From: Dorea sp. 5-2 | GTDB taxonomy: Bacteria; Bacillota; Clostridia; Lachnospirales; Lachnospiraceae | Length of the DNA: 64,000 nucleotides | Assembly (NCBI RefSeq): GCF_000403455.2 | Contig: NZ_KE159715.1 | Coordinates: forward strand, 142,180 to 206,179 | Reading direction: 5' to 3' | Shown here: positions 1-64,000 of the stretch, piece after piece | Layout: every line of letters begins with the position of its first letter | Numbering within the stretch: the stretch's first letter is position 1 | Position numbers and translations under genes: made by a program | Notes under the pieces: generated by a model | Seen by the model: only the letters and a program-made list of their open reading frames with translations | Told to the model about the DNA's origin: nothing | The model's database searches: none

Positions 1-384
1 ACACTTCAGCGGGAATTTGGATGGGAACCCTATGCGAATAAGCACTTTGAAAGTGTATTTACAAGGTTTTATGAAGGATACTGGTTGGTTAAAAAATTCG
101 GGTATGATAAAAGGCGCTGCCATTTTTCAAGCCTGGTACTAACAGGGCAATTGGAACGGAAAGAAGCATTAAGCATACTAGAACAGCCGCCATATGATGA
201 AAAGCAAGCGATCGAAGATCTGGAATATGTGGCAAAGAAGTTGGGATTAAGTAAAGAAGAATTTTGTGATCTGATGAGGAAAAAGAATAAAACGTATAAA
301 GATTATAAGAATACATCCAGTATGATCGGGCTTGCAGTAAAGGTTGCCCGTCTGGTCGGGATGGAGAAAAGGCAGTACAGATAG
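1..384 (+). CDS. N-acetyl sugar amidotransferase (WbpG/PseA-like), C-terminal part
   Basis: Open reading frame entering from the left edge in frame 1 and ending at 384; about 127 residues are visible. The visible end (REFGWEPYANKHFESVFTRF, then a FGYDKRR...SSLVLTGQ stretch) matches the C-terminus of the WbpG-type N-acetyl sugar amidotransferases, which use ammonia supplied by HisH/HisF-type partners to turn an acetamido group into an acetamidino group on a nucleotide-activated surface sugar. The next two genes are exactly such HisH- and HisF-like proteins, which strongly supports the call. The N-terminal ATP-pyrophosphatase-type domain lies outside the window. The family is known from O-antigen and flagellin-sugar clusters; which sugar is made here cannot be told. 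Confidence 0.8.
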   Translation, partial: TLQREFGWEPYANKHFESVFTRFYEGYWLVKKFGYDKRRCHFSSLVLTGQLERKEALSILEQPPYDEKQAIEDLEYVAKKLGLSKEEFCDLMRKKNKTYKDYKNTSSMIGLAVKVARLVGMEKRQYR

Positions 385-406
385 ACAGACAGGAGAACTG
401 GAAGGC

Positions 407-1021
407 ATGGTAGCAGTCATTAATTATGGTATGGGAAATACCGGCTCGATCGTAAATATGCTTCATAGGATAGGTGAAGAAGCTGTTGTGACTGATAAAA
501 GGAATGAGTTGGAAGAAGCAGATAAGATTATACTTCCTGGGGTAGGTGCTTTTGATCATGGGATTCAGAACTTAAGGGAAAAGGACCTGGTTGATGTTAT
601 CCGAAGAGTAACATTAGAAAAAAAGATCCCGTTTTTGGGTATATGCCTGGGAATGCAATTGTTGGGAAATAAGAGCGAAGAGGGGCAGGAGGAGGGATTA
701 GGATTGATTCCTTTTACCAATGTCCGTTTCAGGTTTGAAGAGCCTACGTTGCTTAAGATTCCTCATATGGGATGGGATATCGTGAATTTCCAGCAGAAAG
801 ACAGGATTTTAGAAGGCCTCGAAGAAATGCAGAGATTCTACTTTGTCCATTCATATTATGCGATATGTGAGAAAAAAGAGAACATATTGATGACATGTGC
901 ATATGGACATGAGTTTGCAGCAGCAGTTAAGAATGAGAATATATATGGATTTCAATTCCATCCGGAGAAAAGCCATCGGTTTGGAATGAAGTTATTAGAG
1001 AATTTTGTCCGGAGGGTTTAA
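407..1021 (+). CDS. hisH: HisH-like glutamine amidotransferase subunit of the sugar-amidation system
   Basis: Class I glutaminase of 204 residues that releases ammonia from glutamine. The catalytic triad is visible: Cys80 in GICLGMQ, and His185 and Glu187 in QFHPEKS. The ATG at 407 is chosen because MVAVINYGMGN is the conserved family start and AGGAGAA lies about 10 bases upstream; an in-frame extension to 344 would run into the upstream gene. In a histidine operon this protein would serve imidazole glycerol phosphate synthase, but here it sits between a WbpG-like amidotransferase and a HisF paralogue in a polysaccharide cluster, with no other his gene. It therefore most likely feeds ammonia to the sugar amidotransferase. 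Confidence 0.88.
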   Translation: MVAVINYGMGNTGSIVNMLHRIGEEAVVTDKRNELEEADKIILPGVGAFDHGIQNLREKDLVDVIRRVTLEKKIPFLGICLGMQLLGNKSEEGQEEGLGLIPFTNVRFRFEEPTLLKIPHMGWDIVNFQQKDRILEGLEEMQRFYFVHSYYAICEKKENILMTCAYGHEFAAAVKNENIYGFQFHPEKSHRFGMKLLENFVRRV

Positions 1022-1025
1022 GGAT

Positions 1026-1796
1026 ATGTACTTAAGACCGCGATTAATACCATGCCTGCTGATTACAGGGATGAGGGATCTTGTTAAAACAATAAAATTC
1101 AAAAATCCGCGATACCTTGGCGATCCAATCAATGCGGTTAAGATATTTAATGAAAAAGGTGTGGACGAGTTATGTATCTTGGATATTACAGCATCTTCAG
1201 AAAAAAGAGGGCCGCAGATGGATTATATCAGGGATGTTGCGAGTGAAGCGTTTATGCCTTTAAGCTATGGAGGCGGGATTACGTCATTGGAAGAAATACA
1301 GCAGATCTTTCATATGGGATATGAAAAAGTGGTTTTAAATACTGCCTTTTATCGTGAACCTGGATTGATCACAAAAGCGGCACATTATGCAGGGAGCCAG
1401 AGTATTGTTGTATCTATAGATGTTAAAACAGAGTTATTAGGGAAAAAGAATTGCTATATTTGTGATGGAAAGGAAAAGACTGGTAAAGATCCGGTCATGT
1501 TAGCGAAGCAGGCAGAAGCATTGGGAGCAGGAGAGATACTGTTAAATTCAATAAGCCGTGACGGAACGATGCAGGGATATGATCTGGAATTAGTAAAGAG
1601 TGTGGCTGAGGCAGTATCTATTCCGGTAATTGCGTGTGGAGGAGCAGGTGAGGTATTAGATTTTAAGAAAGTACTGTCTGAAGGGAAGGCACATGCAGCG
1701 GCAGCGGGGAGTTTGTTTGTATATTATGGAGAAGAGAATGCTGTGCTGATTAATGTACCAAATGAAGAGGATTTGATTAAATATGAGATTATTTAA
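1026..1796 (+). CDS. hisF: HisF-like ammonia-channelling subunit, sugar-amidation type
   Basis: TIM-barrel protein of 256 residues. The ATG at 1026 follows GGAGGG at 1011-1016 with a 9-base gap; an upstream TTG would overlap hisH. Genuine histidine-pathway HisF proteins begin IIPCLD, where the Asp is a catalytic acid (Asp11 of the Thermotoga enzyme). Here the motif reads LIPCLL, so that Asp is replaced by Leu, while the second conserved Asp (VVSIDVK) is kept. This is what one expects of the HisF2-type partner of WbpG, which needs the barrel as an ammonia conduit rather than the cyclase reaction. It is cotranscribed with the two upstream genes at close spacing. Confidence 0.85.
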   Translation: MYLRPRLIPCLLITGMRDLVKTIKFKNPRYLGDPINAVKIFNEKGVDELCILDITASSEKRGPQMDYIRDVASEAFMPLSYGGGITSLEEIQQIFHMGYEKVVLNTAFYREPGLITKAAHYAGSQSIVVSIDVKTELLGKKNCYICDGKEKTGKDPVMLAKQAEALGAGEILLNSISRDGTMQGYDLELVKSVAEAVSIPVIACGGAGEVLDFKKVLSEGKAHAAAAGSLFVYYGEENAVLINVPNEEDLIKYEII

Positions 1797-1903
1797 ATAG
1801 GTAGGAAACGAAAAATCCAATCCGTTCGTATGAAGACCTATATTAAAATAATTTATTCTGCTAAACAGAATAGTTGGGATATTTAGAAAAAGGAGTAAGA
1901 ACA

Positions 1904-2926
1904 ATGTTTAAGGATAAAACATTATTAATTACTGGAGGAACAGGATCTTTTGGAAATGCAGTATTAGAAAGATTTCTTGATACGGATATTGGTGAAATTC
2001 GGATTTTTTCGAGAGATGAAAAAAAGCAAGATGATATGCGCCATCATTATAGTAGCAATAAGATTAAATATTATATAGGAGATGTTCGTGATTTACAATC
2101 CATAAAAAATGCTATGCATGGAGTAGATTATGTATTCCAGGCAGCGGCATTAAAACAGGTTCCAAGTTGTGAATTTTTTCCATTAGAGGCAGTGAAAACG
2201 AATGTAGTTGGAACGGATAATGTTCTTACAGCATGTATTGAATGTGGAGTAAAAAAGGTAATCTGTCTTTCTACAGATAAAGCGGCATATCCGGTGAATG
2301 CAATGGGAATGTCTAAGGCAATGATGGAAAAAGTTTTTGTAGCAAAAGCAAAAACGGTGTCGCCAGAAAGGACTTTGATATGTGGGACAAGATACGGGAA
2401 TGTTATGTGTTCCAGAGGTTCTGTTATTCCACTTTTTATCGAACAGATAAAGAAAGGACAGCCATTGACTGTAACAGATCCAGAGATGACAAGGTTTATT
2501 ATGAGTTTGGAAGAGGCGGTTGAACTTGTAATTTTTGCTTTTAATAAAGCAGAATCAGGGGATATTATGGTACAAAAAGCACCGGCATGCACAATTGGTG
2601 TTTTGGCACAGGCAGTTAAAGAATTATTCCATGTAGAGAATGAGATTAAAGTAATTGGTATTCGTCATGGGGAAAAGATGTATGAAACTCTTTTAACAAA
2701 TGAAGAATGTGCACATGCAATTGATCTGGGAGGATTTTATCGAGTGCCTGTAGATAAGAGGAATTTGAATTATGATAAATATTATAAATATGGAAATGAA
2801 GAAAGAAATGTCCTTAAAGAATTTAATTCAAATAATACAGAACAGTTAAGTGTAGAAGCGATCAAGGAAAAATTACTTTCCCTGAAGTATATCAGAGAAG
2901 AGCTAATAGAATGGGAAAGATTATAG
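1904..2926 (+). CDS. capE: CapE-type UDP-N-acetylglucosamine 4,6-dehydratase (5-inverting), extended SDR
   Basis: Short-chain dehydrogenase-type nucleotide-sugar enzyme of 340 residues. The NAD-binding glycine motif GGTGSFG is at residues 11-17, the catalytic TDK at 124-126, and MGMSK at 134-138. In most SDRs this last motif is YxxxK; a Met in place of the Tyr is the hallmark of the CapE group, which converts UDP-GlcNAc to a 4-keto-6-deoxy sugar on the way to UDP-FucNAc-type capsule sugars. The start at 1904 follows AGGAG with a good gap; an upstream start at 1874 has no ribosome site. The usual partners CapF and CapG are not next to it, so the end product is unclear. From here on the DNA becomes much more AT-rich. 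Confidence 0.85.
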   Translation: MFKDKTLLITGGTGSFGNAVLERFLDTDIGEIRIFSRDEKKQDDMRHHYSSNKIKYYIGDVRDLQSIKNAMHGVDYVFQAAALKQVPSCEFFPLEAVKTNVVGTDNVLTACIECGVKKVICLSTDKAAYPVNAMGMSKAMMEKVFVAKAKTVSPERTLICGTRYGNVMCSRGSVIPLFIEQIKKGQPLTVTDPEMTRFIMSLEEAVELVIFAFNKAESGDIMVQKAPACTIGVLAQAVKELFHVENEIKVIGIRHGEKMYETLLTNEECAHAIDLGGFYRVPVDKRNLNYDKYYKYGNEERNVLKEFNSNNTEQLSVEAIKEKLLSLKYIREELIEWERL

Positions 2927-2955
2927 ATTAGAAGGTAGTAGAGGATTGGTGAAAA

Positions 2956-4146
2956 TTGAAGATTCTTTTAATTGATGTTAATTGCAAAAATTCATCTACA
3001 GGTAAAATTGTTTATGATTTATATTCTAATATACGAAAAGACGGTAACAGCGCTGCGATATGCTATGGACGAGGTAAAAAGATATGTGAAGAAAATATAT
3101 ATAAATTCGGTTTAGATTGGGAAACGTATTTACATGCTTTATTAGCTAGGATTACAGGTCTAAATGGATGCTTTTCATACTTTTCTACCAAAAAATTAAT
3201 AAAATATATAAAAAATTTCAATCCAGATGTAATACATTTACATGAATTACATGCTTATTTTGTTAATATACGACCGCTGATAAAGTATATTAAGCGTAAG
3301 AATATTAAAGTTATTTGGACATTTCATTGTGAATATATGTATACAGGTAAATGTGGATATGCTTATGATTGTGAAAAATGGAAAAAAGAATGTAAAAGTT
3401 GTCCGGCAGTAAGAGATTATCCTAAAAGTTTGTTTTTTGATTGGACAAAGTATATGTTTCAAATGAAACAGAAATTGCTAAAAGAGTTAGATATGGAAAT
3501 AGTTACACCATCAAGCTGGCTAGCAGATAGAGTTTATCAGTCCTTTTTAAGTATTAAAAAGATTAATGTGATTAATAATGGTATTGACACAAGTATCTTC
3601 TTCCCGAGAGATAACAAAATTACAGATAATGAATTGGGTGATTTGTCTAATTATGAGAGAATTGTGTTATCGGTTGCTCCTGATATTATGGGGGAAAGAA
3701 AAGGTGGGAAATGGATATTAAAATTAGCTGAAATGATGAAGAATGTAGTTTTTATTTTGATTGGTGCGAAAGAAACCCAAAAAGTCAATCAAGATAATGT
3801 AAGAATATTAGAAAAAATATCAAATCAAAATATTTTAGCACAGTTTTATTCAATGGCAGATGTATTTTTGATATGTAGTAAAAGAGAAAATTTTCCTACT
3901 ACATGTGTCGAAGCAATTTGTTGTGGAACTCCAGTGGTAGGATTTGATACTGGAGGAACAGCTGAAACAGCACCTAATAATTTGGGAATATTTGTTCCAT
4001 ATGGGGAGTTAGATTCTTTAAAGAAAGCAATGGAAGAAATGTTTAGGAAAGAGGATATAAAAAAAGAGTGTTACCAATATGGAAAGGAAAAATATACATA
4101 TAATGAAATGTATAAGAATTATGCAAAATTATATACAAAAAAATAA
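2956..4146 (+). CDS. GT4-family glycosyltransferase (GT-B fold)
   Basis: 396-residue cytoplasmic glycosyltransferase for repeat-unit assembly. The N-terminal half has the GT-B opening KILLIDVNCKNSSTGKIVYDLY and a VIHLHELHAYFVN stretch. The middle carries a cysteine-rich insert (GKCGYAYDCEKWKKECKSC), seen in a subset of WcaC-like GT4 enzymes. The C-terminal nucleotide-sugar site has SKRENFPTTCVEAICCGTPV, which supplies the E-x7-E motif of the family. The start is TTG at 2956, preceded by GAGG about 11 bases upstream; an ATG alternative is not available nearby. The donor and acceptor sugars cannot be predicted. Confidence 0.82.
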   Translation: MKILLIDVNCKNSSTGKIVYDLYSNIRKDGNSAAICYGRGKKICEENIYKFGLDWETYLHALLARITGLNGCFSYFSTKKLIKYIKNFNPDVIHLHELHAYFVNIRPLIKYIKRKNIKVIWTFHCEYMYTGKCGYAYDCEKWKKECKSCPAVRDYPKSLFFDWTKYMFQMKQKLLKELDMEIVTPSSWLADRVYQSFLSIKKINVINNGIDTSIFFPRDNKITDNELGDLSNYERIVLSVAPDIMGERKGGKWILKLAEMMKNVVFILIGAKETQKVNQDNVRILEKISNQNILAQFYSMADVFLICSKRENFPTTCVEAICCGTPVVGFDTGGTAETAPNNLGIFVPYGELDSLKKAMEEMFRKEDIKKECYQYGKEKYTYNEMYKNYAKLYTKK

Positions 4147-4185
4147 TATAGAAATCAGGATATTACTCTTTTAAAGGAGGTTAAA

Positions 4186-6738
4186 ATGTTTTGGATATAT
4201 GTTATACAAACTATTATTTGGTACTATTTATTGGTAAAAGTATCTAAAGATATTTTAAATCCTTTTGCAATCAGTGCAACGTTATGGTTTTTGGGAGCAG
4301 CATTGTCACAATTAAGATTATCAGAGCTGATAGCTCGTTGGGGAATACAAACACATTTTGTAGTTCATATATTTGCGTATGTCGTAATTGTGTGTGGCTT
4401 TCTTTTTTCAAAAAGGAATAATATTAGAGGCAATAAATCGACATGTCTATTTTTAAAACAATATAAATATGTTTCTAGGTTTTTTTTTGGAATTGCGCTA
4501 ACTTGTACAGTATTAGAATGGATGGTTAATGGATTTTGTATTCCAATATTATTAGATAGTGGGAGTGATTTGAAAAGTGAACTAGTGGCAATTTCGGGAA
4601 TCCATTATGGGACGGTATGTTTTACTTATTTTTCGTTGGTTGCTTTATTTGAATTGCTATTTGATGAAAACAGTAATAAGCGAGATCGAATTTATAATAG
4701 AATTGTTATTTTACTGACGCTGTTTCATGCTTTGTTTATTCAGATGTCAAGAGGAGATTTATTGATAATTATTTTTGGGGCATTACTACTTATACATGGT
4801 AAATATAGAATACGATTTAAATATTTAGTTCTCTTAGTAGGATGTGTTCTCCTTTCGTTACTTGCATTAATGTTAGTTCGTGTACAGAATACAGATTCTT
4901 TGGTGTATACCGCAGTTGAAACAAATCCATATGTGAGTGCGATTTACATGTATATTGCGACTTGTTTTGATAATCTGAATTCGTTAATTGAACAAGGTTC
5001 TCCTTACACTTTGATATACATTACAATACTAAAGCCGATATTTGAGGTTTTTAATTTTACAGTCCCTATACCTTACTTGGAGTATAGTGTAGAGTTTTTT
5101 AATGCTAAAACTATGATTTATGGATTTTATCATGATTTGGGGACAATTGGAGTTGTGATGTATTCTTTTTGTATATATTCTTTGGTTGGGACAATATATA
5201 AGAAGACAAAATATGATGAAAGATATCTTTTATTATTAGCTGCATTGCAGAAATCTATTTATGTAACTTTTTTTGGAAATTATTTTACGGGGACAGTGTG
5301 TACAACATTTCCATTTATTGTTGTATGGATGTTATGTATGTGTATGGATAAAAAAAAAATCAGTGTAGATGTGAATGAGAAAAAAAATAAATTATATACA
5401 GTAGTTATTGTATATGAAGGTATTGTTCGAGAATATGACAATGCACTTTTGTTGAAAAGTGAATTTGAAAGACGTGGGTATAATGTTAGATTAGTAGCGA
5501 AATATTATCCTATTTTTCATAAGATAAAAAATGCAATAATTATATTGCCAAATTGTTATAATACAGAGGATTATGAATCATACAGCTACTATTTAAACAG
5601 TAATGGAAACATTTTTATAAGCTTACAATATGAACAAGTCTTATCAAAAAGAATAGAAAAGATTGGGATACATAATCCAAAAGGTAAGGCGAGAAATATA
5701 TATTTATTTTGTTGGGGCGAAAATTGTTTTCAAAGATTACTTGATTCGGGAATAAATAGTAAATATTTATATATAAGTGGCGCAATTCAATTGGATTTTT
5801 TAAGACAAGACTTTGAGGATTACTATTTGTCGAGAGAAGATATAGCAAATAGGTACAATTTAAATGGCGAAAAAAAGTGGTTACTTTATATTTCAAGTTT
5901 TTCTTATGTAGATAATGTGTTAATTAATAAATATACAGCACACGAGTTTAATGATAATGAATTCGTGAAGAATTTCAGTGATGTATCGATAAGATCTCAG
6001 AGAAAAACTTTGGAATGGTTTGAAAAATTAATATTGAAGAATAAAGATATTATTATTATTTACCGAAAACACCCTATGGAATCTAAGAGTATTTTATTGA
6101 AACAAATGACAAAAAAATATCCAAAGCAGTTTTATGATCTTAGTGAACTAAGTGTTAAACAGTGGATTAAAGTGTCTGATATTATTACGACTTGGTTTAG
6201 TACGTCGATTGCAGAAATATATGTGGCTAATAAACCGATGTTTTTAGTTAGACCATATTTAATTGAAAAAGAATATGATGTTCCTTTTTATTACGATGCA
6301 AAGTGTATAGATTCATTTGAAAAGTTAAATTTGATTGTTGGTTCTATTAATGAAAGCGAGATCTTACCAATACCAAAATCATCTATAGAAAGTTATTATT
6401 CTATTAATGATAAGCCTGCATATATGAGAATCGTGGATAAGGTTGAAGATATTTTTATGTCAGATGAGCAGTTTGCACAGAAAGAAAAATATTTTGTTTT
6501 TAAAAGATGGAAGTTTTTGTTTGGTCAGAATAGAATATTGAAATATTTCATAAAAAGAGTGTATCAATTTTTATATTATTATATACATTTTGAAATAAAA
6601 AATGAAAAATTCAGAAAAGAATTTGCAGTATCGGATTGGGAGTATAATATCAGAAATGAAAAAGATAGTTTCAATGAGAATAAATATATGAAATTAAAAG
6701 AAATAGTGAATAAGAAAAATGAATATAAAATTTTTTAA
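4186..6738 (+). CDS. Wzy-like O-antigen/EPS polymerase fused to a cytoplasmic GT-like domain
   Basis: 850-residue protein with two distinct parts. Residues 1 to about 390 are strongly hydrophobic with ten or so predicted membrane spans and a basic loop (QMSRGDLLI), typical of Wzy-type repeat-unit polymerases, which are normally 400-450 residues. Residues from about 400 to the end are soluble. They contain VVIVYEGIVREYDNALLLKS, YRKHPMES and ITTWFSTSIAEIYV, resembling the surface-carbohydrate GT-B domains related to NeuE or CDP-glycerol transferases. The frame is continuous, and AAAGGAGG lies just before the ATG at 4186. It overlaps wzx by 20 bases. Either a bifunctional enzyme or a fusion that tethers a transferase to the polymerase is possible; the domain assignment of the second half is tentative. 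Confidence 0.7.
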   Translation: MFWIYVIQTIIWYYLLVKVSKDILNPFAISATLWFLGAALSQLRLSELIARWGIQTHFVVHIFAYVVIVCGFLFSKRNNIRGNKSTCLFLKQYKYVSRFFFGIALTCTVLEWMVNGFCIPILLDSGSDLKSELVAISGIHYGTVCFTYFSLVALFELLFDENSNKRDRIYNRIVILLTLFHALFIQMSRGDLLIIIFGALLLIHGKYRIRFKYLVLLVGCVLLSLLALMLVRVQNTDSLVYTAVETNPYVSAIYMYIATCFDNLNSLIEQGSPYTLIYITILKPIFEVFNFTVPIPYLEYSVEFFNAKTMIYGFYHDLGTIGVVMYSFCIYSLVGTIYKKTKYDERYLLLLAALQKSIYVTFFGNYFTGTVCTTFPFIVVWMLCMCMDKKKISVDVNEKKNKLYTVVIVYEGIVREYDNALLLKSEFERRGYNVRLVAKYYPIFHKIKNAIIILPNCYNTEDYESYSYYLNSNGNIFISLQYEQVLSKRIEKIGIHNPKGKARNIYLFCWGENCFQRLLDSGINSKYLYISGAIQLDFLRQDFEDYYLSREDIANRYNLNGEKKWLLYISSFSYVDNVLINKYTAHEFNDNEFVKNFSDVSIRSQRKTLEWFEKLILKNKDIIIIYRKHPMESKSILLKQMTKKYPKQFYDLSELSVKQWIKVSDIITTWFSTSIAEIYVANKPMFLVRPYLIEKEYDVPFYYDAKCIDSFEKLNLIVGSINESEILPIPKSSIESYYSINDKPAYMRIVDKVEDIFMSDEQFAQKEKYFVFKRWKFLFGQNRILKYFIKRVYQFLYYYIHFEIKNEKFRKEFAVSDWEYNIRNEKDSFNENKYMKLKEIVNKKNEYKIF

Positions 6739-8218
6739 AAAAAATCTTGTTTTTAGTTTGCTCAGTATGATAATTCAATTTATACAGTCGCTATGGGTAA
6801 CTTCATTTATACAGAGAATGATGGGGATTGAGGCATATGGATATATTGCAGTTATTGTCAATATTATTAATATGGCAGGAATTATTACTGTAGCACTTAC
6901 ATCTGTTTGTTCAAGATATATTGTAATTGAATTAGAAAAAAGAGATTATGATAGGATACAAAAAATCTTTAATACAATTTATTTTGCATTGATTTTTTTA
7001 TCATGTGTTTGTGTAGTTGTTTTTTTGATTATATTAATCAACTTAGATAGATTGATTAATATATCTACACAATTTGCAGGGCAAGTATCTGTGTTAATGA
7101 TAATTGTAGGTGCTGATTTCATAATTCAATTATTACAGGTTCTATATTTATCAGTTCTTTATTATGAAGAAAAACTTTATTATAGTTATTATGTGTCCAT
7201 AATATCAAATATTGCTAAAGTTTTAATTGTGGTAATTATTTTCCATTTTTGGCGTCCAGTTGTATGGGGAGCTTATGTTGGTGCAGTTGTCGTAAATGGA
7301 GTTGCATTAATAATATATAAATCTTATTTTAAAAAACACTATCCTAATATTAAAAAAAATCCAAGATACTTTGATTTTACTAAACTAAAAGAAGTGTTAG
7401 GTACAGGGGGATGGGTATCTTTATCAAAGCTTGCAGCTACGTTGTTGTCTTCTTGCAGTACATATTTGGTAAATATATTGATAGGTGTATATATGGCAGG
7501 AATATACGGGTCAATTGCTCAGGTTCAGTCAATATTGAGTTTTATTACGATAGCTATAGTTAATGTTTTTTTGCCACAGATGTACAAAATATATGCTACA
7601 AGTAACAGAGTGGATTTGGTAAATTGTACTACGGAGAATTTAAAAAGTCTTTCCATTGTTTTAGGTATTGTTGTCGGAGGACTTATAGTATTTGGCGACG
7701 AATTTATGTGTATATGGATATCAAAAGAATATTTAAAATACAATATATTGTTGATCCTTTCGGTTTTCTATTTGGCATTTGTATATTCATCAGAAATGTT
7801 AAATCAACTTTTAATTACAGTCAATAAAACAAAAATTCCGGCTTTTATTTCAATTATAGCAGGAATAATTAATATATTAGTAGCAATTTTTTTGGTAAGA
7901 GTAATAGATATGGGATTTTACGGGATTGCAATTGCGCAGATGTTAACTTTATGTATTAGATCGGGAATATTTTTACCTATATATACTTCATGTTGTTTGG
8001 AGCAGAAATGGTACATATTTTTGCGAAAACAATTTTGGTGTATCGAATCAATGATTATAACTATGGGGATAGGATATTTTTTTGACTACTGGATTTTGGT
8101 AAATTCATGGATGAAACTTTTGGGTGTAAGTATATGTACAGGAGGACTTACGATTAGTTTATTGATAATATGCGATAGAGAGTGGCGGTTAATTGTAAAA
8201 AAGATGATTAATAAATAG
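6719..8218 (+). CDS. wzx: Wzx-type polysaccharide flippase (MOP/MATE-like)
   Basis: 499-residue integral membrane protein with about 12-14 hydrophobic spans and the family opening (KNLVFSLLSMIIQFIQSLW ... MGIEAYGYIA). It would flip undecaprenyl-linked repeat units across the membrane for the polymerase upstream. The ATG at 6719 lies inside the end of the preceding gene with a 20-base overlap and has no strong ribosome site, so translation is probably coupled. It is the last gene of the polysaccharide cluster, and the insertion sequence begins 9 bases after its stop. Composition is AT-rich like the three genes before it. Confidence 0.85.
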   Translation: MNIKFFKKNLVFSLLSMIIQFIQSLWVTSFIQRMMGIEAYGYIAVIVNIINMAGIITVALTSVCSRYIVIELEKRDYDRIQKIFNTIYFALIFLSCVCVVVFLIILINLDRLINISTQFAGQVSVLMIIVGADFIIQLLQVLYLSVLYYEEKLYYSYYVSIISNIAKVLIVVIIFHFWRPVVWGAYVGAVVVNGVALIIYKSYFKKHYPNIKKNPRYFDFTKLKEVLGTGGWVSLSKLAATLLSSCSTYLVNILIGVYMAGIYGSIAQVQSILSFITIAIVNVFLPQMYKIYATSNRVDLVNCTTENLKSLSIVLGIVVGGLIVFGDEFMCIWISKEYLKYNILLILSVFYLAFVYSSEMLNQLLITVNKTKIPAFISIIAGIINILVAIFLVRVIDMGFYGIAIAQMLTLCIRSGIFLPIYTSCCLEQKWYIFLRKQFWCIESMIITMGIGYFFDYWILVNSWMKLLGVSICTGGLTISLLIICDREWRLIVKKMINK

Positions 8219-8324
8219 AGTGAATATTATCCCTAAAGTAGGATAATATGTACTAAAAACCTCTTTCAATTGGTCATAACACCCTTTGAACCTTAAAAAA
8301 GTGCCGATTTTACGCCATTTTTGC

Positions 8325-8353
8325 TTGATTTTTATTTGAGTGTGTATTATAAT
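8325..8353 (+). promoter_or_regulatory. Promoter of IS-A transposase
   Basis: TTGATT at 8325-8330 and TATAAT at 8348-8353 are separated by exactly 17 bases, a good sigma-A promoter. The spacer and downstream DNA contain the inverted repeat described separately. Confidence 0.6.
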
Positions 8354-8384
8354 AATGATGGATATAAATATACACTCAAATAAA
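8331..8384 (+). repeat. Perfect 13-bp inverted repeat in the IS-A leader
   Basis: TTTATTTGAGTGT at 8331-8343 and its exact complement at 8372-8384 flank the -10 region. The right arm ends at the Shine-Dalgarno (AAAGGAG, 8382-8388). A transcript starting at the element's own promoter would lack the left arm, whereas read-through from wzx would contain both arms and could fold over the ribosome site. Confidence 0.65.
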
Positions 8385-8394
8385 GGAGATTGTT

Positions 8395-10137
8395 ATGCCA
8401 GCAAAACCATCAGGTACGATCAAAACATCACGTGTAAATGTTAAGCAGAAGAACGGTGATATCTACGTTATGGAGCGTCAGACCTTGTATGACCCGGTTA
8501 AAAAATATAACAAAGTTGTGAGCAGTAAGCTCATCGCTAAAATTCCGAAAGGCGAAAAAATTCAGGTGCCTACACGCCCAAAAAGACCTAATGGGAGCAA
8601 ACTCCCAATAAAACCACAGAAAGTATCTGCTTCCAGAAAACGTGTTGGAATGATGGATATCATAGGACATATAGGATTTATTTCCGGTATTGATGCAGCT
8701 ATATATGCATCCACAGATATCGGGACCGCCCAGAAGATCATTTCCCTCGCAAGATATCTTCTGGCAACAAATGGACAAACACTCCCGGGAATACAGACCT
8801 GGCAGTATACCCATCCGCTTCCCTATGTGAACGGCATATCAGAGGATGTATACCATGCCCTGTTCCATGACATCGGGCTGGATGAATCGCTGCAGCAAAA
8901 TTTCTTTCACGAGCGCTGTGCATTGCTTGGGGACCATGGAGCGATTGCTTATGATTCCACTACCATATCGACTTACTCCGGACAGCAGCCGGAAGCACGG
9001 TACGGATACAACAAAGCAAAAGACGGACTGAAGACGGTCAAACTGCTTACGCTGTATTCTATTGAAAGCAGACAGCCGATCGCATTTACCAAACAGCCGG
9101 GCAACCTGCCTGATGTGTCGTCAATCGAAAACGCATTAAAACAACTTTCTGTCCTTGGCGTGGATCATGCCGAGATCGTAACAGATAACGGTTACTACTC
9201 AGAGTCTAACCTTTCTGAGATGCTCCAAAAAGGATTCGGGTTTGTCACGCTGGCAAAAACAAACATCAAATGGATCCGGCCGGAAATAGAAGCACGTATA
9301 GAGGAACTTTCTTCTATACACAGTGTATGTCCGTTTGACCCCACAACCCATGGTGTTACAGTTATGTTAATGCATGATTTTGACAAGGTGCGCAAGTATG
9401 CCAGCCACAAAAGCGGCGCTGAAAAGGGCGCTGTTGAAAGATTCAAAAGACGGGTGTATCTTCACATTTATTTTAATGCTTCACGGCAGGCGGAAGACCG
9501 GATTGAATTTGAAAAAGACCTTATGGAATTAAAGTCAATGATAGAAGACGGCATACCTGTAGATGAGCTTTCCAGGAGTGCGCAGGAGAAGGTAAAAAAG
9601 TATATGTCGATAAGCACCTGGGGAAAGAAGACAACCGTTCGTTTTAAGGACAAGGAATGTCAGGAGGCATACAAATATCATGGCTATTTCACCCTGGTCT
9701 CCAACCGGGAGAAAGACTGTTTTGAATGCTTAAGGATCTACCGGAAAAGGGAGACCATCGAAGCTTGTTTTGAAGCGGAAAAGCAACATGCGGATGGAAG
9801 CCGTATCCGTGTTTGGAGTCCAGATACTTTGCGGGGCAGAATGTTTGTACAATTCGTATCGCTGTGTTATTACGAGTATTTCAGTGATCAGCTACGTAAG
9901 ATTAAGCCTACTCTGGGCAAACAGAATAAGGATGGTATCAGAACAAAAGAGACGGTTGACCTTGAAGAGAAACTGTTAAGATGGATGGAGAATACGCCGG
10001 TTTATCTTCAGCTGCAATGGTTTGACACTGTGGAAGAGGTAAAGGTATCGTCCGAACTGCGTAACAAACGATGGAACACAGAGATTACCGCGCGGGATGC
10101 TCTATATCTTGAGAAATTGGGGATGTCTATGCACTAA
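8395..10137 (+). CDS. IS4/IS1634-family DDE transposase
   Basis: 580-residue transposase. The catalytic triad is visible: Asp187 in IAYDSTT, Asp264 in IVTDNGYYS, and Glu456 within YRKRETIEACFEAEK. That last segment fits the IS4 signature Y-x2-R-x3-E-x6-K (Tyr449, Arg452, Glu456, Lys463). A long beta-strand-rich insertion separates the second Asp from the Glu, as usual in this superfamily. The ATG at 8395 follows AAAGGAG. The frame is full length and intact, so the element may still be active. Base composition is higher in GC than the polysaccharide genes next door, consistent with separate origin. Confidence 0.9.
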   Translation: MPAKPSGTIKTSRVNVKQKNGDIYVMERQTLYDPVKKYNKVVSSKLIAKIPKGEKIQVPTRPKRPNGSKLPIKPQKVSASRKRVGMMDIIGHIGFISGIDAAIYASTDIGTAQKIISLARYLLATNGQTLPGIQTWQYTHPLPYVNGISEDVYHALFHDIGLDESLQQNFFHERCALLGDHGAIAYDSTTISTYSGQQPEARYGYNKAKDGLKTVKLLTLYSIESRQPIAFTKQPGNLPDVSSIENALKQLSVLGVDHAEIVTDNGYYSESNLSEMLQKGFGFVTLAKTNIKWIRPEIEARIEELSSIHSVCPFDPTTHGVTVMLMHDFDKVRKYASHKSGAEKGAVERFKRRVYLHIYFNASRQAEDRIEFEKDLMELKSMIEDGIPVDELSRSAQEKVKKYMSISTWGKKTTVRFKDKECQEAYKYHGYFTLVSNREKDCFECLRIYRKRETIEACFEAEKQHADGSRIRVWSPDTLRGRMFVQFVSLCYYEYFSDQLRKIKPTLGKQNKDGIRTKETVDLEEKLLRWMENTPVYLQLQWFDTVEEVKVSSELRNKRWNTEITARDALYLEKLGMSMH

Positions 10138-10176
10138 GTTTTTTAGTGCATATTATACGACTTTTGGGATACAAAA

Positions 10177-11019
10177 GTGGAGGTTTTACCGTCAGAGGGA
10201 TATTTGACTGAAAGTGAGACGGCAGACGGGAGCAAGGAAATAGAAGAGCAGATTTCTGACTTCCTGATTAAGATAGGGAGTGAGGTTTATCTGCTGGAGT
10301 GCCAGAGCTATGATGACGGCTCTATGGCAATCAGGATTGCAGAATATGCGTTCATTGTCGCGAGGCAGTTCGCAACATGGGATATCGGGCATGCAACGAT
10401 TCCCATGCCGAGATTTTCCGTAATCTATGTCAAACGGACGGAGAGAACTCCGAAGACTACGAAAATTACTTTTACGTTTCCAGACGGGCAGAAAGTAAAT
10501 TACGAATCCACAAACGTAATCTTGGAAGAATTTACAAAGGAATATATTATTGAAAAGAGGCTGTTCCCTTATATACCGTTCTATATTGCAAGATATGAAA
10601 AGGATATGATATCCGAAGGAAGTATAGAGAACGCAGTACGGGATTTGGAATATTTCAGGAATGAACTGGTTCGTTTGTATGAAGCGGAGGAATTGACCGA
10701 TCATGAACTGATCGACTTAAAAGGATTTATAAATACCATCATTACACATATTACAAATGGAAATAAAAATGAGGAAAGGCTGGTGAATATTATGGGTGGA
10801 ACAGTAATTGAGACAGAGTCGGAGAGATTGATTCGTCAAGGTATAAGTCAAGGTATAAGTCAAGGTATAAGTCAGGGAAAAGCGCAGTTGCTCATTGAAC
10901 TTGGGCAGGAAGAAGGTCTTGATGATGCGGCGCTCCTGAAAAGGATTCAGGAACGGATTGGCGTGTCATTGGAACAGGCAGCCGCCTATTTGGAACGGTA
11001 TGGAAAACAGACTGTATAG
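10177..11019 (+). pseudogene. PD-(D/E)XK nuclease-type (Rpn-like) protein, N-terminus lost
   Basis: 280 residues remain, read from a GTG with no ribosome site 6 bases after the IS-A end, so the true start was removed. The visible part has a nuclease-core-like segment (DFLIKIGSEVYLLECQS), a middle helical region and a C-terminal tail with GISQ repeats followed by helices. Proteins of this layout are the recombination-promoting nuclease/putative transposase group (Rpn). The family usually opens with a segment holding the first catalytic acid, which is absent here. The gene is otherwise open and ends in a hairpin terminator. I infer loss of function through truncation next to the insertion sequence. 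Confidence 0.65.
10837..10872 (+). repeat. Three tandem copies of a 12-bp unit inside the Rpn-like gene
   Basis: CAAGGTATAAGT is repeated three times without mismatch and encodes GISQ-type repeats in frame. Such units expand and contract by slippage without breaking the frame, and glutamine-rich repeats at this position are common in Rpn-like proteins. Confidence 0.8.
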
Positions 11020-11052
11020 ATTTGCGAAGACGGGTGACAATTTGAAGTGAAG

Positions 11053-11090
11053 GGAGTATTTTCGTCAAAAACGAGAGTACTCCTATTTTT
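11053..11090 (+). terminator. Hairpin terminator after the Rpn-like remnant
   Basis: GGAGTA at 11053-11058 pairs with TACTCC at 11078-11083, with further pairing inside, followed by TATTTTT. It lies 34 bases after the stop at 11019 and just before the intron remnant. Confidence 0.55.
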
Positions 11091-11110
11091 GTGAAAGAAC
11101 GGATGTTTCG

Positions 11111-11122
11111 GAACATTTGTTC
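11111..11122. promoter_or_regulatory. LexA/DinR-like box next to the intron remnant
   Basis: GAACATTTGTTC fits the Gram-positive SOS operator core GAAC-N4-GTTC. It lies 8 bases before the conserved 5' end of the group II intron fragment. No SOS gene follows it now, so it may be a leftover from the gene the intron once entered. Confidence 0.4.
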
Positions 11123-11129
11123 TGAAATT

Positions 11130-11245
11130 GTGCGCCTGGCGGCGCACGTTTCCAACGAGTGCAAGTCTCGAATCCGCCCGGTAGTGGGAAGGATATAGCC
11201 GACGGCAAGGGTGTCCATCGAGAGGTGGAATCTGAATAGGGCGGT
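11130..11245 (+). mobile_element. Group II intron 5' end (ribozyme domain I), truncated
   Basis: The sequence begins GTGCGCC and continues with the domain I signature of bacterial group II introns: CCGCCCGGTAGTGGGAAGG, then GGCAAGGGTGTCCATCG and GAGGTGGAATCTGAA. After about 110 bases the ribozyme sequence breaks off and a segment of the intron-encoded reverse transcriptase begins, so the rest of domain I and the N-terminal half of the protein gene were deleted. No domain V or VI was seen downstream. The fragment cannot splice. Confidence 0.7.
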
Positions 11246-11431
11246 GTGCGGAAGCTTGGCATACCAATAGTGATAGACAGAACCATTCAACAGGCAATAG
11301 CGCAACAGCTAATACCAATCTATGAGCCGCTCTTTATTGAGACGAGTTACGGTTATCGTCCGAACAAGAGCGCAAAAGATGCTATTCTTAAGGAAAAAGA
11401 GTACGCAGGAAAAGGGTATACCTATGCGGTA
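11240..11431 (+). pseudogene. Group II intron reverse transcriptase fragment (LtrA-like)
   Basis: About 64 codons starting GGVRKLGIP and running through VIDRTIQQAIAQ, ETSYGYRPNKSAKDAI and GYTYAV. These are conserved blocks (RT1 to RT2a) of group II intron maturase/reverse transcriptases. The YADD active-site block and the maturase and endonuclease domains are missing. At about 11432 the homology stops and the reading frame passes directly into an IS3 transposase tail. Confidence 0.75.
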
Positions 11432-11567
11432 TCAATATTTGAATACATAGAGACATTTTATAATACGGTAAGAATCCATAGTCATTGTGGATATCTATCT
11501 ATCACCAAATGAATACGAGAATGAGTATGAACAGAATTTGAATAAGATGGAAAGATTGGCTGGATAA
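11432..11567 (+). pseudogene. IS3-family transposase OrfB, C-terminal fragment with frameshift
   Basis: The frame continues from the intron fragment as SIFEYIETFYNTVRIHSHCG-YLS, which is the end of the DDE core of IS3/IS150-type OrfB; the glutamate of the triad falls in FEYIETFYN. A 4-base duplication (CTATCTAT near 11492-11502) shifts the frame and gives an early stop at 11512. In the other frame the expected tail SPNEYENEYEQNLNKMERLA follows and ends at TAA 11565-11567. The N-terminal OrfA and most of OrfB are gone. Confidence 0.72.
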
Positions 11568-11651
11568 AAAGGGAATGTTGTAAGAAAAGTTCACTTTTAA
11601 CCTGTAACGATTTCAAAATTAGGTATGCTATGGGCGGCAGTATCTGACGCC

Positions 11652-13208
11652 CTATAGCTTCAACTCCGTTAGGTCATTTGGACTGAACTTCATTTTCTCA
11701 CACAATCGTTGAACGCTTTTCTTTATCGGATACACGATCCATTTTCCATCCATCTTCCCAGCCTTGATCTTTATAAGTGTCTGTGTCAGGTCTTTGTAAG
11801 ATATGTTTTTGGATTCCCCAATGGAAGCAATCTCCTCAATTGCATTTACCCCGATGATAGTGGACAGATGGTTCAGGAACAGCCATGCTTCTTCTGTATA
11901 GTTGCTCCTCATATAGGATGCTTCATAGGACATGGTATCTCCATATGTTTTAAAGAACTGTTCAATTGCCTGCCTCTGCTTGTATATGCTGTAGACCTGA
12001 AATGCATTTAAATCTAGTCGGTTTGTCTTTAAGGTAATGGTTCCCATTTCTTCTTTGTCCGCATAGGCTTCCCGGATCGTGATGGGCTCCAGCGCTTCCA
12101 GTTCCTCGTCAGTGAGGCGGCCTTTTCCTTTTGCCCTGCGCGCTGTTTCCCGCACTTTTTTCAATTCCATGGCATGGTTCTTCTTTTCCGTCCTCTTCGT
12201 GACATCCGCGATCTCCTGTGCCAACAGATCCGTGTCAAGGAATAAGTGGATATTGAACCCTTCCTCTGCAATGGTTAGGCTGTGTATCCCACGTCCGTTA
12301 AAACTGAAGGCTTCTTCATATCCAAAGGGCGAGGCTGGGATATGCCCTTTTACAAAACGGTTTCCCCTTTTCAGAGGTATCACGTAATTAAGCCCACATT
12401 CCTCAAGCAAGGTGAAGCCGTTGTCACTCGCAAAGCCTTTATCGGCTATGACGGTACAGCTGTCCGTATGGGCGGTAGACTCTTTGAGTATGTCGGAGAA
12501 AGCGGAAACATCAAGGGTGCTCCCAAGGTATTGCTTATAATATACGGGATATCCGATGTCACCTCCCATGGTAAAAAGATATAGCAGGTTGATTTGCGGC
12601 TTGTAGCGCATCTTGGAATCATATCCGCATTCTGCATTGTCTATGGTGCGAGATGCAGACAGAAGCCTGTGCCCATCAAATAAGAGGAAGCGTTCATGCT
12701 CGGCAACCATTTCCTGCATATAGCCACGTATTGCGCCTCTCATCCTCCCTAAAGTGTTCAGGAATTCCGTGACGGCATTCGGCATGAAGGAGAGTCCCGG
12801 ATAGAGATATGACAGGATGCTGTCCTCATAATGGAGCTGCAGCCGCCGAAAACGGCAGTCATATATGGCACGGACAACCGCTGTCACGTAAATGGCTTCC
12901 CATAAATCAGGAAAATGTTTCTGCAGTCTGCTGCGCATCCATTCGCTCCGCTGGTAAATATAATTTACAGCTCCGACCTCCACCACATCATTGAGAACAG
13001 GATTGGCGCATCCACGCCTTGCCCTGCTTGGAACCAACCCCTGTTCGGTTATGCTGCCGAGAATTTTCCCTGACTTTTTTCTTGATCGACCGAGCTGTGG
13101 GTCATAAACATTACTCCGCTCATATAGATACCAATGTCCCCTGATATATTTGATTTCCGTATTGGCAGGCCGCACAAAATTCATTACATAATCGGGTTTC
13201 TCCATCAT
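11652..13208 (-). CDS. IS4/IS1634-like DDE transposase of IS-B
   Basis: 518-residue transposase on the minus strand. Likely catalytic residues are the Asp in FLLFDGHRL, the Asp in VIADKGFAS and the Glu in YKQRQAIEQFF, which fits the Y-x2-R-x3-E part of the IS4 signature. An N-terminal segment (YIRGHWYLYERSNVYDP) is typical of IS1634-like transposases. The ATG at 13208 follows AAGGAGG with a 5-base gap. The reading frame is uninterrupted. A 26-bp perfect palindrome containing the element's inner terminal motif lies directly upstream of the ribosome site. It is only distantly similar to the transposase of IS-A. Confidence 0.88.
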   Translation of the reverse strand: MMEKPDYVMNFVRPANTEIKYIRGHWYLYERSNVYDPQLGRSRKKSGKILGSITEQGLVPSRARRGCANPVLNDVVEVGAVNYIYQRSEWMRSRLQKHFPDLWEAIYVTAVVRAIYDCRFRRLQLHYEDSILSYLYPGLSFMPNAVTEFLNTLGRMRGAIRGYMQEMVAEHERFLLFDGHRLLSASRTIDNAECGYDSKMRYKPQINLLYLFTMGGDIGYPVYYKQYLGSTLDVSAFSDILKESTAHTDSCTVIADKGFASDNGFTLLEECGLNYVIPLKRGNRFVKGHIPASPFGYEEAFSFNGRGIHSLTIAEEGFNIHLFLDTDLLAQEIADVTKRTEKKNHAMELKKVRETARRAKGKGRLTDEELEALEPITIREAYADKEEMGTITLKTNRLDLNAFQVYSIYKQRQAIEQFFKTYGDTMSYEASYMRSNYTEEAWLFLNHLSTIIGVNAIEEIASIGESKNISYKDLTQTLIKIKAGKMDGKWIVYPIKKSVQRLCEKMKFSPNDLTELKL

Positions 13209-13220
13209 GTCTACCTCCTT

Positions 13221-13246
13221 ATAGCATACCTAATTAGGTATGCTAT
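13221..13246. repeat. 26-bp perfect palindrome before the IS-B transposase
   Basis: ATAGCATACCTAA is followed immediately by its exact complement. The half-site TTAGGTATGCTAT is the same motif found at the inner end of both terminal repeats, so transposase could bind here. The palindrome ends 5 bases before the Shine-Dalgarno of the transposase gene, where it could act as an operator or as an mRNA hairpin. Confidence 0.7.
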
Positions 13247-13366
13247 AAGGATAGCACAAAACATCTAAGGAATCAATAAAAATGGCATATTTTAGGGGTT
13301 TTTTCGGTCTATGCCAATTTAGTAATAGGTTATGGCATACCTAATTACAATCGTTACAGTTTAACT

Positions 13367-13383
13367 TGTACTTTTTCTTGACA
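13367..13383 (+). repeat. Possible right terminal repeat of the IS3 remnant
   Basis: TGTACTTTTTCTTGACA ends in CA, as IS3-family right ends do, and lies where the IS3 fragment would end if IS-B (11602-13359 plus one target copy) were removed. There is no left end to compare with, so this is an inference from position and the terminal dinucleotide. Confidence 0.3.
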
Positions 13384-13440
13384 TAGTACCACTAAGATAC
13401 TGGCATAACTGAATGGCATAAAAAGATATAAAAAAGCACA

Positions 13441-13491
13441 GAACAAAAGTTCGATTTTGGTCTGTACTTTTTTTGACTTATGTGTTATAAT
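13441..13491 (+). promoter_or_regulatory. SOS-type operator and promoter region of uvrB
   Basis: GAACAAAAGTTC at 13441-13452 fits the LexA/DinR core GAAC-N4-GTTC, and uvrB is a classic SOS gene in Firmicutes. A good -10 (TATAAT, 13486-13491) follows; the -35 17 bases upstream (TGTACT, 13463-13468) is weak. This would give a leader of more than 210 bases before the uvrB start. Confidence 0.55.
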
Positions 13492-13566
13492 GAAAAACCA
13501 AATGACTGGATAATACTATCTGTACTGGCTGGTGTTATTCAGTGTTGTTACGTTTCAAAAATACGG

Positions 13567-13696
13567 TTTTGTGACCTGCATTCGTGTAATTGCTATTTTA
13601 ACGCTTATTCGCCAGCTTTGCAAGCCCATTTTACACGAATCGAAAATCAAATTACACGAATTTCGGGCGAATAAGCAAACTTTTTTCGGTCACAAA
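13567..13696 (+). other. Structured uvrB leader with crossing inverted repeats
   Basis: Three inverted-repeat pairs occupy the leader. The outer pair joins TTTGTGACC (13568-13576) to GGTCACAAA (13688-13696), ending two bases before the GGAGG ribosome site. Inside it, a perfect 12-bp pair (13580-13591 with 13650-13661) and a perfect 11-bp pair (13603-13613 with 13666-13676) are interleaved rather than nested, so they can coexist only as a pseudoknot or act as alternatives. TTACACGAAT also occurs a second time at 13631-13640, which offers another partner to the first arm. No open reading frame with a ribosome site was seen here. Function unknown. Confidence 0.6.
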
Positions 13697-13710
13697 TTGG
13701 AGGTTTTCAT

Positions 13711-15693
13711 ATGCCAGAGTTCAAATTACAAGCCCCCTACAAGCCCACAGGCGACCAGCCGCAGGCCATCGCCGAGCTGGTCAAAGGCTTCAAAGAGGGC
13801 AACCAATTCCAGACTTTACTAGGGGTTACGGGTTCCGGCAAGACATTTACGATGGCGAATGTCATTCAGGAATTGCAGAAGCCGACGCTGGTCATCGCCC
13901 ACAACAAGACGCTTGCGGCGCAGCTCTACGGAGAATTCAAGGAGATGTTCCCTGAGAATGCGGTGGAGTATTTTGTGTCCTACTACGACTACTACCAACC
14001 TGAGGCATACGTCCCTTCCTCCGACACCTACATCGCCAAGGACTCATCCATCAACGATGAGATCGACAAGCTCCGCCACTCCGCCACAGCGGCATTATCG
14101 GAACGCCGTGACGTGATCATCGTGGCAAGCGTATCCTGCATCTACGGTCTTGGTTCTCCCATTGATTATCAGAACATGGTAATCTCCCTGCGCCCGGGAA
14201 TGATCAAGGATCGGGATGAAGTGATCAAGAAGCTCATTGAGATCCAGTACGACCGCAATGAGATGGATTTTAAGCGTGGAACCTTCCGCGTCCATGGGGA
14301 CGTATTGGAAATCATCCCCGCACTCTACGAGAGCCTTGGATACCGGATTGAATTTTTCGGTGACGAAGTAGATCGGATCACAGAGATTGATATCTTGACA
14401 GGGGAGATCAAGAATGAATTGAACCATGTCGCAATCTTTCCGGCATCCCACTATGTGGTGTCGAAGGACAGTCTGGATCGGGCGATCAAGGAGATTGAGG
14501 TAGAACTGGAAGAACAGATTAAGTATTTTAAAGGAGAAGGGAAGCTTTTAGAGGCTCAGAGGATCTCTGAGCGGACGAATTTTGATATAGAGATGATGCG
14601 GGAGACAGGATTCTGTTCAGGAATTGAGAATTATTCCCGGCATCTGACCGGACTTGCGCAGGGGCAGCCGCCGCACACATTGATCGATTATTTTCCGGAT
14701 GATTTTATGATAATGATCGACGAATCCCATAAGACTGTGCCGCAGATCGGGGGCATGTATCACGGCGACCAGTCAAGGAAATCAACGCTGGTAGAATATG
14801 GCTTCCGTCTTCCGTCGGCAAAGGACAACCGCCCCTTGAACTTTGAAGAATTTGAAAGTAAGATAGACCAGGTGATGTTTGTCTCTGCAACTCCAGGTCC
14901 GTATGAGGAGCAGCATGAACTTCTGCGGGCGGAGCAGGTGATCCGGCCTACCGGTCTTTTGGATCCGGAGGTTGAGGTGCGTCCGGTGGAAGGACAGATC
15001 GATGATCTGGTGGGCGAAGTGAATAAGGAGATAGGTAAGAAGAATAAGGTGCTGATCACGACATTGACGAAGCGGATGGCGGAAGATCTTACGGATTATA
15101 TGCGGGAGATTGGGATTCGTGTCCGCTATCTCCACTCGGATATTGATACGTTGGAACGGACGGAGATTGTCCGGGATATGCGTCTGGATGTTTTCGATGT
15201 ACTTGTGGGTATTAATCTGTTGAGAGAAGGTCTGGATATACCAGAGATTACGCTTGTGGCGATCCTGGATGCAGACAAGGAGGGCTTCCTGCGTTCGGAG
15301 ACGTCCCTGATCCAGACGATCGGGCGTGCGGCGCGTAATGCAGACGGGCATGTGATCATGTATGCTGATACGATCACGGATTCTATGCGCCTTGCGATTG
15401 AAGAGACTGAGAGACGCCGGAAGGTGCAGATGCAGTATAATGAAGAACATGGCATTACTCCTCAGACGATCAAGAAGAGTGTGCGCGACCTGATCGCCGT
15501 GTCGAAGAAGGTTGCGGCAGAGGAACTCCGAATGGAGAAAGATCCGGAGTCCATGAGTAAGAAAGAGCTGGAGAAGCTGATCCAGGATCTGACAAAGCAG
15601 ATGAAGAAGGCGGCGGCTGAATTGAATTTTGAGGCTGCAGCGGAGATGAGGGACAAGCTTGTGGAATTGAAGAAGGTATTAAATGATTTATGA
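13711..15693 (+). CDS. uvrB: UvrABC nucleotide-excision repair helicase subunit UvrB
   Basis: 660 residues, full length. UvrB receives damaged DNA from UvrA, opens it with its beta-hairpin and recruits UvrC. Visible are the Walker A GVTGSGKT at residues 38-45, the tyrosine-rich beta-hairpin ([18 protein letters not shown]), the MIDESH helicase box, the motif VI region ([11 protein letters not shown]) and a C-terminal UVR motif from about residue 620 that contacts UvrC. GGAGG at 13699-13703 sets the ATG at 13711. uvrA follows 135 bases later. The first 700 or so bases use C-ending codons heavily and later parts do not. An SOS-type box lies upstream. Confidence 0.97.
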
Positions 15694-15828
15694 TAATGGA
15701 AATACCTGTTTGTTCCGGTAAAGTTTCGGCGTATTCCTTTGAAACAACGAGTTAAAAGTATCAGTTTAACGATGTAGTTTTCACGGAAGATAATATATTT
15801 TTAATATAATATTAGGGAAGGATAAAAT

Positions 15829-18672
15829 ATGGCAAAGAAAAGGGATAACAAACAATTTATCAGGATCAGAGGCGCTAATGAGCATAATCTGAAGAATATT
15901 GACCTGGATATTCCAAGGAATGAGTTGGTCGTCCTGACCGGACTCAGTGGTTCGGGGAAATCCTCTCTTGCTTTCGATACTATTTATGCGGAAGGGCAGA
16001 GAAGATATATGGAGTCACTGTCTTCCTATGCCAGACAGTTCCTGGGGCAGATGGAGAAGCCGGATGTGGAGAGTATCGAGGGATTGTCGCCGGCGATTTC
16101 TATCGACCAGAAATCAACGAACAGGAATCCAAGATCTACAGTAGGGACAGTGACAGAGATTTACGATTATTTCCGGCTTCTCTATGCCAGGATAGGAATT
16201 CCGCACTGTCCTAAATGTGGGAAAGAGATCAAGAAGCAGACGGTCGATCAGATGGTCGATCAGATTATGGAATTGCCGGAAAGAACGAAGATCCAGTTGC
16301 TGGCTCCGGTTGTACGCGGCAGAAAGGGGACACATGCCAAGTTGTTGGAGCGTGCTAAGAAGAACGGATATGTGCGTGTGCGTGTGGACGGCAATCTCTA
16401 TGAACTGTCAGAGGAGATTGTGTTAGATAAGAATATCAAGCACAATATAGAGATCATTGTAGATCGTTTGATGGTCAGAGAAGGGATCGAACAAAGATTG
16501 ACAGATTCTATCGAGACAGTATTAGAATTGGCGGAAGGGCTGTTGATCGTAGATGTGATAGACGGGGAGCCGATTAATTTTAGCCAGAGCTTCTCCTGCC
16601 CGGACTGTGGGATCAGTATCGAAGAGATTGAGCCGAGAAGTTTTTCATTTAACAACCCATTTGGAGCATGTCCGGAGTGTTTTGGTTTGGGATATAAGAT
16701 GGAATTTGATGAGGATCTGATCATTCCAGATAAGAATCTTAGTATCATGGAAGGCGCGGTTACGGTCATGGGATGGCAGTCCTGTAACGATAAGAAAAGT
16801 TTTTCTTATGCGATCTTAGAGGCGTTGTGCCAGGAATATCATTTTTCACTGGATACTCCTTTTAAAGATTATCCTAAGAAGATACATGATGTGTTGATTC
16901 ATGGAACGGATGGAAAAGAAGTGAGAGTCCATTATCGGGGACAACGCGGAGAGGGGGTATATGATGTTGCCTTCGAGGGATTGCTGCGAAATGTGGAACG
17001 GCGTTACAGGGAGACTTCTTCCGAGTATTCGAAGGCAGAATATGAAGAGTTTATGAGGATTACCCCATGCCATGAGTGTAAAGGACAGAGGCTAAAGGCA
17101 GGCGCCCTTGCTGTTACGGTGGGGGACAAGAATATCGCAGAACTGACGGCATTGTCGATCGAGCGTCTGCAGGAATTTCTTGAGCAGCTAGAGCTGACTC
17201 AACAGCAATTACTGATCGGAGGACAGATCTTGAAGGAGATTCGAGCAAGAATCCAGTTTCTGATGGATGTCGGATTGGATTATCTGACTCTGGCAAGAGC
17301 GACAGGCAGTTTGTCAGGAGGAGAGGCGCAGCGGATCCGTCTGGCGACGCAGATCGGCTCTGGATTGGTAGGAGTCGCCTATATTCTGGATGAACCAAGT
17401 ATTGGCCTGCATCAGAGGGATAACGACAAACTTCTGGGAACCTTGAAGCATCTGAAAGATCTGGGAAATTCAGTCATTGTTGTGGAGCATGATGAGGACA
17501 CGATGCTGGAGGCAGATTATATCGTGGATATTGGACCGGGTGCCGGCGAACACGGCGGAGAGGTCGTGGCGCAGGGGAATGCGAAGGAGATCATGAAGAA
17601 TAAGGCTTCTGTTACTGGTGCATATCTGAGCGGAAAGATACGTATACCAGTGCCGGAAGAGCGTGCGAAGCCATCGGGGTGGCTTAGGGTAACCGGTGCG
17701 CGGGAGAATAACCTGAAGAATATAGATGTTGATTTTCCGCTGGGAATTATGACATGTGTCACAGGAGTATCTGGTTCGGGAAAGAGCTCTCTGGTGAACG
17801 AGATCCTTTATAAGAGGCTTGCCAAAGAGTTGAACCGGGCGCGTACGATTCCGGGCAGGCATACTTCGATCGAAGGAATGGATAAGCTTGATAAAGTGAT
17901 CAATATCGACCAGTCTCCGATCGGGCGGACACCAAGGTCGAACCCGGCTACTTATACGGGAGTTTTTGACCTGATCAGGGATCTGTTTGCGGCTACGGCG
18001 GATGCTAAGGCGAAGGGATATAAGAAGGGACGCTTCAGCTTTAATGTAAAAGGCGGCAGATGTGAGGCATGTAGCGGTGACGGAATCCTTAAAATAGAGA
18101 TGCATTTCCTGCCGGATGTCTATGTACCTTGTGAGGTTTGCGGCGGAAAGAGGTATAATCGTGAGACATTGGAGGTAAAATATAAGGGTAAGAGTATCTA
18201 TGATATTCTGGATATGACGGTAGAAGAGGCATTGCATTTCTTCGAAAATGTACCGAGTATCCGCCGGAAGATGGAGACTTTGTATGATGTGGGGCTGTCA
18301 TACATCCGTCTTGGACAACCTTCGACAACGCTGTCAGGAGGTGAGGCGCAGCGGATCAAGCTTGCGACGGAATTAAGTAAGCGGAGTACGGGCAGGACGA
18401 TCTATATTCTGGATGAGCCGACGACAGGGTTGCATTTTGCAGATGTGCATAAACTGACGGAGATCTTGCGTCGTTTGTCTTCAGACGGAAATACGGTGCT
18501 TGTGATCGAGCATAATCTGGACGTGATCAAGACGGCGGATTATATCATAGACATCGGACCGGAAGGCGGTGACAGAGGCGGTACTGTGATCGCGAAGGGA
18601 ACTCCGGAGGAAGTGGCACAGAATCCGGTTTCTTATACCGGGAAATATATTCAGGCTGTGCTGCAGAAATAA
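15829..18672 (+). CDS. uvrA: UvrABC excision-repair ATPase subunit UvrA
   Basis: 947 residues, full length. UvrA is the damage-scanning ABC-type ATPase that loads UvrB. Two nucleotide-binding domains are clear, each with Walker A (GLSGSGKSS near residue 38 and GVSGSGKSS near residue 646) and signature LSGGEAQRI(R/K)LA. The zinc-binding cysteine clusters are present (CPKCGKE, CPDCG with CPEC, and CEACSGDG with CEVCGGKRY). AGGGAAGG precedes the ATG at 15829. No LexA-like box was seen in the 135-base gap after uvrB, although an AT-rich TATAAT-containing stretch could hold a promoter. Confidence 0.97.
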
Positions 18673-18778
18673 AACTATCTTAATGAATTTTCAAACACGG
18701 TTTAGGGATGATCTGTCGAACGATGGGAGAAATAGTGTAGTGGTTGCGTATGGTTTATAAATATTTAAGTAAAAAGGG

Positions 18779-18807
18779 TTTCCATTTCTTGTAAAGTTGA
18801 TTATAAT
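18779..18807 (+). promoter_or_regulatory. Likely promoter of mreB-recD2-comF
   Basis: TTTCCA at 18779-18784 and TATAAT at 18802-18807 are spaced by 17 bases. It lies in the 293-base gap between uvrA and mreB, which otherwise shows no gene and no convincing terminator. The leader to mreB would be about 150 bases. Confidence 0.5.
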
Positions 18808-18965
18808 AAAACGAACACGGACAAGTGTAGAATAAAAAGGAATCAAATGATGACCATAGAGAGAGGAACATCAGCAAGAGAGACGGATCGAGGTTAAATA
18901 GAGATATACCAGAGTCAAGTCAACAAATGATAATCATATAGATAGCATGGGAAAGGGGAAGTAAG

Positions 18966-19955
18966 ATGTCAGTAGATATCGGAATTGACTTGGGAACCGC
19001 CAGTGTCCTGGTCTATGTAAAGGGAAAAGGCGTCATATTGAAGGAACCGTCTGTGGTTGCTTATGACAGGGATACGAACGCAATAAAGGCTATTGGAGAA
19101 GAAGCACGTCTGATGTTGGGAAGGACACCAGGGAATATCGTGGCGGTTCGTCCGTTGCGGCAGGGAGTCATTTCAGATTATACAGTGACAGAAAAGATGA
19201 TAAAGTACTTTGTACAGAAAGCATTGGGGAAGCGGACGTTTAAGAAACCGCGGATAAGTATCTGTGTACCCAGCGGGGTTACAGAAGTGGAGCGTAAAGC
19301 GGTAGAAGAAGCGACCTATGCGGCAGGAGCCAGAGAAGTGAATTTGATCGAGGAGCCGGTGGCTGCAGCGATCGGTGCGGGGATTGATATTTCGAAACCG
19401 TGCGGCAACATGATCGTAGATATCGGAGGTGGAACGGCTGATATTGCAGTGATTTCTCTGGGCGGAACGGTGGTGAATTCATCGATCAAGATCGCAGGAG
19501 ATGATTTTGATGAAGCAATCGTACGTTATATGCGTAAGAAGCACAATCTACTGATCGGGGAACGGACGGCAGAGGATATTAAGATTAAGATCGGCACAAC
19601 CTATCCGCTGATCGAAGATGAAGCGATAGAGGTAAGAGGACGGAATCTCGTGACAGGGCTTCCGAAGACAGTGACGGTGACTTCACTTGAGACCGAGGAG
19701 GCATTGCGCGAACCCACCGGTCAGATTGTGGAGGAAGTGATCAATGTACTGGAGCGCACACCGCCGGAATTATCTGCGGATATTCTGGACCGCGGTATTA
19801 TGCTTACGGGAGGAGGCTCCATGCTTCGGGGATTAGAAGAACTGATAGAGGAAAAGACAGGGATAAATACTATGACTGCCGAGGATCCGATGAAGGTGGT
19901 TGCGATCGGAACAGGACAGTTTGTAGAGTTAGTGAGCGGGCGAAAAGAATTCTGA
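18966..19955 (+). CDS. mreB: Rod-shape-determining actin homologue MreB/Mbl
   Basis: 329 residues. Forms membrane-associated filaments that direct lateral cell-wall synthesis. The actin-fold motifs are all present: phosphate-1 IDLGTASVLVYV at the N-terminus, the MreB block EEPVAAAIGAG, phosphate-2 DIGGGTADIAVISLGG, and the adenosine motif LTGGGSMLRG. It lacks mreC and mreD beside it and is instead linked to recD2, with its stop TGA overlapping the next ATG by one base (TGATG). It may be an Mbl-like paralogue rather than the mreBCD copy. AAGGGGA precedes the ATG. Confidence 0.93.
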   Translation: MSVDIGIDLGTASVLVYVKGKGVILKEPSVVAYDRDTNAIKAIGEEARLMLGRTPGNIVAVRPLRQGVISDYTVTEKMIKYFVQKALGKRTFKKPRISICVPSGVTEVERKAVEEATYAAGAREVNLIEEPVAAAIGAGIDISKPCGNMIVDIGGGTADIAVISLGGTVVNSSIKIAGDDFDEAIVRYMRKKHNLLIGERTAEDIKIKIGTTYPLIEDEAIEVRGRNLVTGLPKTVTVTSLETEEALREPTGQIVEEVINVLERTPPELSADILDRGIMLTGGGSMLRGLEELIEEKTGINTMTAEDPMKVVAIGTGQFVELVSGRKEF

Positions 19956-22165
19956 TGGACAGTATTAAAGGTTACGTAGAACATATTGTATTCCGTAATG
20001 ATGAGAATGGATATACAGTATTGAATTTGAAAAATGAAGAGGGCGAAGTAACGTGCGTAGGTAGTTTTCATTATATTGAAGAGGGCGAGTTACTGAGTCT
20101 TACAGGAGAATATACGACGCACAGATTATATGGAGTGCAGTTTAAAGTAGAAAGTTCCGAAGTGTGTGAACCGGAGGATCTGGTGTCGATCGAGAAATAT
20201 CTCGGTTCAGGAGCAATAAAGGGTATAGGCGCTGCGCTTGCGGGAAAGATTGTACAAAAGTTCAGAGAAGATACTTTCCGGATCATCGAAGAAGAGCCGG
20301 AGAGATTAGCTGAGATTAAAGGAATCAGTGAACGGAAGGCACGGGAGATTTCTGCCCAGGTAGAAGAAAAAAGGGATATGCGCCAGGCGATGATCTATCT
20401 GCAGAAATATGGCATCTCTACGACTCTGGCGGCTAAGATTTATCAGCATTATGGCCAGAACGTGTATCGCGTGATTGAGGAAAATCCATATCAATTAGCA
20501 GATCATGTGTCAGGAGTGGGGTTTAAGATTGCGGATGAGATCGCATCAAAGGTCGGGATTCATGCGGATTCCGACTACCGGATCCGCAGTGGAATATTTT
20601 ATACATTGTTACAGAGCGTGAATGAAGGGCATGTCTACCTCAAGCAGGAACCGTTACTTAGAAGGACGAGTGAGCTCTTGGGGGTGGAGATCCAGAATAT
20701 TGAGAAATATTTGATGGATCTTGCCATTGAGAAAAAAATCGTCCTGAAAAAAGAAGACGGAGATATGCGGGTCTATTCTTCTCATTATTATTATATGGAG
20801 ATGAATGTGGCAAAGATGCTCCATGACCTAAGTGTAGAATATCGCACGGAGGGAGAAGGAATTGAACATCAGCTTCTGACTATCGAAAAAGAGTCGGAGC
20901 TTTTTCTGGACGAGAGACAGCGAACAGCCGTTTTTGAAGCGGTCAGGCATGGATTTATGGTACTTACAGGAGGACCTGGAACTGGAAAGACGACGACGAT
21001 CAATGCAATGATCCGTTTTTTTGAGAGTGACGGGATGGATATTTTATTGGCGGCGCCTACCGGGAGAGCGGCAAAGAGGATGACGGAGGCTACCGGATAT
21101 GAGGCGCAGACGATCCACAGATTGTTGGAAGTCAATGGGAACCCGGAAGATGACACTGTCAACGGTTTTCAAAGAAATGAAGAGAATCCGTTGGAGGCGG
21201 ATGTGATTATTATTGATGAAGTCTCAATGGTAGATCTTCCGCTGATGTCTGCATTATTAAAAGCGGTTCTTCCAGGAACAAGGCTGGTTCTGGTTGGGGA
21301 CTGCAATCAGCTTCCGAGTGTGGGGCCGGGGAGTGTATTGAGAGATATCATCAATTCTAAGAGTTTCCCGGTTGTGATGTTGTCAAAGATCTTCCGTCAG
21401 GCAGAGGAAAGTGATATTGTGGTCAATGCGCATAAGATCAACCGCGGGGAGGAAGTTATGCTGGATAATAAGAGCAAAGATTTCTTCTTCTTGAAGCGAC
21501 AAGACGTGAATGTGATTATCAGTGTCTTGATTACATTGATCAAGAATAAATTGCCGAAGTATGTAGGGGCAACATCATATGATATTCAGGTTCTGACGCC
21601 TATGCGCAAAGGGCTTTTGGGGGTTGAACGCTTAAATAGCATCTTACAGGAATATCTGAATCCTCCGGAACAGGGAAAGACAGAGAAGGAATTTGGCGAT
21701 CATCTGTTTCGAGAAGGTGATAAGGTGATGCAGATTAAGAACAACTACCAGTTGGAGTGGGAAATTACTACAAAGTATGGGATGTCAATAGATAAAGGCA
21801 TGGGAATCTTTAATGGTGATATGGGTATCATTAAAGAGATCAACACCTATGAAGAAACAATAATTGTAGAATATGATGAACAACGAAAGGTAAAGTATCC
21901 GTATGCTTTATTAGATGAGCTAGAACTTGCATATGCGATTACTATACATAAGTCTCAGGGGAGTGAATATCCTGCAGTGGTGATCCCGCTGCTGCAGGGA
22001 CCGAGGCAGTTGTATCACAGGAATCTACTGTATACGGCTGTCACCAGAGCAAGACGGTGTGTGACACTGGTTGGAAGTGATCATGTATTCCAGGATATGA
22101 TCCGGAATACCAATGAACACGGGCGGAATACAAGTCTTGCAAAACGAATCCAAGAACTGCAATGA
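19955..22165 (+). CDS. recD2: RecD2-type SF1B DNA helicase
   Basis: 736 residues. A 5'-3' helicase of the RecD2/TraA type, acting without RecBC in replication and repair. The N-terminal OB-like segment and tandem helix-hairpin-helix region (GAIKGIGAALAGKI, IKGISERKAREI) mark RecD2 rather than RecD. The motor has Walker A GGPGTGKTT, IIDEVSMVDL, and a C-terminal TIHKSQGSEYPAVV and VTRARR motif pair. The start ATG shares its A with the mreB stop codon, so it is translationally coupled, and its own end overlaps comF by 4 bases. Confidence 0.93.
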   Translation: MDSIKGYVEHIVFRNDENGYTVLNLKNEEGEVTCVGSFHYIEEGELLSLTGEYTTHRLYGVQFKVESSEVCEPEDLVSIEKYLGSGAIKGIGAALAGKIVQKFREDTFRIIEEEPERLAEIKGISERKAREISAQVEEKRDMRQAMIYLQKYGISTTLAAKIYQHYGQNVYRVIEENPYQLADHVSGVGFKIADEIASKVGIHADSDYRIRSGIFYTLLQSVNEGHVYLKQEPLLRRTSELLGVEIQNIEKYLMDLAIEKKIVLKKEDGDMRVYSSHYYYMEMNVAKMLHDLSVEYRTEGEGIEHQLLTIEKESELFLDERQRTAVFEAVRHGFMVLTGGPGTGKTTTINAMIRFFESDGMDILLAAPTGRAAKRMTEATGYEAQTIHRLLEVNGNPEDDTVNGFQRNEENPLEADVIIIDEVSMVDLPLMSALLKAVLPGTRLVLVGDCNQLPSVGPGSVLRDIINSKSFPVVMLSKIFRQAEESDIVVNAHKINRGEEVMLDNKSKDFFFLKRQDVNVIISVLITLIKNKLPKYVGATSYDIQVLTPMRKGLLGVERLNSILQEYLNPPEQGKTEKEFGDHLFREGDKVMQIKNNYQLEWEITTKYGMSIDKGMGIFNGDMGIIKEINTYEETIIVEYDEQRKVKYPYALLDELELAYAITIHKSQGSEYPAVVIPLLQGPRQLYHRNLLYTAVTRARRCVTLVGSDHVFQDMIRNTNEHGRNTSLAKRIQELQ

Positions 22166-22899
22166 TAAATATGATTTTATCTTTTATAATGTATTGTATA
22201 AAAGGCGCCGGTGTTTTCTTATGGCCTGAGGTATGCCCCTTTTGCGGAAATGTCAGCAGAAGGGGGATTTGTGATTGCTGCAGAAAAACACTGGATGCTT
22301 TAAAGATCAAAAATCCGAAATGTATGCAATGTGGAAAACCAGTCCGATTTCCGGAACAGGAATATTGTTATGATTGTATGCATGCGGCACATCTTTATGA
22401 CAGGGGCCTTGGTTTATGGATTCACCGGGAGCCTGTCAATCAGTCGATATATCAATTCAAATATCACAATCAAAGAAGATTTTGCAAGTATTATGCGGAG
22501 GAAATTATCCGTGCATATTGTCATGTGATAAAGAAGTGGGATCCGGATCTTATCCTTCCGATTCCGCTCCACAGAAGGCGGAGGAAAGAGAGAGGGTATA
22601 ATCAGGCGGCGCTTATAAGCAGGGAGATCGGACGGCTTTTAGGGATTCCGGTGGATGAAAAGAGTTTGGTGCGCAGTATTTATACGGATCCGCAGAAGAG
22701 GTTGGGGAGAGGGGACAGAAAGAGAAACTTGAACCAGGTATTTGCGCTGAAAAAGGATTTTTTGCCGGTGCCGGTAATACTTCTGGTCGATGATATTTAC
22801 ACGACAGGGAGTACGATCGATGCTGCAGCTGGTGTTTTGAAGAAGAAAGGAGTCGAAAAAGTCTATTTTTTAACCATAAGTATTGGACAAGGGTACTGA
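22162..22899 (+). CDS. comF: ComF-family phosphoribosyltransferase-like competence protein
   Basis: 245 residues. N-terminal zinc-finger cysteines (CPFCG, CDCC, CMQCG, CYDC) are followed by a phosphoribosyltransferase fold with the PRPP-binding signature ILLVDDIYTTGST near the end and the family hallmark RRRKERGYNQAAL. ComF acts in DNA uptake and single-strand handling during natural transformation. ATGA overlap with recD2 suggests one operon devoted to DNA processing. Whether this strain is competent cannot be told from the window. Confidence 0.9.
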   Translation: MINMILSFIMYCIKGAGVFLWPEVCPFCGNVSRRGICDCCRKTLDALKIKNPKCMQCGKPVRFPEQEYCYDCMHAAHLYDRGLGLWIHREPVNQSIYQFKYHNQRRFCKYYAEEIIRAYCHVIKKWDPDLILPIPLHRRRRKERGYNQAALISREIGRLLGIPVDEKSLVRSIYTDPQKRLGRGDRKRNLNQVFALKKDFLPVPVILLVDDIYTTGSTIDAAAGVLKKKGVEKVYFLTISIGQGY

Positions 22900-22956
22900 T
22901 ATTTGTTATACTAAAAATGATGTTTGAATGTAGATTATAACATTTTGAGGTGATTT

Positions 22957-23352
22957 ATGTTAGATCAGAGAAAAATAGAGCTGATGACCCGTCTTGCTTT
23001 TTATGAACAGACAGATGGCAAGAATGATTTTAAGGTCAGTGAATTTTATCGCAAGGATTACACCAGTTTGCATACCATATGTTCTGTTCTGTGGGTTACG
23101 GTCGGATATTTATGCGTGATTGGGATTGTAGTGCTGATGGTATTGGAAGATATACTGGAGAATTTGTCCAATAGTTTAATCGTAATGTTAGGGGGAATGG
23201 TTCTTTTAGGATATATTTCATTAGTTATTGTATATGCAATTATTACGAATCACATTTATGATGAGAAGCATAGGGATGCCAGACAGAGAGTGAAGAAGTA
23301 TAATCATAATCTGACAAGACTGCTTAGGATGTATGAAAAGGAGAACAGATAG
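22957..23352 (+). CDS. Unknown small membrane protein with two membrane spans
   Basis: 131 residues, not recognised. A charged N-terminus of about 40 residues is followed by two hydrophobic spans (near residues 48-68 and 78-98) and a basic helical tail (DEKHRDARQRVKKYNHNLTR). GAGGTGAT precedes the ATG. The next gene starts on the base after its stop codon, so the two are surely cotranscribed and lead into cdaA. A role with the c-di-AMP synthase or with the larger membrane protein downstream is a guess from position only. Confidence 0.75.
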   Translation: MLDQRKIELMTRLAFYEQTDGKNDFKVSEFYRKDYTSLHTICSVLWVTVGYLCVIGIVVLMVLEDILENLSNSLIVMLGGMVLLGYISLVIVYAIITNHIYDEKHRDARQRVKKYNHNLTRLLRMYEKENR

Positions 23353-24465
23353 ATGGATAGTATATATGTACTTCGTGGACGGTTAGAAGAATTATATGGC
23401 AGAAATTCAAAGGTTTATGACAAGGTACTGCAGTTTATTCTGGCGATGATCACATTTGTGGTCATTAATAATCATGTGGGATTTATGAAGGCTGCGGCTT
23501 CGCCGGTGGTTTCATTTGGACTTGCGGTTGTCTGTACGTTTCTGCCTTTGCCGGTGACAGTGGTCATAGCGACAGCGTTGATCTTGCTTCATATGTATGC
23601 TGTTACTTTGGGAATATTTGCGATGACAGCGGCTTTATTTTTGATCATGTATATATTTTATCTGAGGCTTGCACCGAAGATGGCAGTGATCGTGTTGCTG
23701 ACGCCTATTGCCTTTTTTCTGAAGATACCCTATGTGATCCCTGTAGCATGCGGGCTGATGGCTTCACCGGGAAGCCTTGTGGCTATCGTATGCGGAGTCC
23801 TGGTATGTTATATGATGGAATATGTGAAGAAAGCGTCTGCAAGTTTAGAAGGCGCGGATATCAAAAGCCTGTTGTCGCAGGCAACCGATTATGTTAGTAA
23901 AGTATTCCGGAATAAAGGCTTGTGGGTTATGATCTTGGCTTTCATCATATGCTTCTTTGTTGTATATGCGCTGCGGCGGGCTTCTATGGACCATGCCTGG
24001 AAGATTGCCGTTATATGCGGGACGATTGCAAATGTTGTGGTAATAGTCGCAGGGGATATCATGTTAGGAGTGCATACTTCGTATGGTACGCTTATTGGTG
24101 GAAGTATTGTAAGTATCTTGGTGGGTTTGGTACTGGAGATTTTCTTCTTTTCGGTGGATTATACGCGGGGAGAGAGATTGCAGTTTGAGGATGATGAGTA
24201 TTATTATTATGTAAAGGCAGTCCCCAAGGTATCCGTTGCAAAGCCGGAGAAGACGGTTAAGCGGATCAACGAGAGACACGAGACTGAGATTATCAATGCG
24301 GATGTGGTCAGGAAGAAATCCGGTGCAGCATCCGGAAGAGGCGGAAGAGATAATAAGAGACCGGTGCCGAAGAGGGGACAGTCTGTTAAGAGGCATGATA
24401 TGCGGGAAGTGGATAAGCTGCTTCTTACACAGAGCCTGAGAAAGGATTTGAATCTGAGAGATTGA
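23353..24465 (+). CDS. Unknown polytopic membrane protein with charged cytoplasmic tail
   Basis: 370 residues, no function assigned. Residues 25 to about 265 hold seven or eight hydrophobic spans. A tail of about 100 residues follows, starting with an acidic-aromatic stretch (FEDDEYYYYVKAVPKVSVA) and continuing as a basic, probably disordered segment (SGAASGRGGRDNKRPVPKRG) ending in DKLLLTQSLRKDLN. It is immediately downstream of the small membrane protein and 52 bases before cdaA. Conservation of such a protein beside cdaA in related genomes would suggest a role in envelope or osmolyte control; I cannot verify that here. Confidence 0.8.
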   Translation: MDSIYVLRGRLEELYGRNSKVYDKVLQFILAMITFVVINNHVGFMKAAASPVVSFGLAVVCTFLPLPVTVVIATALILLHMYAVTLGIFAMTAALFLIMYIFYLRLAPKMAVIVLLTPIAFFLKIPYVIPVACGLMASPGSLVAIVCGVLVCYMMEYVKKASASLEGADIKSLLSQATDYVSKVFRNKGLWVMILAFIICFFVVYALRRASMDHAWKIAVICGTIANVVVIVAGDIMLGVHTSYGTLIGGSIVSILVGLVLEIFFFSVDYTRGERLQFEDDEYYYYVKAVPKVSVAKPEKTVKRINERHETEIINADVVRKKSGAASGRGGRDNKRPVPKRGQSVKRHDMREVDKLLLTQSLRKDLNLRD

Positions 24466-24517
24466 TATTGAGAGATTAATATAAGGGAAGAAAATGTTAG
24501 ACGAAGGAGGTGAGGGA

Positions 24518-25402
24518 ATGGAGCAGCAGATCAGCAGATTTATAGAAAGGTATGTTCCGGATTGGTATTTTCCGGTAGTTAATCCGATCGATATTATAGA
24601 AGTATTGATTCTTACTTTTTTGATATATGAGATTATTGTTTGGATCAAGAATACGAAAGCATGGATGTTGCTTAAAGGAATTATCGTGCTGGCTGTATTC
24701 ATTCTGATCGCCGCTGTTTTTAAGATGCATACGATTTTGTATATTGCGCGGAATTCTGTTACTGTTATGGCGACGGTAGCGATCGTGGTATTTCAGCCGG
24801 AACTGCGAAGAGCGCTTGAGAAGTTAGGCGAGAAGCAGTTTCTTTCTTCCATGGTGCCCTTTGAAGCGGGACGAGAGAGAGCACGCTTTTGTGAGGAGAC
24901 AAAAGAGAGTATGATCGAAGCTGCTTATGCGATGGGAAGGGTCAAAACGGGCGCGTTGATCGTCGTGGAGCAGGCGATCCGGCTTACTGAATATGAGAGT
25001 ACGGGAATCCAGATGGATTGTCTGGTGTCCAGCCAGGTTCTGATCAATATTTTTGAACATAATACTCCATTGCATGATGGAGCAATCATTGTCCGGGGAG
25101 ATCGGATCGTTTCGGCGACATGTTATCTTCCGTTGTCGGATAATATGAGGATCAGTAAAGCATTGGGAACCAGGCATCGTGCGGCTCTTGGCATGAGTGA
25201 AGTAAGTGACGCGCTGATCATTGTAGTATCCGAAGAGACAGGGGCGGTATCTGTGGCGCAGGGAGGATTTCTTCAGAGAAATATCCGTGAACAGGATCTC
25301 AGAGAGAGGCTGGAAAGTATACAGGAGCGTCGCGTAGAGACCAGCAGGCTGGCTGCGTTATGGAAAGGAAGGCGTAAGGATGAGAAAGAGACTGACAGGT
25401 AA
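24518..25402 (+). CDS. cdaA: Diadenylate cyclase CdaA (c-di-AMP synthase)
   Basis: 294 residues. Converts two ATP to cyclic di-AMP, which controls potassium and osmolyte transport. Three N-terminal membrane spans (about residues 20-90) precede the DAC domain with its hallmark motifs: DGA in PLHDGAIIV and RHR in GTRHRAALG. Start 24518 (MEQQIS) is preferred over 24494 because AAGGAGGTGAGG lies directly upstream of it. The gene overlaps cdaR by 23 bases, the standard cdaA-cdaR arrangement, but glmM, the usual third gene, is not here. Confidence 0.95.
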   Translation: MEQQISRFIERYVPDWYFPVVNPIDIIEVLILTFLIYEIIVWIKNTKAWMLLKGIIVLAVFILIAAVFKMHTILYIARNSVTVMATVAIVVFQPELRRALEKLGEKQFLSSMVPFEAGRERARFCEETKESMIEAAYAMGRVKTGALIVVEQAIRLTEYESTGIQMDCLVSSQVLINIFEHNTPLHDGAIIVRGDRIVSATCYLPLSDNMRISKALGTRHRAALGMSEVSDALIIVVSEETGAVSVAQGGFLQRNIREQDLRERLESIQERRVETSRLAALWKGRRKDEKETDR

Positions 25403-26627
25403 TCTGGGCCTCAAGGTATTAGCTTTCTTTATTGCAGTTTTTATGTGGCTTATTGTGGTTAATATCGATGACCCGGTAATAGAGAAGACCTATACCGGAA
25501 TCCCGGTAGACGTCATAAATGAAGAGATTGTAACGACGACAAACAGAACATATCAGATCGTAGACGGTACGCAGGAAGTGAGCGTGACGGTCAATGCACA
25601 GCGTTCTGTGATGGAGAAAATCAAGTCCGAAGATATTATAGCGGTTGCAGATATGAAGGAACTGAGTATGGGGACACAGATTCCCATAGATGTATCTATT
25701 CAGGGCTATCGGTACGAGAAAGCATTTACGACACCGGGGAATCTGCAGGTTAAGATAGAAGATGAAGCGAGAAGTAATTTCCCGATCACACCGACAACAT
25801 TGGGAACAGTCAGAGAAGGCTATGTGTTAGGCGAACTGAAAGCAGATCCGGAGAAGGTGACTCTGAGAGGACCAGAATCTGTGATCAATAGTATCAACAG
25901 GGTTGTGGCAGAGGCAGATGTATCCGGGCTCTCGGAAGATGCAGAGATAGAAGCGAGACTTATATTATATGACGTGAATAATAATGTGATCGATCAGACG
26001 ATTCTTGCCAATAATCTGGGAAAAGAAGGAATCAGTGTGGAAGTCACCCTGTATCAGATTAAAAGTGTGCCGGTCAAGCTGAATACTTCCAGGATTTCAG
26101 CGGCTGACGGTTATAAGGTCAGTGCAGTCAGTGTTGAACCTCGGGAAGTCAGCGTGACAGGAGACGCAGAGGCGCTTGCTGAATTGGATGAGATCAGGAT
26201 ACCGTCGGAAGATCTGGAGATATCTGGGCTGACTGAGCGTACGGAGAAGATGATTGAGATCACTTCATATCTTCCGGAGAAAGTAATGCTAGTAGAAGAG
26301 AATGCGGATAGTGTGATCGTATCGATCCAGATTGAACAGCCAGGTGTGCAGAATTATGAGGTGTCAACCAGTTCCATAACGGTAAATAATCTTTCGGAGG
26401 ATCTGCAGCTTAGTTACAGGGCGGTGGATTTTGAGATACAAGTCAGAGGTCCGGCAGATGTATTGAAGGTATTTTCGACGGCAAAGAAGGTAAGTATTGA
26501 TCTGAAAAATTATACGATCCCGGGCACATATATTGTACCTGTATCGGTTGATCTGCCGGATGGATGTACAATGGCAAGCGATGTAGAGATCGAGATTACA
26601 CTTGAAGCAAAGGTGGAGGAAGAGTAA
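25380..26627 (+). CDS. cdaR: YbbR-domain regulator of CdaA
   Basis: 415 residues. One N-terminal membrane anchor (LKVLAFFIAVFMWLIVVNI, residues about 11-29) is followed by four extracellular YbbR-like beta domains of roughly 80-90 residues each; recurring segments such as V-x-L-x-G and V-P-V-x mark their boundaries. Such proteins bind CdaA and tune c-di-AMP output in response to envelope state. It begins inside the end of cdaA, indicating coupled translation. ptsH follows 45 bases later. Confidence 0.92.
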   Translation: MRKRLTGNLGLKVLAFFIAVFMWLIVVNIDDPVIEKTYTGIPVDVINEEIVTTTNRTYQIVDGTQEVSVTVNAQRSVMEKIKSEDIIAVADMKELSMGTQIPIDVSIQGYRYEKAFTTPGNLQVKIEDEARSNFPITPTTLGTVREGYVLGELKADPEKVTLRGPESVINSINRVVAEADVSGLSEDAEIEARLILYDVNNNVIDQTILANNLGKEGISVEVTLYQIKSVPVKLNTSRISAADGYKVSAVSVEPREVSVTGDAEALAELDEIRIPSEDLEISGLTERTEKMIEITSYLPEKVMLVEENADSVIVSIQIEQPGVQNYEVSTSSITVNNLSEDLQLSYRAVDFEIQVRGPADVLKVFSTAKKVSIDLKNYTIPGTYIVPVSVDLPDGCTMASDVEIEITLEAKVEEE

Positions 26628-26672
26628 CAGAACATTTGTTTTAAGGTACTTTACGAAGGAACGGAGGAAAAT

Positions 26673-26936
26673 ATGGTTAGACAAAGAGTCATGATTACAA
26701 ATCCGACAGGATTGCATCTTAGACCGGCAGGAATTTTCTGTAATACGGCAAGCAGCTTTAAATGTAAGGTGACATTTGAATACGATAATACGATCGCAAA
26801 TGCGAAAAGTGTTTTGAGTGTTCTTGGGGCGTGTATTAAGAAAGGAGATGAGATCGAGCTGATCTGTGAGGGCGAAGATGAGGAAGAGGCATTAAGAGAG
26901 ATGGTCGCGGCTGTTGAAGGTGGGCTTGGCGAGTAA
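26673..26936 (+). CDS. ptsH: HPr-family phosphocarrier protein
   Basis: 87 residues. HPr passes phosphate from enzyme I to PTS permeases and, in Firmicutes, is phosphorylated on a serine to control catabolite repression. The active histidine lies in TGLHLRPAG (usual form GLHARPAT) and the regulatory serine in NAKSVLSVLG. GGAGG precedes the ATG. Enzyme I is not adjacent. The Leu after the active His and the Gly at the end of the motif are departures from the textbook sequence, so a specialised HPr-like role is possible, but both key residues are present. Confidence 0.88.
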   Translation: MVRQRVMITNPTGLHLRPAGIFCNTASSFKCKVTFEYDNTIANAKSVLSVLGACIKKGDEIELICEGEDEEEALREMVAAVEGGLGE

Positions 26937-26949
26937 GACGGATAAAAGC

Positions 26950-27055
26950 AAAGGGCTGTTGTAGAATAGGTTGGTTATACAAAATGCAGGAGATCCTATC
27001 TGAAGTAAGAGGGTATTGAATTTTGTGCAAACCGGTTATTTTACAACAGCCCTTT
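26950..27055. terminator. Bidirectional terminator between ptsH and glgX
   Basis: AAAGGGCTGTTGTA at 26950-26963 is exactly complementary to 27042-27055, with further imperfect pairing inside (GGTTATACAAAAT against ATTTTGTGCAAACC) making one long stem. T-runs on either side suit both converging genes. Confidence 0.7.
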
Positions 27056-27076
27056 TAAGCGGCGCTCTCTGTTGGA

Positions 27077-29212
27077 TCATTCTCCGACCAGGACGATCAC
27101 ACTCCTTTGCCGGATCAGAAGTTTATCACTATCCAGAGGATAGGTGGATTGCTCGCTTTGCCATGTGTCTACAGCGACCTCCCAGCACATGGAGATCGGC
27201 AGGGAAGGAAGCGTCACAGTAATATCTTCCCAATAGGCATTAGAAGCGATGTAGATGACCTGAGGACCGGAATGTTTATCCTGTCCAGCGAACATGACTC
27301 CGACATAATGTTCATAGTCAGCGAATTTATCGTGCCATGGCTCAACCCCGTGGAAACTGATGTCGGGGAATCCGCAGGCGCCGCCGCTGACGTCAATGCG
27401 CAGCAGGCGATGTTCTTTACGGAAGCGGATCATGTACTGGAAAAATCGAAACATATCCTGGTTCTTTTCTAATAGGCTCCAATCCAGCCAGGAGGTGATA
27501 TTATCCTGGCAATAGGCATTGTTGTTGCCGTATTGTGTGTTGCAGAATTCATCGCCGGCAAGAAACATGGGAATTCCTCTGCTGCACATGAGTATGGCGA
27601 AAGCATTGCGTATCATACGCCGCCGCAGGTTAAGGACCTCAGGATTGTCAGTTTCGCCCTCAACACCGCAATTCCAACTGTTGTTGTCATTGGCGCCGTC
27701 TGTATTGTTCCAGCCGTTTTTCTCATTATGTTTTACGTTATATGAAAATAAATCGTTCATAGTGAATCCGTCATGGCAGGTAATGAAGTTGACAGAGGCA
27801 TTTTCTCTGGATTTTACTTCATAGATATCTCTGGAACCAATGATCCTCTGCGCGGCAGCCTGAGCCATACCATTATCGCCTTTCAGGTATCGGCGCATAT
27901 CATCGCGGTATCTTCCGTTCCACTCAGCCCAGCGGTTCCAGGAAGGGAATGTACCAACTTGATAGAGTCCGTCCGCATCCCATGCCTCGGCGATCAGTTT
28001 AACATCCCCAAGTATAGGGTCAAAAGCAAGCGACTGAAGAAGAGGCGGTTTGCTCATTGGCGAGCCGTCCTCATTCCGTCCGAGAATAGAGGCAAGGTCA
28101 AACCGGAAACCATTGATCCTATAGGTATTCACCCAATAGCGCAGACAATCCAGGATCATCTGCCGGACAATGGGGTGATTGCAATTCAACGAATTGCCGC
28201 ATCCGCTGAAATTATAATAATATCCTTCCGGCGTCAGAAGGTAGTAGATATTATTGTCGAATCCTTTGAAAGAGAAAAAGGGACCGTCTTCATTTCCTTC
28301 TGCCGTATGATTGAATACAACATCCAGATATACTTCGATTCCATGCTGGTTGAAGATCTGGATCAGATTCTTTAATTCGTTTCCTTCCCGGTTATACTCC
28401 TGGCTCGCCGTATAACTGGTGTTGGGAGCGAAGAAGCTTACCGTGTTATAGCCCCAGTAATTATAGAGCTTTTCACCGTCCACTTCCCGGTAATCCTGCA
28501 TTTCGTCAAATTCGAAGATCGGCATTAATTCAACGACATTTACACCAAGTTCCAGGAGATGGGGGAGTTTCTCAAGGAGCCCCGCAAAGGTGCCTGGATG
28601 TTCGACTCCGGAAGAACTGTGTTTGGTAAATCCGCGGACATGCAGTTCATATATGATCAGATCTTCTGTAGGAAGAAGCGGCGGTGCAAGATTGCCCCAG
28701 TCAAAGTCATCTTTAACAACACGTGCCTTATAGTGCTGCCCGCGGGGCGCCCGGTCGCCCCAGTGGCTCTGTCCGGTGACGGCACGTGCGTAGGGATCCA
28801 GAAGATATTTGTTACGGTTAAAGATAAGCCCTTTATCTGGTTCATATGGACCGTCCACACGATAGGCATATTCAAATTCTTCTATATTTAGTTTGAACAC
28901 GATCATGGAATATACATTTCCGATCCGATAATGCTCCGGAAAAGGAAGGACAGCAAAGGGTTTCTGCTCTGTCCGATGAAACAGCAGAAGTTCGATAGAA
29001 GTTGCACCATGGGAATAGACTGTAAAATTAACGCCACCTGGGATCGCCGTTGCCCCGTTGATCTCATAGAAACCAGGGCGGACTTCAAAACCGCCTACAA
29101 TGTCCAGTGGGACCAGATGGATCGTGCGGGGCAGGCCAAAATTCTCAGGGGTGTTTTTGGATTTTGTCTGTGTTATGATGTGTGGTGTTGTGATCAGTTC
29201 TTTTTGGTTCAT
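27077..29212 (-). CDS. glgX: Glycogen debranching enzyme / isoamylase (GH13_11 type)
   Basis: 711 residues. Hydrolyses alpha-1,6 branches of glycogen or limit dextrins. An N-terminal CBM48-like domain (about residues 40-140) precedes the GH13 barrel. Catalytic residues are visible: the nucleophile Asp in NGFRFDLAS, the acid Glu in LIAEAWDA, and the transition-state Asp in ITCHDGFT; the DVVFNHT motif is also present. GGAGG lies upstream of the chosen ATG at 29212; the longer open frame to 29569 has no conserved sequence. It stands alone, without other glycogen genes, and converges on ptsH. Confidence 0.93.
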   Translation of the reverse strand: MNQKELITTPHIITQTKSKNTPENFGLPRTIHLVPLDIVGGFEVRPGFYEINGATAIPGGVNFTVYSHGATSIELLLFHRTEQKPFAVLPFPEHYRIGNVYSMIVFKLNIEEFEYAYRVDGPYEPDKGLIFNRNKYLLDPYARAVTGQSHWGDRAPRGQHYKARVVKDDFDWGNLAPPLLPTEDLIIYELHVRGFTKHSSSGVEHPGTFAGLLEKLPHLLELGVNVVELMPIFEFDEMQDYREVDGEKLYNYWGYNTVSFFAPNTSYTASQEYNREGNELKNLIQIFNQHGIEVYLDVVFNHTAEGNEDGPFFSFKGFDNNIYYLLTPEGYYYNFSGCGNSLNCNHPIVRQMILDCLRYWVNTYRINGFRFDLASILGRNEDGSPMSKPPLLQSLAFDPILGDVKLIAEAWDADGLYQVGTFPSWNRWAEWNGRYRDDMRRYLKGDNGMAQAAAQRIIGSRDIYEVKSRENASVNFITCHDGFTMNDLFSYNVKHNEKNGWNNTDGANDNNSWNCGVEGETDNPEVLNLRRRMIRNAFAILMCSRGIPMFLAGDEFCNTQYGNNNAYCQDNITSWLDWSLLEKNQDMFRFFQYMIRFRKEHRLLRIDVSGGACGFPDISFHGVEPWHDKFADYEHYVGVMFAGQDKHSGPQVIYIASNAYWEDITVTLPSLPISMCWEVAVDTWQSEQSTYPLDSDKLLIRQRSVIVLVGE

Positions 29213-29375
29213 AGCTCGCCTCCTAAATGAATAAAATACTGATAACAGTATATCGGCATTTGAGGCATAATTCAATAGGGATCGGCAAACTTCCGGCCGT
29301 ATGCGACATTTTATTCCCGTGAGCAACGAGCCAAGCGGGCATGCTTGCATGCACATTTGGCGACTGCCGCGAGGG

Positions 29376-29410
29376 TCAAATACCCCGCTGCTCTGCAACG
29401 GTGTATTTGA
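29376..29410. repeat. Long hairpin in the glgX-nfo gap
   Basis: A 15-base arm (29376-29390) pairs at 13 positions with 29396-29410 around the loop CTCTG; the pairing joins TCAAATAC to GTGTATTTGA. Upstream, GCATGCTTGCATGC adds a small palindrome at 29339-29352. The 271-base gap has no gene that I can support. It could be a dispersed chromosomal repeat, a small RNA or a leader for nfo. Confidence 0.45.
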
Positions 29411-29483
29411 CTTGACTTTTTTAGGCGGCTGCCCTATGATGTCTGTATGTTTACTAAAAGAAAAATATATAGGAGATGGAGAT

Positions 29484-30323
29484 ATGCTGACTATAGGGAC
29501 ACATATGTCGATTGCGAAAGGGTTGGCGAAGACTGCTGAGAATGTGGTGTGGATGGGGGCGAACACCATGCAGATTTTCAGCCGGAATCCCCGGGGGTCA
29601 AATTATAAAGTATATTCTAAGCAGGAGATCGAAGCGTTTCAGAAGATCCGTAAGGAGAATTCCTTCGGCGCTCTGCTTGCCCATGCCCCATATACGATGA
29701 ATCTTGCGAGCGGTCAGGAACGTGTGTATGAATTCGCGTGTACGGTGATCCGGGAGGATATAGCAAGGATGGATGAGATCGGCATGGAGAATCTGGTCTT
29801 TCATCCGGGCAGCCATACGGGGATCGGGATTGAGAGAGGAATTGAGAATATTATACGGGGACTCGACCAGGCAATTATGGGGAAGGAGAAGATCACGGTT
29901 CTTTTGGAAACGATGACAGGTAAAGGGACAGAAGTAGGCGCAAGGTTTGAAGAGTTGAAGGCGATCCGGGATGGAGTAAAGCATCCGGAACGGATCGGAA
30001 TCTGTCTGGATACGTGTCATGTGTTTGCGGCAGGATATGATATTGTAAATGATCTGGAAGGCGTAATAAAAGAATTTGACCGGGTGCTTGGGATAGAGTT
30101 GTTAAAGGCGGTTCATTTGAATGACAGTATGATGCCGTTCGCATCACATAAGGACAGGCATGCGGCTATTGGAGAAGGTGTGATCGGGATGGAGGCTCTG
30201 CTTGCAGTGATGAGACATCCTCTTTTGAAAGAGTTGCCGTTTTATCTGGAAACACCATTAGACGATCAGGGACATAAAGAAGAGATCAGGATGCTGAAGG
30301 AAGAGTTGGGGAGAAAAATATGA
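29484..30323 (+). CDS. nfo: Endonuclease IV (AP endonuclease)
   Basis: 279 residues. Zinc-dependent enzyme that cuts DNA 5' to abasic sites in base-excision repair. The TIM-barrel metal motifs are visible: [66 protein letters not shown] and FYLETP. AGGAGATGGAG supports the ATG at 29484; an upstream extension to 29301 would read through the hairpin region and lacks family similarity. The stop overlaps the trmO start (ATGA). Confidence 0.95.
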
Positions 30324-31102
30324 GTATGGAAGACACGAATCTCAGCCTGAAGGTAATTGCATATATCCGCACGGATTTTCCGGAGAAATTCGGGATACCG
30401 AGGCAGAGCGGACTTGCCGCCACAAGGGGGGAGATCATCTTTGAGCAGGAGTTTCGACATCCGGAGGCGCTCAGAGGATTGGAAGCTTATTCGTATATCT
30501 GGCTTATATGGGGATTCTCGAAGGTCGTGCAGAAAGGATGGGCGCCTACGGTCAGGCCGCCGAGACTGGGAGGTAACCGGAGGATGGGGGTATTTGCCAC
30601 CCGGTCGCCCTTTCGCCCGAATCCACTGGGGTTATCCTGTGTAAAATTGGAAAGGATTGAAGAACGCAAAGGCGAGGGATATGTTCTGCATGTCCGGGGA
30701 GCGGATCTGATGGATGGGACGCCGATTTATGATATCAAGCCTTATCTTCCTTATGTAGACTGCCATTCCGACGCTGCGGGCGGATTCACTGAGCAAGTGA
30801 AGGACTATTCTCTTCAGGTAGAGATCCCGGATAAATGGGCAGAAGCGATCCCGGAGGAACACAGAGAAGCTCTGATGCAGATATTGGCACAGGATCCAAG
30901 ACCATCTTATCAGGAAGATCCGCAGAGAATATACGGTATGGGGTATGCGGGAATGAATATCCGATTTCAGGTAAGGGGGCGCGTACTGACCGTATGCGGG
31001 GTATACGAGTGTGCTGACCGTACTGCCTCCTTGCCTATTCGTCCATCTGCCGCGTTGGATTTTCTATCTGTAGACACCGCTACGCCGTCGAAGCAGCCAT
31101 AG
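30320..31102 (+). CDS. trmO: tRNA (t6A37) N6-methyltransferase TrmO (TsaA/YaeB family)
   Basis: 260 residues. TrmO methylates t6A at position 37 of certain tRNAs, using SAM bound in a beta-barrel rather than a Rossmann fold. Family blocks are clear: [51 protein letters not shown], and the KPYLPYVD metal/substrate block. The C-terminal part (QDPRPSYQ) is the usual small domain. Its ATG overlaps the nfo stop, so the pair is one unit. A hairpin terminator covers its stop codon. Confidence 0.92.
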
Positions 31103-31119
31103 TAAAGGGCTGCTTTTTT
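31093..31119 (+). terminator. Rho-independent terminator of nfo-trmO
   Basis: GCAGCC at 31093-31098 pairs with GGCTGC at 31108-31113, followed by TTTTTT. It overlaps the last codons and stop of trmO. Confidence 0.75.
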
Positions 31120-31157
31120 GATCTGCACAGAAGTGAGGTATTTGGTAAAAAAGTACT

Positions 31158-31185
31158 TGCAATATACCCCATAAGGGTATATACT
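31158..31185 (+). promoter_or_regulatory. csoR-copA promoter with embedded CsoR operator
   Basis: TTGCAA (31158-31163) and TATACT (31180-31185) are 16 bases apart. Between them lies TATACCC-CATAA-GGGTATA (31163-31181), a 7-bp inverted repeat with GC-rich inner edges, as in known CsoR operators. A repressor bound here would block polymerase directly until copper releases it. Confidence 0.72.
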
Positions 31186-31348
31186 GTGTTTAATGTAATT
31201 GTTGTAATAGTGAAGAAAAAAATATGCAATGTATAATTGAGAAAATGATTTCTCAGAACGTTTAGGAAGGAGGCGTGGAAATATACGATTGCAGTCTTTC
31301 GGGTATCGCATGACGGAGCACCGGAGCCTTAGCGTATATTGCTGTCAA

Positions 31349-31651
31349 ATGGAGAAGAAAAAGGAATGTTGTCATAAGACAAAAGAACGCACGGAGAAAG
31401 AATACAAAGATCTGTGCAATCGCCTGAGCCGTATAGAAGGGCAGGTAAGAGGGATCAAGAAGATGGTGGAGAACGATGTATATTGTACGGATATCCTGAT
31501 ACAGGTATCAGCGGTGAATGCAGCCTTAAATAGTTTTAATAAAGTGCTTCTTGCCAATCATATCCGGACTTGTGTTGCGGAGGATATCCGGGCGGGGAAG
31601 GAAGAAACTCTAGATGAATTGGTTGACACACTGCAGAAGCTGATGCGGTGA
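31349..31651 (+). CDS. csoR: CsoR-family copper-sensing repressor
   Basis: 100 residues from the chosen start. Small all-helical repressor that leaves DNA when Cu(I) binds. The metal ligands are present in the pattern of the family: Cys in VYCTD, and His and Cys in NHIRTC. The body RLSRIEGQVRGIKKMVE is typical. The start is uncertain: 31349 places the start a few residues before CCHKTK as in homologues I recall, but has no good ribosome site; an upstream TTG at 31289 has AAGGAGG 15 bases away. It sits between a CsoR-type operator and copA. Confidence 0.88.
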   Translation: MEKKKECCHKTKERTEKEYKDLCNRLSRIEGQVRGIKKMVENDVYCTDILIQVSAVNAALNSFNKVLLANHIRTCVAEDIRAGKEETLDELVDTLQKLMR

Positions 31652-31713
31652 CCGGCACAAAAGATTTCGGCGGCACATAGTATTTGCAAAATTTTGATGT
31701 AAGGAGGAGGATT

Positions 31714-34350
31714 ATGGAACAATATATGGTAAAGGGGATGAGCTGTGCGGCATGCAGCGCCCGTATCGAAAAGGCGGTCTCCGGGGTGGAGGGTGTGACG
31801 TCCTGTTCGGTAAGCCTTTTGACAAATTCCATGGGTGTGGAAGGCGACGTCTCTTCGGCAGAAGTCATAGCCGCTGTGGAAGCCGCGGGATATGGTGCAA
31901 AGAAAAGGACGGCGGGCAGTGATGATAAGGCGTTCTCGGCGGCTGCATCAGGAGAAGAGCTACTGAAGGATACGGAGACACCGGTTCTGAGAAGAAGGCT
32001 GATCGTATCACTTGGCTTCCTGATTCCGCTGATGTATGTTTCTATGGGGCACATGATGTGGAACTGGCCAATGCCGGGTATCCTTGCAGGAAATCATGTG
32101 GCTCTGGGATTGATTCAGTTGTTGTTCACAACGGCTGTTATGATCGCCAATCAAAAATTTTTCATCAGTGGGTTTAAGAGTCTGTGGCATCGTGCCCCTA
32201 ATATGGATACACTGGTGGCGCTTGGAGCCGGGGCATCTTATGTCTATAGTACGTATGCATTGTTTGCCATGACGGATGCGCAGATGCGTATGGATATGAG
32301 TGCGTTAATGTCCTACATGCATGAATTCTATTTTGAGTCTGCGGCGATGATCTTGACGCTTATTACCGTCGGGAAGATGTTGGAGGCGCGTTCCAAAGGA
32401 AAGACGACAGATGCACTGAAGAGTCTGATGAAGCTGGCGCCTAAGACGGCGGTTGTAATAAGAGACGGCATGGAGCAGGAAATACCTGTAGATCAAGTGC
32501 AAAGAAAAGATATATTTGTAGTGAAGCCCGGGGAGAATATTCCGGTGGATGGTGTGGTGGTAGAAGGGAACAGTGCGGTGAACGAGTCGGCGCTGACCGG
32601 AGAGAGTATACCCGTTGATAAGGAAGTGGGAAACCAGGTATCCGCGGCTACGATGAACCAGTCCGGATACTTAAAGTGCGAGGCGACCAGGGTAGGAGAA
32701 GATACGACGCTTTCTCAGATCATCAAGATGGTCAGTGATGCGGCGGCGACGAAAGCTCCGATCGCAAAGATCGCAGATCAAGTATCCGGTGTGTTTGTTC
32801 CGGCTGTTATCGGTATTGCAGCGGTTACGATCGCCGTATGGTTATTGGTTGGGCAAAGTCTTGGATTTGCGTTGGCAAGGGGAATATCGGTGTTGGTGAT
32901 CAGCTGTCCGTGTGCCCTGGGGCTTGCTACGCCGGTAGCGATCATGGTGGGTAATGGAATGGGCGCCAGACACGGGATCATGTTTAAGACAGCGGTGTCA
33001 TTGGAAGAGACCGGAAAGATGCAGATCGTTGCTCTGGATAAAACCGGTACGATCACAAGCGGGGAACCGAAGGTCACAGATATCATACCGGCGGAGGGTA
33101 TAACAGAAGAAGAGCTTCTTAAGATGGCTTATGCCCTGGAGAGAAAGAGCGAGCATCCCCTTGCCAGGGCGGTGACGGAGCTTGCACAGGAGAGAGGGCT
33201 TGCAGGAGATCCAGAAAGAGAGTTTGATAAAGCAGGGCATATGGAAGGAAATCCAAGGCTGGAAGTGACGGATTTCCAGGCGGTTCCGGGTAACGGACTG
33301 TACGGGCAGCTTGGTGGAGATAAACTGACCGGAGGGAATCTTGCCTATATCAAAAGGAGCGCCTCCGTATCTGCAAAGATAGAGGAGAAAGCGGCAGAAC
33401 TTGCCGGAGAAGGTAAGACGCCGTTGTTCTTTGGAAGGAACGGGCGGTTTATCGGTATGATCGCGGTGGCAGATGTGATCAAAGAAGACAGCCCAAAAGC
33501 TGTGAAGGAATTGCAGAATATGGGGATTCAGGTCGTGATGCTGACCGGAGATAACGAAAGGACCGCGCGGGCGATCGGCAGGCAGGCAGGAGTAGATGAA
33601 GTGATCGCGGGTGTTCTTCCGGACGGGAAGGAAAACGTGATCCGAAATCTTATGAAAATGGGCAAGACAGCTATGGTTGGAGACGGGATCAATGACGCGC
33701 CGGCGCTTACAAGGGCCGATATAGGGATCGCGATCGGTGCGGGAACAGATATAGCCATTGATGCGGCGGATGTTGTGTTGATGAAGAGCCGGCTGAGTGA
33801 TGTGCCGGCGGCGATCCGATTAAGCCGTGCGACGCTCCGCAATATCCATGAGAATCTGTTCTGGGCATTCTTCTACAATGTGATAGGGATCCCGCTTGCG
33901 GCAGGAGTGTGGTACACACTTCTGGGATGGAAGCTGAATCCGATGTTCGGTGCTGCGGCAATGAGCCTCTCAAGCTTTTGTGTTGTGACCAATGCATTGC
34001 GGCTGAATTGGTTCAGGATGCATGATGCGTCGAAGGATAAAAGGTTGAAAAGACAGGCTGTCATTTCAAATAAAAAAGAGGATATGGGAAACGAAGTGTT
34101 GCAAAAAAGTATTTCCCATGTAAAAAAGGAGGACATAACCATGACGAAGACTATGAAGATTGAAGGAATGATGTGCGGGCATTGTGAAGCAAGAGTGAAA
34201 AAGTGCCTGGAAGCACTTCCGCAGGTAGAGGAAGCGGCAGTAAGCCATGAAACCGGTACGGCGGTCCTGACGCTGAATGCGGAAGTGGCGGACGATCTGT
34301 TGAAGCAGACGGTGGAAGCCCAGGATTATCAGGTGTTAGGGGTCGAATAA
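31714..34350 (+). CDS. copA: Cu(I)-exporting P1B-type ATPase CopA with C-terminal CopZ-like domain
   Basis: 878 residues. Exports copper(I) using ATP. Order of parts: N-terminal heavy-metal domain with CAAC (residues 11-14), membrane spans, the CPC ion-binding motif in ISCPCALGLATP, the phosphorylation site DKTGTIT, the HP motif in SEHPLARA, and the hinge GDGINDAPAL. Cu(I)-specific residues follow in the last spans (FFYNVIG and MSLSSF). Unlike most CopA proteins it continues into a second heavy-metal domain with MMCGHCEAR. That domain equals a free CopZ chaperone and is preceded by its own ribosome site and ATG. GGAGGAGG precedes the start at 31714. Confidence 0.95.
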   Translation: MEQYMVKGMSCAACSARIEKAVSGVEGVTSCSVSLLTNSMGVEGDVSSAEVIAAVEAAGYGAKKRTAGSDDKAFSAAASGEELLKDTETPVLRRRLIVSLGFLIPLMYVSMGHMMWNWPMPGILAGNHVALGLIQLLFTTAVMIANQKFFISGFKSLWHRAPNMDTLVALGAGASYVYSTYALFAMTDAQMRMDMSALMSYMHEFYFESAAMILTLITVGKMLEARSKGKTTDALKSLMKLAPKTAVVIRDGMEQEIPVDQVQRKDIFVVKPGENIPVDGVVVEGNSAVNESALTGESIPVDKEVGNQVSAATMNQSGYLKCEATRVGEDTTLSQIIKMVSDAAATKAPIAKIADQVSGVFVPAVIGIAAVTIAVWLLVGQSLGFALARGISVLVISCPCALGLATPVAIMVGNGMGARHGIMFKTAVSLEETGKMQIVALDKTGTITSGEPKVTDIIPAEGITEEELLKMAYALERKSEHPLARAVTELAQERGLAGDPEREFDKAGHMEGNPRLEVTDFQAVPGNGLYGQLGGDKLTGGNLAYIKRSASVSAKIEEKAAELAGEGKTPLFFGRNGRFIGMIAVADVIKEDSPKAVKELQNMGIQVVMLTGDNERTARAIGRQAGVDEVIAGVLPDGKENVIRNLMKMGKTAMVGDGINDAPALTRADIGIAIGAGTDIAIDAADVVLMKSRLSDVPAAIRLSRATLRNIHENLFWAFFYNVIGIPLAAGVWYTLLGWKLNPMFGAAAMSLSSFCVVTNALRLNWFRMHDASKDKRLKRQAVISNKKEDMGNEVLQKSISHVKKEDITMTKTMKIEGMMCGHCEARVKKCLEALPQVEEAAVSHETGTAVLTLNAEVADDLLKQTVEAQDYQVLGVE
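34141..34350 (+). CDS. copZ: Nested CopZ-like copper chaperone start within copA
   Basis: The last 69 codons of copA begin with an ATG at 34141 preceded by AAGGAGG at 34126-34132, an 8-base gap that is ideal for ribosome entry. The product would be a complete heavy-metal-associated domain with CGHC, the size and motif of CopZ. Both frames are the same, so the cell could make the fusion and a free chaperone. Linking residues (SISHVKKEDIT) look like translated intergenic DNA. Internal initiation is an inference from the sequence signals. Confidence 0.5.
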   Translation: MTKTMKIEGMMCGHCEARVKKCLEALPQVEEAAVSHETGTAVLTLNAEVADDLLKQTVEAQDYQVLGVE

Positions 34351-34371
34351 GAGGTATGGGGGACTCCGCCA

Positions 34372-35067
34372 CTATCCGTTTAGGAGCGAGTCGATCAATC
34401 GGGATGCTTCGCTCCGGCTGAGGGTCTCGGGGTCCCATGCCAGAGAGGCATGTTTCTGCCGGCATAATTTTGCCAGGAAAGCAATCTGTTTTTCGGTTGC
34501 TGGCTGTGATTTCTTCACCTTATATGTAAGCTGCATAGGTTGAAACAGCGACGGGTATTCTGCTTCAAAGTAGTGTGCGAGAGTCTGGTATAATTTTGCC
34601 GTAGCGAGCGCGTCATGATAAGCTCTGTGTGCGGCTTTATTTTCGATCTGATAATGTGCGCACAAGTCTGACAGACTCTTTGAAGGAAGTGCGGACAATG
34701 CGGTTTGCGCGATCTTAAGGGTGTCGATCCCGGATTTTTCGAAAGAAAGTCCGCAGCGGGCGGCGCCCGTTTTCATAAAACTATAATCAAATCTTACGTT
34801 GTGCCCGATCAGCACATCATCTTCACAGAAATCCAGAAAAGCCGGGATAACTTCTGCTTCAGATCTGGCGTCGGCGACCATCTCATTGGTGATTCCGGTG
34901 AGATTGGTGATCGTGCCGGAGATCGTATCTTTGGGACGGATAAATTCCATGAAACGCCCGGCAACTTTTCCGTCTCTTACCTTAAGAGCCCCGATCTCGA
35001 TGATTTCGTTGATCTGAGGATCTAACCCGGTTGTCTCTACATCAAAAGCGGTATAAGATTTTAACAT
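34372..35067 (-). CDS. DEDDh 3'-5' exonuclease (DnaQ/PolC-exonuclease type)
   Basis: 231 residues. The exonuclease fold occupies about residues 1-165 with all metal ligands: Asp and Glu in FDVETTG, Asp in NVRFDYSFM, and His and Asp in HRAYHDALAT. The C-terminal 60 residues (ATEKQIAFLAKLCRQ) form a small extra helical domain seen in several Firmicutes relatives. It is a free-standing nuclease, not part of PolC. Its role is likely in DNA repair or proofreading in trans. GGAGG precedes the ATG at 35067, and it diverges from the BMP-like gene. Confidence 0.87.
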   Translation of the reverse strand: MLKSYTAFDVETTGLDPQINEIIEIGALKVRDGKVAGRFMEFIRPKDTISGTITNLTGITNEMVADARSEAEVIPAFLDFCEDDVLIGHNVRFDYSFMKTGAARCGLSFEKSGIDTLKIAQTALSALPSKSLSDLCAHYQIENKAAHRAYHDALATAKLYQTLAHYFEAEYPSLFQPMQLTYKVKKSQPATEKQIAFLAKLCRQKHASLAWDPETLSRSEASRLIDSLLNG

Positions 35068-35229
35068 ATGAACCTCCTAATGTCCGTCTGGACAGATTTT
35101 TTCGTAAGTATATAAAACTATTTTTGTACGCAATATGTATATTGTAGCAGATGAACTGCCAAATTGCCAATATAAATCGCAGTGTTTACCTGCTGCATAT
35201 TTTTTGTTTGGAATAACAGGCACAGGCTG

Positions 35230-35258
35230 TTGTGCAATCGGAAGACTTAGTATATAAT
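35230..35258 (+). promoter_or_regulatory. Promoter of the ParB-BMP gene
   Basis: TTGTGC at 35230-35235 and TATAAT at 35253-35258 with a 17-base spacer, 45 bases before the start codon. The -35 is a weak match. Confidence 0.5.
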
Positions 35259-35303
35259 GGGAAGGAATTGAAAGGTGTTTTAACATATTAAGGAGGATAT
35301 TTC

Positions 35304-37205
35304 ATGTCATTAAGTGATTATACGAAGGCATACAGGCTTGGGAAGAAAAATTATCAGTACCGGATGCTTCGCGGTTTGCCGCCGACGCTGGAGGTTTTGG
35401 ATGATATTATTCCGAAGAAAGGAACTTATTCGGAGATACCGCTTGGTTTGGTCCAGATACCGATCGAGCAGATCGTAGGGACCAAGACTGGCGGAAGGAG
35501 TAATGCATTTGCGGCGAATTTCATGCCAATACTCAGAGAGACTTCGGAATTTGCACAGAAGTGGGCAAGGCTTAGTACCAGCCATGAGAATGAAGGGATC
35601 CGAGAACCGATCAAGGCATATGAATATATGAATAAATTCTACGTACTGGAAGGAAATAAACGGGTCAGCGTCATGAAATTTTTTGACGTAGTATCTGTAC
35701 CGGGAGTAGTGACGCGTATCGTTCCTAAGAGAACGGAAGAAAAGGAAAATAAGATCTATTTCGAATTCCTGGATTTTTATGAACTGACGCAGATTAATTA
35801 TGTATGGTTTTCGGAAGAAGGAAGCTTTAAAAAGTTGCTGGAAGCAGTGGGGAAAGATACCGAAACCGTATGGACAGACGATGAGAAACTTGAATTTAGC
35901 TCGATCTATCGCAGGTTTATGGCAGAGTATAAAATCATAGAAAAGGATAAACTGACAGTTACGGTAGGGGATGCGTTCCTGGCGTTTATCAAAGTGTATG
36001 GATATGAAGAGATCATCAAGATGACCACAAAAGAGCTAAAGGATCTGGTAGCCAAGTCCTGGGAGGAGTTCTCGCTTCTGGAGGAAGAAAGGGAAGTGGA
36101 TCTTAAGATGGATCCGTCCAATGAGAAGAAGCCCCTGCTCAATATACTGCTCCCGTTTGGAATATCGAGCCTGAAGGTTGCATTTATATATGAAAAGACG
36201 TCGGGTTCATCCGCGTGGACGTACGCCCATGAGTTGGGCAGGCTGCACCTGGAACAGACCTTCCCGGATGAAGTCAGCACCGTGTATTATGACAATGCGA
36301 CGGTTGATAATGTGGAAGATTATATAGACGAGGCGATTGCCGACGGGTGTAATATTATATTTACGACCACACCGTCTTTCGTACAGGCAAGCGTGAAAGC
36401 GGCGATCGCAAATCCGAATATCCGGATCCTAAACTGTTCGGTCAATACTTCGCACAGATATATCCGGACCTATTATGCCCGCATGCATGAAGCGAAGTTC
36501 CTGATGGGAGCGATCGCAGGAGCCATGGCAGAGAATAACCGTCTGGCGTATGTGGCGGATTATCCGATCTACGGATCTATTGCAAATATCAATGCATTTG
36601 CACTGGGAGCGAAGATGATCAATCCCCGGGCAGAAGTATTTCTGGAATGGAAGGCGAAAAAAGAAGGCGATATTATGGAGAATATCCGGAAAAATCAGGC
36701 ATCCTGTATCTCAGGAAAGGATATGATGATTCCGGAGGAGGCATCCAGGTTCTTTGGGATCTATCATCTGGACGGAGACTATATCAGGAATCTTGCCATG
36801 CCGATCTGGCACTGGGGGAAATTCTATGAACAGTTGATACGTACGATCATGGACGGAACCTGGAAATATGACGACGACCCGTCTTCAAAGAAGGCGATCA
36901 ACTACTGGTGGGGAATGTCGGCAGGCGTTGTCGATGTCGTATGTTCACAGAATCTTCCGATCGGAACGAAGAGACTGGTGGATCTTCTGAGAGATACGAT
37001 CAGCACCGGAAAGTTTAATCCATTTTCAGGGATCCTCTATTCACAGGAGGGCGTGGTACAAGATGATCCGGGCAACAGCCTGACGCCGGAAGAGATCGTG
37101 ACGATGGATTGGCTGGCGGAGAATGTGGTCGGAAGCATTCCGAAAGAAGAAGAGTTGAATGAACAGTCAAAACCTGTGATTTTACAACAGGGAATTGAGC
37201 AATAA
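35304..37205 (+). CDS. Cytoplasmic ParB-like / BMP (PnrA-like) fusion protein
   Basis: 633 residues. There is no signal peptide or lipobox, although the C-terminal part from about residue 290 resembles BMP/PnrA nucleoside-binding lipoproteins (KVAFIYEKTSGSSAWTYAHE, IFTTTPSFVQA, YYARMHEAKFLMGAIAGAMA). The N-terminal part (residues about 40-140) has a ParB/sulfiredoxin-like look, with VQIPIEQIVGTK and YEYMNKFYVLEGNKRVSVMK, where EGNKR matches the ParB G-(E/N)-x-R type box. The protein must therefore act in the cytoplasm, perhaps as a ligand sensor. AAGGAGG precedes the ATG. The phosphoesterase gene follows after 17 bases. Confidence 0.78.
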   Translation: MSLSDYTKAYRLGKKNYQYRMLRGLPPTLEVLDDIIPKKGTYSEIPLGLVQIPIEQIVGTKTGGRSNAFAANFMPILRETSEFAQKWARLSTSHENEGIREPIKAYEYMNKFYVLEGNKRVSVMKFFDVVSVPGVVTRIVPKRTEEKENKIYFEFLDFYELTQINYVWFSEEGSFKKLLEAVGKDTETVWTDDEKLEFSSIYRRFMAEYKIIEKDKLTVTVGDAFLAFIKVYGYEEIIKMTTKELKDLVAKSWEEFSLLEEEREVDLKMDPSNEKKPLLNILLPFGISSLKVAFIYEKTSGSSAWTYAHELGRLHLEQTFPDEVSTVYYDNATVDNVEDYIDEAIADGCNIIFTTTPSFVQASVKAAIANPNIRILNCSVNTSHRYIRTYYARMHEAKFLMGAIAGAMAENNRLAYVADYPIYGSIANINAFALGAKMINPRAEVFLEWKAKKEGDIMENIRKNQASCISGKDMMIPEEASRFFGIYHLDGDYIRNLAMPIWHWGKFYEQLIRTIMDGTWKYDDDPSSKKAINYWWGMSAGVVDVVCSQNLPIGTKRLVDLLRDTISTGKFNPFSGILYSQEGVVQDDPGNSLTPEEIVTMDWLAENVVGSIPKEEELNEQSKPVILQQGIEQ

Positions 37206-37222
37206 GAAGGGTAACGTTATTT

Positions 37223-37816
37223 ATGAAAATACTTGCGATCGCGGATGAAGAATCTGCGTATCTTTGGGATTATTTTGAAAAAAGTAAACTGGAGGGAATC
37301 GATCTGATCATTTCCTGCGGTGACCTGGACCCGAGATATCTTTCGTTTCTTGCTACATTTACAGCGGCGCCCGTATTGTATGTACATGGAAACCATGATG
37401 ACAAATACGAACATATCCCGCCGGATGGCTGCATCTGTATCGACGATAAGATCTATGTGCATCAGGGGATACGGATTCTTGGGCTTGGCGGTTCTATGCG
37501 CTATAAACCAGGTAATTACCAATATACAGAGTGGCAGATGAAGAACCGTGTCAGAAAGTTGTGGTTTTCGTTGATGAAGCACAGGGGATTCGATATCCTG
37601 GTCGCCCATGCTCCGGCATATCAGCTGAATGACGGAATGGATCTGCCGCATCAAGGGTTTCAGATATTCCGGGTGCTGATGGAAAAGTACAAGCCAAAAT
37701 TCTTTCTGCATGGGCATGTGCATATGTCATATGGAAGGAAGCATAAACGATATGATACGTATCATGACACGCAGGTGGTGAATGCATTTGAGAGGTGTGT
37801 GATTGAAGTAGAGTGA
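37223..37816 (+). CDS. Calcineurin-like metallophosphoesterase, variant first motif
   Basis: 197 residues. Motifs of the family are in order: ISCGDLD, VHGNHDDK, VAHAP, and HGHVHMSYG. The first motif, normally D-x-H, reads IADEES, so the histidine ligand is replaced by glutamate. The protein may bind different metals or have altered activity. It follows the ParB-BMP gene closely, so the two probably work together. Substrate unknown; small phosphodiesters or phosphoproteins are both possible for this family. Confidence 0.82.
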   Translation: MKILAIADEESAYLWDYFEKSKLEGIDLIISCGDLDPRYLSFLATFTAAPVLYVHGNHDDKYEHIPPDGCICIDDKIYVHQGIRILGLGGSMRYKPGNYQYTEWQMKNRVRKLWFSLMKHRGFDILVAHAPAYQLNDGMDLPHQGFQIFRVLMEKYKPKFFLHGHVHMSYGRKHKRYDTYHDTQVVNAFERCVIEVE

Positions 37817-37843
37817 CATACTCTGAAACGTGTCGGATGAGTT

Positions 37844-37891
37844 AAAAAGGCTGCTGCAAAAGTGGATCCACTACTTTGCAGCAGCCTTTTT
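37844..37891. terminator. Bidirectional terminator
   Basis: AAAAAGGCTGCTGCAAA (37844-37860) is exactly complementary to 37875-37891, and the loop itself contains GTGGATCCAC. It serves the phosphoesterase gene on the plus strand and the folate operon on the minus strand. Confidence 0.85.
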
Positions 37892-37899
37892 TAATGGTA

Positions 37900-38724
37900 T
37901 CAGATTTCTTCGGAACAAAGTTCTTCCAACATCTCCCGGACGGTCTTTTTGTTACAGGGATGACGTTTATATGGTGCGATCTCATGAAGCGGTTCCAATA
38001 CGAAGCTGCGTCTATGCATATCGACGTGGGGAATGCACAGGTCGTCCGCTTCCAGGATGAGATCATCATAAAAGATGATATCCAGATCTAATGTCCGCGG
38101 TCCCCAGCGAAGTTTCCGTTCCCTGCCGGCATCCTGTTCAATGCCGTGAAGCACATCCAGCAGTTCCCGCGGAGACAGAAGGGTACGAAGCTTCAGACAG
38201 CCGTTCAGGAAATCGTCCTGGTCGGTGACCCCATAAGGCTTCGTAGTGAGAAAAGAAGAGACGGCGGATACATTGCAGAGAGGGACGTTCTTTAAGGATT
38301 CGATAGCCTGGCCAAGAAACTGTTCTTTATTGCCGATATTCGATCCGAGGGCGATATAAGCGGTATGCCAGCTTCGCTCAATCTCCACGGAGACGGTCTC
38401 TAGGGAGAGCCCGATGGGAGCCCAGGGTTTTTTGATTTCCAGTTTGATCTTCTCAAGATGGGAAACGTTCATCAGAAGTGTCTCTGCAAGGCTTTCAGCG
38501 GCACGTTCCAGTAGTTTGAAGGTATGTGTGGTCAGGAAGTGTTCCATCTGCAGGCAGATTTCACCGTAGTGGATGGAAGCTGTCAGTTCATCGGTCTTTC
38601 CGGCATTTCGCAGGTCTGTATAGAGGGTGGCGTTGATGATAAATTTCTGTCCGAGGACATTTTCTTCGGGGAAGACACCGTGATGGGCAAATATTTCCAG
38701 GTTACGTATCTTGATCTTATCCAT
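37900..38724 (-). CDS. folK: Bifunctional dihydroneopterin aldolase / HPPK (FolB-FolK)
   Basis: 274 residues with two enzymes. Residues 1 to about 118 are dihydroneopterin aldolase, with the active-site Glu in AHHGVFPEEN and Lys in IKKPWAPI. Residues from about 120 are 6-hydroxymethyl-7,8-dihydropterin pyrophosphokinase, with IALGSNIG, a flexible loop, and the signature RWGPRTLDLDIIFYDD. They act one after the other between FolE and FolP. Last gene of the folate operon; GGAGG precedes the ATG, and a strong terminator follows. Confidence 0.94.
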   Translation of the reverse strand: MDKIKIRNLEIFAHHGVFPEENVLGQKFIINATLYTDLRNAGKTDELTASIHYGEICLQMEHFLTTHTFKLLERAAESLAETLLMNVSHLEKIKLEIKKPWAPIGLSLETVSVEIERSWHTAYIALGSNIGNKEQFLGQAIESLKNVPLCNVSAVSSFLTTKPYGVTDQDDFLNGCLKLRTLLSPRELLDVLHGIEQDAGRERKLRWGPRTLDLDIIFYDDLILEADDLCIPHVDMHRRSFVLEPLHEIAPYKRHPCNKKTVREMLEELCSEEI

Positions 38725-38760
38725 AATGATCCTCCTAGATTCTTATTGGCTTACAGGCTG

Positions 38761-39582
38761 TTAGCTATTATCTGAGCTCCCGTTCAGGATTGCTTCGGTC
38801 ATTCGGACCGCCCGCAGGTTTGTCTTTATATCGTGAACCCTGACGAAAGAGCAGCCTTTTGTCATTCCGTACACGGTGGTGGCAAGAGTTCCTTCCTCCC
38901 GCTGATCGGCAGGAAGGCCAAGAGTAATGCCGATCACGGATTTCCTGGAGGTTCCAAGAAGGATCGGATATCCGAATTCCTGCATCCGGTCAAGTTCACG
39001 GATGATGGCAAGGTTCATCTCGTAGTCCTTGCCGAAGCCTACGCCTGGATCCAGGATGATCTTATCATCGGCGATCCCGGCGTCTCTGGCGATCCGGACA
39101 CATTCTCTCATGTCATTTAGAAAATCTGTGAGGAAATCCTGATAAACGGCTTCTTTCCGATTGTGCATCAGGCAGCATGCCGCGCCGTAGCGGGCGATCA
39201 GGCATGCCATATGTGCATCATATTTCAGTCCCCAGATGTCGTTGACCATATCGGCGCCTGCCTGCAGTGCAGCTTCGGCTACGGAGCTTTTGTAGGTGTC
39301 GATGGATATGGGAATGTCGAATTCTCGCTTTATCTTCTCGATGACAGGAACGACCCGTGCGATCTCTTCGCTGTCAGAGATCTGAAGATGCCCGGGACGT
39401 GTGGATTCTCCGCCTATGTCCAGGATATCCGCTCCGTCCCGGATCATCTCATCCGCATGTCTTACTGCCGCGTCCAGATGTTGATATCTGCCGCCGTCTG
39501 AGAAGGAGTCCGGTGTAACATTCAGGATCCCCATGATGTAAGTATGTTTCTTGGTGTCAAAATTTTTCTTGCCTATGATCAT
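38761..39582 (-). CDS. folP: Dihydropteroate synthase
   Basis: 273 residues. Joins the pterin pyrophosphate to p-aminobenzoate; target of sulfonamides. Signatures: GILNVTPDSFSDGG, DIGGESTRPG, LDPGVGFGK, LGTSRKSVIG and VRVHDI. AAGGAGA precedes the ATG. Its start overlaps the stop of the HD gene by 4 bases, so translation is coupled. No insertions resembling sulfonamide-resistance forms were obvious by eye. Confidence 0.95.
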   Translation of the reverse strand: MIIGKKNFDTKKHTYIMGILNVTPDSFSDGGRYQHLDAAVRHADEMIRDGADILDIGGESTRPGHLQISDSEEIARVVPVIEKIKREFDIPISIDTYKSSVAEAALQAGADMVNDIWGLKYDAHMACLIARYGAACCLMHNRKEAVYQDFLTDFLNDMRECVRIARDAGIADDKIILDPGVGFGKDYEMNLAIIRELDRMQEFGYPILLGTSRKSVIGITLGLPADQREEGTLATTVYGMTKGCSFVRVHDIKTNLRAVRMTEAILNGSSDNS

Positions 39583-40100
39583 AATCGGATCTCCTTATTT
39601 TTCATTGTATCATTCCAGTTGCATTCGGGTTCGGCGGGGCAGGCAAAGCAGGCGCGCGACATCTTGTCGCCTTTGTATAGAAGGAATTCTAAAGGAGCTG
39701 GATCGCTGCGAAGCTTCCGGTGGTATCGGATCGCAGAGAGGATCTCTTGTTGTTCCTCATCTGAAAAGATGAATTCCGGCGGCATATCTTCAAGAATCTG
39801 CTTTGCGATCTGCGCACTGGCGATCTCGTGCGGGATTCCCTCTTCGTATTGCCGGCCTTTCCCGATATCGTGGAGAAGGGCGGCGGCATAGATCAGATCC
39901 TGGCAGATGCCAAGGTTCATTTTAAGATCCAGGATATAAGCGATTCTGGCGACATCCAGAAGATGATCCATCTGGTGGCGGCAGAAGATACGATTCTTCT
40001 CCAGTTTTTCAAGTTTCTGATAGGAGGAGACATAGAGGGGGTGATCACAGATAAAAGAAAGTCTCCTGGTATCAGAAAATGAAAGGGAAGGTTTGGTCAT
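39579..40100 (-). CDS. HD-domain phosphohydrolase in the folate operon
   Basis: 173 residues. The HD motif is complete: His in FCRHQMDH, HD in AALLHDIGKG, and downstream His and Asp residues (GIPHEIAS). The C-terminus has a cysteine group (CFACPAEPEC). The start at 40100 is chosen because GGAGG lies 8 bases before it; ATG 40106 would be too close. It lies between folE and folP and overlaps folP. No Nudix-type FolQ is in the operon, so this enzyme could remove phosphates from dihydroneopterin triphosphate, but that is an inference from position. Confidence 0.85.
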   Translation of the reverse strand: MTKPSLSFSDTRRLSFICDHPLYVSSYQKLEKLEKNRIFCRHQMDHLLDVARIAYILDLKMNLGICQDLIYAAALLHDIGKGRQYEEGIPHEIASAQIAKQILEDMPPEFIFSDEEQQEILSAIRYHRKLRSDPAPLEFLLYKGDKMSRACFACPAEPECNWNDTMKNKEIRL

Positions 40101-40135
40101 GAGCATTTCCTCCGGGATACGTTTTGCAGGATGTG

Positions 40136-40690
40136 TTATCTGAGCTGGCGGAAGAATCTTTCTTCTAAAACGGGATCCGTCTGAAAGAGTCCCCGCCGCG
40201 CCAGCGTTACGGTCTGGCTGCCGGGCTTTTTGATCCCGCGCATGGTCATACACATATGTTCGGCTTCCACCATGACCAATACGCCTTTTGGGTGCATATG
40301 AGCCATGAGTGCGTCGGCAATCTGTCCGGTCAGTTGTTCCTGAAGCTGGAGCCGTCTTGCGAACACCTCTACGGTTCGGGCGAGCTTACTAAGCCCCACG
40401 ACTTCTCCGTCCGGTATATAGGCAATGTGTACCTTGCCGTAGAAGGGCAGCATATGGTGCTCGCAAGTAGAGTAGAAGGTGATATCCTTTTCGACCACCA
40501 TCTCGCTGTCCGTCACATGAAACGTACGGCTTAGATGAGTGCTTGCCTCTTCCTCCATCCCGCAGTAGAGTTCTTCGTACATCCGTGCAATTCGATCCGG
40601 AGTATCAAGAAGCCCTTCCCGGGAAATATCTTCGCCGATTCCTTCCAGCAAAAGGCGGACGGCACGTTTAATTTTGTCTTGATCGATCAT
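40136..40690 (-). CDS. folE: GTP cyclohydrolase I
   Basis: 184 residues. Opens GTP to dihydroneopterin triphosphate, the first step of folate synthesis. Zinc ligands are present: Cys and His in [10 protein letters not shown] and the second Cys in [10 protein letters not shown]. The [17 protein letters not shown] block is typical. It is the type I (FolE1) enzyme, which requires zinc. It starts 13 bases after the folC stop, with AAAGGAAA upstream of the ATG. Confidence 0.95.
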
Positions 40691-40703
40691 TTCTTCATTT
40701 CCT

Positions 40704-42041
40704 TTATTTTTTTACTAGGTATTCGTCTAAGATCTCGGTTATTCTGCCAAGATACGAGAGTGAACCGAAGGCGAGTATGATATCGTCAGCATCGGCTTCT
40801 TTCAGCGCATGTTCGACAGCCATGGGGATACTTTCTTCTGATCGGACAGATGTATCCGGGGGACAAGATCTTCGCATCACAGCAGCTAATTCGTCAGCAG
40901 GAAGCGTGCGGCCGGCATCCGGCAGGTCCACCGTATATACGGAATATGCAAGAGCGCCCATGACAGCGGCAATCTTTTCATATTCTTTATCCCGGAATAC
41001 ACCCATGATATAGATAAGCCGTTTCCCGGGGAAATAAGTTTCCAGGGATTCGCGGAGCCTTCTGGATGCATCTTCGTTATGTGCTCCGTCAATGAAAAAC
41101 AGCGGTTTTTTCATGAGACAGGTCAGGCGTCCATGCCAGACGACAGATGTAAGTCCCTGCCGGATGGCTGCCAGGGGGATGGAATATCCCAGCGTCTTCA
41201 ACGCATATATGCTCTCTATGGCAGTGACGGCATTATCGACCTGATGTCTTCCGGCAAGGGAGCAATGGAAGGACATCGCGGCGGTATCCGTATCTCTCCC
41301 CCGATTTTCCGGGAAAGGATAGGAGAAAGTCTGTCCGGTATAGTCTTCGGCAAGAATCTCAGCCTGTCTTGAATCTGCAGGATAGAACCGGCAGTGGAGC
41401 TGATCCGCGCGTTCTGTTAAGATCCGCGTCACTTCCGGGCGTTGTCCGGCGCTTACAACGGCACAGCCGGGTTTGATGATCCCGGATTTGACTCTTGCGA
41501 TCTCTTCCAGTGTATTGCCGAGGATTCCGAGATGATCCCGGCTGATGGAGGTAAATACAGCCAGAAGAGTATTTTCTATGATATTCGTGGCGTCTGTCTT
41601 GCCGCCCAGCCCGCATTCCAGTACGACCAGATCGCAGTGTTGTTCCCGGAAATATAAAAAAGCTATTGCAGTCTCTATTTCGAATACAGTCGGGAGTGTC
41701 TCTCCGGCTGCTTCCATACGGGCAATAGCTTTCCGGACCATGCTGGCCAGTCTGGCAAATGCATCCTCAGATATCCAATGTGTGTCTACCTGGATGCGTT
41801 CCAGATAGGAAACCACTGTAGGCGAGATATACCGTCCGATCCTGTACCCCGCTTTTTGCAGTATTGCAGAAGTGTATGCAAGTACAGAGCCTTTTCCGTT
41901 CGTTCCAGCGATGTGTATGAATTGCAGGTCATCCTGAGGATTGCCAAGTTCGCACAACAGCTTTCGAATCGGACCCAAACCAAGTACACTTCCGTATTTC
42001 GACACATTGTCCAAATATACCCTTGCTTCTTTGTAGGTCAC
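40704..42041 (-). CDS. folC: Folylpolyglutamate synthase / dihydrofolate synthase
   Basis: 445 residues. Adds glutamate to dihydropteroate and then further glutamates to folates. Mur-ligase-type ATP loop [10 protein letters not shown], the second motif [15 protein letters not shown], and C-terminal [10 protein letters not shown] are visible. The start is GTG at 42041 with AAAGGAAA upstream; the conserved opening [11 protein letters not shown] begins right there. First gene of the five-gene folate operon; a promoter is seen about 60 bases upstream. Confidence 0.94.
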
Positions 42042-42096
42042 GTTCTTCGTTTCCTTTCGTTATTCAATTCAAATAAATTGTCTTATTTACTGGACA

Positions 42097-42125
42097 ATCA
42101 TACCATTAAAATAAGATTACGGCAA
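42097..42125 (-). promoter_or_regulatory. Promoter of the folate operon
   Basis: On the minus strand, TTGCCG (42120-42125) and TATGAT (42097-42102) are 17 bases apart, followed by a leader of about 50 bases to the folC GTG. Confidence 0.6.
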
Positions 42126-42181
42126 GAGGGAAGCATAAAATTTATAAATTTGTGTAAATGGCAAGAAAGAAAAGATCTCAA

Positions 42182-43237
42182 CTATCGAGGCGTATTCAGG
42201 TCTTTATAGCACACATCTTCGAAAGGAAGATATATCCGCTTGCGCTTCCATGAAGACAGATAGATTCCTTTTACCATTTCAAGGGTTTTTCTTCCATCTG
42301 CGGCATCTATAGCCACCGGGCTGTTATAAAGTATGGACTTATAAAAGTCCTCAAGCTGCAGATGATGGCTGCTTCCCCAGTAATCGGGGCCGACGTTCGT
42401 CGTCTCATAGGTATTTCTGATTTCTGTACGGCATCCGTCGGATTCATAAAAGCCCATGTCCTGGATCAGGCCGCAGCATCCCTTTTCACCCTGGAATTCA
42501 ATTGTGATCGGGGCGTCCGAAGCGTAGGAATTACAGGCATAGAGACTGTAAATACAGCCGTTCTTGAACTGAATGGCGGCTTCTGCGGCATCTTCCACCT
42601 GTACGATCTCGTGACAGTGGTTATGTATACTTCCTTCGATCCATTCGATCTCACTTCCCAGCATATAGCGAACCCGGTCCATGCTGTGTATTGCCTGGTC
42701 GATCAGTACGCCGCCGCCTTCTTTGTCCCAGGTACCCTTCCAGTCATTGCCACTATAATAGGTATCCGGACGGTTCCAGGTAAGGCAGGAACGTGCGGAT
42801 AAGATGCGCCCAAAATATCCGGATCCGATCAGCCCTTTTAATATCTCTACACTTTTGGTATATCTGGTCTGGAAGATGACGCCAAGCTTCCTGCCTGTGC
42901 GCTGTTGGGTTTCTATCATTTTGTCCGCGTCCTGCAGGGAGATGGCGACAGGCTTTTCTGTCAGCACATGAAGCCCCGCCTCCATCGCCTTTATTGCCAT
43001 GGCCGGGTGAAGGTAATGAGGGAGACACAGATGGATGACATCAATATCATATTGAAGGGCGTCCTCCAGATCCGTACAGCAGTGACAGTTAAATTTTTGT
43101 GCAAAAGCCTTTGCCTTTTCTAAGTCAGTGTCTATGGCGCATATAAGTTCCACATGATCAGACAGACGCCGAAAGGCGTCTTCGTAACAGACTGAGATTC
43201 TTCCACAGCCCATGATCGCAGCTTTGAGTTTTTTCAT
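42182..43237 (-). CDS. Gfo/Idh/MocA-family oxidoreductase
   Basis: 351 residues. NAD(P)-dependent sugar oxidoreductase. The Rossmann motif IMGCGRIS is at the N-terminus, followed by the EKPVA block (GLHVLTEKPVAI) whose Lys is catalytic, and the GGGVLIDQAIHSMDRVRYM stretch typical of the C-terminal domain. GGAGG precedes the ATG. It lies downstream of the ROK regulator on the same strand, in a locus with a second Gfo/Idh enzyme, a sugar importer and a TIM-barrel isomerase, so it probably acts on the same imported sugar or glycoside. Confidence 0.88.
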   Translation of the reverse strand: MKKLKAAIMGCGRISVCYEDAFRRLSDHVELICAIDTDLEKAKAFAQKFNCHCCTDLEDALQYDIDVIHLCLPHYLHPAMAIKAMEAGLHVLTEKPVAISLQDADKMIETQQRTGRKLGVIFQTRYTKSVEILKGLIGSGYFGRILSARSCLTWNRPDTYYSGNDWKGTWDKEGGGVLIDQAIHSMDRVRYMLGSEIEWIEGSIHNHCHEIVQVEDAAEAAIQFKNGCIYSLYACNSYASDAPITIEFQGEKGCCGLIQDMGFYESDGCRTEIRNTYETTNVGPDYWGSSHHLQLEDFYKSILYNSPVAIDAADGRKTLEMVKGIYLSSWKRKRIYLPFEDVCYKDLNTPR

Positions 43238-43290
43238 TTTATACCTCCGTTGAATGCAGCCGGTTTTCCGGCGAATCAGGATCCAGATGA

Positions 43291-44487
43291 TCAGCCGATG
43301 AAGAAGCTGTTGTCCATTTCCTGCATAAAATTATAATGGATATCAAAAAAGTACTTCATGGCGCCGTTGTACAGGGCGCTTGAATCCAGAAGACTGTAGC
43401 GGATGCTGACAGAATCCACCATGCGGCGAAATCCTGTAGTGCGCAGGCATTCCTGTATTTCCTGCAGAAATATAGGGCTCAGGTCTTTGCCTTTTCCTCC
43501 GATAATGATCAGTTTCGGATTTACCATACAGATTAAATTACATAGTGCCAGAGAAAATTCATATGCAATATCATGTATCACTTTTCTGGAAACAATGTCC
43601 CCATATACACTCGCCTGCCCCAGATCCGCATACGTGACGGCTGATAGTTTTCTAAGGGCGGGACTGCCGCCAGCCTGGGAAATCCGTTCCTTTAAGGAAC
43701 CCTCCCCGATCATCTGTTCAAGACAGCCTCTGTTCCCGCAGGAACATAATTTCCCGTTGGGGTTGATAGAGTAGTGGCCGAACTGCGTATAGGATGCGCA
43801 GGCTTGTCCCAGCATTTTGTTCCGGATAAAGAGTGTGGCGCCGATTCCTTTACTAAAATTAATAAAAGCAAAATCCTTTTCCGGAATATGTGTATAGACT
43901 TTTTCCGCATAAGCGAAACATGCCGTATCGTTCAGGATGTTGACGGAAAATTTGGAGAAAGCCTGCTGTATGTCTTCTACAAAACTTTTTTCGGGAAGAT
44001 TCAGGGTAGTAGAGAATATTTCGCGTTTGTCCGGATCTATCATGGCGGGGACAACAACACAGATTCCCAGAAGCTGTTCTCGTTGGATCTGGCTGAGTAC
44101 GGTCTGCTCTATATAATCCTGGCACAGTTGGATGTAGGATCTGGACGAAGAAGTCTCCAACTGCATAGACAGGGAAGAAGTCCCTGTAATATCTACCAGA
44201 GCAGCGTTCAGCCTGTTATCTTCCAGGCAGAGTACGGCTACATAGTATTGCTCAGACTGAAGAAGCAGGCTGTTGGGCTTGCGTCCTACGGTTGTGCTTC
44301 CTCCTGTTCCGGAATCATATATAAACTTTCGGGCAATTAATTCATCGATCAGAGATGACACAGCAGTTTTACTCAGATGAGATTCTTTCGAAAGTTGAGC
44401 TCTTGATGTACCTGGATTCTGGTAAATGGAATTGTAGATCTGTTTCAAATTGGTGCTTCTGATTAACTGTTGATTGACCAGTTTCAT
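43291..44487 (-). CDS. ROK-family transcriptional regulator
   Basis: 398 residues. N-terminal winged helix (TSRAQLSKESHLSKTAVSSL, then GRKP) fused to a ROK sugar-kinase-like domain with an intact zinc site in GHYSINPNGKLCSCGNRGCLE. Such proteins usually repress neighbouring sugar genes until the sugar binds. It diverges from the oxidoreductase-ABC operon across a 496-base gap and leads into the other Gfo/Idh gene, so it likely controls both. The kinase ATP motif DIGGTK-like segment reads VDITGTS, so it is probably a regulator only. AGGAGGG precedes the ATG. Confidence 0.88.
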   Translation of the reverse strand: MKLVNQQLIRSTNLKQIYNSIYQNPGTSRAQLSKESHLSKTAVSSLIDELIARKFIYDSGTGGSTTVGRKPNSLLLQSEQYYVAVLCLEDNRLNAALVDITGTSSLSMQLETSSSRSYIQLCQDYIEQTVLSQIQREQLLGICVVVPAMIDPDKREIFSTTLNLPEKSFVEDIQQAFSKFSVNILNDTACFAYAEKVYTHIPEKDFAFINFSKGIGATLFIRNKMLGQACASYTQFGHYSINPNGKLCSCGNRGCLEQMIGEGSLKERISQAGGSPALRKLSAVTYADLGQASVYGDIVSRKVIHDIAYEFSLALCNLICMVNPKLIIIGGKGKDLSPIFLQEIQECLRTTGFRRMVDSVSIRYSLLDSSALYNGAMKYFFDIHYNFMQEMDNSFFIG

Positions 44488-44826
44488 AATGCCCTCCTTT
44501 ATTTGATCAATGCGATAATTTCACGTAGATGATAATTGTAAATGGATGTTACAAATTGAATCTTATCATAAAAAGTAAAAATGCGCAATATTATTTGCGA
44601 ATAGTTGTATAAAAAAGAAAAAACAGAGTTATATTTATGCAATATGAAAGAAAAGCGGAGTAGTAAAACAAGAAAAGCTAAGAATACAAGTCGAAAATAG
44701 TACAAATAAATTGTAATGCCACAGGAATAATTAAAATATATTGTGATATTTAGACAAAATAATGAGATGAAATTTGGATAAAATATACTAATTATGAGTA
44801 CGAAGAAACAAAAAAAGAAAAATATA

Positions 44827-44855
44827 TTGACATATTTGATAGAAGATGATATTGT
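44827..44855 (+). promoter_or_regulatory. Promoter of the sugar ABC operon
   Basis: TTGACA (44827-44832), 17-base spacer, TATTGT (44850-44855). The leader to the first start codon is about 120 bases and contains a terminator-like hairpin. Confidence 0.65.
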
Positions 44856-44886
44856 AAAGCCACCAAACAAATAAATTTTACGGAAG

Positions 44887-44931
44887 TTAAAGGCCTGAAA
44901 TCAGAATAAAACAGCGAGGCTTTTAATTTTT
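44887..44931 (+). terminator. Terminator-like hairpin in the sugar-operon leader
   Basis: TTAAAGGCCT (44887-44896) pairs with AGGCTTTTAA (44917-44926), followed by TTTT. It lies between the promoter and the first gene, so it may be an attenuator, or it may just separate upstream transcription. Confidence 0.45.
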
Positions 44932-44983
44932 AAAATTTATTAGAAAGGTCACTTGACAAACAAATAGAAAAGAAGGTGATTAG

Positions 44984-46009
44984 ATGAAAGTGGGATTAAT
45001 AGGATGTGGAGGTATGGGCACCACCCACAACCTGGCGCTGAAAGCGCTGTCATCCCAGATGGATGTTGAGGTAACAGCCCTTGCAGACTGCCGGCAGGAA
45101 TTTCTTAAAAAGGCGGCAGTACAATGGCCGAATGCCAGACTGTACGAGACCGGCATGGAGCTTCTGGAGACGGAGACGCTGGACAGTGTACATATCTGTC
45201 TCCCCAGTTACCTCCACACAGACCATGCAGTGGCGGCTATGGACAGAGGATTTCATGTATTCATAGAAAAGCCGGTATGTCTGACGGAAGAGGAAGCGCA
45301 GAGGCTTTTGGAGGCAAAGGAGAGAAACCATGTACAGGTTATGGTCGGGCAGGTGGTCCGTTCCTTTGATGAATACCGGTATCTGAAAGACTGTTATGAA
45401 ACGGGCAGATACGGCGAGCTGAAATCCATTACGATGCAGAGAGTCAGCGGTGACGCTGCATGGGGATTTGAGGACTGGTTTCATAAGGAAGACAGAAGCG
45501 GTTCTGTTGTACTGGATCTGCACGTGCATGATCTGGATTTTCTCAGATATGTGTTGGGAGAGCCGGATTCATTCGATGTAAGGGCAACGGCGCTTGACAG
45601 CGGGATGATCAATCAGATTTTTACCACATATGAATTTGGAAAGGTATTTGCAGTGACGGAAGGTATTTGGGATATCAGTTCTGCGCTTCCGTTTGAGGCA
45701 AGCTACCATGCATGTTTTGAGAAAGCAAGTATTGTATTTAAGAGTCGAGATGAGAAACCGTTGGCGGTTTATAAGAACGACGGTACGATCGAGTATCCTG
45801 AACTCGAAAGAGAATATGATGTAAAGGATGATTCTGCAGGGATCAATATTTCTAATCTGGGACCGTACTATACAGAGGATAAATATTTTATGGAATGTCT
45901 CCAAAGCGGCGCCGAGGCAGAGATCGCTCCTCTTGAGGAGGGTATTAAGTCCGTCCGGCAGGCGATTGAAGAGTGGAGACGGGCAAAAGAATATGTAAAC
46001 AGGAAATAA
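44984..46009 (+). CDS. Gfo/Idh/MocA-family oxidoreductase, first gene of the ABC operon
   Basis: 341 residues. Rossmann motif GLIGCGGMGTTH at the start, catalytic-lysine block GFHVFIEKPVCL, and a C-terminal domain with SGSVVLDLHVHDLDFLRYVLG carrying the usual Asp and His. AGAAGGTGAT precedes the ATG. The four genes after it encode a sugar ABC importer and a TIM-barrel isomerase, so this enzyme most likely oxidises the imported sugar, sugar acid or glycoside. It is clearly different in sequence from the Gfo/Idh protein on the other side of the ROK gene. Confidence 0.9.
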   Translation: MKVGLIGCGGMGTTHNLALKALSSQMDVEVTALADCRQEFLKKAAVQWPNARLYETGMELLETETLDSVHICLPSYLHTDHAVAAMDRGFHVFIEKPVCLTEEEAQRLLEAKERNHVQVMVGQVVRSFDEYRYLKDCYETGRYGELKSITMQRVSGDAAWGFEDWFHKEDRSGSVVLDLHVHDLDFLRYVLGEPDSFDVRATALDSGMINQIFTTYEFGKVFAVTEGIWDISSALPFEASYHACFEKASIVFKSRDEKPLAVYKNDGTIEYPELEREYDVKDDSAGINISNLGPYYTEDKYFMECLQSGAEAEIAPLEEGIKSVRQAIEEWRRAKEYVNRK

Positions 46010-46046
46010 GAAACAATAAATATATATTCCAAGGAGGAAAAGTATT

Positions 46047-47321
46047 ATGAAGAAAAAGACATTGGCAATTCTTATGACGGCGGCATTAACGGTATCTGGG
46101 TTAGCAGCTTGCGGCAAGAGCTCAGATGAGTCCAAAGGCGGGGACGGCGAGGAAGGAGGAGACGGCAAAGAGATCACACTGCAGGTATTCGACGCCCATG
46201 CTTATGGTTTGGATGAATATGCCGAGATGGCAAAGAAGTTCGAAGAATCACATCCTGGAGTTAAGATTGAAGTGCAGCACGCGTCCAATGACACCAATAC
46301 GCTGCTTCAGTCCCGTATTAATTCGGGAGATGTTCCGGATGTGTTTGACGTCGAGTCCGGAACGGCTGCGCAGAAGTATTATGAATATGCGTATGACTGG
46401 TCGGATGAGAAAGAGATTTTAGACAAATTTAACGAGGCGGCGCTGGATACGGGAAAAGATGATGAAGGAAACATTATGTCCCTTCCATGGACATACGAGA
46501 ACATGGGACTGATCTACAACAAGGATCTGTTTGAAAAGGCGGAGATCACAGAACTCCCGCAGACTATGGATGAACTGGAAGCTGCGTGCGAGAAACTGGA
46601 TGCAAAAGGGATCACGGCGTTTGCACTGCCTGCAAAGGAGACATGGGTACTGCAGCAGCTGGCAACACATTTTATGATGGATAAATCATTGGATGCCGAC
46701 GGGGTTGTGGAGAAACTGAACAGCGGCGACCTGAAATTTGAGGATATGAAGAATTTCCAGAATTTATTCCGTTTTCTGGATCTGGCTGTAAAATATGGTC
46801 CGGACAAACCGCTTGAGATTGACTGGGAAACAAGCGAAAACATGCTTGCGAACAATGAGGCGGCGATCATTCACATGGGTGACTGGTGCCAGTCTACACT
46901 GGATTCTTTTAACCCGGATGCCAACCTGGCATTCCTTCCATGCCCGGTAAGCGATAAGGCGGAGGATGTAACACTGCTGTCTTCCTGTAACTGGACGTAT
47001 ATTGTGAACAAAGATTCCGAACACTTAGAACTGGCAAAAGAATACCTGGAATACATTCTGACATCTGAAGAGGGACAGAAATGGATGTGTGACGGAGTGG
47101 GAGCCGTGCCGGGAGTTAAGACGGATATGGAAGTGAAAGGCGCCCTTGCCAATGATGCATCTGCGTACGTAGAAGAAGGCAAGACGAACGGATGGATCCA
47201 TACGATCGAGCCGAATGGATATGTTGACATTGTAGGGCCGGCGATGCAGGCATATATGACAGGTGATATGACTGCACAACAGGTTACGGAAGAATTCCAG
47301 AACGGATGGATAGTACAGTAA
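46047..47321 (+). CDS. Sugar ABC transporter substrate-binding lipoprotein
   Basis: 424 residues. The signal peptide ends in the lipobox LAAC with the acylated Cys22, followed by a flexible glycine- and acid-rich linker. The remainder is a type I extracellular solute-binding protein (family 1), with VFDAHAYGLDEYAEMAKKFE and SLPWTYENMGLIYNKDLFEK. AAGGAGG precedes the ATG. The two permeases follow after a strong hairpin. No ATPase gene is in the operon, so a shared MsmK/UgpC-type ATPase from elsewhere is expected. Confidence 0.93.
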   Translation: MKKKTLAILMTAALTVSGLAACGKSSDESKGGDGEEGGDGKEITLQVFDAHAYGLDEYAEMAKKFEESHPGVKIEVQHASNDTNTLLQSRINSGDVPDVFDVESGTAAQKYYEYAYDWSDEKEILDKFNEAALDTGKDDEGNIMSLPWTYENMGLIYNKDLFEKAEITELPQTMDELEAACEKLDAKGITAFALPAKETWVLQQLATHFMMDKSLDADGVVEKLNSGDLKFEDMKNFQNLFRFLDLAVKYGPDKPLEIDWETSENMLANNEAAIIHMGDWCQSTLDSFNPDANLAFLPCPVSDKAEDVTLLSSCNWTYIVNKDSEHLELAKEYLEYILTSEEGQKWMCDGVGAVPGVKTDMEVKGALANDASAYVEEGKTNGWIHTIEPNGYVDIVGPAMQAYMTGDMTAQQVTEEFQNGWIVQ

Positions 47322-47345
47322 ATTTGAGATCATAGTGAATGAACG

Positions 47346-47390
47346 GTAAGCGAAAAGGGCTGCCGTGGCTGCGGCGGCCCTTTCGCTTAC
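47346..47390 (+). other. Strong intercistronic hairpin after the binding-protein gene
   Basis: GTAAGCGAAAAGGGC... pairs with ...GGCCCTTTCGCTTAC around a short loop, giving a stem of about 18 pairs with a single bulge. No T-run follows, so it is more likely an mRNA stabiliser or partial terminator that lets binding protein exceed permease. Confidence 0.7.
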
Positions 47391-47436
47391 TTTGCAGACA
47401 GCGTGAGCTGACGTTTTGAAAAGGGGAATTGGAGAA

Positions 47437-48327
47437 ATGAAAGTGAAAGGCAAAGGGAAAACAAAGGATTTATTTGTATTTGCGTTGTTTGTATTTCCGG
47501 CAGTGGCATTTGTTCTGTTTTCTACAGATGTGCCGTTTCTGATGAATCTGTATTATTCGGTGTTTAACTGGAATGGGATCAGTAAAGATATGGAGTTTGT
47601 AGGGCTTCAGAACTTTGCAAATATATTTACGAATGATGCGCTGTTCTGGAAGAGTGCTTTGTTTACATTGAAATTTTCAGTGTTTTTTGTTGTGATCATA
47701 AATATTGTGTCTCTTACGGTGGCGCTGGTTATGGCGAAAGAGAAGAAGAGTTCCAGCGTGGGACGTGCGTTTTACTATGTACCTTACATTATCAGCCTGA
47801 CTGCGATCAGCCTGATCTGGAAATTTATTCTGGGACCGGGATTTGAGGCGTTATATCAGATAACCGGGTGGGAGGTGTTCAACTGGAGCTGGCTTGGTAC
47901 GGCGAAACTGGCATTCTTTGTGGTGGTGATTATGACCGTGTGGCAGAACCTGGGATTCTATATGGTGAACTATATAGCAGGTATTATTGCAGTACCGACG
48001 GAACTGATCGAAGCCGCAAAAATAGACGGTGCAAATAAGTTCCAGGTATTCAGAAGAGTGACACTGCCTCTGATCATGCCGGCGGTGTCCATATGTATGC
48101 TGACTTCTCTGACCTTTGCATTTAAGTTATTTGACGTGGTCATGGTGTTTACAAAAGGCGGCCCGGCGAATTCAACCGTGTCTGTGGCATATAATATTTA
48201 TAAAGAAGCGTTTGTCAACAACCGGTATGGAATGGCAACTGCAAAATCCCTTGTATTTGTGGTATTTGTGCTGATCGTAACAGTGATCCAGCTTAAAGTG
48301 ACTAAGAATAAGGAGGTGGAGGTATAA
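47437..48327 (+). CDS. Sugar ABC transporter permease (MalF/UgpA type)
   Basis: 296 residues, six membrane spans. The cytoplasmic coupling loop EAAKIDGANKFQVFRRVTLP matches the EAA motif of binding-protein-dependent permeases. The ATG at 47437 is chosen over a TTG at 47416 because AAGGGGA lies 10 bases before it. The stop overlaps the next ATG (TAATG). Confidence 0.92.
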   Translation: MKVKGKGKTKDLFVFALFVFPAVAFVLFSTDVPFLMNLYYSVFNWNGISKDMEFVGLQNFANIFTNDALFWKSALFTLKFSVFFVVIINIVSLTVALVMAKEKKSSSVGRAFYYVPYIISLTAISLIWKFILGPGFEALYQITGWEVFNWSWLGTAKLAFFVVVIMTVWQNLGFYMVNYIAGIIAVPTELIEAAKIDGANKFQVFRRVTLPLIMPAVSICMLTSLTFAFKLFDVVMVFTKGGPANSTVSVAYNIYKEAFVNNRYGMATAKSLVFVVFVLIVTVIQLKVTKNKEVEV

Positions 48328-49154
48328 TGAAAAAGATGAGAAAGATCAGCGCTCTTTCTGTTATTGTATTTGTCTGTTCTATATTATGGCTTATGCCTCT
48401 GCTGTTGATATTTATTAATTCATTTAAGCCGTATAATGATATGATCCAGGATTTTCTGGCGCTTCCTAAGAGTTGGGATCTGGATAAGTATATAGAGACC
48501 TGGACAAATTTTAATTTTCCTATGCTGATCGGGAATACGCTTGTGTATACAATAAGCACAGTCCTGCTTGTCGGGCTTCTTGCGCCTATGGCGGCTTATA
48601 AACTGGCGAGGACGAAAGGGAAACTGTCTAATATCTGTTTCGGACTGATCATTATACCGATGATGGTCCCGTTCCAGTCGTATATGATCACTCTGACAAG
48701 ACTGGTGTCAGACCTGGGAATGACAGGAAGCAGGATCGGATACATACTGGTAAGTACGGGGTTGTGTATGCCGCTAGCGGTCTACATGATCCATGGATTT
48801 GTAAAAAATGTGCCGATCGAACTGGAAGAATGTGCCTGTATCGACGGAGCCGGCAAATTGAGGACGTATTTTATTATTGTCCTTCCGCTGTTAAAGCCGA
48901 TCCTGACGACAGTTGTGGTCCTGGATACCCTGGCTACCTGGAATGATATCATCACAAACCAGTTGATCGTGGGCGGAAATGCGAAGGCAATGAACATACA
49001 GAATGCGCTTTATATGCAGTTCTCTGCGCAGACGGCGGACTGGGAACATGCGCTTCCTGGTATTGTAATGTCGATGATCCCAAGTTTGATTTTCTTTGTG
49101 CTTATGCAGAGACATATTGTGGGCGGAGTGACTGCCGGAGCGGTAAAAGGTTAA
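48327..49154 (+). CDS. Sugar ABC transporter permease (MalG/UgpE type)
   Basis: 275 residues, six membrane spans, with the EAA loop ELEECACIDGAGKLRTYFII followed by LPLLKP and a C-terminus ending HIVGGVTAGAVKG, typical of the second permease of CUT1 sugar importers. GGAGGTATA precedes the ATG, which shares a base with the stop of the first permease. Together they form the channel for the lipoprotein at 46047. Confidence 0.92.
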   Translation: MKKMRKISALSVIVFVCSILWLMPLLLIFINSFKPYNDMIQDFLALPKSWDLDKYIETWTNFNFPMLIGNTLVYTISTVLLVGLLAPMAAYKLARTKGKLSNICFGLIIIPMMVPFQSYMITLTRLVSDLGMTGSRIGYILVSTGLCMPLAVYMIHGFVKNVPIELEECACIDGAGKLRTYFIIVLPLLKPILTTVVVLDTLATWNDIITNQLIVGGNAKAMNIQNALYMQFSAQTADWEHALPGIVMSMIPSLIFFVLMQRHIVGGVTAGAVKG

Positions 49155-49172
49155 GAAGAAAGCGAGGTTTTT

Positions 49173-50006
49173 ATGAGAGTTGGAGTTTTGATCGAAGTTT
49201 TTCGGGATACGGACGTAGACGCTAAATTTGCAGAGCTGCGCTCCATGGGAATGGAGAGCTGCCAGCTTGTATGCTGGGATAAAGAGATCATGGATCGGGA
49301 AACTGCGGATAAGGTAAACGAGGCTGCCAGACACCACAAAGTGGAGATCACCGCATTCTGGTGCGGATGGGACGGACCGAAGGTGTGGGATTTTTATGAC
49401 GGGCAGATTACCTTGGGGCTGGTGCCGGAAGCATTTCGCTTTGAAAGAGTGAAAATGCTGCAGAAAGGGATCGCATTTGCTGATATGATCCATGTCAGAG
49501 ATGTGGCGACGCACGTAGGATACATGCCGGAAAATCCATACGATCCCAATTATGCAGGTGTTCTTACATGCCTGAAAGAGCTGGTGAAACTGTGTAAGGA
49601 GAATGGACAGAATTTTCTCTTTGAGACGGGGCAGGAGACGCCGGTTACGTTGAAAAGAGCGATTCAGGATATAGAAAAAGACCTGGGGAAGGGCAATGTA
49701 GGCATTAATCTGGATCCTGCGAATCTGATCATGTATGGCAAGGCAAATCCGGTGGATGCCCTGGAAGTGTTTGGCGAATATGTAATGGGGATTCACGGCA
49801 AGGATGGGAAATATCCTACAGACGGGCATATGCTCGGGGATGAAGTGCCGCTTGGACAAGGCAAGGTGAATTATCCGGCATTTGTGGCAAAGCTTAACGA
49901 GATTGGATATACGGGGGATATCACGATTGAGCGTGAAATCTCTGGGGAGGAACAGAAAAAAGATATTATAATGGCGAAAGAGGTTCTGGATGAACTGTTG
50001 AAATAG
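49173..50006 (+). CDS. TIM-barrel sugar isomerase/epimerase (AP endonuclease 2-like)
   Basis: 277 residues. Xylose-isomerase-like barrel with metal-binding acids in LFETGQET, NLDPANLIMYG, GIHGKDGKY and ITIEREISG. Such proteins epimerise, isomerise or dehydrate sugars, often on 3-keto intermediates made by Gfo/Idh/MocA enzymes. Two such oxidoreductases are in this locus, so the combination suggests a keto-sugar route. The exact substrate is not known. It is the last gene of the operon, 18 bases after the permease, and is followed by a hairpin. Confidence 0.87.
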   Translation: MRVGVLIEVFRDTDVDAKFAELRSMGMESCQLVCWDKEIMDRETADKVNEAARHHKVEITAFWCGWDGPKVWDFYDGQITLGLVPEAFRFERVKMLQKGIAFADMIHVRDVATHVGYMPENPYDPNYAGVLTCLKELVKLCKENGQNFLFETGQETPVTLKRAIQDIEKDLGKGNVGINLDPANLIMYGKANPVDALEVFGEYVMGIHGKDGKYPTDGHMLGDEVPLGQGKVNYPAFVAKLNEIGYTGDITIEREISGEEQKKDIIMAKEVLDELLK

Positions 50007-50012
50007 TAAGAT

Positions 50013-50055
50013 AGATTATGGCTTGCGGTGTAGAGCGGCGGGTCATAATCTGTTT
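50013..50055 (+). terminator. Terminator of the sugar operon
   Basis: AGATTATG (50013-50020) pairs with CATAATCT (50044-50051), followed by GTTTT. The 23-base loop is GC-rich and may pair further. Confidence 0.5.
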
Positions 50056-50102
50056 TCATCAAAAGAAGACAATAGCCAGAACTGTCAGTTGTTATGATGA
50101 TA

Positions 50103-50381
50103 TTATGAAATCTTTTTTAGCTTTTCGCTGTGATCTGATGCTACTTTTTTCAGTAGTTCAATATCTGTAAATGCAGCATCCATTTTATCGGCATAGTCTT
50201 TGTAACGCTTGTATGTATCAGTGTAACATGTTTCGATGGTATTTAATCTTGGAAGTACATTATTTTCAAGTAAATCTATCTCGATTCTCTTGAGGCTGTT
50301 TTCCATTGGCTTTAATCTTGCGTCTAGTTTAACGTCCAGTAGCTGAGAGATTGCTAATAAATCTTCGTTTGTCAATGTCAT
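50103..50381 (-). CDS. Small coiled-coil protein, paralogue 1 of 3
   Basis: 92 residues, function unknown. It begins TNEDLLAISQLLDVKLDARL and ends SDHSEKLKKIS, both nearly identical to paralogue 2, while the middle differs. The heptad pattern (PMENSLKRIEIDLLENNVL, then a second helical run) indicates a coiled coil. AGGAGTGAT precedes the ATG, and a repeated promoter cassette lies about 40 bases upstream. No membrane span or signal peptide. Similar short proteins in tandem may be structural or regulatory oligomers; I cannot say which. Confidence 0.7.
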   Translation of the reverse strand: MTLTNEDLLAISQLLDVKLDARLKPMENSLKRIEIDLLENNVLPRLNTIETCYTDTYKRYKDYADKMDAAFTDIELLKKVASDHSEKLKKIS

Positions 50382-50418
50382 TTAGATCACTCCTTCTGTG
50401 ATTGATTTTGGTGGTTTG

Positions 50419-50455
50419 TATTATATCACGCTTGGGGTATAAAGTCTATTCAATT
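50419..50455 (-). repeat. Promoter cassette, copy 1
   Basis: Near-identical to copy 2 at 51317-51353. On the minus strand it contains TAGACT (50443-50448), a 17-base spacer and TATAAT (50420-50425), so it is the promoter of paralogue 1. Its -35 TAG is also the stop codon of the upstream J-domain remnant. Confidence 0.65.
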
Positions 50456-50568
50456 TTGAAAATCTCTTCTGATCCATTTCCATTGTCAGAGTGATATTTC
50501 TTAAGCAAGACCTTGTATTGTATCCTAAGTTCTTCTAATGTCTGAACGTTCTTAAAATAAGTATTCAT
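50446..50568 (-). pseudogene. Truncated J-domain (DnaJ-like) remnant
   Basis: 40 codons, too short for most gene finders. It reads MNTYFKNVQTLEELRIQYKV and then LLKKYHSDNGNG, the first helices of a J-like domain; the HPD motif that activates Hsp70 appears as HSD. GGAGG lies 9 bases before the ATG. The frame stops at the -35 element of the repeated promoter cassette, where the homology also ends, so the rest of the gene was probably replaced when the cassette arrived. Confidence 0.5.
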
Positions 50569-50594
50569 ATGCTCAACCTCCATAACCTGTAAAT

Positions 50595-50635
50595 AAAAAA
50601 GATGTAAAGTCCTTGATAATTCAATAGACTTTACA
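50595..50635 (-). terminator. Terminator after paralogue 2
   Basis: On the minus strand, TGTAAAGTC (from 50635 down) pairs with GACTTTACA (ending at 50603), followed by TCTTTTTT. The stem is AT-rich. Part of it is made from the inverted cassette copy at 50618-50653. Confidence 0.5.
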
Positions 50636-50653
50636 CCCTTTAGTGATATAAGT
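50618..50653 (+). repeat. Promoter cassette, inverted copy
   Basis: On the plus strand it begins AATTCAATAGACTTTACACC and continues to GTGATATAAG, closely matching the minus-strand copies at 50419-50455 and 51317-51353. Here it points at the 3' end of paralogue 2 and serves as half of a terminator stem. Confidence 0.5.
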
Positions 50654-50671
50654 TATGTAGTTGTTATGATA

Positions 50672-50968
50672 CTATGAAATCTTTTTCAGCTTTTCACTGT
50701 GATCAGAGATAATCTTTTTCATTATCTCAATGTCAGCTTGTATTGCCTGTATCTGAGCGGTAGCGTCTTGATATCGTTTTGCTGCAGGTACATAATTCTC
50801 TACAAGTATATTGATGTCATGTTGAATATCATTTTCAATGATCAAATTAATTCTTGTTTGTTCATCCTTGATAGATTTGATGTCATTTTCCATCGGCTTT
50901 AATCTTGCGTCTAGTTTAACATCCAGTAATTGAGACATTGCTAATAAATCTTCATTTGTCAATGCCAT
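50672..50968 (-). CDS. Small coiled-coil protein, paralogue 2 of 3
   Basis: 98 residues, function unknown. The N-terminus TNEDLLAMSQLLDVKLDARL and the C-terminus IISDHSEKLKKIS match paralogue 1; the central 55 residues diverge but keep a helical pattern (ENDIQHDINILVENYVPAAK). AGGAGTGATATA precedes the ATG. It lies 44 bases after the end of paralogue 3 and is probably transcribed with it. The conserved ends and variable middle suggest a shared assembly interface with a changing specificity region, which is an inference. Confidence 0.72.
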   Translation of the reverse strand: MALTNEDLLAMSQLLDVKLDARLKPMENDIKSIKDEQTRINLIIENDIQHDINILVENYVPAAKRYQDATAQIQAIQADIEIMKKIISDHSEKLKKIS

Positions 50969-51012
50969 GAATATATCACTCCTTCTATTGGTTATATAAA
51001 GGTATGTAGTTG

Positions 51013-51273
51013 TTATGCGATTTGGTTAATTCGTTCTTTTACTTTCCTTAATTCGTTTTCAAGATGATTGACTCTAAGAAGAAGCATCTCTTTTTCATTC
51101 TCGACTTTTAATGCATCATCAAGTTTATGGACTAGATCAAGATGTCCCTCTGCAATAATCTGTATATTGCGGTTGGTTTCATTCTCTAATGTGAGTTCAA
51201 TGCTTTTAATTTCATTCCTTATAGGTTCTAATAATGAATTTATCGCCTGTAAATCTTCGTTTGTCAATGCCAC
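51013..51273 (-). CDS. Small coiled-coil protein, paralogue 3 of 3
   Basis: 86 residues, function unknown. It shares the opening ALTNEDLQAINSLLEPI with the other two but ends in a different leucine-zipper-like run (LLLRVNHLENELRKVKERI). The start is GTG at 51273, with AGGAGTGATATAT just upstream, the same leader as paralogue 2. The promoter cassette copy 2 is about 45 bases upstream. It is first in the minus-strand set of three. Confidence 0.7.
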   Translation of the reverse strand: MALTNEDLQAINSLLEPIRNEIKSIELTLENETNRNIQIIAEGHLDLVHKLDDALKVENEKEMLLLRVNHLENELRKVKERINQIA

Positions 51274-51316
51274 GATATATCACTCCTTTTGTGATGTTTG
51301 TTGCCTTGGTAGTTTG

Positions 51317-51353
51317 TATTATATCACGTTTGGGGTATAAAGTCTATTGAATT
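51317..51353 (-). repeat. Promoter cassette, copy 2
   Basis: On the minus strand TAGACT (51341-51346), a 17-base spacer and TATAAT (51318-51323) form the promoter of paralogues 3 and 2. It matches copy 1 at all but two or three positions. Confidence 0.65.
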
Positions 51354-51651
51354 GCCAAGGTACTTGGTTTTGGTGTTGAGAATATTATACAAAAAATATG
51401 TGAAGAAGAATGGCGGAAATACGCCGTTTCATAAAGATATGGGAAGTTGTAAGAAGATATATCAAGTCCCTGTTTCTTACAAGAATGTAAGTTTCCAACA
51501 TAAAAATGTAACCTGAATCAATGGAAGGATCGCCATCTTTTCTCTATAATGATCTATGTAACCAGGAAGGCATTCGAAGAATGCAACTGATTCATAATTC
51601 TTGGTAAGGATCTCAAAATAAGAATGCATATAAAGAAAGGATGAAGAGCAC
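51354..51651. other. 298-base gap upstream of the BceA-like gene, with inverted repeat
   Basis: No gene seen. TTGTAAGAA (51447-51455) and TTCTTACAA (51474-51482) form a perfect 9-bp inverted repeat with an 18-base spacer, which could be an operator for the transporter. TATAAT at 51545-51550 is a possible -10 without a good -35. Response regulator and kinase genes, usual for Bce systems, are not in the window. Confidence 0.45.
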
Positions 51652-52419
51652 ATGGCATTATTAGAAGTAAAGAATGTAAAGAAGATATATACCACCAGAT
51701 TCGGAGGCAATCAGGTAGAAGCGTTGAGAGACGTTAATTTCTCCGTGGAACCTAGAGAATACGTTGCGATCATGGGCGAATCCGGCTCCGGCAAGACGAC
51801 CCTCTTGAATATCCTTGCCGCCCTTGATAAACCCACCGGCGGCAAAGTCTATCTGAAAGGCAGAGACCTAAGCGCCGTCAAGGAGAAGGAGATCGCGGCA
51901 TTCCGCCGGCAGAATCTTGGATTTGTGTTTCAGGACTTCAATCTTCTGGATACGTTTTCTCTCAAGGATAATATCTTCCTTCCGTTGGTACTGTCCGGGA
52001 AGAAATATGAAGAGATGGAGGCAAGGATCATACCGGTCACTCAGATGCTCGGGATCGAGGATCTGTTGGAGAAATTCCCGTACGAAGTGTCCGGCGGGCA
52101 GAAGCAGAGGGCGGCGGTTGCAAGGGCGCTTATTACCAGACCGCAGTTAGTCCTTGCGGACGAACCGACAGGAGCGTTGGATTCCAGAGCGGCAGACGGG
52201 CTTCTGGATCTGTTTAAGACGATCAATGAAAACGGCCAGACGATCCTCATGGTAACCCACAGCGTCAAGGCGGCAAGCACTGCGAACCGAGTGCTTTTTA
52301 TCAAAGACGGGGAGGTATTCCATCAGCTTTACCGCGGTAATCTGACCAATGAGCAGATGTATCAGAAGATATCCGACACGCTGACGGTACTGACTACGGG
52401 AGGTGAGAGAAGTGAGTAG
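51652..52419 (+). CDS. BceA-like ABC transporter ATP-binding protein
   Basis: 255 residues. ATPase of the peptide-antibiotic-resistance (Bce/Lol/MacB) class. Walker A GESGSGKTT, Q-loop FVFQDFNLLD, signature VSGGQKQRAAVARAL, and Walker B LVLADEPTGALDS are all present. Start ATG at 51652; AAAGGATGAAGAG upstream is a modest ribosome site. It overlaps the permease gene. Such transporters remove or sense cell-wall-active peptides such as bacitracin or lantibiotics. Confidence 0.93.
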   Translation: MALLEVKNVKKIYTTRFGGNQVEALRDVNFSVEPREYVAIMGESGSGKTTLLNILAALDKPTGGKVYLKGRDLSAVKEKEIAAFRRQNLGFVFQDFNLLDTFSLKDNIFLPLVLSGKKYEEMEARIIPVTQMLGIEDLLEKFPYEVSGGQKQRAAVARALITRPQLVLADEPTGALDSRAADGLLDLFKTINENGQTILMVTHSVKAASTANRVLFIKDGEVFHQLYRGNLTNEQMYQKISDTLTVLTTGGERSE

Positions 52420-54391
52420 CTCTATCTATGGAAAGCTTGCGCTGACGAATCTTAAGAACAATCGGAAGACTTACATTCCGTATGTCCTGACATCGATCCT
52501 CACGGTGATGATGTACTATATCATGGATGGATTGTCCAGAAACTCTTCGATCGGTGATGGGAACGTGCATCTGGTACTGGTCTATGCCAGGGCAGTGATC
52601 ATTATATTTGCGGTCATCTTCCTGTTCTATACCAACAGTTTTCTGATCAAACGCAGGAAGAAAGAGATCGGTGTCTACAATATTCTTGGTATGGGGAAAC
52701 GGCATATAGCCAGGATGCTCATCGTCGAGACACTGGTGACGGCAACCGTGAGCATCGGTACAGGGATCTTATTCGGGGGCATATTCAGTAAGCTGATGTA
52801 TCTCGTCCTGCTGAAGATCCTGGATTATGATGTCAGGATGGATTTTGAAGTTTCGGCAGACACACTGATGTATACCCTTGCCCTTTTCCTGGTGATCTTT
52901 ATCATGACACTGGTCTATAATCTGTTTCAGATCCAGCTCTCCAATCCGGTGGAGCTGCTTCACGGAGGCAGCCAGGGAGAGAAGGAACCAAAGACAAAGT
53001 GGCTGATGACTGTATTCGGAGTGGTGACGCTGGGCATCGGATACTTTATTGCGATAACGACGGATCAGCCTCTGGCAGCGATCCCGGCGTTCTTTATAGC
53101 GGTGGTCTGCGTTATCCTTGGAACTTACGCACTCTTTACCGCCGGGAGTATTGCGCTTTTTAAGGCGCTTCGAAAGAATAAAAAATTCTATTACCAGACA
53201 AAGCATTTCAACGCGGTGGCAGGAATGATCTACCGGATGAAGCAGAATGCGGTGGGGCTTGCGAACATCTGCATCCTAAGTACGATGGTGCTGGTGATGA
53301 TCTCCACGACGATCTCGCTCTATGTGGGGATGGAAAATGTGCTGGAGACCAGATATCCAAGAGAAGTTGAGGCAAAGACGAATGTATCTGTGCCGGAATC
53401 GGATCAGGCTGTGGACAGGATCGTGGAGGAAGAACTTAAGAATGCAGGAGTGGAGGCAAAATCCATGCTTCGTTATCATGACGGAAGTGTGGCGGCGTTA
53501 AAGCAGGAGGATGGATTCGCACTGCAGCAATTTGGAAATTATCAGATAGATGATGTTGTGGAAGTGTATCTGATCCCCCTTAATGACTATGATCAGATGG
53601 AAAATGTGAAGAGCAGCCTTGTGCCGGACGAAGCATATGTATACAGTACGGGAGAAGACTGGGGAAAGGATACGGTGAAGCTTGGCAACCGGACTTATCG
53701 GGTGGCAAAGGAATTGGAGGATTTAGGACTTGCGTACGGGCAGAATCTGGTGGAAAGTTATTATTTCATCGTTCCTGATGCAGGACAGATCCAGGAGATC
53801 CTGGCTGAGCTGTACAAGGACAGCGATATGCAGGAGGATTGGAAGGAGCAGATGTTGAATCTTAATTACCGTGTAATCTTCGATCTGGAAGGGGATGAGG
53901 AAGCCTGCTTTAGTGCGTTAAAGGCAATGCGGTCAAGGATCGAAGGCGAAGTCCACTCCGGGTTTTTCGAGAGCAGGGAGTTAAACCGGGAAGAATTCTA
54001 TTTCCTCTATGGAGGGTTGTTGTTCATCGGTATATATCTTGGCGTACTGTTTCTGATGGCGACGGTATTGATCATGTATTATAAGCAGATCTCAGAAGGA
54101 TATGATGACAGAGAACGCTATCAGATCATGCAGAAAGTGGGCATGAGCAAGCGTGAGGTCAGACATTCCATCCGCAGCCAGGTGCTTATGATCTTCTTCT
54201 TGCCCCTTGTGACGGCGGTCATTCATATCGCAGTGGCATTCGGCGTGATCACGAAGCTGTTGGCAGTGCTGAATCTGACGGATGTACCGTTGTTCTTCCT
54301 GTGTACGGTTGTGACAGTCGTCGTGTTTGTGGTATTCTATGGGATCGTGTTCTCGCTGACAGCGAGGGAATACTATAAGATCGTGAATTAG
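52412..54391 (+). CDS. BceB-like FtsX-family ABC permease
   Basis: 659 residues. Ten membrane spans in the Bce arrangement: one at the N-terminus, a group of three, further spans to about residue 300, then a large extracellular domain (residues about 310-530), and three final spans. FtsX-type motifs include KRRKKEIGVYNILGM and YQIMQKVGMSKREV. Start GTG 52412 is preferred over GTG 52403 because GGGAGGTGA lies just before it. It overlaps bceA by 8 bases. It acts with the ATPase upstream in resistance to envelope-targeting peptides. Confidence 0.92.
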   Translation: MSSSIYGKLALTNLKNNRKTYIPYVLTSILTVMMYYIMDGLSRNSSIGDGNVHLVLVYARAVIIIFAVIFLFYTNSFLIKRRKKEIGVYNILGMGKRHIARMLIVETLVTATVSIGTGILFGGIFSKLMYLVLLKILDYDVRMDFEVSADTLMYTLALFLVIFIMTLVYNLFQIQLSNPVELLHGGSQGEKEPKTKWLMTVFGVVTLGIGYFIAITTDQPLAAIPAFFIAVVCVILGTYALFTAGSIALFKALRKNKKFYYQTKHFNAVAGMIYRMKQNAVGLANICILSTMVLVMISTTISLYVGMENVLETRYPREVEAKTNVSVPESDQAVDRIVEEELKNAGVEAKSMLRYHDGSVAALKQEDGFALQQFGNYQIDDVVEVYLIPLNDYDQMENVKSSLVPDEAYVYSTGEDWGKDTVKLGNRTYRVAKELEDLGLAYGQNLVESYYFIVPDAGQIQEILAELYKDSDMQEDWKEQMLNLNYRVIFDLEGDEEACFSALKAMRSRIEGEVHSGFFESRELNREEFYFLYGGLLFIGIYLGVLFLMATVLIMYYKQISEGYDDRERYQIMQKVGMSKREVRHSIRSQVLMIFFLPLVTAVIHIAVAFGVITKLLAVLNLTDVPLFFLCTVVTVVVFVVFYGIVFSLTAREYYKIVN

Positions 54392-54482
54392 TGACGCGGA
54401 AAAGTTATGAAATTATCCTGTACCCTCTTCCTGTGTTATGTTAAAATAAAATCATCATTTTACGAAGCAGGAGGAGACTGAT

Positions 54483-54824
54483 ATGACAAAAGCAGGAGAA
54501 AGAGAAATTGTAAAGGCAGAACACGTAGGAGGCGGAGCAGGGTTCATAATGAAGGAAGCATTGCTGAGCGGTGAAGAACTGGGGGATCATTGCCGCATGT
54601 TCAGTAAAGTAACCCTGCCGCCGAACTGTGAACTTGGACACCATGAACACCATGGCGAGACGGAGACCTATTATATCCTGGAGGGCAAGGGAATGTATGA
54701 CGACGACGGCAGAGCGATCCCGGCAGAACCAGGAGACGTTTTCTTCTGCAAAGACGGCAGTGGACACGGTATGAAGAATACAGGAACGGAGGATCTGACG
54801 TTTATAGCGCTTATATTAAAATAA
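54483..54824 (+). CDS. Single-domain cupin protein
   Basis: 113 residues. The cupin metal-binding motif 1 is clear (GHHEHHGETETYYILEG, with His residues and the Glu), and motif 2 is PGDVFFCKDGSGHGMKN with the final His. Such small cupins bind a divalent metal and may be isomerases, dioxygenases or sugar-binding proteins; the activity cannot be predicted. AGGAGGAG precedes the ATG. It stands alone, with its own upstream region after the transporter and no clear terminator behind it other than T-rich DNA. Confidence 0.85.
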   Translation: MTKAGEREIVKAEHVGGGAGFIMKEALLSGEELGDHCRMFSKVTLPPNCELGHHEHHGETETYYILEGKGMYDDDGRAIPAEPGDVFFCKDGSGHGMKNTGTEDLTFIALILK

Positions 54825-54861
54825 AAATTTTGCTTTTTTTCACGTTTTTCTGTTTACGGCA

Positions 54862-54891
54862 TTGCCATTCATGTTCAAACAATGCTATAAT
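54862..54891 (+). promoter_or_regulatory. Promoter of the DUF5717-DUF5716-TPR module
   Basis: TTGCCA (54862-54867), 18-base spacer, TATAAT (54886-54891). The leader has a hairpin formed by GGGCATC (54912-54918) and GATGCCC (54927-54933), a short distance before the start codon. Confidence 0.6.
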
Positions 54892-54946
54892 CTTTTAGAG
54901 TGTATCCGTATGGGCATCGCATAATGGATGCCCGGCCGGACAGTGG

Positions 54947-57900
54947 ATGAATGCCAGGCAAGGTATGTCTACGAAAAAGCAACGAAAGAAGCAGGTGTCA
55001 GACTTGAAAAATAAAATCCAGAAATTTTCCAAAGGAGATTTTCAGTTATCACAACCTGATGTCATATTTGATGAGACGAATCTGGTACTCATTATTGGAG
55101 AAGGGGAAGTATATCGGGGGAATTTTACAATTAAAGCAGAAGGCGGAAGGAAGATACGAGGGCTAGTCTACTCGTCTTCTTTTCGTGTGTGTTTCCGGAA
55201 TTCCGGATTTGACGGTAATCCGGCGAAAGTAGAGTTCACCTATGACGGGAAAGGGCTTAGGCCGGGACATGTGGAGGACGGCATCTTTACCGTAGTATGC
55301 AATGGGGGCGAATATGAACTGTCCGTTACTGCGATCATCGAGAAGCCATATGTTATGACTTCATATGGGAAGGTGCAGAGTACGGATGATTTCCGCAAGT
55401 TAGCGATCAAGGACTTCTCGGAAGCAGGAAGGTTATTCCGTGCCAGAGAATTCTATGAGATCTTGAAATATGAGAATGAGCGTATCTTCTATCTGTATGA
55501 TAATATGAGGAAATGGTTTTTGGGAGACCAGGCGCTTGAAGAATTCCTGGTGGGGATCAAGCAGAAAGAATGTATCTTTCTGACACTCCCGGGGGAAGGG
55601 ATGCTCTTTGAAGATCTGTCTGAATCGACGAAGGGGACGCTTACGATCGTGAAGAATACATGGGGATTCATGCCGATCCGTATAGAGCCGGAAGGAAAGT
55701 TCCTTAAGGTGCAGCGTTCCGAGATCAGTACGGAAGATTTTATCGGAAATGCTTACGAGATCGAATATGTGGTGAGGCCGGAATTCCTGCATGGGGGGCG
55801 TAATTTTGGCGCGCTTAGATTTATCACGCCGTATGAGACTCTGACGTATGAGATCGAGGTGCTGCAGAATCAGAAAGAGTACAGTGATAACCGCAGGATG
55901 CCGGAACTTCTGGTCGCGCAGATCCTGAAAGAATATATCGGATATGTGGCGGGGAGGATCGAGCTTGATAACTGGATGGAGAGTGCGATCGAGAAGATGA
56001 TCTCACTTCGCAAGCTGAATCCCCAAAGCGAGATGTATCAGCTGATGCAGGCGCATGTCTATTTGGTAGGCAACAGGACGGAAGAAGCAAAATGGATCCT
56101 TGAGAATTACAACTATAATCGCTTTGCAATCGGGAAGGATCCGCTGACCAACTGTTATTATCTGTATCTGACGGCTTTGGTGCGTGGAAAGAAGAACCAT
56201 TCGGAACGTGTGTTGGATGAAGTCGGAAAGACCTATATGAGACATCAGGACTCATGGCTTCTGTTATCCATGCTGCTTGATCTGGATTCCCGGTATAAGA
56301 CGGCATATAAGAGGATCGAATTGTTGGAGCAGCAGTATCAGTATGAGATGCATGGGGTGCTGTTCTATCTGGAGGCATATCTCTGTTACCAGGAGAGGCC
56401 GACACTTTTAAAGAAGTTGGGGCACTTTGAGATCCAGGTGCTTAATTTTGCGTCCAAATACAGGCTGATGACAAAAGAGCTGGCTTTGTATGTGGCGAAC
56501 TTTGCCAGTCAGCAGAAGCAGTACAGTGATTCTATGTTCCGGATCCTGGAGCGTATCTATAAAATATATGACGAGCCTATGATATTGAATACGATCTGTA
56601 CGCTGCTGATCCGGGGAAATAAGGTGCAGAAGCGTTATTTTACATGGTATCAGCGTGCCGTGGAAGCAGAATTAAAGATCGCGCAGCTTTATGAATATTA
56701 TATGATGACGGTAGATGAAGAGGCTGTAAAGGGACCGCTGCCCAAAGTGATCCTGCTGTATTTCATGCATGGGAATTCGCTGAATTATAAGAAAGCGGCT
56801 CTGCTGTATGCGAATCTGGTGGTTTATGAGGAACAGGCAGGAGATCTCTATCTGAATTACCGTGAACAGATGGTGGTGTTCACATGGGATCAGCTGTTGA
56901 AGCGGCATATTACGGAGTCGCTGCGCATTCTGTACAGACGGTTCTGTCAGCCGGAAGAGATGTCGGCAGAGCGGATGGAGGCGATGCGTGATATCTGTTA
57001 TTCTTATGCGATCTCAACGAAAGTTGCAAATATGAAATGTGTCCTGGTTATAGAGAAGGATGGAGAGATCCGGCAGAGGGTTCCGTATGACAGTGAAGAA
57101 GGCACGGTGATCCGCCTGTACGATAAGGAGTCCAGAGTTGTGTGGGAGTCCGTGGAAGGACGCCATTATACGGACTCTATTGTGTATGAGACCAGGCGGC
57201 TCTTTTATGAACCGCGTTTTATAGAACTTTGCCGGAAATATGCTGCGACGACCGGAGTATGGGAGCAGGAGAACGAAAAAGAGAGTCCGACATTCGAGGG
57301 GCTTAAGGAAAAGGGAATTAATGCATACGATGAAAAAGAAGTATTCCGTCTGTGCAGCAGAAAGATCAGGGACGATAACTATGAAGAAGATGCGTTCCTG
57401 AATTACCTGAGTTTTGAGCTGTTCCGGCAGCAGCAGTTTGATAAAGTGACGCTGATGTATCTTGCGAATTATTATTGCGGCCCCACGAGTAATATGAAGA
57501 TGCTGTGGAAGGCGCTGAAGGAATATGAGGTTCCGTCTTATAAGATCAGCGAGCGCATTATTACACAGATGCTCTTCTCTGAGAATCTGTTCCAGGAGGA
57601 GCGTATTTTTGAGGACTATTATCTGTCGGATAATGTTTATTTCCGTCTGAAGCAGGCATATCTCGCGTATACCTCCAGAGAATACGTAGTATATGGAAGA
57701 GGTCTTGAGGGAAGTGTGTTTGATATCATCGCAAGTGAATGTGATGAGAAAGAGGATCTGCCGGATATCTGTAAGATCGCGCTGTTGAAATATTATTCGG
57801 ATCATGATTATACGGCGGCGCTTGAAGTGGTGCTTCATCAGGTGCTGCGGGAGATGTGCGAGAAGCAGATCGTATTTCCTTATTATCTAAAGTATAAGGA

Positions 57901-58300
57901 AGAATGGTTAAGAGAGCTGCAGCTATATGATAAAGTCATGGTCTCTTACCAGGCAAGGCCGGGGAGCAGGGTGACACTGTACTATAAGATGAAGCACGGG
58001 ATGCGCGACGAGTTAGGATATCAGAGCGAGGTTATGATGCCTGTCTATGAGAACTTATATGTACGGCAGTTCGTGCTGTATAGTGATGAATCGATCAATT
58101 ATTATTTTATTGAGACAAGGGGAAAAGAGGATGTCATAACTGAGAAGGAGATATTAAGGAATGAGAGGGAGATCACGGAGTCAGGGAAATACGGACGTCT
58201 GAACCGTATGACAGAGATGGCGCCGGTATCGCGCCGGAAGGCGATGATGGACTATAAAGAAGAAGAGATCATGGCAAAGAGGCTTTTTAAGGTCTATTAG
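54947..58300 (+). CDS. DUF5717-like large protein: beta-sandwich domains plus helical repeats
   Basis: 1117 residues, function unknown. I recognise it as a DUF5717-type protein. There is no signal peptide and no membrane span. Residues about 35-135 look like a beta-sandwich of the BACON/DUF1573 sort (YRGNFTIKAEGGRKIRGLVY ... YELSVTAIIE). A helical segment follows, then a second similar sandwich around residues 225-310 (KGTLTIVKNTWGFMPIRIEP). From about 330 to 1000 the sequence is helical, with TPR-like spacing of Trp, Tyr and Leu, and the C-terminus returns to strands. The start at 54947 has only a weak ribosome site; Met7 at 54965 is possible. Its own promoter precedes it and two partners follow. 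Confidence 0.8.
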   Translation: MNARQGMSTKKQRKKQVSDLKNKIQKFSKGDFQLSQPDVIFDETNLVLIIGEGEVYRGNFTIKAEGGRKIRGLVYSSSFRVCFRNSGFDGNPAKVEFTYDGKGLRPGHVEDGIFTVVCNGGEYELSVTAIIEKPYVMTSYGKVQSTDDFRKLAIKDFSEAGRLFRAREFYEILKYENERIFYLYDNMRKWFLGDQALEEFLVGIKQKECIFLTLPGEGMLFEDLSESTKGTLTIVKNTWGFMPIRIEPEGKFLKVQRSEISTEDFIGNAYEIEYVVRPEFLHGGRNFGALRFITPYETLTYEIEVLQNQKEYSDNRRMPELLVAQILKEYIGYVAGRIELDNWMESAIEKMISLRKLNPQSEMYQLMQAHVYLVGNRTEEAKWILENYNYNRFAIGKDPLTNCYYLYLTALVRGKKNHSERVLDEVGKTYMRHQDSWLLLSMLLDLDSRYKTAYKRIELLEQQYQYEMHGVLFYLEAYLCYQERPTLLKKLGHFEIQVLNFASKYRLMTKELALYVANFASQQKQYSDSMFRILERIYKIYDEPMILNTICTLLIRGNKVQKRYFTWYQRAVEAELKIAQLYEYYMMTVDEEAVKGPLPKVILLYFMHGNSLNYKKAALLYANLVVYEEQAGDLYLNYREQMVVFTWDQLLKRHITESLRILYRRFCQPEEMSAERMEAMRDICYSYAISTKVANMKCVLVIEKDGEIRQRVPYDSEEGTVIRLYDKESRVVWESVEGRHYTDSIVYETRRLFYEPRFIELCRKYAATTGVWEQENEKESPTFEGLKEKGINAYDEKEVFRLCSRKIRDDNYEEDAFLNYLSFELFRQQQFDKVTLMYLANYYCGPTSNMKMLWKALKEYEVPSYKISERIITQMLFSENLFQEERIFEDYYLSDNVYFRLKQAYLAYTSREYVVYGRGLEGSVFDIIASECDEKEDLPDICKIALLKYYSDHDYTAALEVVLHQVLREMCEKQIVFPYYLKYKEEWLRELQLYDKVMVSYQARPGSRVTLYYKMKHGMRDELGYQSEVMMPVYENLYVRQFVLYSDESINYYFIETRGKEDVITEKEILRNEREITESGKYGRLNRMTEMAPVSRRKAMMDYKEEEIMAKRLFKVY

Positions 58301-58320
58301 GATGAGAGGAGGGGAGGATA

Positions 58321-59604
58321 ATGAAAGACGACGTAATTCTGGGTTTTGATCTGAATGAGAAATATTGTCAGATCAGTTTCTATGATGAGACGAAAGAAGA
58401 GCCGGAGACGCTGGAGACAGAAGCAGATAATTATCAGATTCCCCTGGTACTGGGTTATTATAAAGAAAGATGGGTCTATGGAAAAGAAGCCAAGAGGCTT
58501 GCGGCTCTTCAAGAAGGTATTACGGTGACAGATCTTTTTGAAAAGGCGGTCAGGCAGGAGAAAGTAATGGTTGGATCAAGGAAGCGGGACGGAGTCTGGC
58601 TGCTTGCCAAGTTCATCAAACTGACGCTTGCGGAATATGAAGAGATCAGTTTTATCACGTTTTCCGTGCCTTATACGAATATAGATATGTCTAAGATGCT
58701 CAAAGGAATCGGGCATTATCTGGGGATACCAAAAGAAAGGGTCTGTGTTCAAGATTATAAAGAAAGCTTTTGCCAGTATATGTTCTATCAGCCGAAAGAG
58801 CTGTGGCAGTATGAATCGGCGTTATTCTACTGTGACGCGCAGGAAATACGTGCTTATATGTTAAAGCGGCTGAATACGATCGGAGTGAAGGAGCGTGAGA
58901 CATTTGTGACGGTGGATGAGGTTGCGAATGCACAGATGCGGGAATTGGCGGCGATCTATCCGATCTTGAATAAGGATCAGGCGAAGGATGCGGACGGCAG
59001 ATTCAAGACGTTTATCCAGAGTGTCTTTGAGAAAAAAGTCGTTTCTTCGGTGTATCTGACCGGCGAAGGGTTCGAGAATAACTGGTATCCGAATTCACTC
59101 AAAGTGCTGTGTAATGGAAGAAGGGCGTTCATCGGCAATAATCTGTACAGCAAAGGCGCTTGCTATACTTCTATAAGAAGATGTAAAGAATACCATGACA
59201 GTCCTGTTTACTTGGATGAGACGAAGATGACGGAACAGATCTGTCTGCGTATGAGGGTCAACGGACAGGAAGGGTGGTATCCGATCGTATCTTGGGGAAC
59301 GCATTGGTATGAAGCAGACGGACAGTGGGAGGTTATCCTTGAGGATACTTCGGATATTGAGATTCATGTGGAGACTCTGGCGGGAGACGAGCTGCAGGTA
59401 GAGACGGTATCGCTCGAAGGGCTTCCGGACAGAAGGGATTATTCCCTGCGGGTGCAGATCGAGGTATTGTTCATGGATGAACGTACGTGCAGGCTCTCTT
59501 TCAAAGATGTGGGATTCGGTGAATTCTTCCCGGCGACCGGATTCCAGGTGGAGAAGACGATACATTTAGGAGGAAGCAATGGGCAGTTTAATTCTATGTC
59601 ATAG
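58321..59604 (+). CDS. DUF5716-like protein with divergent Hsp70/actin-type ATPase fold
   Basis: 427 residues. It resembles Hsp70/actin ATPases in several places: a phosphate-1-like GFDLNEKYCQISFY at residues 8-21, VQDYKESFCQY where Hsp70 has EPTAAALAY, a strand with Asp at 167-172 (ALFYCD) in the phosphate-2 place, and an adenosine-like LTGEGF at 246-251 followed by GNNLYSKGACY, where Hsp70 has a VAxGAA run. Residues 305-427 are strand-rich and could be a short substrate-binding domain. The phosphate-2 glycines are missing, so ATP turnover is uncertain. It begins 20 bases after the DUF5717 gene with GGAGGGGAGG, and the next gene starts inside its end. Fold assignment is my inference. Confidence 0.75.
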   Translation: MKDDVILGFDLNEKYCQISFYDETKEEPETLETEADNYQIPLVLGYYKERWVYGKEAKRLAALQEGITVTDLFEKAVRQEKVMVGSRKRDGVWLLAKFIKLTLAEYEEISFITFSVPYTNIDMSKMLKGIGHYLGIPKERVCVQDYKESFCQYMFYQPKELWQYESALFYCDAQEIRAYMLKRLNTIGVKERETFVTVDEVANAQMRELAAIYPILNKDQAKDADGRFKTFIQSVFEKKVVSSVYLTGEGFENNWYPNSLKVLCNGRRAFIGNNLYSKGACYTSIRRCKEYHDSPVYLDETKMTEQICLRMRVNGQEGWYPIVSWGTHWYEADGQWEVILEDTSDIEIHVETLAGDELQVETVSLEGLPDRRDYSLRVQIEVLFMDERTCRLSFKDVGFGEFFPATGFQVEKTIHLGGSNGQFNSMS

Positions 59605-60361
59605 GAAGAGGGCAAGACAGCCTTACGTGATCGCCAGGATTCATATGAGAGTCTATACGATAGAAGAGTTGTGTTACTATATATGTAATAATCTTTACTT
59701 GATCGATTATACGCTGGTGAACAGGCAGTTGTGTAACTGGATCGACAAGGAGTTGGAATTGACTGAGCTTGCGGAGCAGCTCAGGGAAGAATTAAGACAG
59801 AACTGTACGATGGAACAGTTCGTGCTGACGATCCTAAGAGAATCGACCATCTATGCCACGGGAGATATCAATAAGATACAGGGGATCCTGGAACATCTGC
59901 AGAATCTGCGGGATGTGGAGCGTATGAAATATAAAGCAGACAGCCTGCAAAGAAGCGGTGAATATGAGACGGCGATCCTGGTTTATCAGTCTATTATTAA
60001 CAGTGAGTGGGATAATTCGGTGAGCAAGCTATTCTATGGAAGAGTCTATGCGAGCCTGGGAGCGGCTTACGGACAGCGTTTTCTTTATGAAGAAGCGGCG
60101 AAGGTATATCTGGAGGCGTATCGTATCTGCGGAGATATGGAGCTTCTTAGAACCTATCTGTACTGTTGTTACCGGGCGCTTCCGGAAGATCAGTATGTGA
60201 AGATGCTGTCGGGGAATTCCATGTTTCTGAATATGGATTCCGCCATGAAAGAGGATATCCGGGAGATTCAGAGAGGGATTGATGTAGATATACCGGAAGA
60301 GCAGTTTGAACAGTGGAAGAGGGAATACCGCAAGATGAATAAGAGCCGCGTTATGGGATAA
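59579..60361 (+). CDS. TPR-like helical protein, third gene of the module
   Basis: 260 residues. Residues 1-22 are basic, followed by a conserved-looking block (MRVYTIEELCYYICNNLYLI) and about 220 helical residues. TPR-type repeats are visible near residues 120-200, for example AILVYQSIINSEWDN and AYGQRFLYEEAAKVYLEAYR. AGGAGG with a 5-base gap sets ATG 59579 inside the end of the DUF5716 gene; Met23 is a weaker alternative. No signal peptide. TPR proteins often serve Hsp70-type chaperones as adaptors, which fits the neighbour, but partnership is inferred from the 26-base overlap. Confidence 0.78.
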   Translation: MGSLILCHRKRARQPYVIARIHMRVYTIEELCYYICNNLYLIDYTLVNRQLCNWIDKELELTELAEQLREELRQNCTMEQFVLTILRESTIYATGDINKIQGILEHLQNLRDVERMKYKADSLQRSGEYETAILVYQSIINSEWDNSVSKLFYGRVYASLGAAYGQRFLYEEAAKVYLEAYRICGDMELLRTYLYCCYRALPEDQYVKMLSGNSMFLNMDSAMKEDIREIQRGIDVDIPEEQFEQWKREYRKMNKSRVMG

Positions 60362-60453
60362 TGGAAGAAGAGGACCGTAGGCACACATGCGTTTGCGGGG
60401 TTGTTCACGGATGATAAAAACAGAAACAGAAAAAGAAAAGGAGAGTGTAATAT

Positions 60454-61887
60454 ATGAGCTATGATAAGTACAACAGTCCGCTTTCAGAGCGGTATGCGAG
60501 TAAGGAGATGCAGTACGTATTCTCACCGGACAAGAAATTTAGAACCTGGCGGAGGTTATGGATCGCCCTTGCGGAGACGGAGAAGGAGTTAGGGCTTGAG
60601 ATCACGGACGAACAGATCGAAGAATTAAAAGCACATGCAGAGGATATCAATTACGATGTGGCAAAGGAGCGTGAGAAGATCGTGCGCCATGACGTCATGT
60701 CCCATGTGTATGCCTATGGGCAGCAGTGTCCGAAGGCAAAAGGGATCATCCATCTTGGAGCGACTTCCTGTTATGTGGGAGACAATACAGATATGATCGT
60801 TATGTCTGAGGCTCTTGAGATCGTAAGGAGAAAACTGGTGAATGTGATCGCCGAGCTTTCGAAGTTCGCCGATGAGTACAAAGGATTGCCGACGCTTGCG
60901 TTCACACACTTTCAGCCGGCACAGCCGACGACGGTGGGAAAGAGGGCGACGCTTTGGATGCAGGAATTTGCCATGGATCTGGAAGACCTGGAGTATGTGA
61001 AGGGAACGCTTAAGCTTCTCGGATCAAAGGGGACGACGGGAACGCAGGCGAGTTTCCTGGAGCTTTTTGACGGGGATCAGGAAACGATTGATAAGATTGA
61101 TCCGATGATCGCAAAGAAGATGGGATTTCAGGCATGTTATCCGGTTTCTGGACAGACATATTCCCGTAAAGTAGATACCAGAGTGCTGAACGTACTTGCC
61201 GGTATTGCGGCGAGCGCGCATAAGTTCTCCAACGATATCCGTCTGCTACAGCATCTGAAGGAAGTGGAAGAGCCTTTTGAGTCGACTCAGATTGGTTCTT
61301 CGGCAATGGCATATAAGAGGAATCCGATGAGAAGTGAAAGGATCGCGTCTCTTTCCAGGTATGTCATGATCGACGCGCTGAATCCGGCGGTGACTTCCGC
61401 AACCCAATGGTTCGAGCGGACCCTTGATGATTCGGCGAATAAGCGCTTAAGCGTGCCGGAAGGATTCCTTGCGGTTGACGGTATCCTGGATCTGTGCCTA
61501 AATGTCGTGGATGGGCTGGTGGTATATCCGAAGGTTATTGAGAAGCGTCTGATGTCGGAGCTTCCGTTCATGGCGACGGAGAATATCATGATGGACGCGG
61601 TGAGAGCCGGCGGAGACCGCCAGGAGCTTCATGAGAGGATACGAAAGTTGTCCATGGAAGCAGGGCGGAATGTGAAGGAGAAGGGACTGGATAATAATCT
61701 GCTTGAATTGATAGCAGCTGATCCGGCATTCAATCTGTCGTTCGACGAGCTGAAACAGACGATGGACCCTGCAAAATATGTAGGACGCGCCCCGATCCAG
61801 GTGGAAGTATATCTAAGGGATGTGATCCGCCCGCTGCTTGAGCAGAACAAGGATGTACTGGGAATGAAAGCGGAGATCAATGTATGA
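60454..61887 (+). CDS. purB: Adenylosuccinate lyase
   Basis: 477 residues. Cleaves SAICAR and adenylosuccinate in purine synthesis. Signature GSSAMAYKRNPMRSER is complete, with the catalytic Ser in the flexible loop, and HLGATSCYVGDNTD and TLAFTHFQPAQPTTVG hold the other active-site His and Thr. AAAGGAG precedes the ATG. It is 92 bases after the TPR gene and is probably unrelated to that module. No other pur gene is in the window. Confidence 0.96.
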   Translation: MSYDKYNSPLSERYASKEMQYVFSPDKKFRTWRRLWIALAETEKELGLEITDEQIEELKAHAEDINYDVAKEREKIVRHDVMSHVYAYGQQCPKAKGIIHLGATSCYVGDNTDMIVMSEALEIVRRKLVNVIAELSKFADEYKGLPTLAFTHFQPAQPTTVGKRATLWMQEFAMDLEDLEYVKGTLKLLGSKGTTGTQASFLELFDGDQETIDKIDPMIAKKMGFQACYPVSGQTYSRKVDTRVLNVLAGIAASAHKFSNDIRLLQHLKEVEEPFESTQIGSSAMAYKRNPMRSERIASLSRYVMIDALNPAVTSATQWFERTLDDSANKRLSVPEGFLAVDGILDLCLNVVDGLVVYPKVIEKRLMSELPFMATENIMMDAVRAGGDRQELHERIRKLSMEAGRNVKEKGLDNNLLELIAADPAFNLSFDELKQTMDPAKYVGRAPIQVEVYLRDVIRPLLEQNKDVLGMKAEINV

Positions 61888-61930
61888 TAGAATCCGGAAA
61901 GCAGATCACCTCCGTGCGAAGATATTAAGT

Positions 61931-62248
61931 TTATAGGATAAATGCAGCAAAGGCTTCGCAGAAAAATACGACTGTGCAGCACAGTGCGGCGATTCCTACC
62001 ATATTGACACCGCGCCACGCGGCGACGGATCCGGTGATAAACGCGAGGATTCCGGCAAGCGGGATCTGAGGCGCGGTGAGGATAGCGGGAAATGTCATGA
62101 CAGCCAGTGTTACATAGGGAACATAATACAGGAAAGAGCGTATGAAACGATTCTTTATCTTTCCGCGGATCAATGTGAGTGGGAGCACGCGGATCACGAA
62201 AGATACGGCGGCAGCCACTAATATATAAAGATAGATATTATGTATCAT
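61931..62248 (-). CDS. azlD: AzlD-family branched-chain amino acid exporter subunit
   Basis: 105 residues with four hydrophobic spans; partner of AzlC. The opening VAAAVSFVIRVLPLTLIRGK is typical. GGAGGTAACAG precedes the ATG at 62248 within the end of azlC, so translation is coupled. The pair exports branched-chain amino acids or analogues. Confidence 0.88.
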   Translation of the reverse strand: MIHNIYLYILVAAAVSFVIRVLPLTLIRGKIKNRFIRSFLYYVPYVTLAVMTFPAILTAPQIPLAGILAFITGSVAAWRGVNMVGIAALCCTVVFFCEAFAAFIL

Positions 62249-62996
62249 ATTCTGTTACCTCCGAAAGTGTATCTGATGCGGCGCAGTCTTCGGCATCTTC
62301 CCTGGCGGGAAAGAGAAATGCGGCGATTCCTGAGATCAGTACGGTCAGAAGACTTATTTTCAGACTGTCTGACAGGTTGGCGAGCGCAGGAATCTTTGAG
62401 ACTGCAAAGCTTACCAGAAAGCTTGCGGTCACTACACCGCCTACGATCTTATCTGTCCGTGAGGCGGGGATGATGACTGCCAGGAACATGCCGTAGAGTG
62501 CGACGCTCAATGCGCTGACTGCGGATACCGGCAGAATATTGCCGGCGACGATTCCCATAGCAGTGCCGGCTGCCCAGCATGGTAGCGCGATCGCCATGGC
62601 GCCGTAATTGTACCATGGGTTTAACATGCCGGCGCGGGCGATGCTGATCCCGAAGATCTCATCCGTGATCCCGAATCCGACAAAGAGGCGGTGGAACAAA
62701 GGGATATCTGGTGCGAATCTCTGGCTTAAGGCGCAGCTCATCAACAGATAGCGGATATTGGTCACAAGGATGACGAATGCCATCTCAAAATAAGACGCAT
62801 TCGCCATGATCACGGTGAATTCGGCATATTCTCCGGCAGAAGCATGGTTTAATATACTGGATAAGAAGCCTTGAAAAGGATTCAGGCCGGCTTTGCGCGC
62901 CACGATACCAAGAGAAAAGGCAACGGCAAAATAACCCAGAGCGATTGGAAATCCGTCACAGATTCCGTTTTTAAATGCATTGATATTTCGGTTCAT
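62238..62996 (-). CDS. azlC: AzlC-family branched-chain amino acid exporter
   Basis: 252 residues, about seven hydrophobic spans. Family features: GICDGFPIALGYFAVAFSLG at the start, and NIRYLLMSCALSQRFAP. AGGGAGA precedes the ATG. It overlaps azlD by 11 bases. A promoter lies just upstream on the minus strand. Confidence 0.9.
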   Translation of the reverse strand: MNRNINAFKNGICDGFPIALGYFAVAFSLGIVARKAGLNPFQGFLSSILNHASAGEYAEFTVIMANASYFEMAFVILVTNIRYLLMSCALSQRFAPDIPLFHRLFVGFGITDEIFGISIARAGMLNPWYNYGAMAIALPCWAAGTAMGIVAGNILPVSAVSALSVALYGMFLAVIIPASRTDKIVGGVVTASFLVSFAVSKIPALANLSDSLKISLLTVLISGIAAFLFPAREDAEDCAASDTLSEVTEYDT

Positions 62997-63038
62997 CTTT
63001 TGTCTCCCTGATGATATAATTGAATAAGCAATATTATA

Positions 63039-63067
63039 AGTATAGCTTGTTCCTGGAAGAGATTCAA
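63039..63067 (-). promoter_or_regulatory. Promoter of azlCD
   Basis: On the minus strand TTGAAT (63062-63067), a 17-base spacer and TATACT (63039-63044), about 40 bases before the azlC start. Confidence 0.6.
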
Positions 63068-63180
63068 GGGTTTGAATGGCGAATTTTACAGGAGTGGCGG
63101 ATATCGTATGAGATCTTATGGGATTTTTACGGATGTGAAAGATGATTCATGATAGAAGTGCAATAGAAGGAGAAAGAAAG

Positions 63181-63579
63181 ATGAGATATGAATTGACAAA
63201 AGAACTGGAGACAGGAAATACGATGATAGATCAGGAACATAAAGAGTTGTTTGAAGCTGTGAACCGCCTTCTGGACGCCTGCAGCAAAGGGCAGGGAAGG
63301 TCTTCGATGGAAGAGGCAATCCGGTTCCTGGCTGCTTATGTGGATAAGCATTTTGCACATGAAGAACAATTACAGCAGAAAAGCGGGTATAGCGGGATGG
63401 CGGCACATAAGGCGTTCCATGCCAAATATAAGAAGACGCTTATGGAGATCGTTGCGCAGATTCCTTTAGCGGATCCTTCTTTGGCAGATCTGGGGAGCCT
63501 GAATAAACATGTGGCTGTCCTGGTGAATCATATCCGGACAGAGGATAAGAAATTGAGTGCATTTCTAAAGAATGTATAA
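63181..63579 (+). CDS. Bacteriohemerythrin
   Basis: 132 residues. Di-iron oxygen-binding four-helix bundle. Ligand pattern is present: His in MIDQEHKELF, His and Glu in HFAHEEQLQ, His residues in HKAFHAKY, and His with the final Asp in VNHIRTEDKKL. The ATG at 63181 is chosen because AAGGAGAAAG lies before it; the upstream ATG 63142 has no ribosome site and no family similarity. In strict anaerobes such proteins bind or scavenge oxygen. It has a good terminator behind it. Confidence 0.92.
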   Translation: MRYELTKELETGNTMIDQEHKELFEAVNRLLDACSKGQGRSSMEEAIRFLAAYVDKHFAHEEQLQQKSGYSGMAAHKAFHAKYKKTLMEIVAQIPLADPSLADLGSLNKHVAVLVNHIRTEDKKLSAFLKNV

Positions 63580-63637
63580 AATTGATAAAAATTTAGCAAA
63601 ATGCCCAAATCTTAGAAAAAAGAAATAAGTTGGCATA

Positions 63638-63679
63638 AAAAAATCAGGCGGAAAATCAAGGATTGCCGTCTGATTTTTT
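63638..63679 (+). terminator. Rho-independent terminator of hemerythrin
   Basis: AAAAAATCAGGCGG (63638-63651) pairs with CCGTCTGATTTTTT (63666-63679), allowing one G-T pair. It ends in a T-run. Confidence 0.8.
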
Positions 63680-63696
63680 CGCTAAATTGGACAAGA

Positions 63697-63778
63697 GTGT
63701 ACAAATTGTGTACAAAATAGACAAAAAATGTGAAAAAAACCACAGCATGTTGAATAAAACTTTTATTAATGGTATGAT
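63697..63778 (+). promoter_or_regulatory. Symporter promoter with upstream direct repeats
   Basis: TTGAAT (63750-63755), 17-base spacer, TATGAT (63773-63778). Upstream, GTGTACAAA occurs twice (63697-63705 and 63708-63716), 11 bases apart, one helical turn, and about 35 bases before the -35. Such spacing suits an activator or repressor dimer. The regulator is unknown. Confidence 0.55.
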
Positions 63779-63832
63779 AGAAGAGATGAATAAATTGTAT
63801 TCAACTTATCTATGCAAAGGGGGAATTAGCAA

Positions 63833-64000
63833 ATGGAAGCAATGTTGAATAATATTTTCTCAACATTAGGAAGTTATCTGTCAAACTACATACTGATCGT
63901 TGCACTTCTTGGCGGCGGTATCTGGTTTACAGTGAAACTCGGATTTATTCAGGTAAAAGGGTTCGGAGAAGGAATGCGCAGGACCTTTGGCGGGATGTTC
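63833..64000 (+). CDS. Alanine/glycine:cation symporter (AGCS family), N-terminal part
   Basis: 56 codons up to the right edge. The N-terminus has a first hydrophobic span (YILIVALLGGGIWFTVKLGF) and then IQVKGFGEGMRRTFGGMF, typical of sodium:alanine symporters. AAAGGGGG precedes the ATG at 63833. The rest of the gene lies outside the window. Confidence 0.82.
   Translation, partial: MEAMLNNIFSTLGSYLSNYILIVALLGGGIWFTVKLGFIQVKGFGEGMRRTFGGMF

Follow-up and report, generated by a model that had tools for sequence, protein, structure and literature searches.

A three-gene module retained across a family of gut bacteria is a candidate minimal core of an Hsp70-derived machine

Within the 64,000-nucleotide stretch of DNA analysed here (the window), three adjacent genes, A, B and C, form a module whose central member, B, is a degenerate Hsp70 by fold and sequence kinship. 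We know of no described function for the trio. The explanation that we favour, with roughly even confidence, is that the three genes are the minimal core of a machine derived from Hsp70, in which B serves as a non-cycling, Ssz1-like holder on an Ig/solenoid scaffold. The window's family is prominent among gut bacteria, and these genes without names are retained by nearly every genus surveyed in it. A sister operon gives them a first functional handle, placing them with an Hsp70/GrpE machine.

The module lies on the + strand, as do all of the features described below. Gene B (58321–59604, 427 aa) follows gene A after a gap of 20 bases and overlaps gene C (59579–60361, 260 aa) by 26 bases. The initial annotation had described this tight packing correctly, but its start for gene A probably needs correction. 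The open reading frame listed for A runs from ATG 54947 to 58300; however, codon CAA at 54980 of the window is an in-frame TAA in three relatives (L005, L006 and L018), and the block from ~54980 onwards, including TTG 55004, is common to 10/10 rows of the start-region alignment, which casts doubt on ATG 54947. Judged from these sequences, translation probably begins at TTG 55004 (55004–58300, ~1098 aa), with GTG 54995 as an alternative. Upstream of A lies a promoter, TTGCCA-18-TATAAT (54862–54891), which matches at 11/12 positions and has a TG ahead of its second hexamer (TGcTATAAT). It is conserved in nine aligned relatives, two of which differ at one position of the first hexamer, in agreement with the earlier view that the trio has a promoter of its own.

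Gene B matches DUF5716_C in Pfam (3e-107), and the predicted fold of 58321–59604 is that of an Hsp70. The structure model (pLDDT 92.2; the L127 DUF5716 was excluded from the alignment behind it) gave 344 matches in the PDB at E ≤ 1e-3, the best being a DnaK model (1.5e-18), with TM-scores of 0.40–0.52 normalised by query length; entries containing Ssz1 are among the matches. A Pfam scan of the window's gene B found no match to PF00012 at E ≤ 1. At the level of profiles, a family-only DUF5716 profile matched those of the operon Hsp70s introduced below (99.5%, E 4e-23), and DnaK was reached by the DUF5716 profile at 1.3e-5 and by its sister-family counterpart at 2e-21. An actin/MreB identity for B was rejected on account of the substrate-binding-type beta domain that follows the nucleotide-binding domain (NBD) and of the Hsp70 structural matches; a sister DUF5716 (L118) scores on PF00012 and not on MreB_Mbl, which also counts against it.

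Two of the ATPase motifs read in the initial annotation are borne out by alignment, GFDLNEKYC with the Hsp70 phosphate-1 motif and TGEGFE with the adenosine motif. In the degenerate phosphate-1 segment GFDLNEKYCQISFY (58342–58383), GTTN is replaced by NEKY, and at the phosphate-2 position (58831–58854) GGGTFD is replaced by CDAQEIRA. The stretch from phosphate-2 to the adenosine motif (58855–59055), which holds subdomain IIB, is shortened to 69 residues by alignment, as against 134 in this genome's DnaK, and is followed by the adenosine-motif segment LTGEGF (59056–59073) with its near-invariant G248, G250 and F251. The strand-rich C-terminal domain noted earlier appears in the model as a beta domain of ~residues 300–416 (59218–59568) at the place of the Hsp70 SBD-beta. 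No lid follows it: B has 22 residues past the reference column and DnaK 146, and the SBD-alpha lid is missing. On this sequence evidence B is a degenerate relative of Hsp70 and probably not a functional Hsp70 ATPase. Near-invariant residues are nevertheless retained in the beta domain, which suggests that B still binds something.

Gene A matches DUF5717_N (3.2e-204) and DUF5717 (7.5e-97). With residues numbered from the ATG 54947 open reading frame, its model shows two N-terminal beta domains, at residues 38–143 (55058–55375; Ig/ASH-type structural matches) and 218–307 (55598–55867), and an alpha-solenoid in two parts, residues 314–684 (55886–56998; TPR/HAT-like structural matches) and 756–990 (57212–57916). 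Both the paired beta domains and the helical repeats of the initial annotation are thus present, but that description was incomplete, as more beta structure occurs in an insert at residues 686–751 (57002–57199) and in a C-terminal domain at residues 997–1071 (57935–58159). Gene C, described earlier as TPR-like, has only sub-threshold TPR matches in Pfam (TPR_14, 6e-4, 20.7 bits against a curated cut-off of 23.5), whereas its sister-family orthologue (L154) is a clear TPR protein (TPR_19, 2.7e-20).

The top structural matches of the gene A model are scaffold proteins, and such a large Ig/solenoid protein would also fit a purely structural role, in which A, B and C, joined by a further gene D where it is present, position a membrane complex, for example of the envelope or of cell division, and B is a docking piece and not a client chaperone. 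The loss of catalytic motifs in B would agree with such a role, as would gene D itself, a membrane coiled-coil gene that many relatives have in addition, that lies after C at many loci and encodes one or two hydrophobic stretches in 14/14 sequences. We consider this possible but less probable than a holding function: just 44 of 100 genomes from the family have D, the window's genome is without it, and the conservation within B's beta domain suggests retained binding.

Natural B–C fusions occur in two genomes and, with the conservation of the operon, only suggest a physical complex of A, B and C. In one genome (G337) A lies away from B-C-D; A and B therefore do not have to share a transcript.

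Within the window's family, DUF5716_C and DUF5717 were each found in 195/200 genera and at least part of the module in 198/200, no part being found in G327 and G389; most genomes have one match each. In the phylum draw, the module was above the cut-off in 0/295 other genomes, a weak match in G027 being scored as absent. Among 144 family loci, each selected because A or B matched there and 11 of them showing a genome's locus for the second time, A, B and C stand together and in order in 143; in the exception (L048) the end of the locus truncates the module. The genes annotated at the outset as one set are therefore habitual neighbours. Ka/Ks lies between 0.013 and 0.055 in the 14 gene comparisons, of 18, that allowed its calculation, with Ks near saturation, and such values point to purifying selection on the module genes.

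In sister families of the order, a larger conserved operon contains orthologues of A, B and C and, placed between them, Hsp70-A, a GrpE-domain protein, Hsp70-B and an Hsp70-C–VWA fusion. All four Hsp70s of this operon are lidless; three have intact ATPase motifs, one is a pseudoenzyme, and one carries VWA in the lid's place. Because the B orthologues share an operon with three motif-intact Hsp70s and a GrpE-domain protein, the initial reading of B as a degenerate Hsp70, already supported by fold and profiles, is strengthened by descent. Hsp70-A was not found in 100 genomes of the window's family (among the matches listed, sorted, none exceeds 190.8 bits). Relocation of the three Hsp70s within the window's genome was rejected, since its four other Hsp70s cluster with DnaK, apart from Hsp70-A, -B and -C, in a tree with long branches, and the family search covered Hsp70-A; the strongly diverged proteins that take the place of DUF5716 in L132 and L133 were removed before this tree was made.

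We infer, by parsimony, that the window's family kept the pseudo-Hsp70 and the scaffold only, a contraction rather than growth. The fuller history, for which we see an even chance, is that a multi-Hsp70 machine, with four lidless Hsp70s and a GrpE-domain protein on an Ig-solenoid scaffold, was invented in one order and then became ATP-independent in the window's family when the exchange factor and the Hsp70s that cycle were lost, leaving a near-universal pseudo-Hsp70 core. If this reading is true, a chaperone machine has outlived the loss of its motor. The resulting series begins with the complete operon, its ATPase motifs intact, and ends with the pseudo-Hsp70 core; it lets one ask how a chaperone system stays useful once the ATPase, the exchange factor and the region where that factor docks are gone.

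The proposed machine would be specific to this one bacterial order. B, consisting of an NBD in which IIB is shortened and the catalytic motifs of phosphate-1 and phosphate-2 are missing, followed by a lidless substrate-binding-type beta domain, would dock on the TPR protein C and on the large A scaffold with its Ig-like domains and alpha-solenoid. Presumably no longer hydrolysing ATP or running an ATP/GrpE cycle, it may act as a fixed, low-affinity subunit that holds a peptide or partner, as Ssz1 does, while recognition and assembly would be supplied by A and C. The ATP-driven part would have been dropped in the window's family and the holding part kept. The interpretation in the initial annotation is supported in part: the degenerate Hsp70 and the joint occurrence of the genes stand, and client choice by the repeat proteins and chaperone activity are putative.

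A J-domain hidden in A or C was considered and rejected: Pfam gave no J-domain match in A, B, C or the sister operon proteins scanned, and the HPD tripeptide occurs in 26/198 A-type and 0/160 C-type open reading frames. Heat-shock control of the module by HrcA/CIRCE was likewise rejected. The window has no CIRCE match at up to 3 mismatches, and exact matches occur at 3/205 loci, none of them at the module (gene names by eye): before htpG and upstream of the module in L150, where a stem-loop with a T-run and a separate TTGCTATAAT intervene; before groES-groEL and downstream of the module in L192; and, in L131, next to genes of the dnaK region. No known RNA element reached the gathering score in 50000–64000, and an NCBIfam scan gave no useful match.

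Among known systems, DnaK and other Hsp70s (PF00012) share with B the layout of NBD and SBD-beta, the fold and the ancestry, but B has lost GTTN and GGGTFD, about half of the IIB stretch and the lid.

CnuD of the CoCoNuT systems combines an Hsp70-like NBD/SBD and degenerate ATP motifs with associated HEAT-like repeats and is proposed to bind RNA or the ribosome (PMC11090510). This pattern of a degenerate Hsp70 with helical repeats, and the action of Ssz1 at the ribosome (PMC7083937), would also suit an RNA- or ribosome-linked factor, with B binding RNA or the ribosome. We hold this to be unlikely: Pfam recognised no RNA-binding domain in A, B or C, and the restriction context of CnuD, with McrB/McrC homologues and RNases, has no counterpart recognised at the module, nor was any nuclease or McrBC homologue recognised among the operon proteins scanned.

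The GAP1-N2 neighbourhoods (PMC7159879), compared by parts, unite GrpE with an HSP70 and a further Hsp70 of reduced form, and they also hold a beta-sandwich protein of FNIII-TPR or FNIII-DnaJ type. The Hsp70s, GrpE, beta-sandwich–solenoid protein, TPR and VWA of the sister operon resemble them, which would allow a conflict or defence system akin to the chaperone-based systems of Kaur and co-workers. The PADLOC candidate PDC-M61B partly overlaps the sister Hsp70-B (3.9e-11) and Hsp70-C (2e-7), more weakly than the HSP70 Pfam family, and in the same operon there are partial matches between ZorA and the GrpE protein (0.0014) and between gene C and both PrimPol (4.4e-6) and PDC-M71B (0.0043). This origin appears very improbable, however. 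GAP1-N2 neighbourhoods have GTPases and a GAP1 protein at their centre, and Pfam families recognised no GTPase or GAP1 gene among A, B, C and the sister operon proteins scanned; nor was a nuclease or effector recognised in the operon proteins. PADLOC found no complete defence set in the sister operon and one weak match (E 0.033) among the window's proteins, and the module is near-universal in the family, mostly as one match per genome, unlike patchy defence loci.

For the favoured reading of B as a holder, the closest parallel is Ssz1 of the yeast ribosome-associated complex (RAC), which PMC7083937 describes as lidless, binding ATP without hydrolysing it and holding a partner motif in its SBD-beta. 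B has the same fold and likewise no lid. Ssz1, however, is eukaryotic, has a J-domain protein as partner and works with the ATPase Ssb, whereas the module has neither a J-domain match nor a cycling Hsp70, and the IIB stretch of B is shortened. By analogy, B may therefore be said to work like Ssz1, not to be Ssz1.

The module is encoded on the forward strand by gene A (DUF5717; ORF 54947-58300, +), gene B (DUF5716; 58321-59604, +) and gene C (TPR-like; 59579-60361, +). Sequence inspection bore out the layout given in the initial annotation, namely three ORFs with a 20-base gap and a 26-base overlap behind an upstream promoter. Pfam assigns DUF5717_N and DUF5717 to gene A and DUF5716_C to gene B, and returns only below-threshold TPR matches for gene C. 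Ka/Ks lies at 0.013-0.055 in 14 of 18 comparisons with six relatives, Ks being saturated in the remaining four. When the upstream region was aligned with nine relatives, the stretch from ATG 54947 to ~54980 proved unconserved, and L005, L006 and L018 carry an in-frame TAA where the window reads the CAA codon 54980; TTG 55004 (alternatively GTG 54995) is the more likely start of gene A. Across the promoter lies an inverted repeat, CATTG-N15-CAATG (54860-54884). Its half-sites recur at the same position in 31 of 102 family loci, which are related to one another, with a variable spacer; taken alone, the copy in the window is within chance expectation. The repeat is a candidate operator.

An AlphaFold2 model of B (73 rows) reached a mean pLDDT of 92.2 and a pTM of 0.90. 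Foldseek returned 344 PDB matches at E <= 1e-3 (top 1.5e-18), the best 50 of which are Hsp70-type proteins (DnaK, Hsc70, BiP, Ssb, RAC/Ssz1, Hsp110, mortalin) plus one ciliary central apparatus chain; their TM-scores, normalised by query length, span 0.40-0.52. Independent evidence from sequence comes from a profile built on 40 DUF5716 proteins of the family, which matches that of the Hsp70s in the operon of sister families (99.5%, E 4e-23, 405 columns). Against PDB DnaK sequences the family profile scores 1.3e-5 over its N-terminal 126 positions; the sister DUF5716 profile scores 2e-21, spanning the NBD into the SBD. Pfam HSP70 fails to reach the window's B and reaches the sister protein of L118 at 1.8e-14. 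Aligned with DnaK of the same genome, B lacks GTTN, GGGTFD and the lid, and retains the adenosine motif in altered form. Between phosphate 2 and that motif B has 69 residues (51-69 in seven family proteins), compared with 134 in DnaK and 107-143 in 13 sister proteins at the DUF5716 position. Subdomain IIB of Hsp70, which lies in this stretch, is the contact site for GrpE.

In the model of A (pLDDT 88.8, pTM 0.59), a pair of beta domains at the N terminus precedes a long solenoid interrupted by a beta insert, and a further beta domain lies at the C terminus. The 61 structural hits of A at E <= 1e-3 (top 6.7e-7) are local and comprise Ig/ASH-type domains (ciliary central apparatus, CEP192, titin) and repeat proteins. 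For the N-terminal beta domains (55058-55867), the top hits are ciliary central apparatus Ig/ASH domains from an entry (7sqc) that also holds an Hsp70; this likeness probably reflects a common scaffold fold rather than kinship. B and C form a single open frame, free of stops, in L187:10834-12888 (+; 684 aa) and L196:5074-7245 (-; 723 aa). Many loci carry a further gene, D, after C, with examples at L134:10479-11702 (+) and L163:10099-11238 (-), which have a central hydrophobic hairpin. Gene D is coiled-coil-like, has one or two hydrophobic stretches in 14/14 sequences, and was detected in 44 of the 100 family genomes searched (weakly in one of these); it was not found in the window's genome.

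Among 200 Lachnospiraceae genomes, drawn one per genus, DUF5716_C and DUF5717 were each detected in 195, and at least part of the module in 198. G318 has DUF5716_C only and G444 DUF5717 only; G396 and G426 have neither, but carry DUF5717_N pieces close to contig ends. No module part was found in G327 (93% complete) or G389 (98%). Of 299 genomes sampled across the phylum, four exceeded the cut-off with both models, all from the window's family, and none of the other 295 did so with either; this sample held just one genome from the order outside that family, and a sub-threshold DUF5717 match in G027 (6.5e-4) was scored absent. The sister-family DUF5717 profile likewise found 4/299. Among 96 genomes of the order Lachnospirales, DUF5717 was present in 51 and DUF5716_C in 48, or 42/87 and 39/87 once the nine genomes of the window's family are set aside.

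Gene order was assessed in 144 family loci (L002-L113, L134-L153, L164, L186-L196; 11 show again the locus of a genome already represented), excluding a set of short loci. All three genes were present in 134 by automatic ORF call and in 143 by tblastn, the single miss being truncated by the locus end. Median gaps over 132 loci are 17 bases for A-B and -26 for B-C. Two genomes among the matches listed seemed by eye to hold A and B apart. The separation in G307 was rejected as a contig break; that in G337 is genuine, with A alone (L209:7527-11081) and B-C-D kept together (L208:7332-10777).

Sister families carry a larger operon, examined in 20 loci (L114-L133) from 20 of the 42 non-family genomes with a DUF5717 match, 13 of them extended. 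As far as each fetched stretch extends, the order is DUF5717 (mostly two genes), Hsp70-A, a GrpE-domain protein, DUF5716, Hsp70-B, Hsp70-C fused to VWA, and gene C. Counts over the 20 loci are 19 for Hsp70-A, 18 for the GrpE-type protein, 17 for Hsp70-B and 16 for Hsp70-C. All four are missing from L127; the remaining gaps, in L115, L117 and L131, fall where a contig or fetched stretch stops. Deviations from the common layout comprise additional ORFs (L115, L126, L130), the lack of a first DUF5717 gene next to the other operon genes (L125), a single DUF5717 gene (L120, L128, L132, L133) and a strongly diverged protein at the DUF5716 position (L132, L133). The type example (L118:1-13096 with L154:9612-10775) comprises eight genes; four encode lidless Hsp70-like proteins, one of them VWA-fused, and another encodes a GrpE-domain protein of ~600 aa. 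In L118, Pfam gives HSP70 at 6.2e-78, 1.6e-63 and 8.1e-92, GrpE at 7.1e-11 and VWA at 7.1e-10; GrpE also matches in L114 and L128, and HSP70 in L114. ATPase motifs are intact in every aligned row of Hsp70-A (n=16), Hsp70-B (n=13) and Hsp70-C (n=9). Past the SBD-beta end they have 9-11, 15-27 and 202-207 residues, respectively, the last being the VWA domain, compared with 146 in DnaK. The sister locus seen in L127:5816-10915 and L210 (G510) holds just DUF5717 and DUF5716, with no Hsp70s, GrpE or C alongside, possibly an independent reduction to this core.

In a phylogenetic tree with long branches, Hsp70-A, Hsp70-B, Hsp70-C, the DUF5716 proteins of the family and the four other Hsp70s of the window's genome fall into one group apiece. 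The family's DUF5716 group joins the protein of G499 (100/97), and Hsp70-B lies nearest to the DUF5716 rows. Searching 100 family genomes with Hsp70-A gave a best listed match of 190.8 bits (38% identity), a DnaK-like level; three sister Hsp70-A proteins share 58-78% identity. The simplest reading is that the operon contracted in the window's family. Flanking genes, named by eye, agree between family and sister loci: a divergent aminotransferase-like gene upstream (at least 10/32 and at least 9/20, respectively) and a valS-like gene downstream (at least 9/32, and at least 3/13 sister extensions). In the window, likewise read by eye, the module is preceded by a cupin gene and followed by a purB-like one. 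Elsewhere in the window lie two ORFs judged by eye to be transposase-like, of differing kinds and on opposite strands (8395-10137 and 11652-13208). Chaperone genes with their own CIRCE elements, again named by eye, flank the module in two genomes, htpG-like immediately upstream (L150:12346-14415) and groES-groEL-like downstream (L192:10259-12296).

Among the open-licence papers searched, none mentions DUF5717, and DUF5716 appears in a single, unrelated paper. Searches there on the operon combination, family signature genes, pseudo-Hsp70s, Hsp70-VWA fusions and essential genes found no description of the module; one may exist in print. We favour a model in which B would act as a non-cycling Hsp70, holding a client or partner on the Ig-solenoid scaffold, with C as adaptor; the complex, client binding and absent hydrolysis are what we infer here. 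This reading is consistent with B lacking the ATPase motifs, half of the IIB stretch and the lid, and with a module that contains neither a GrpE-domain protein nor any of the other Hsp70s. The closest worked example is Ssz1, the lidless, non-hydrolysing member of the yeast ribosome-associated complex (PMC7083937).
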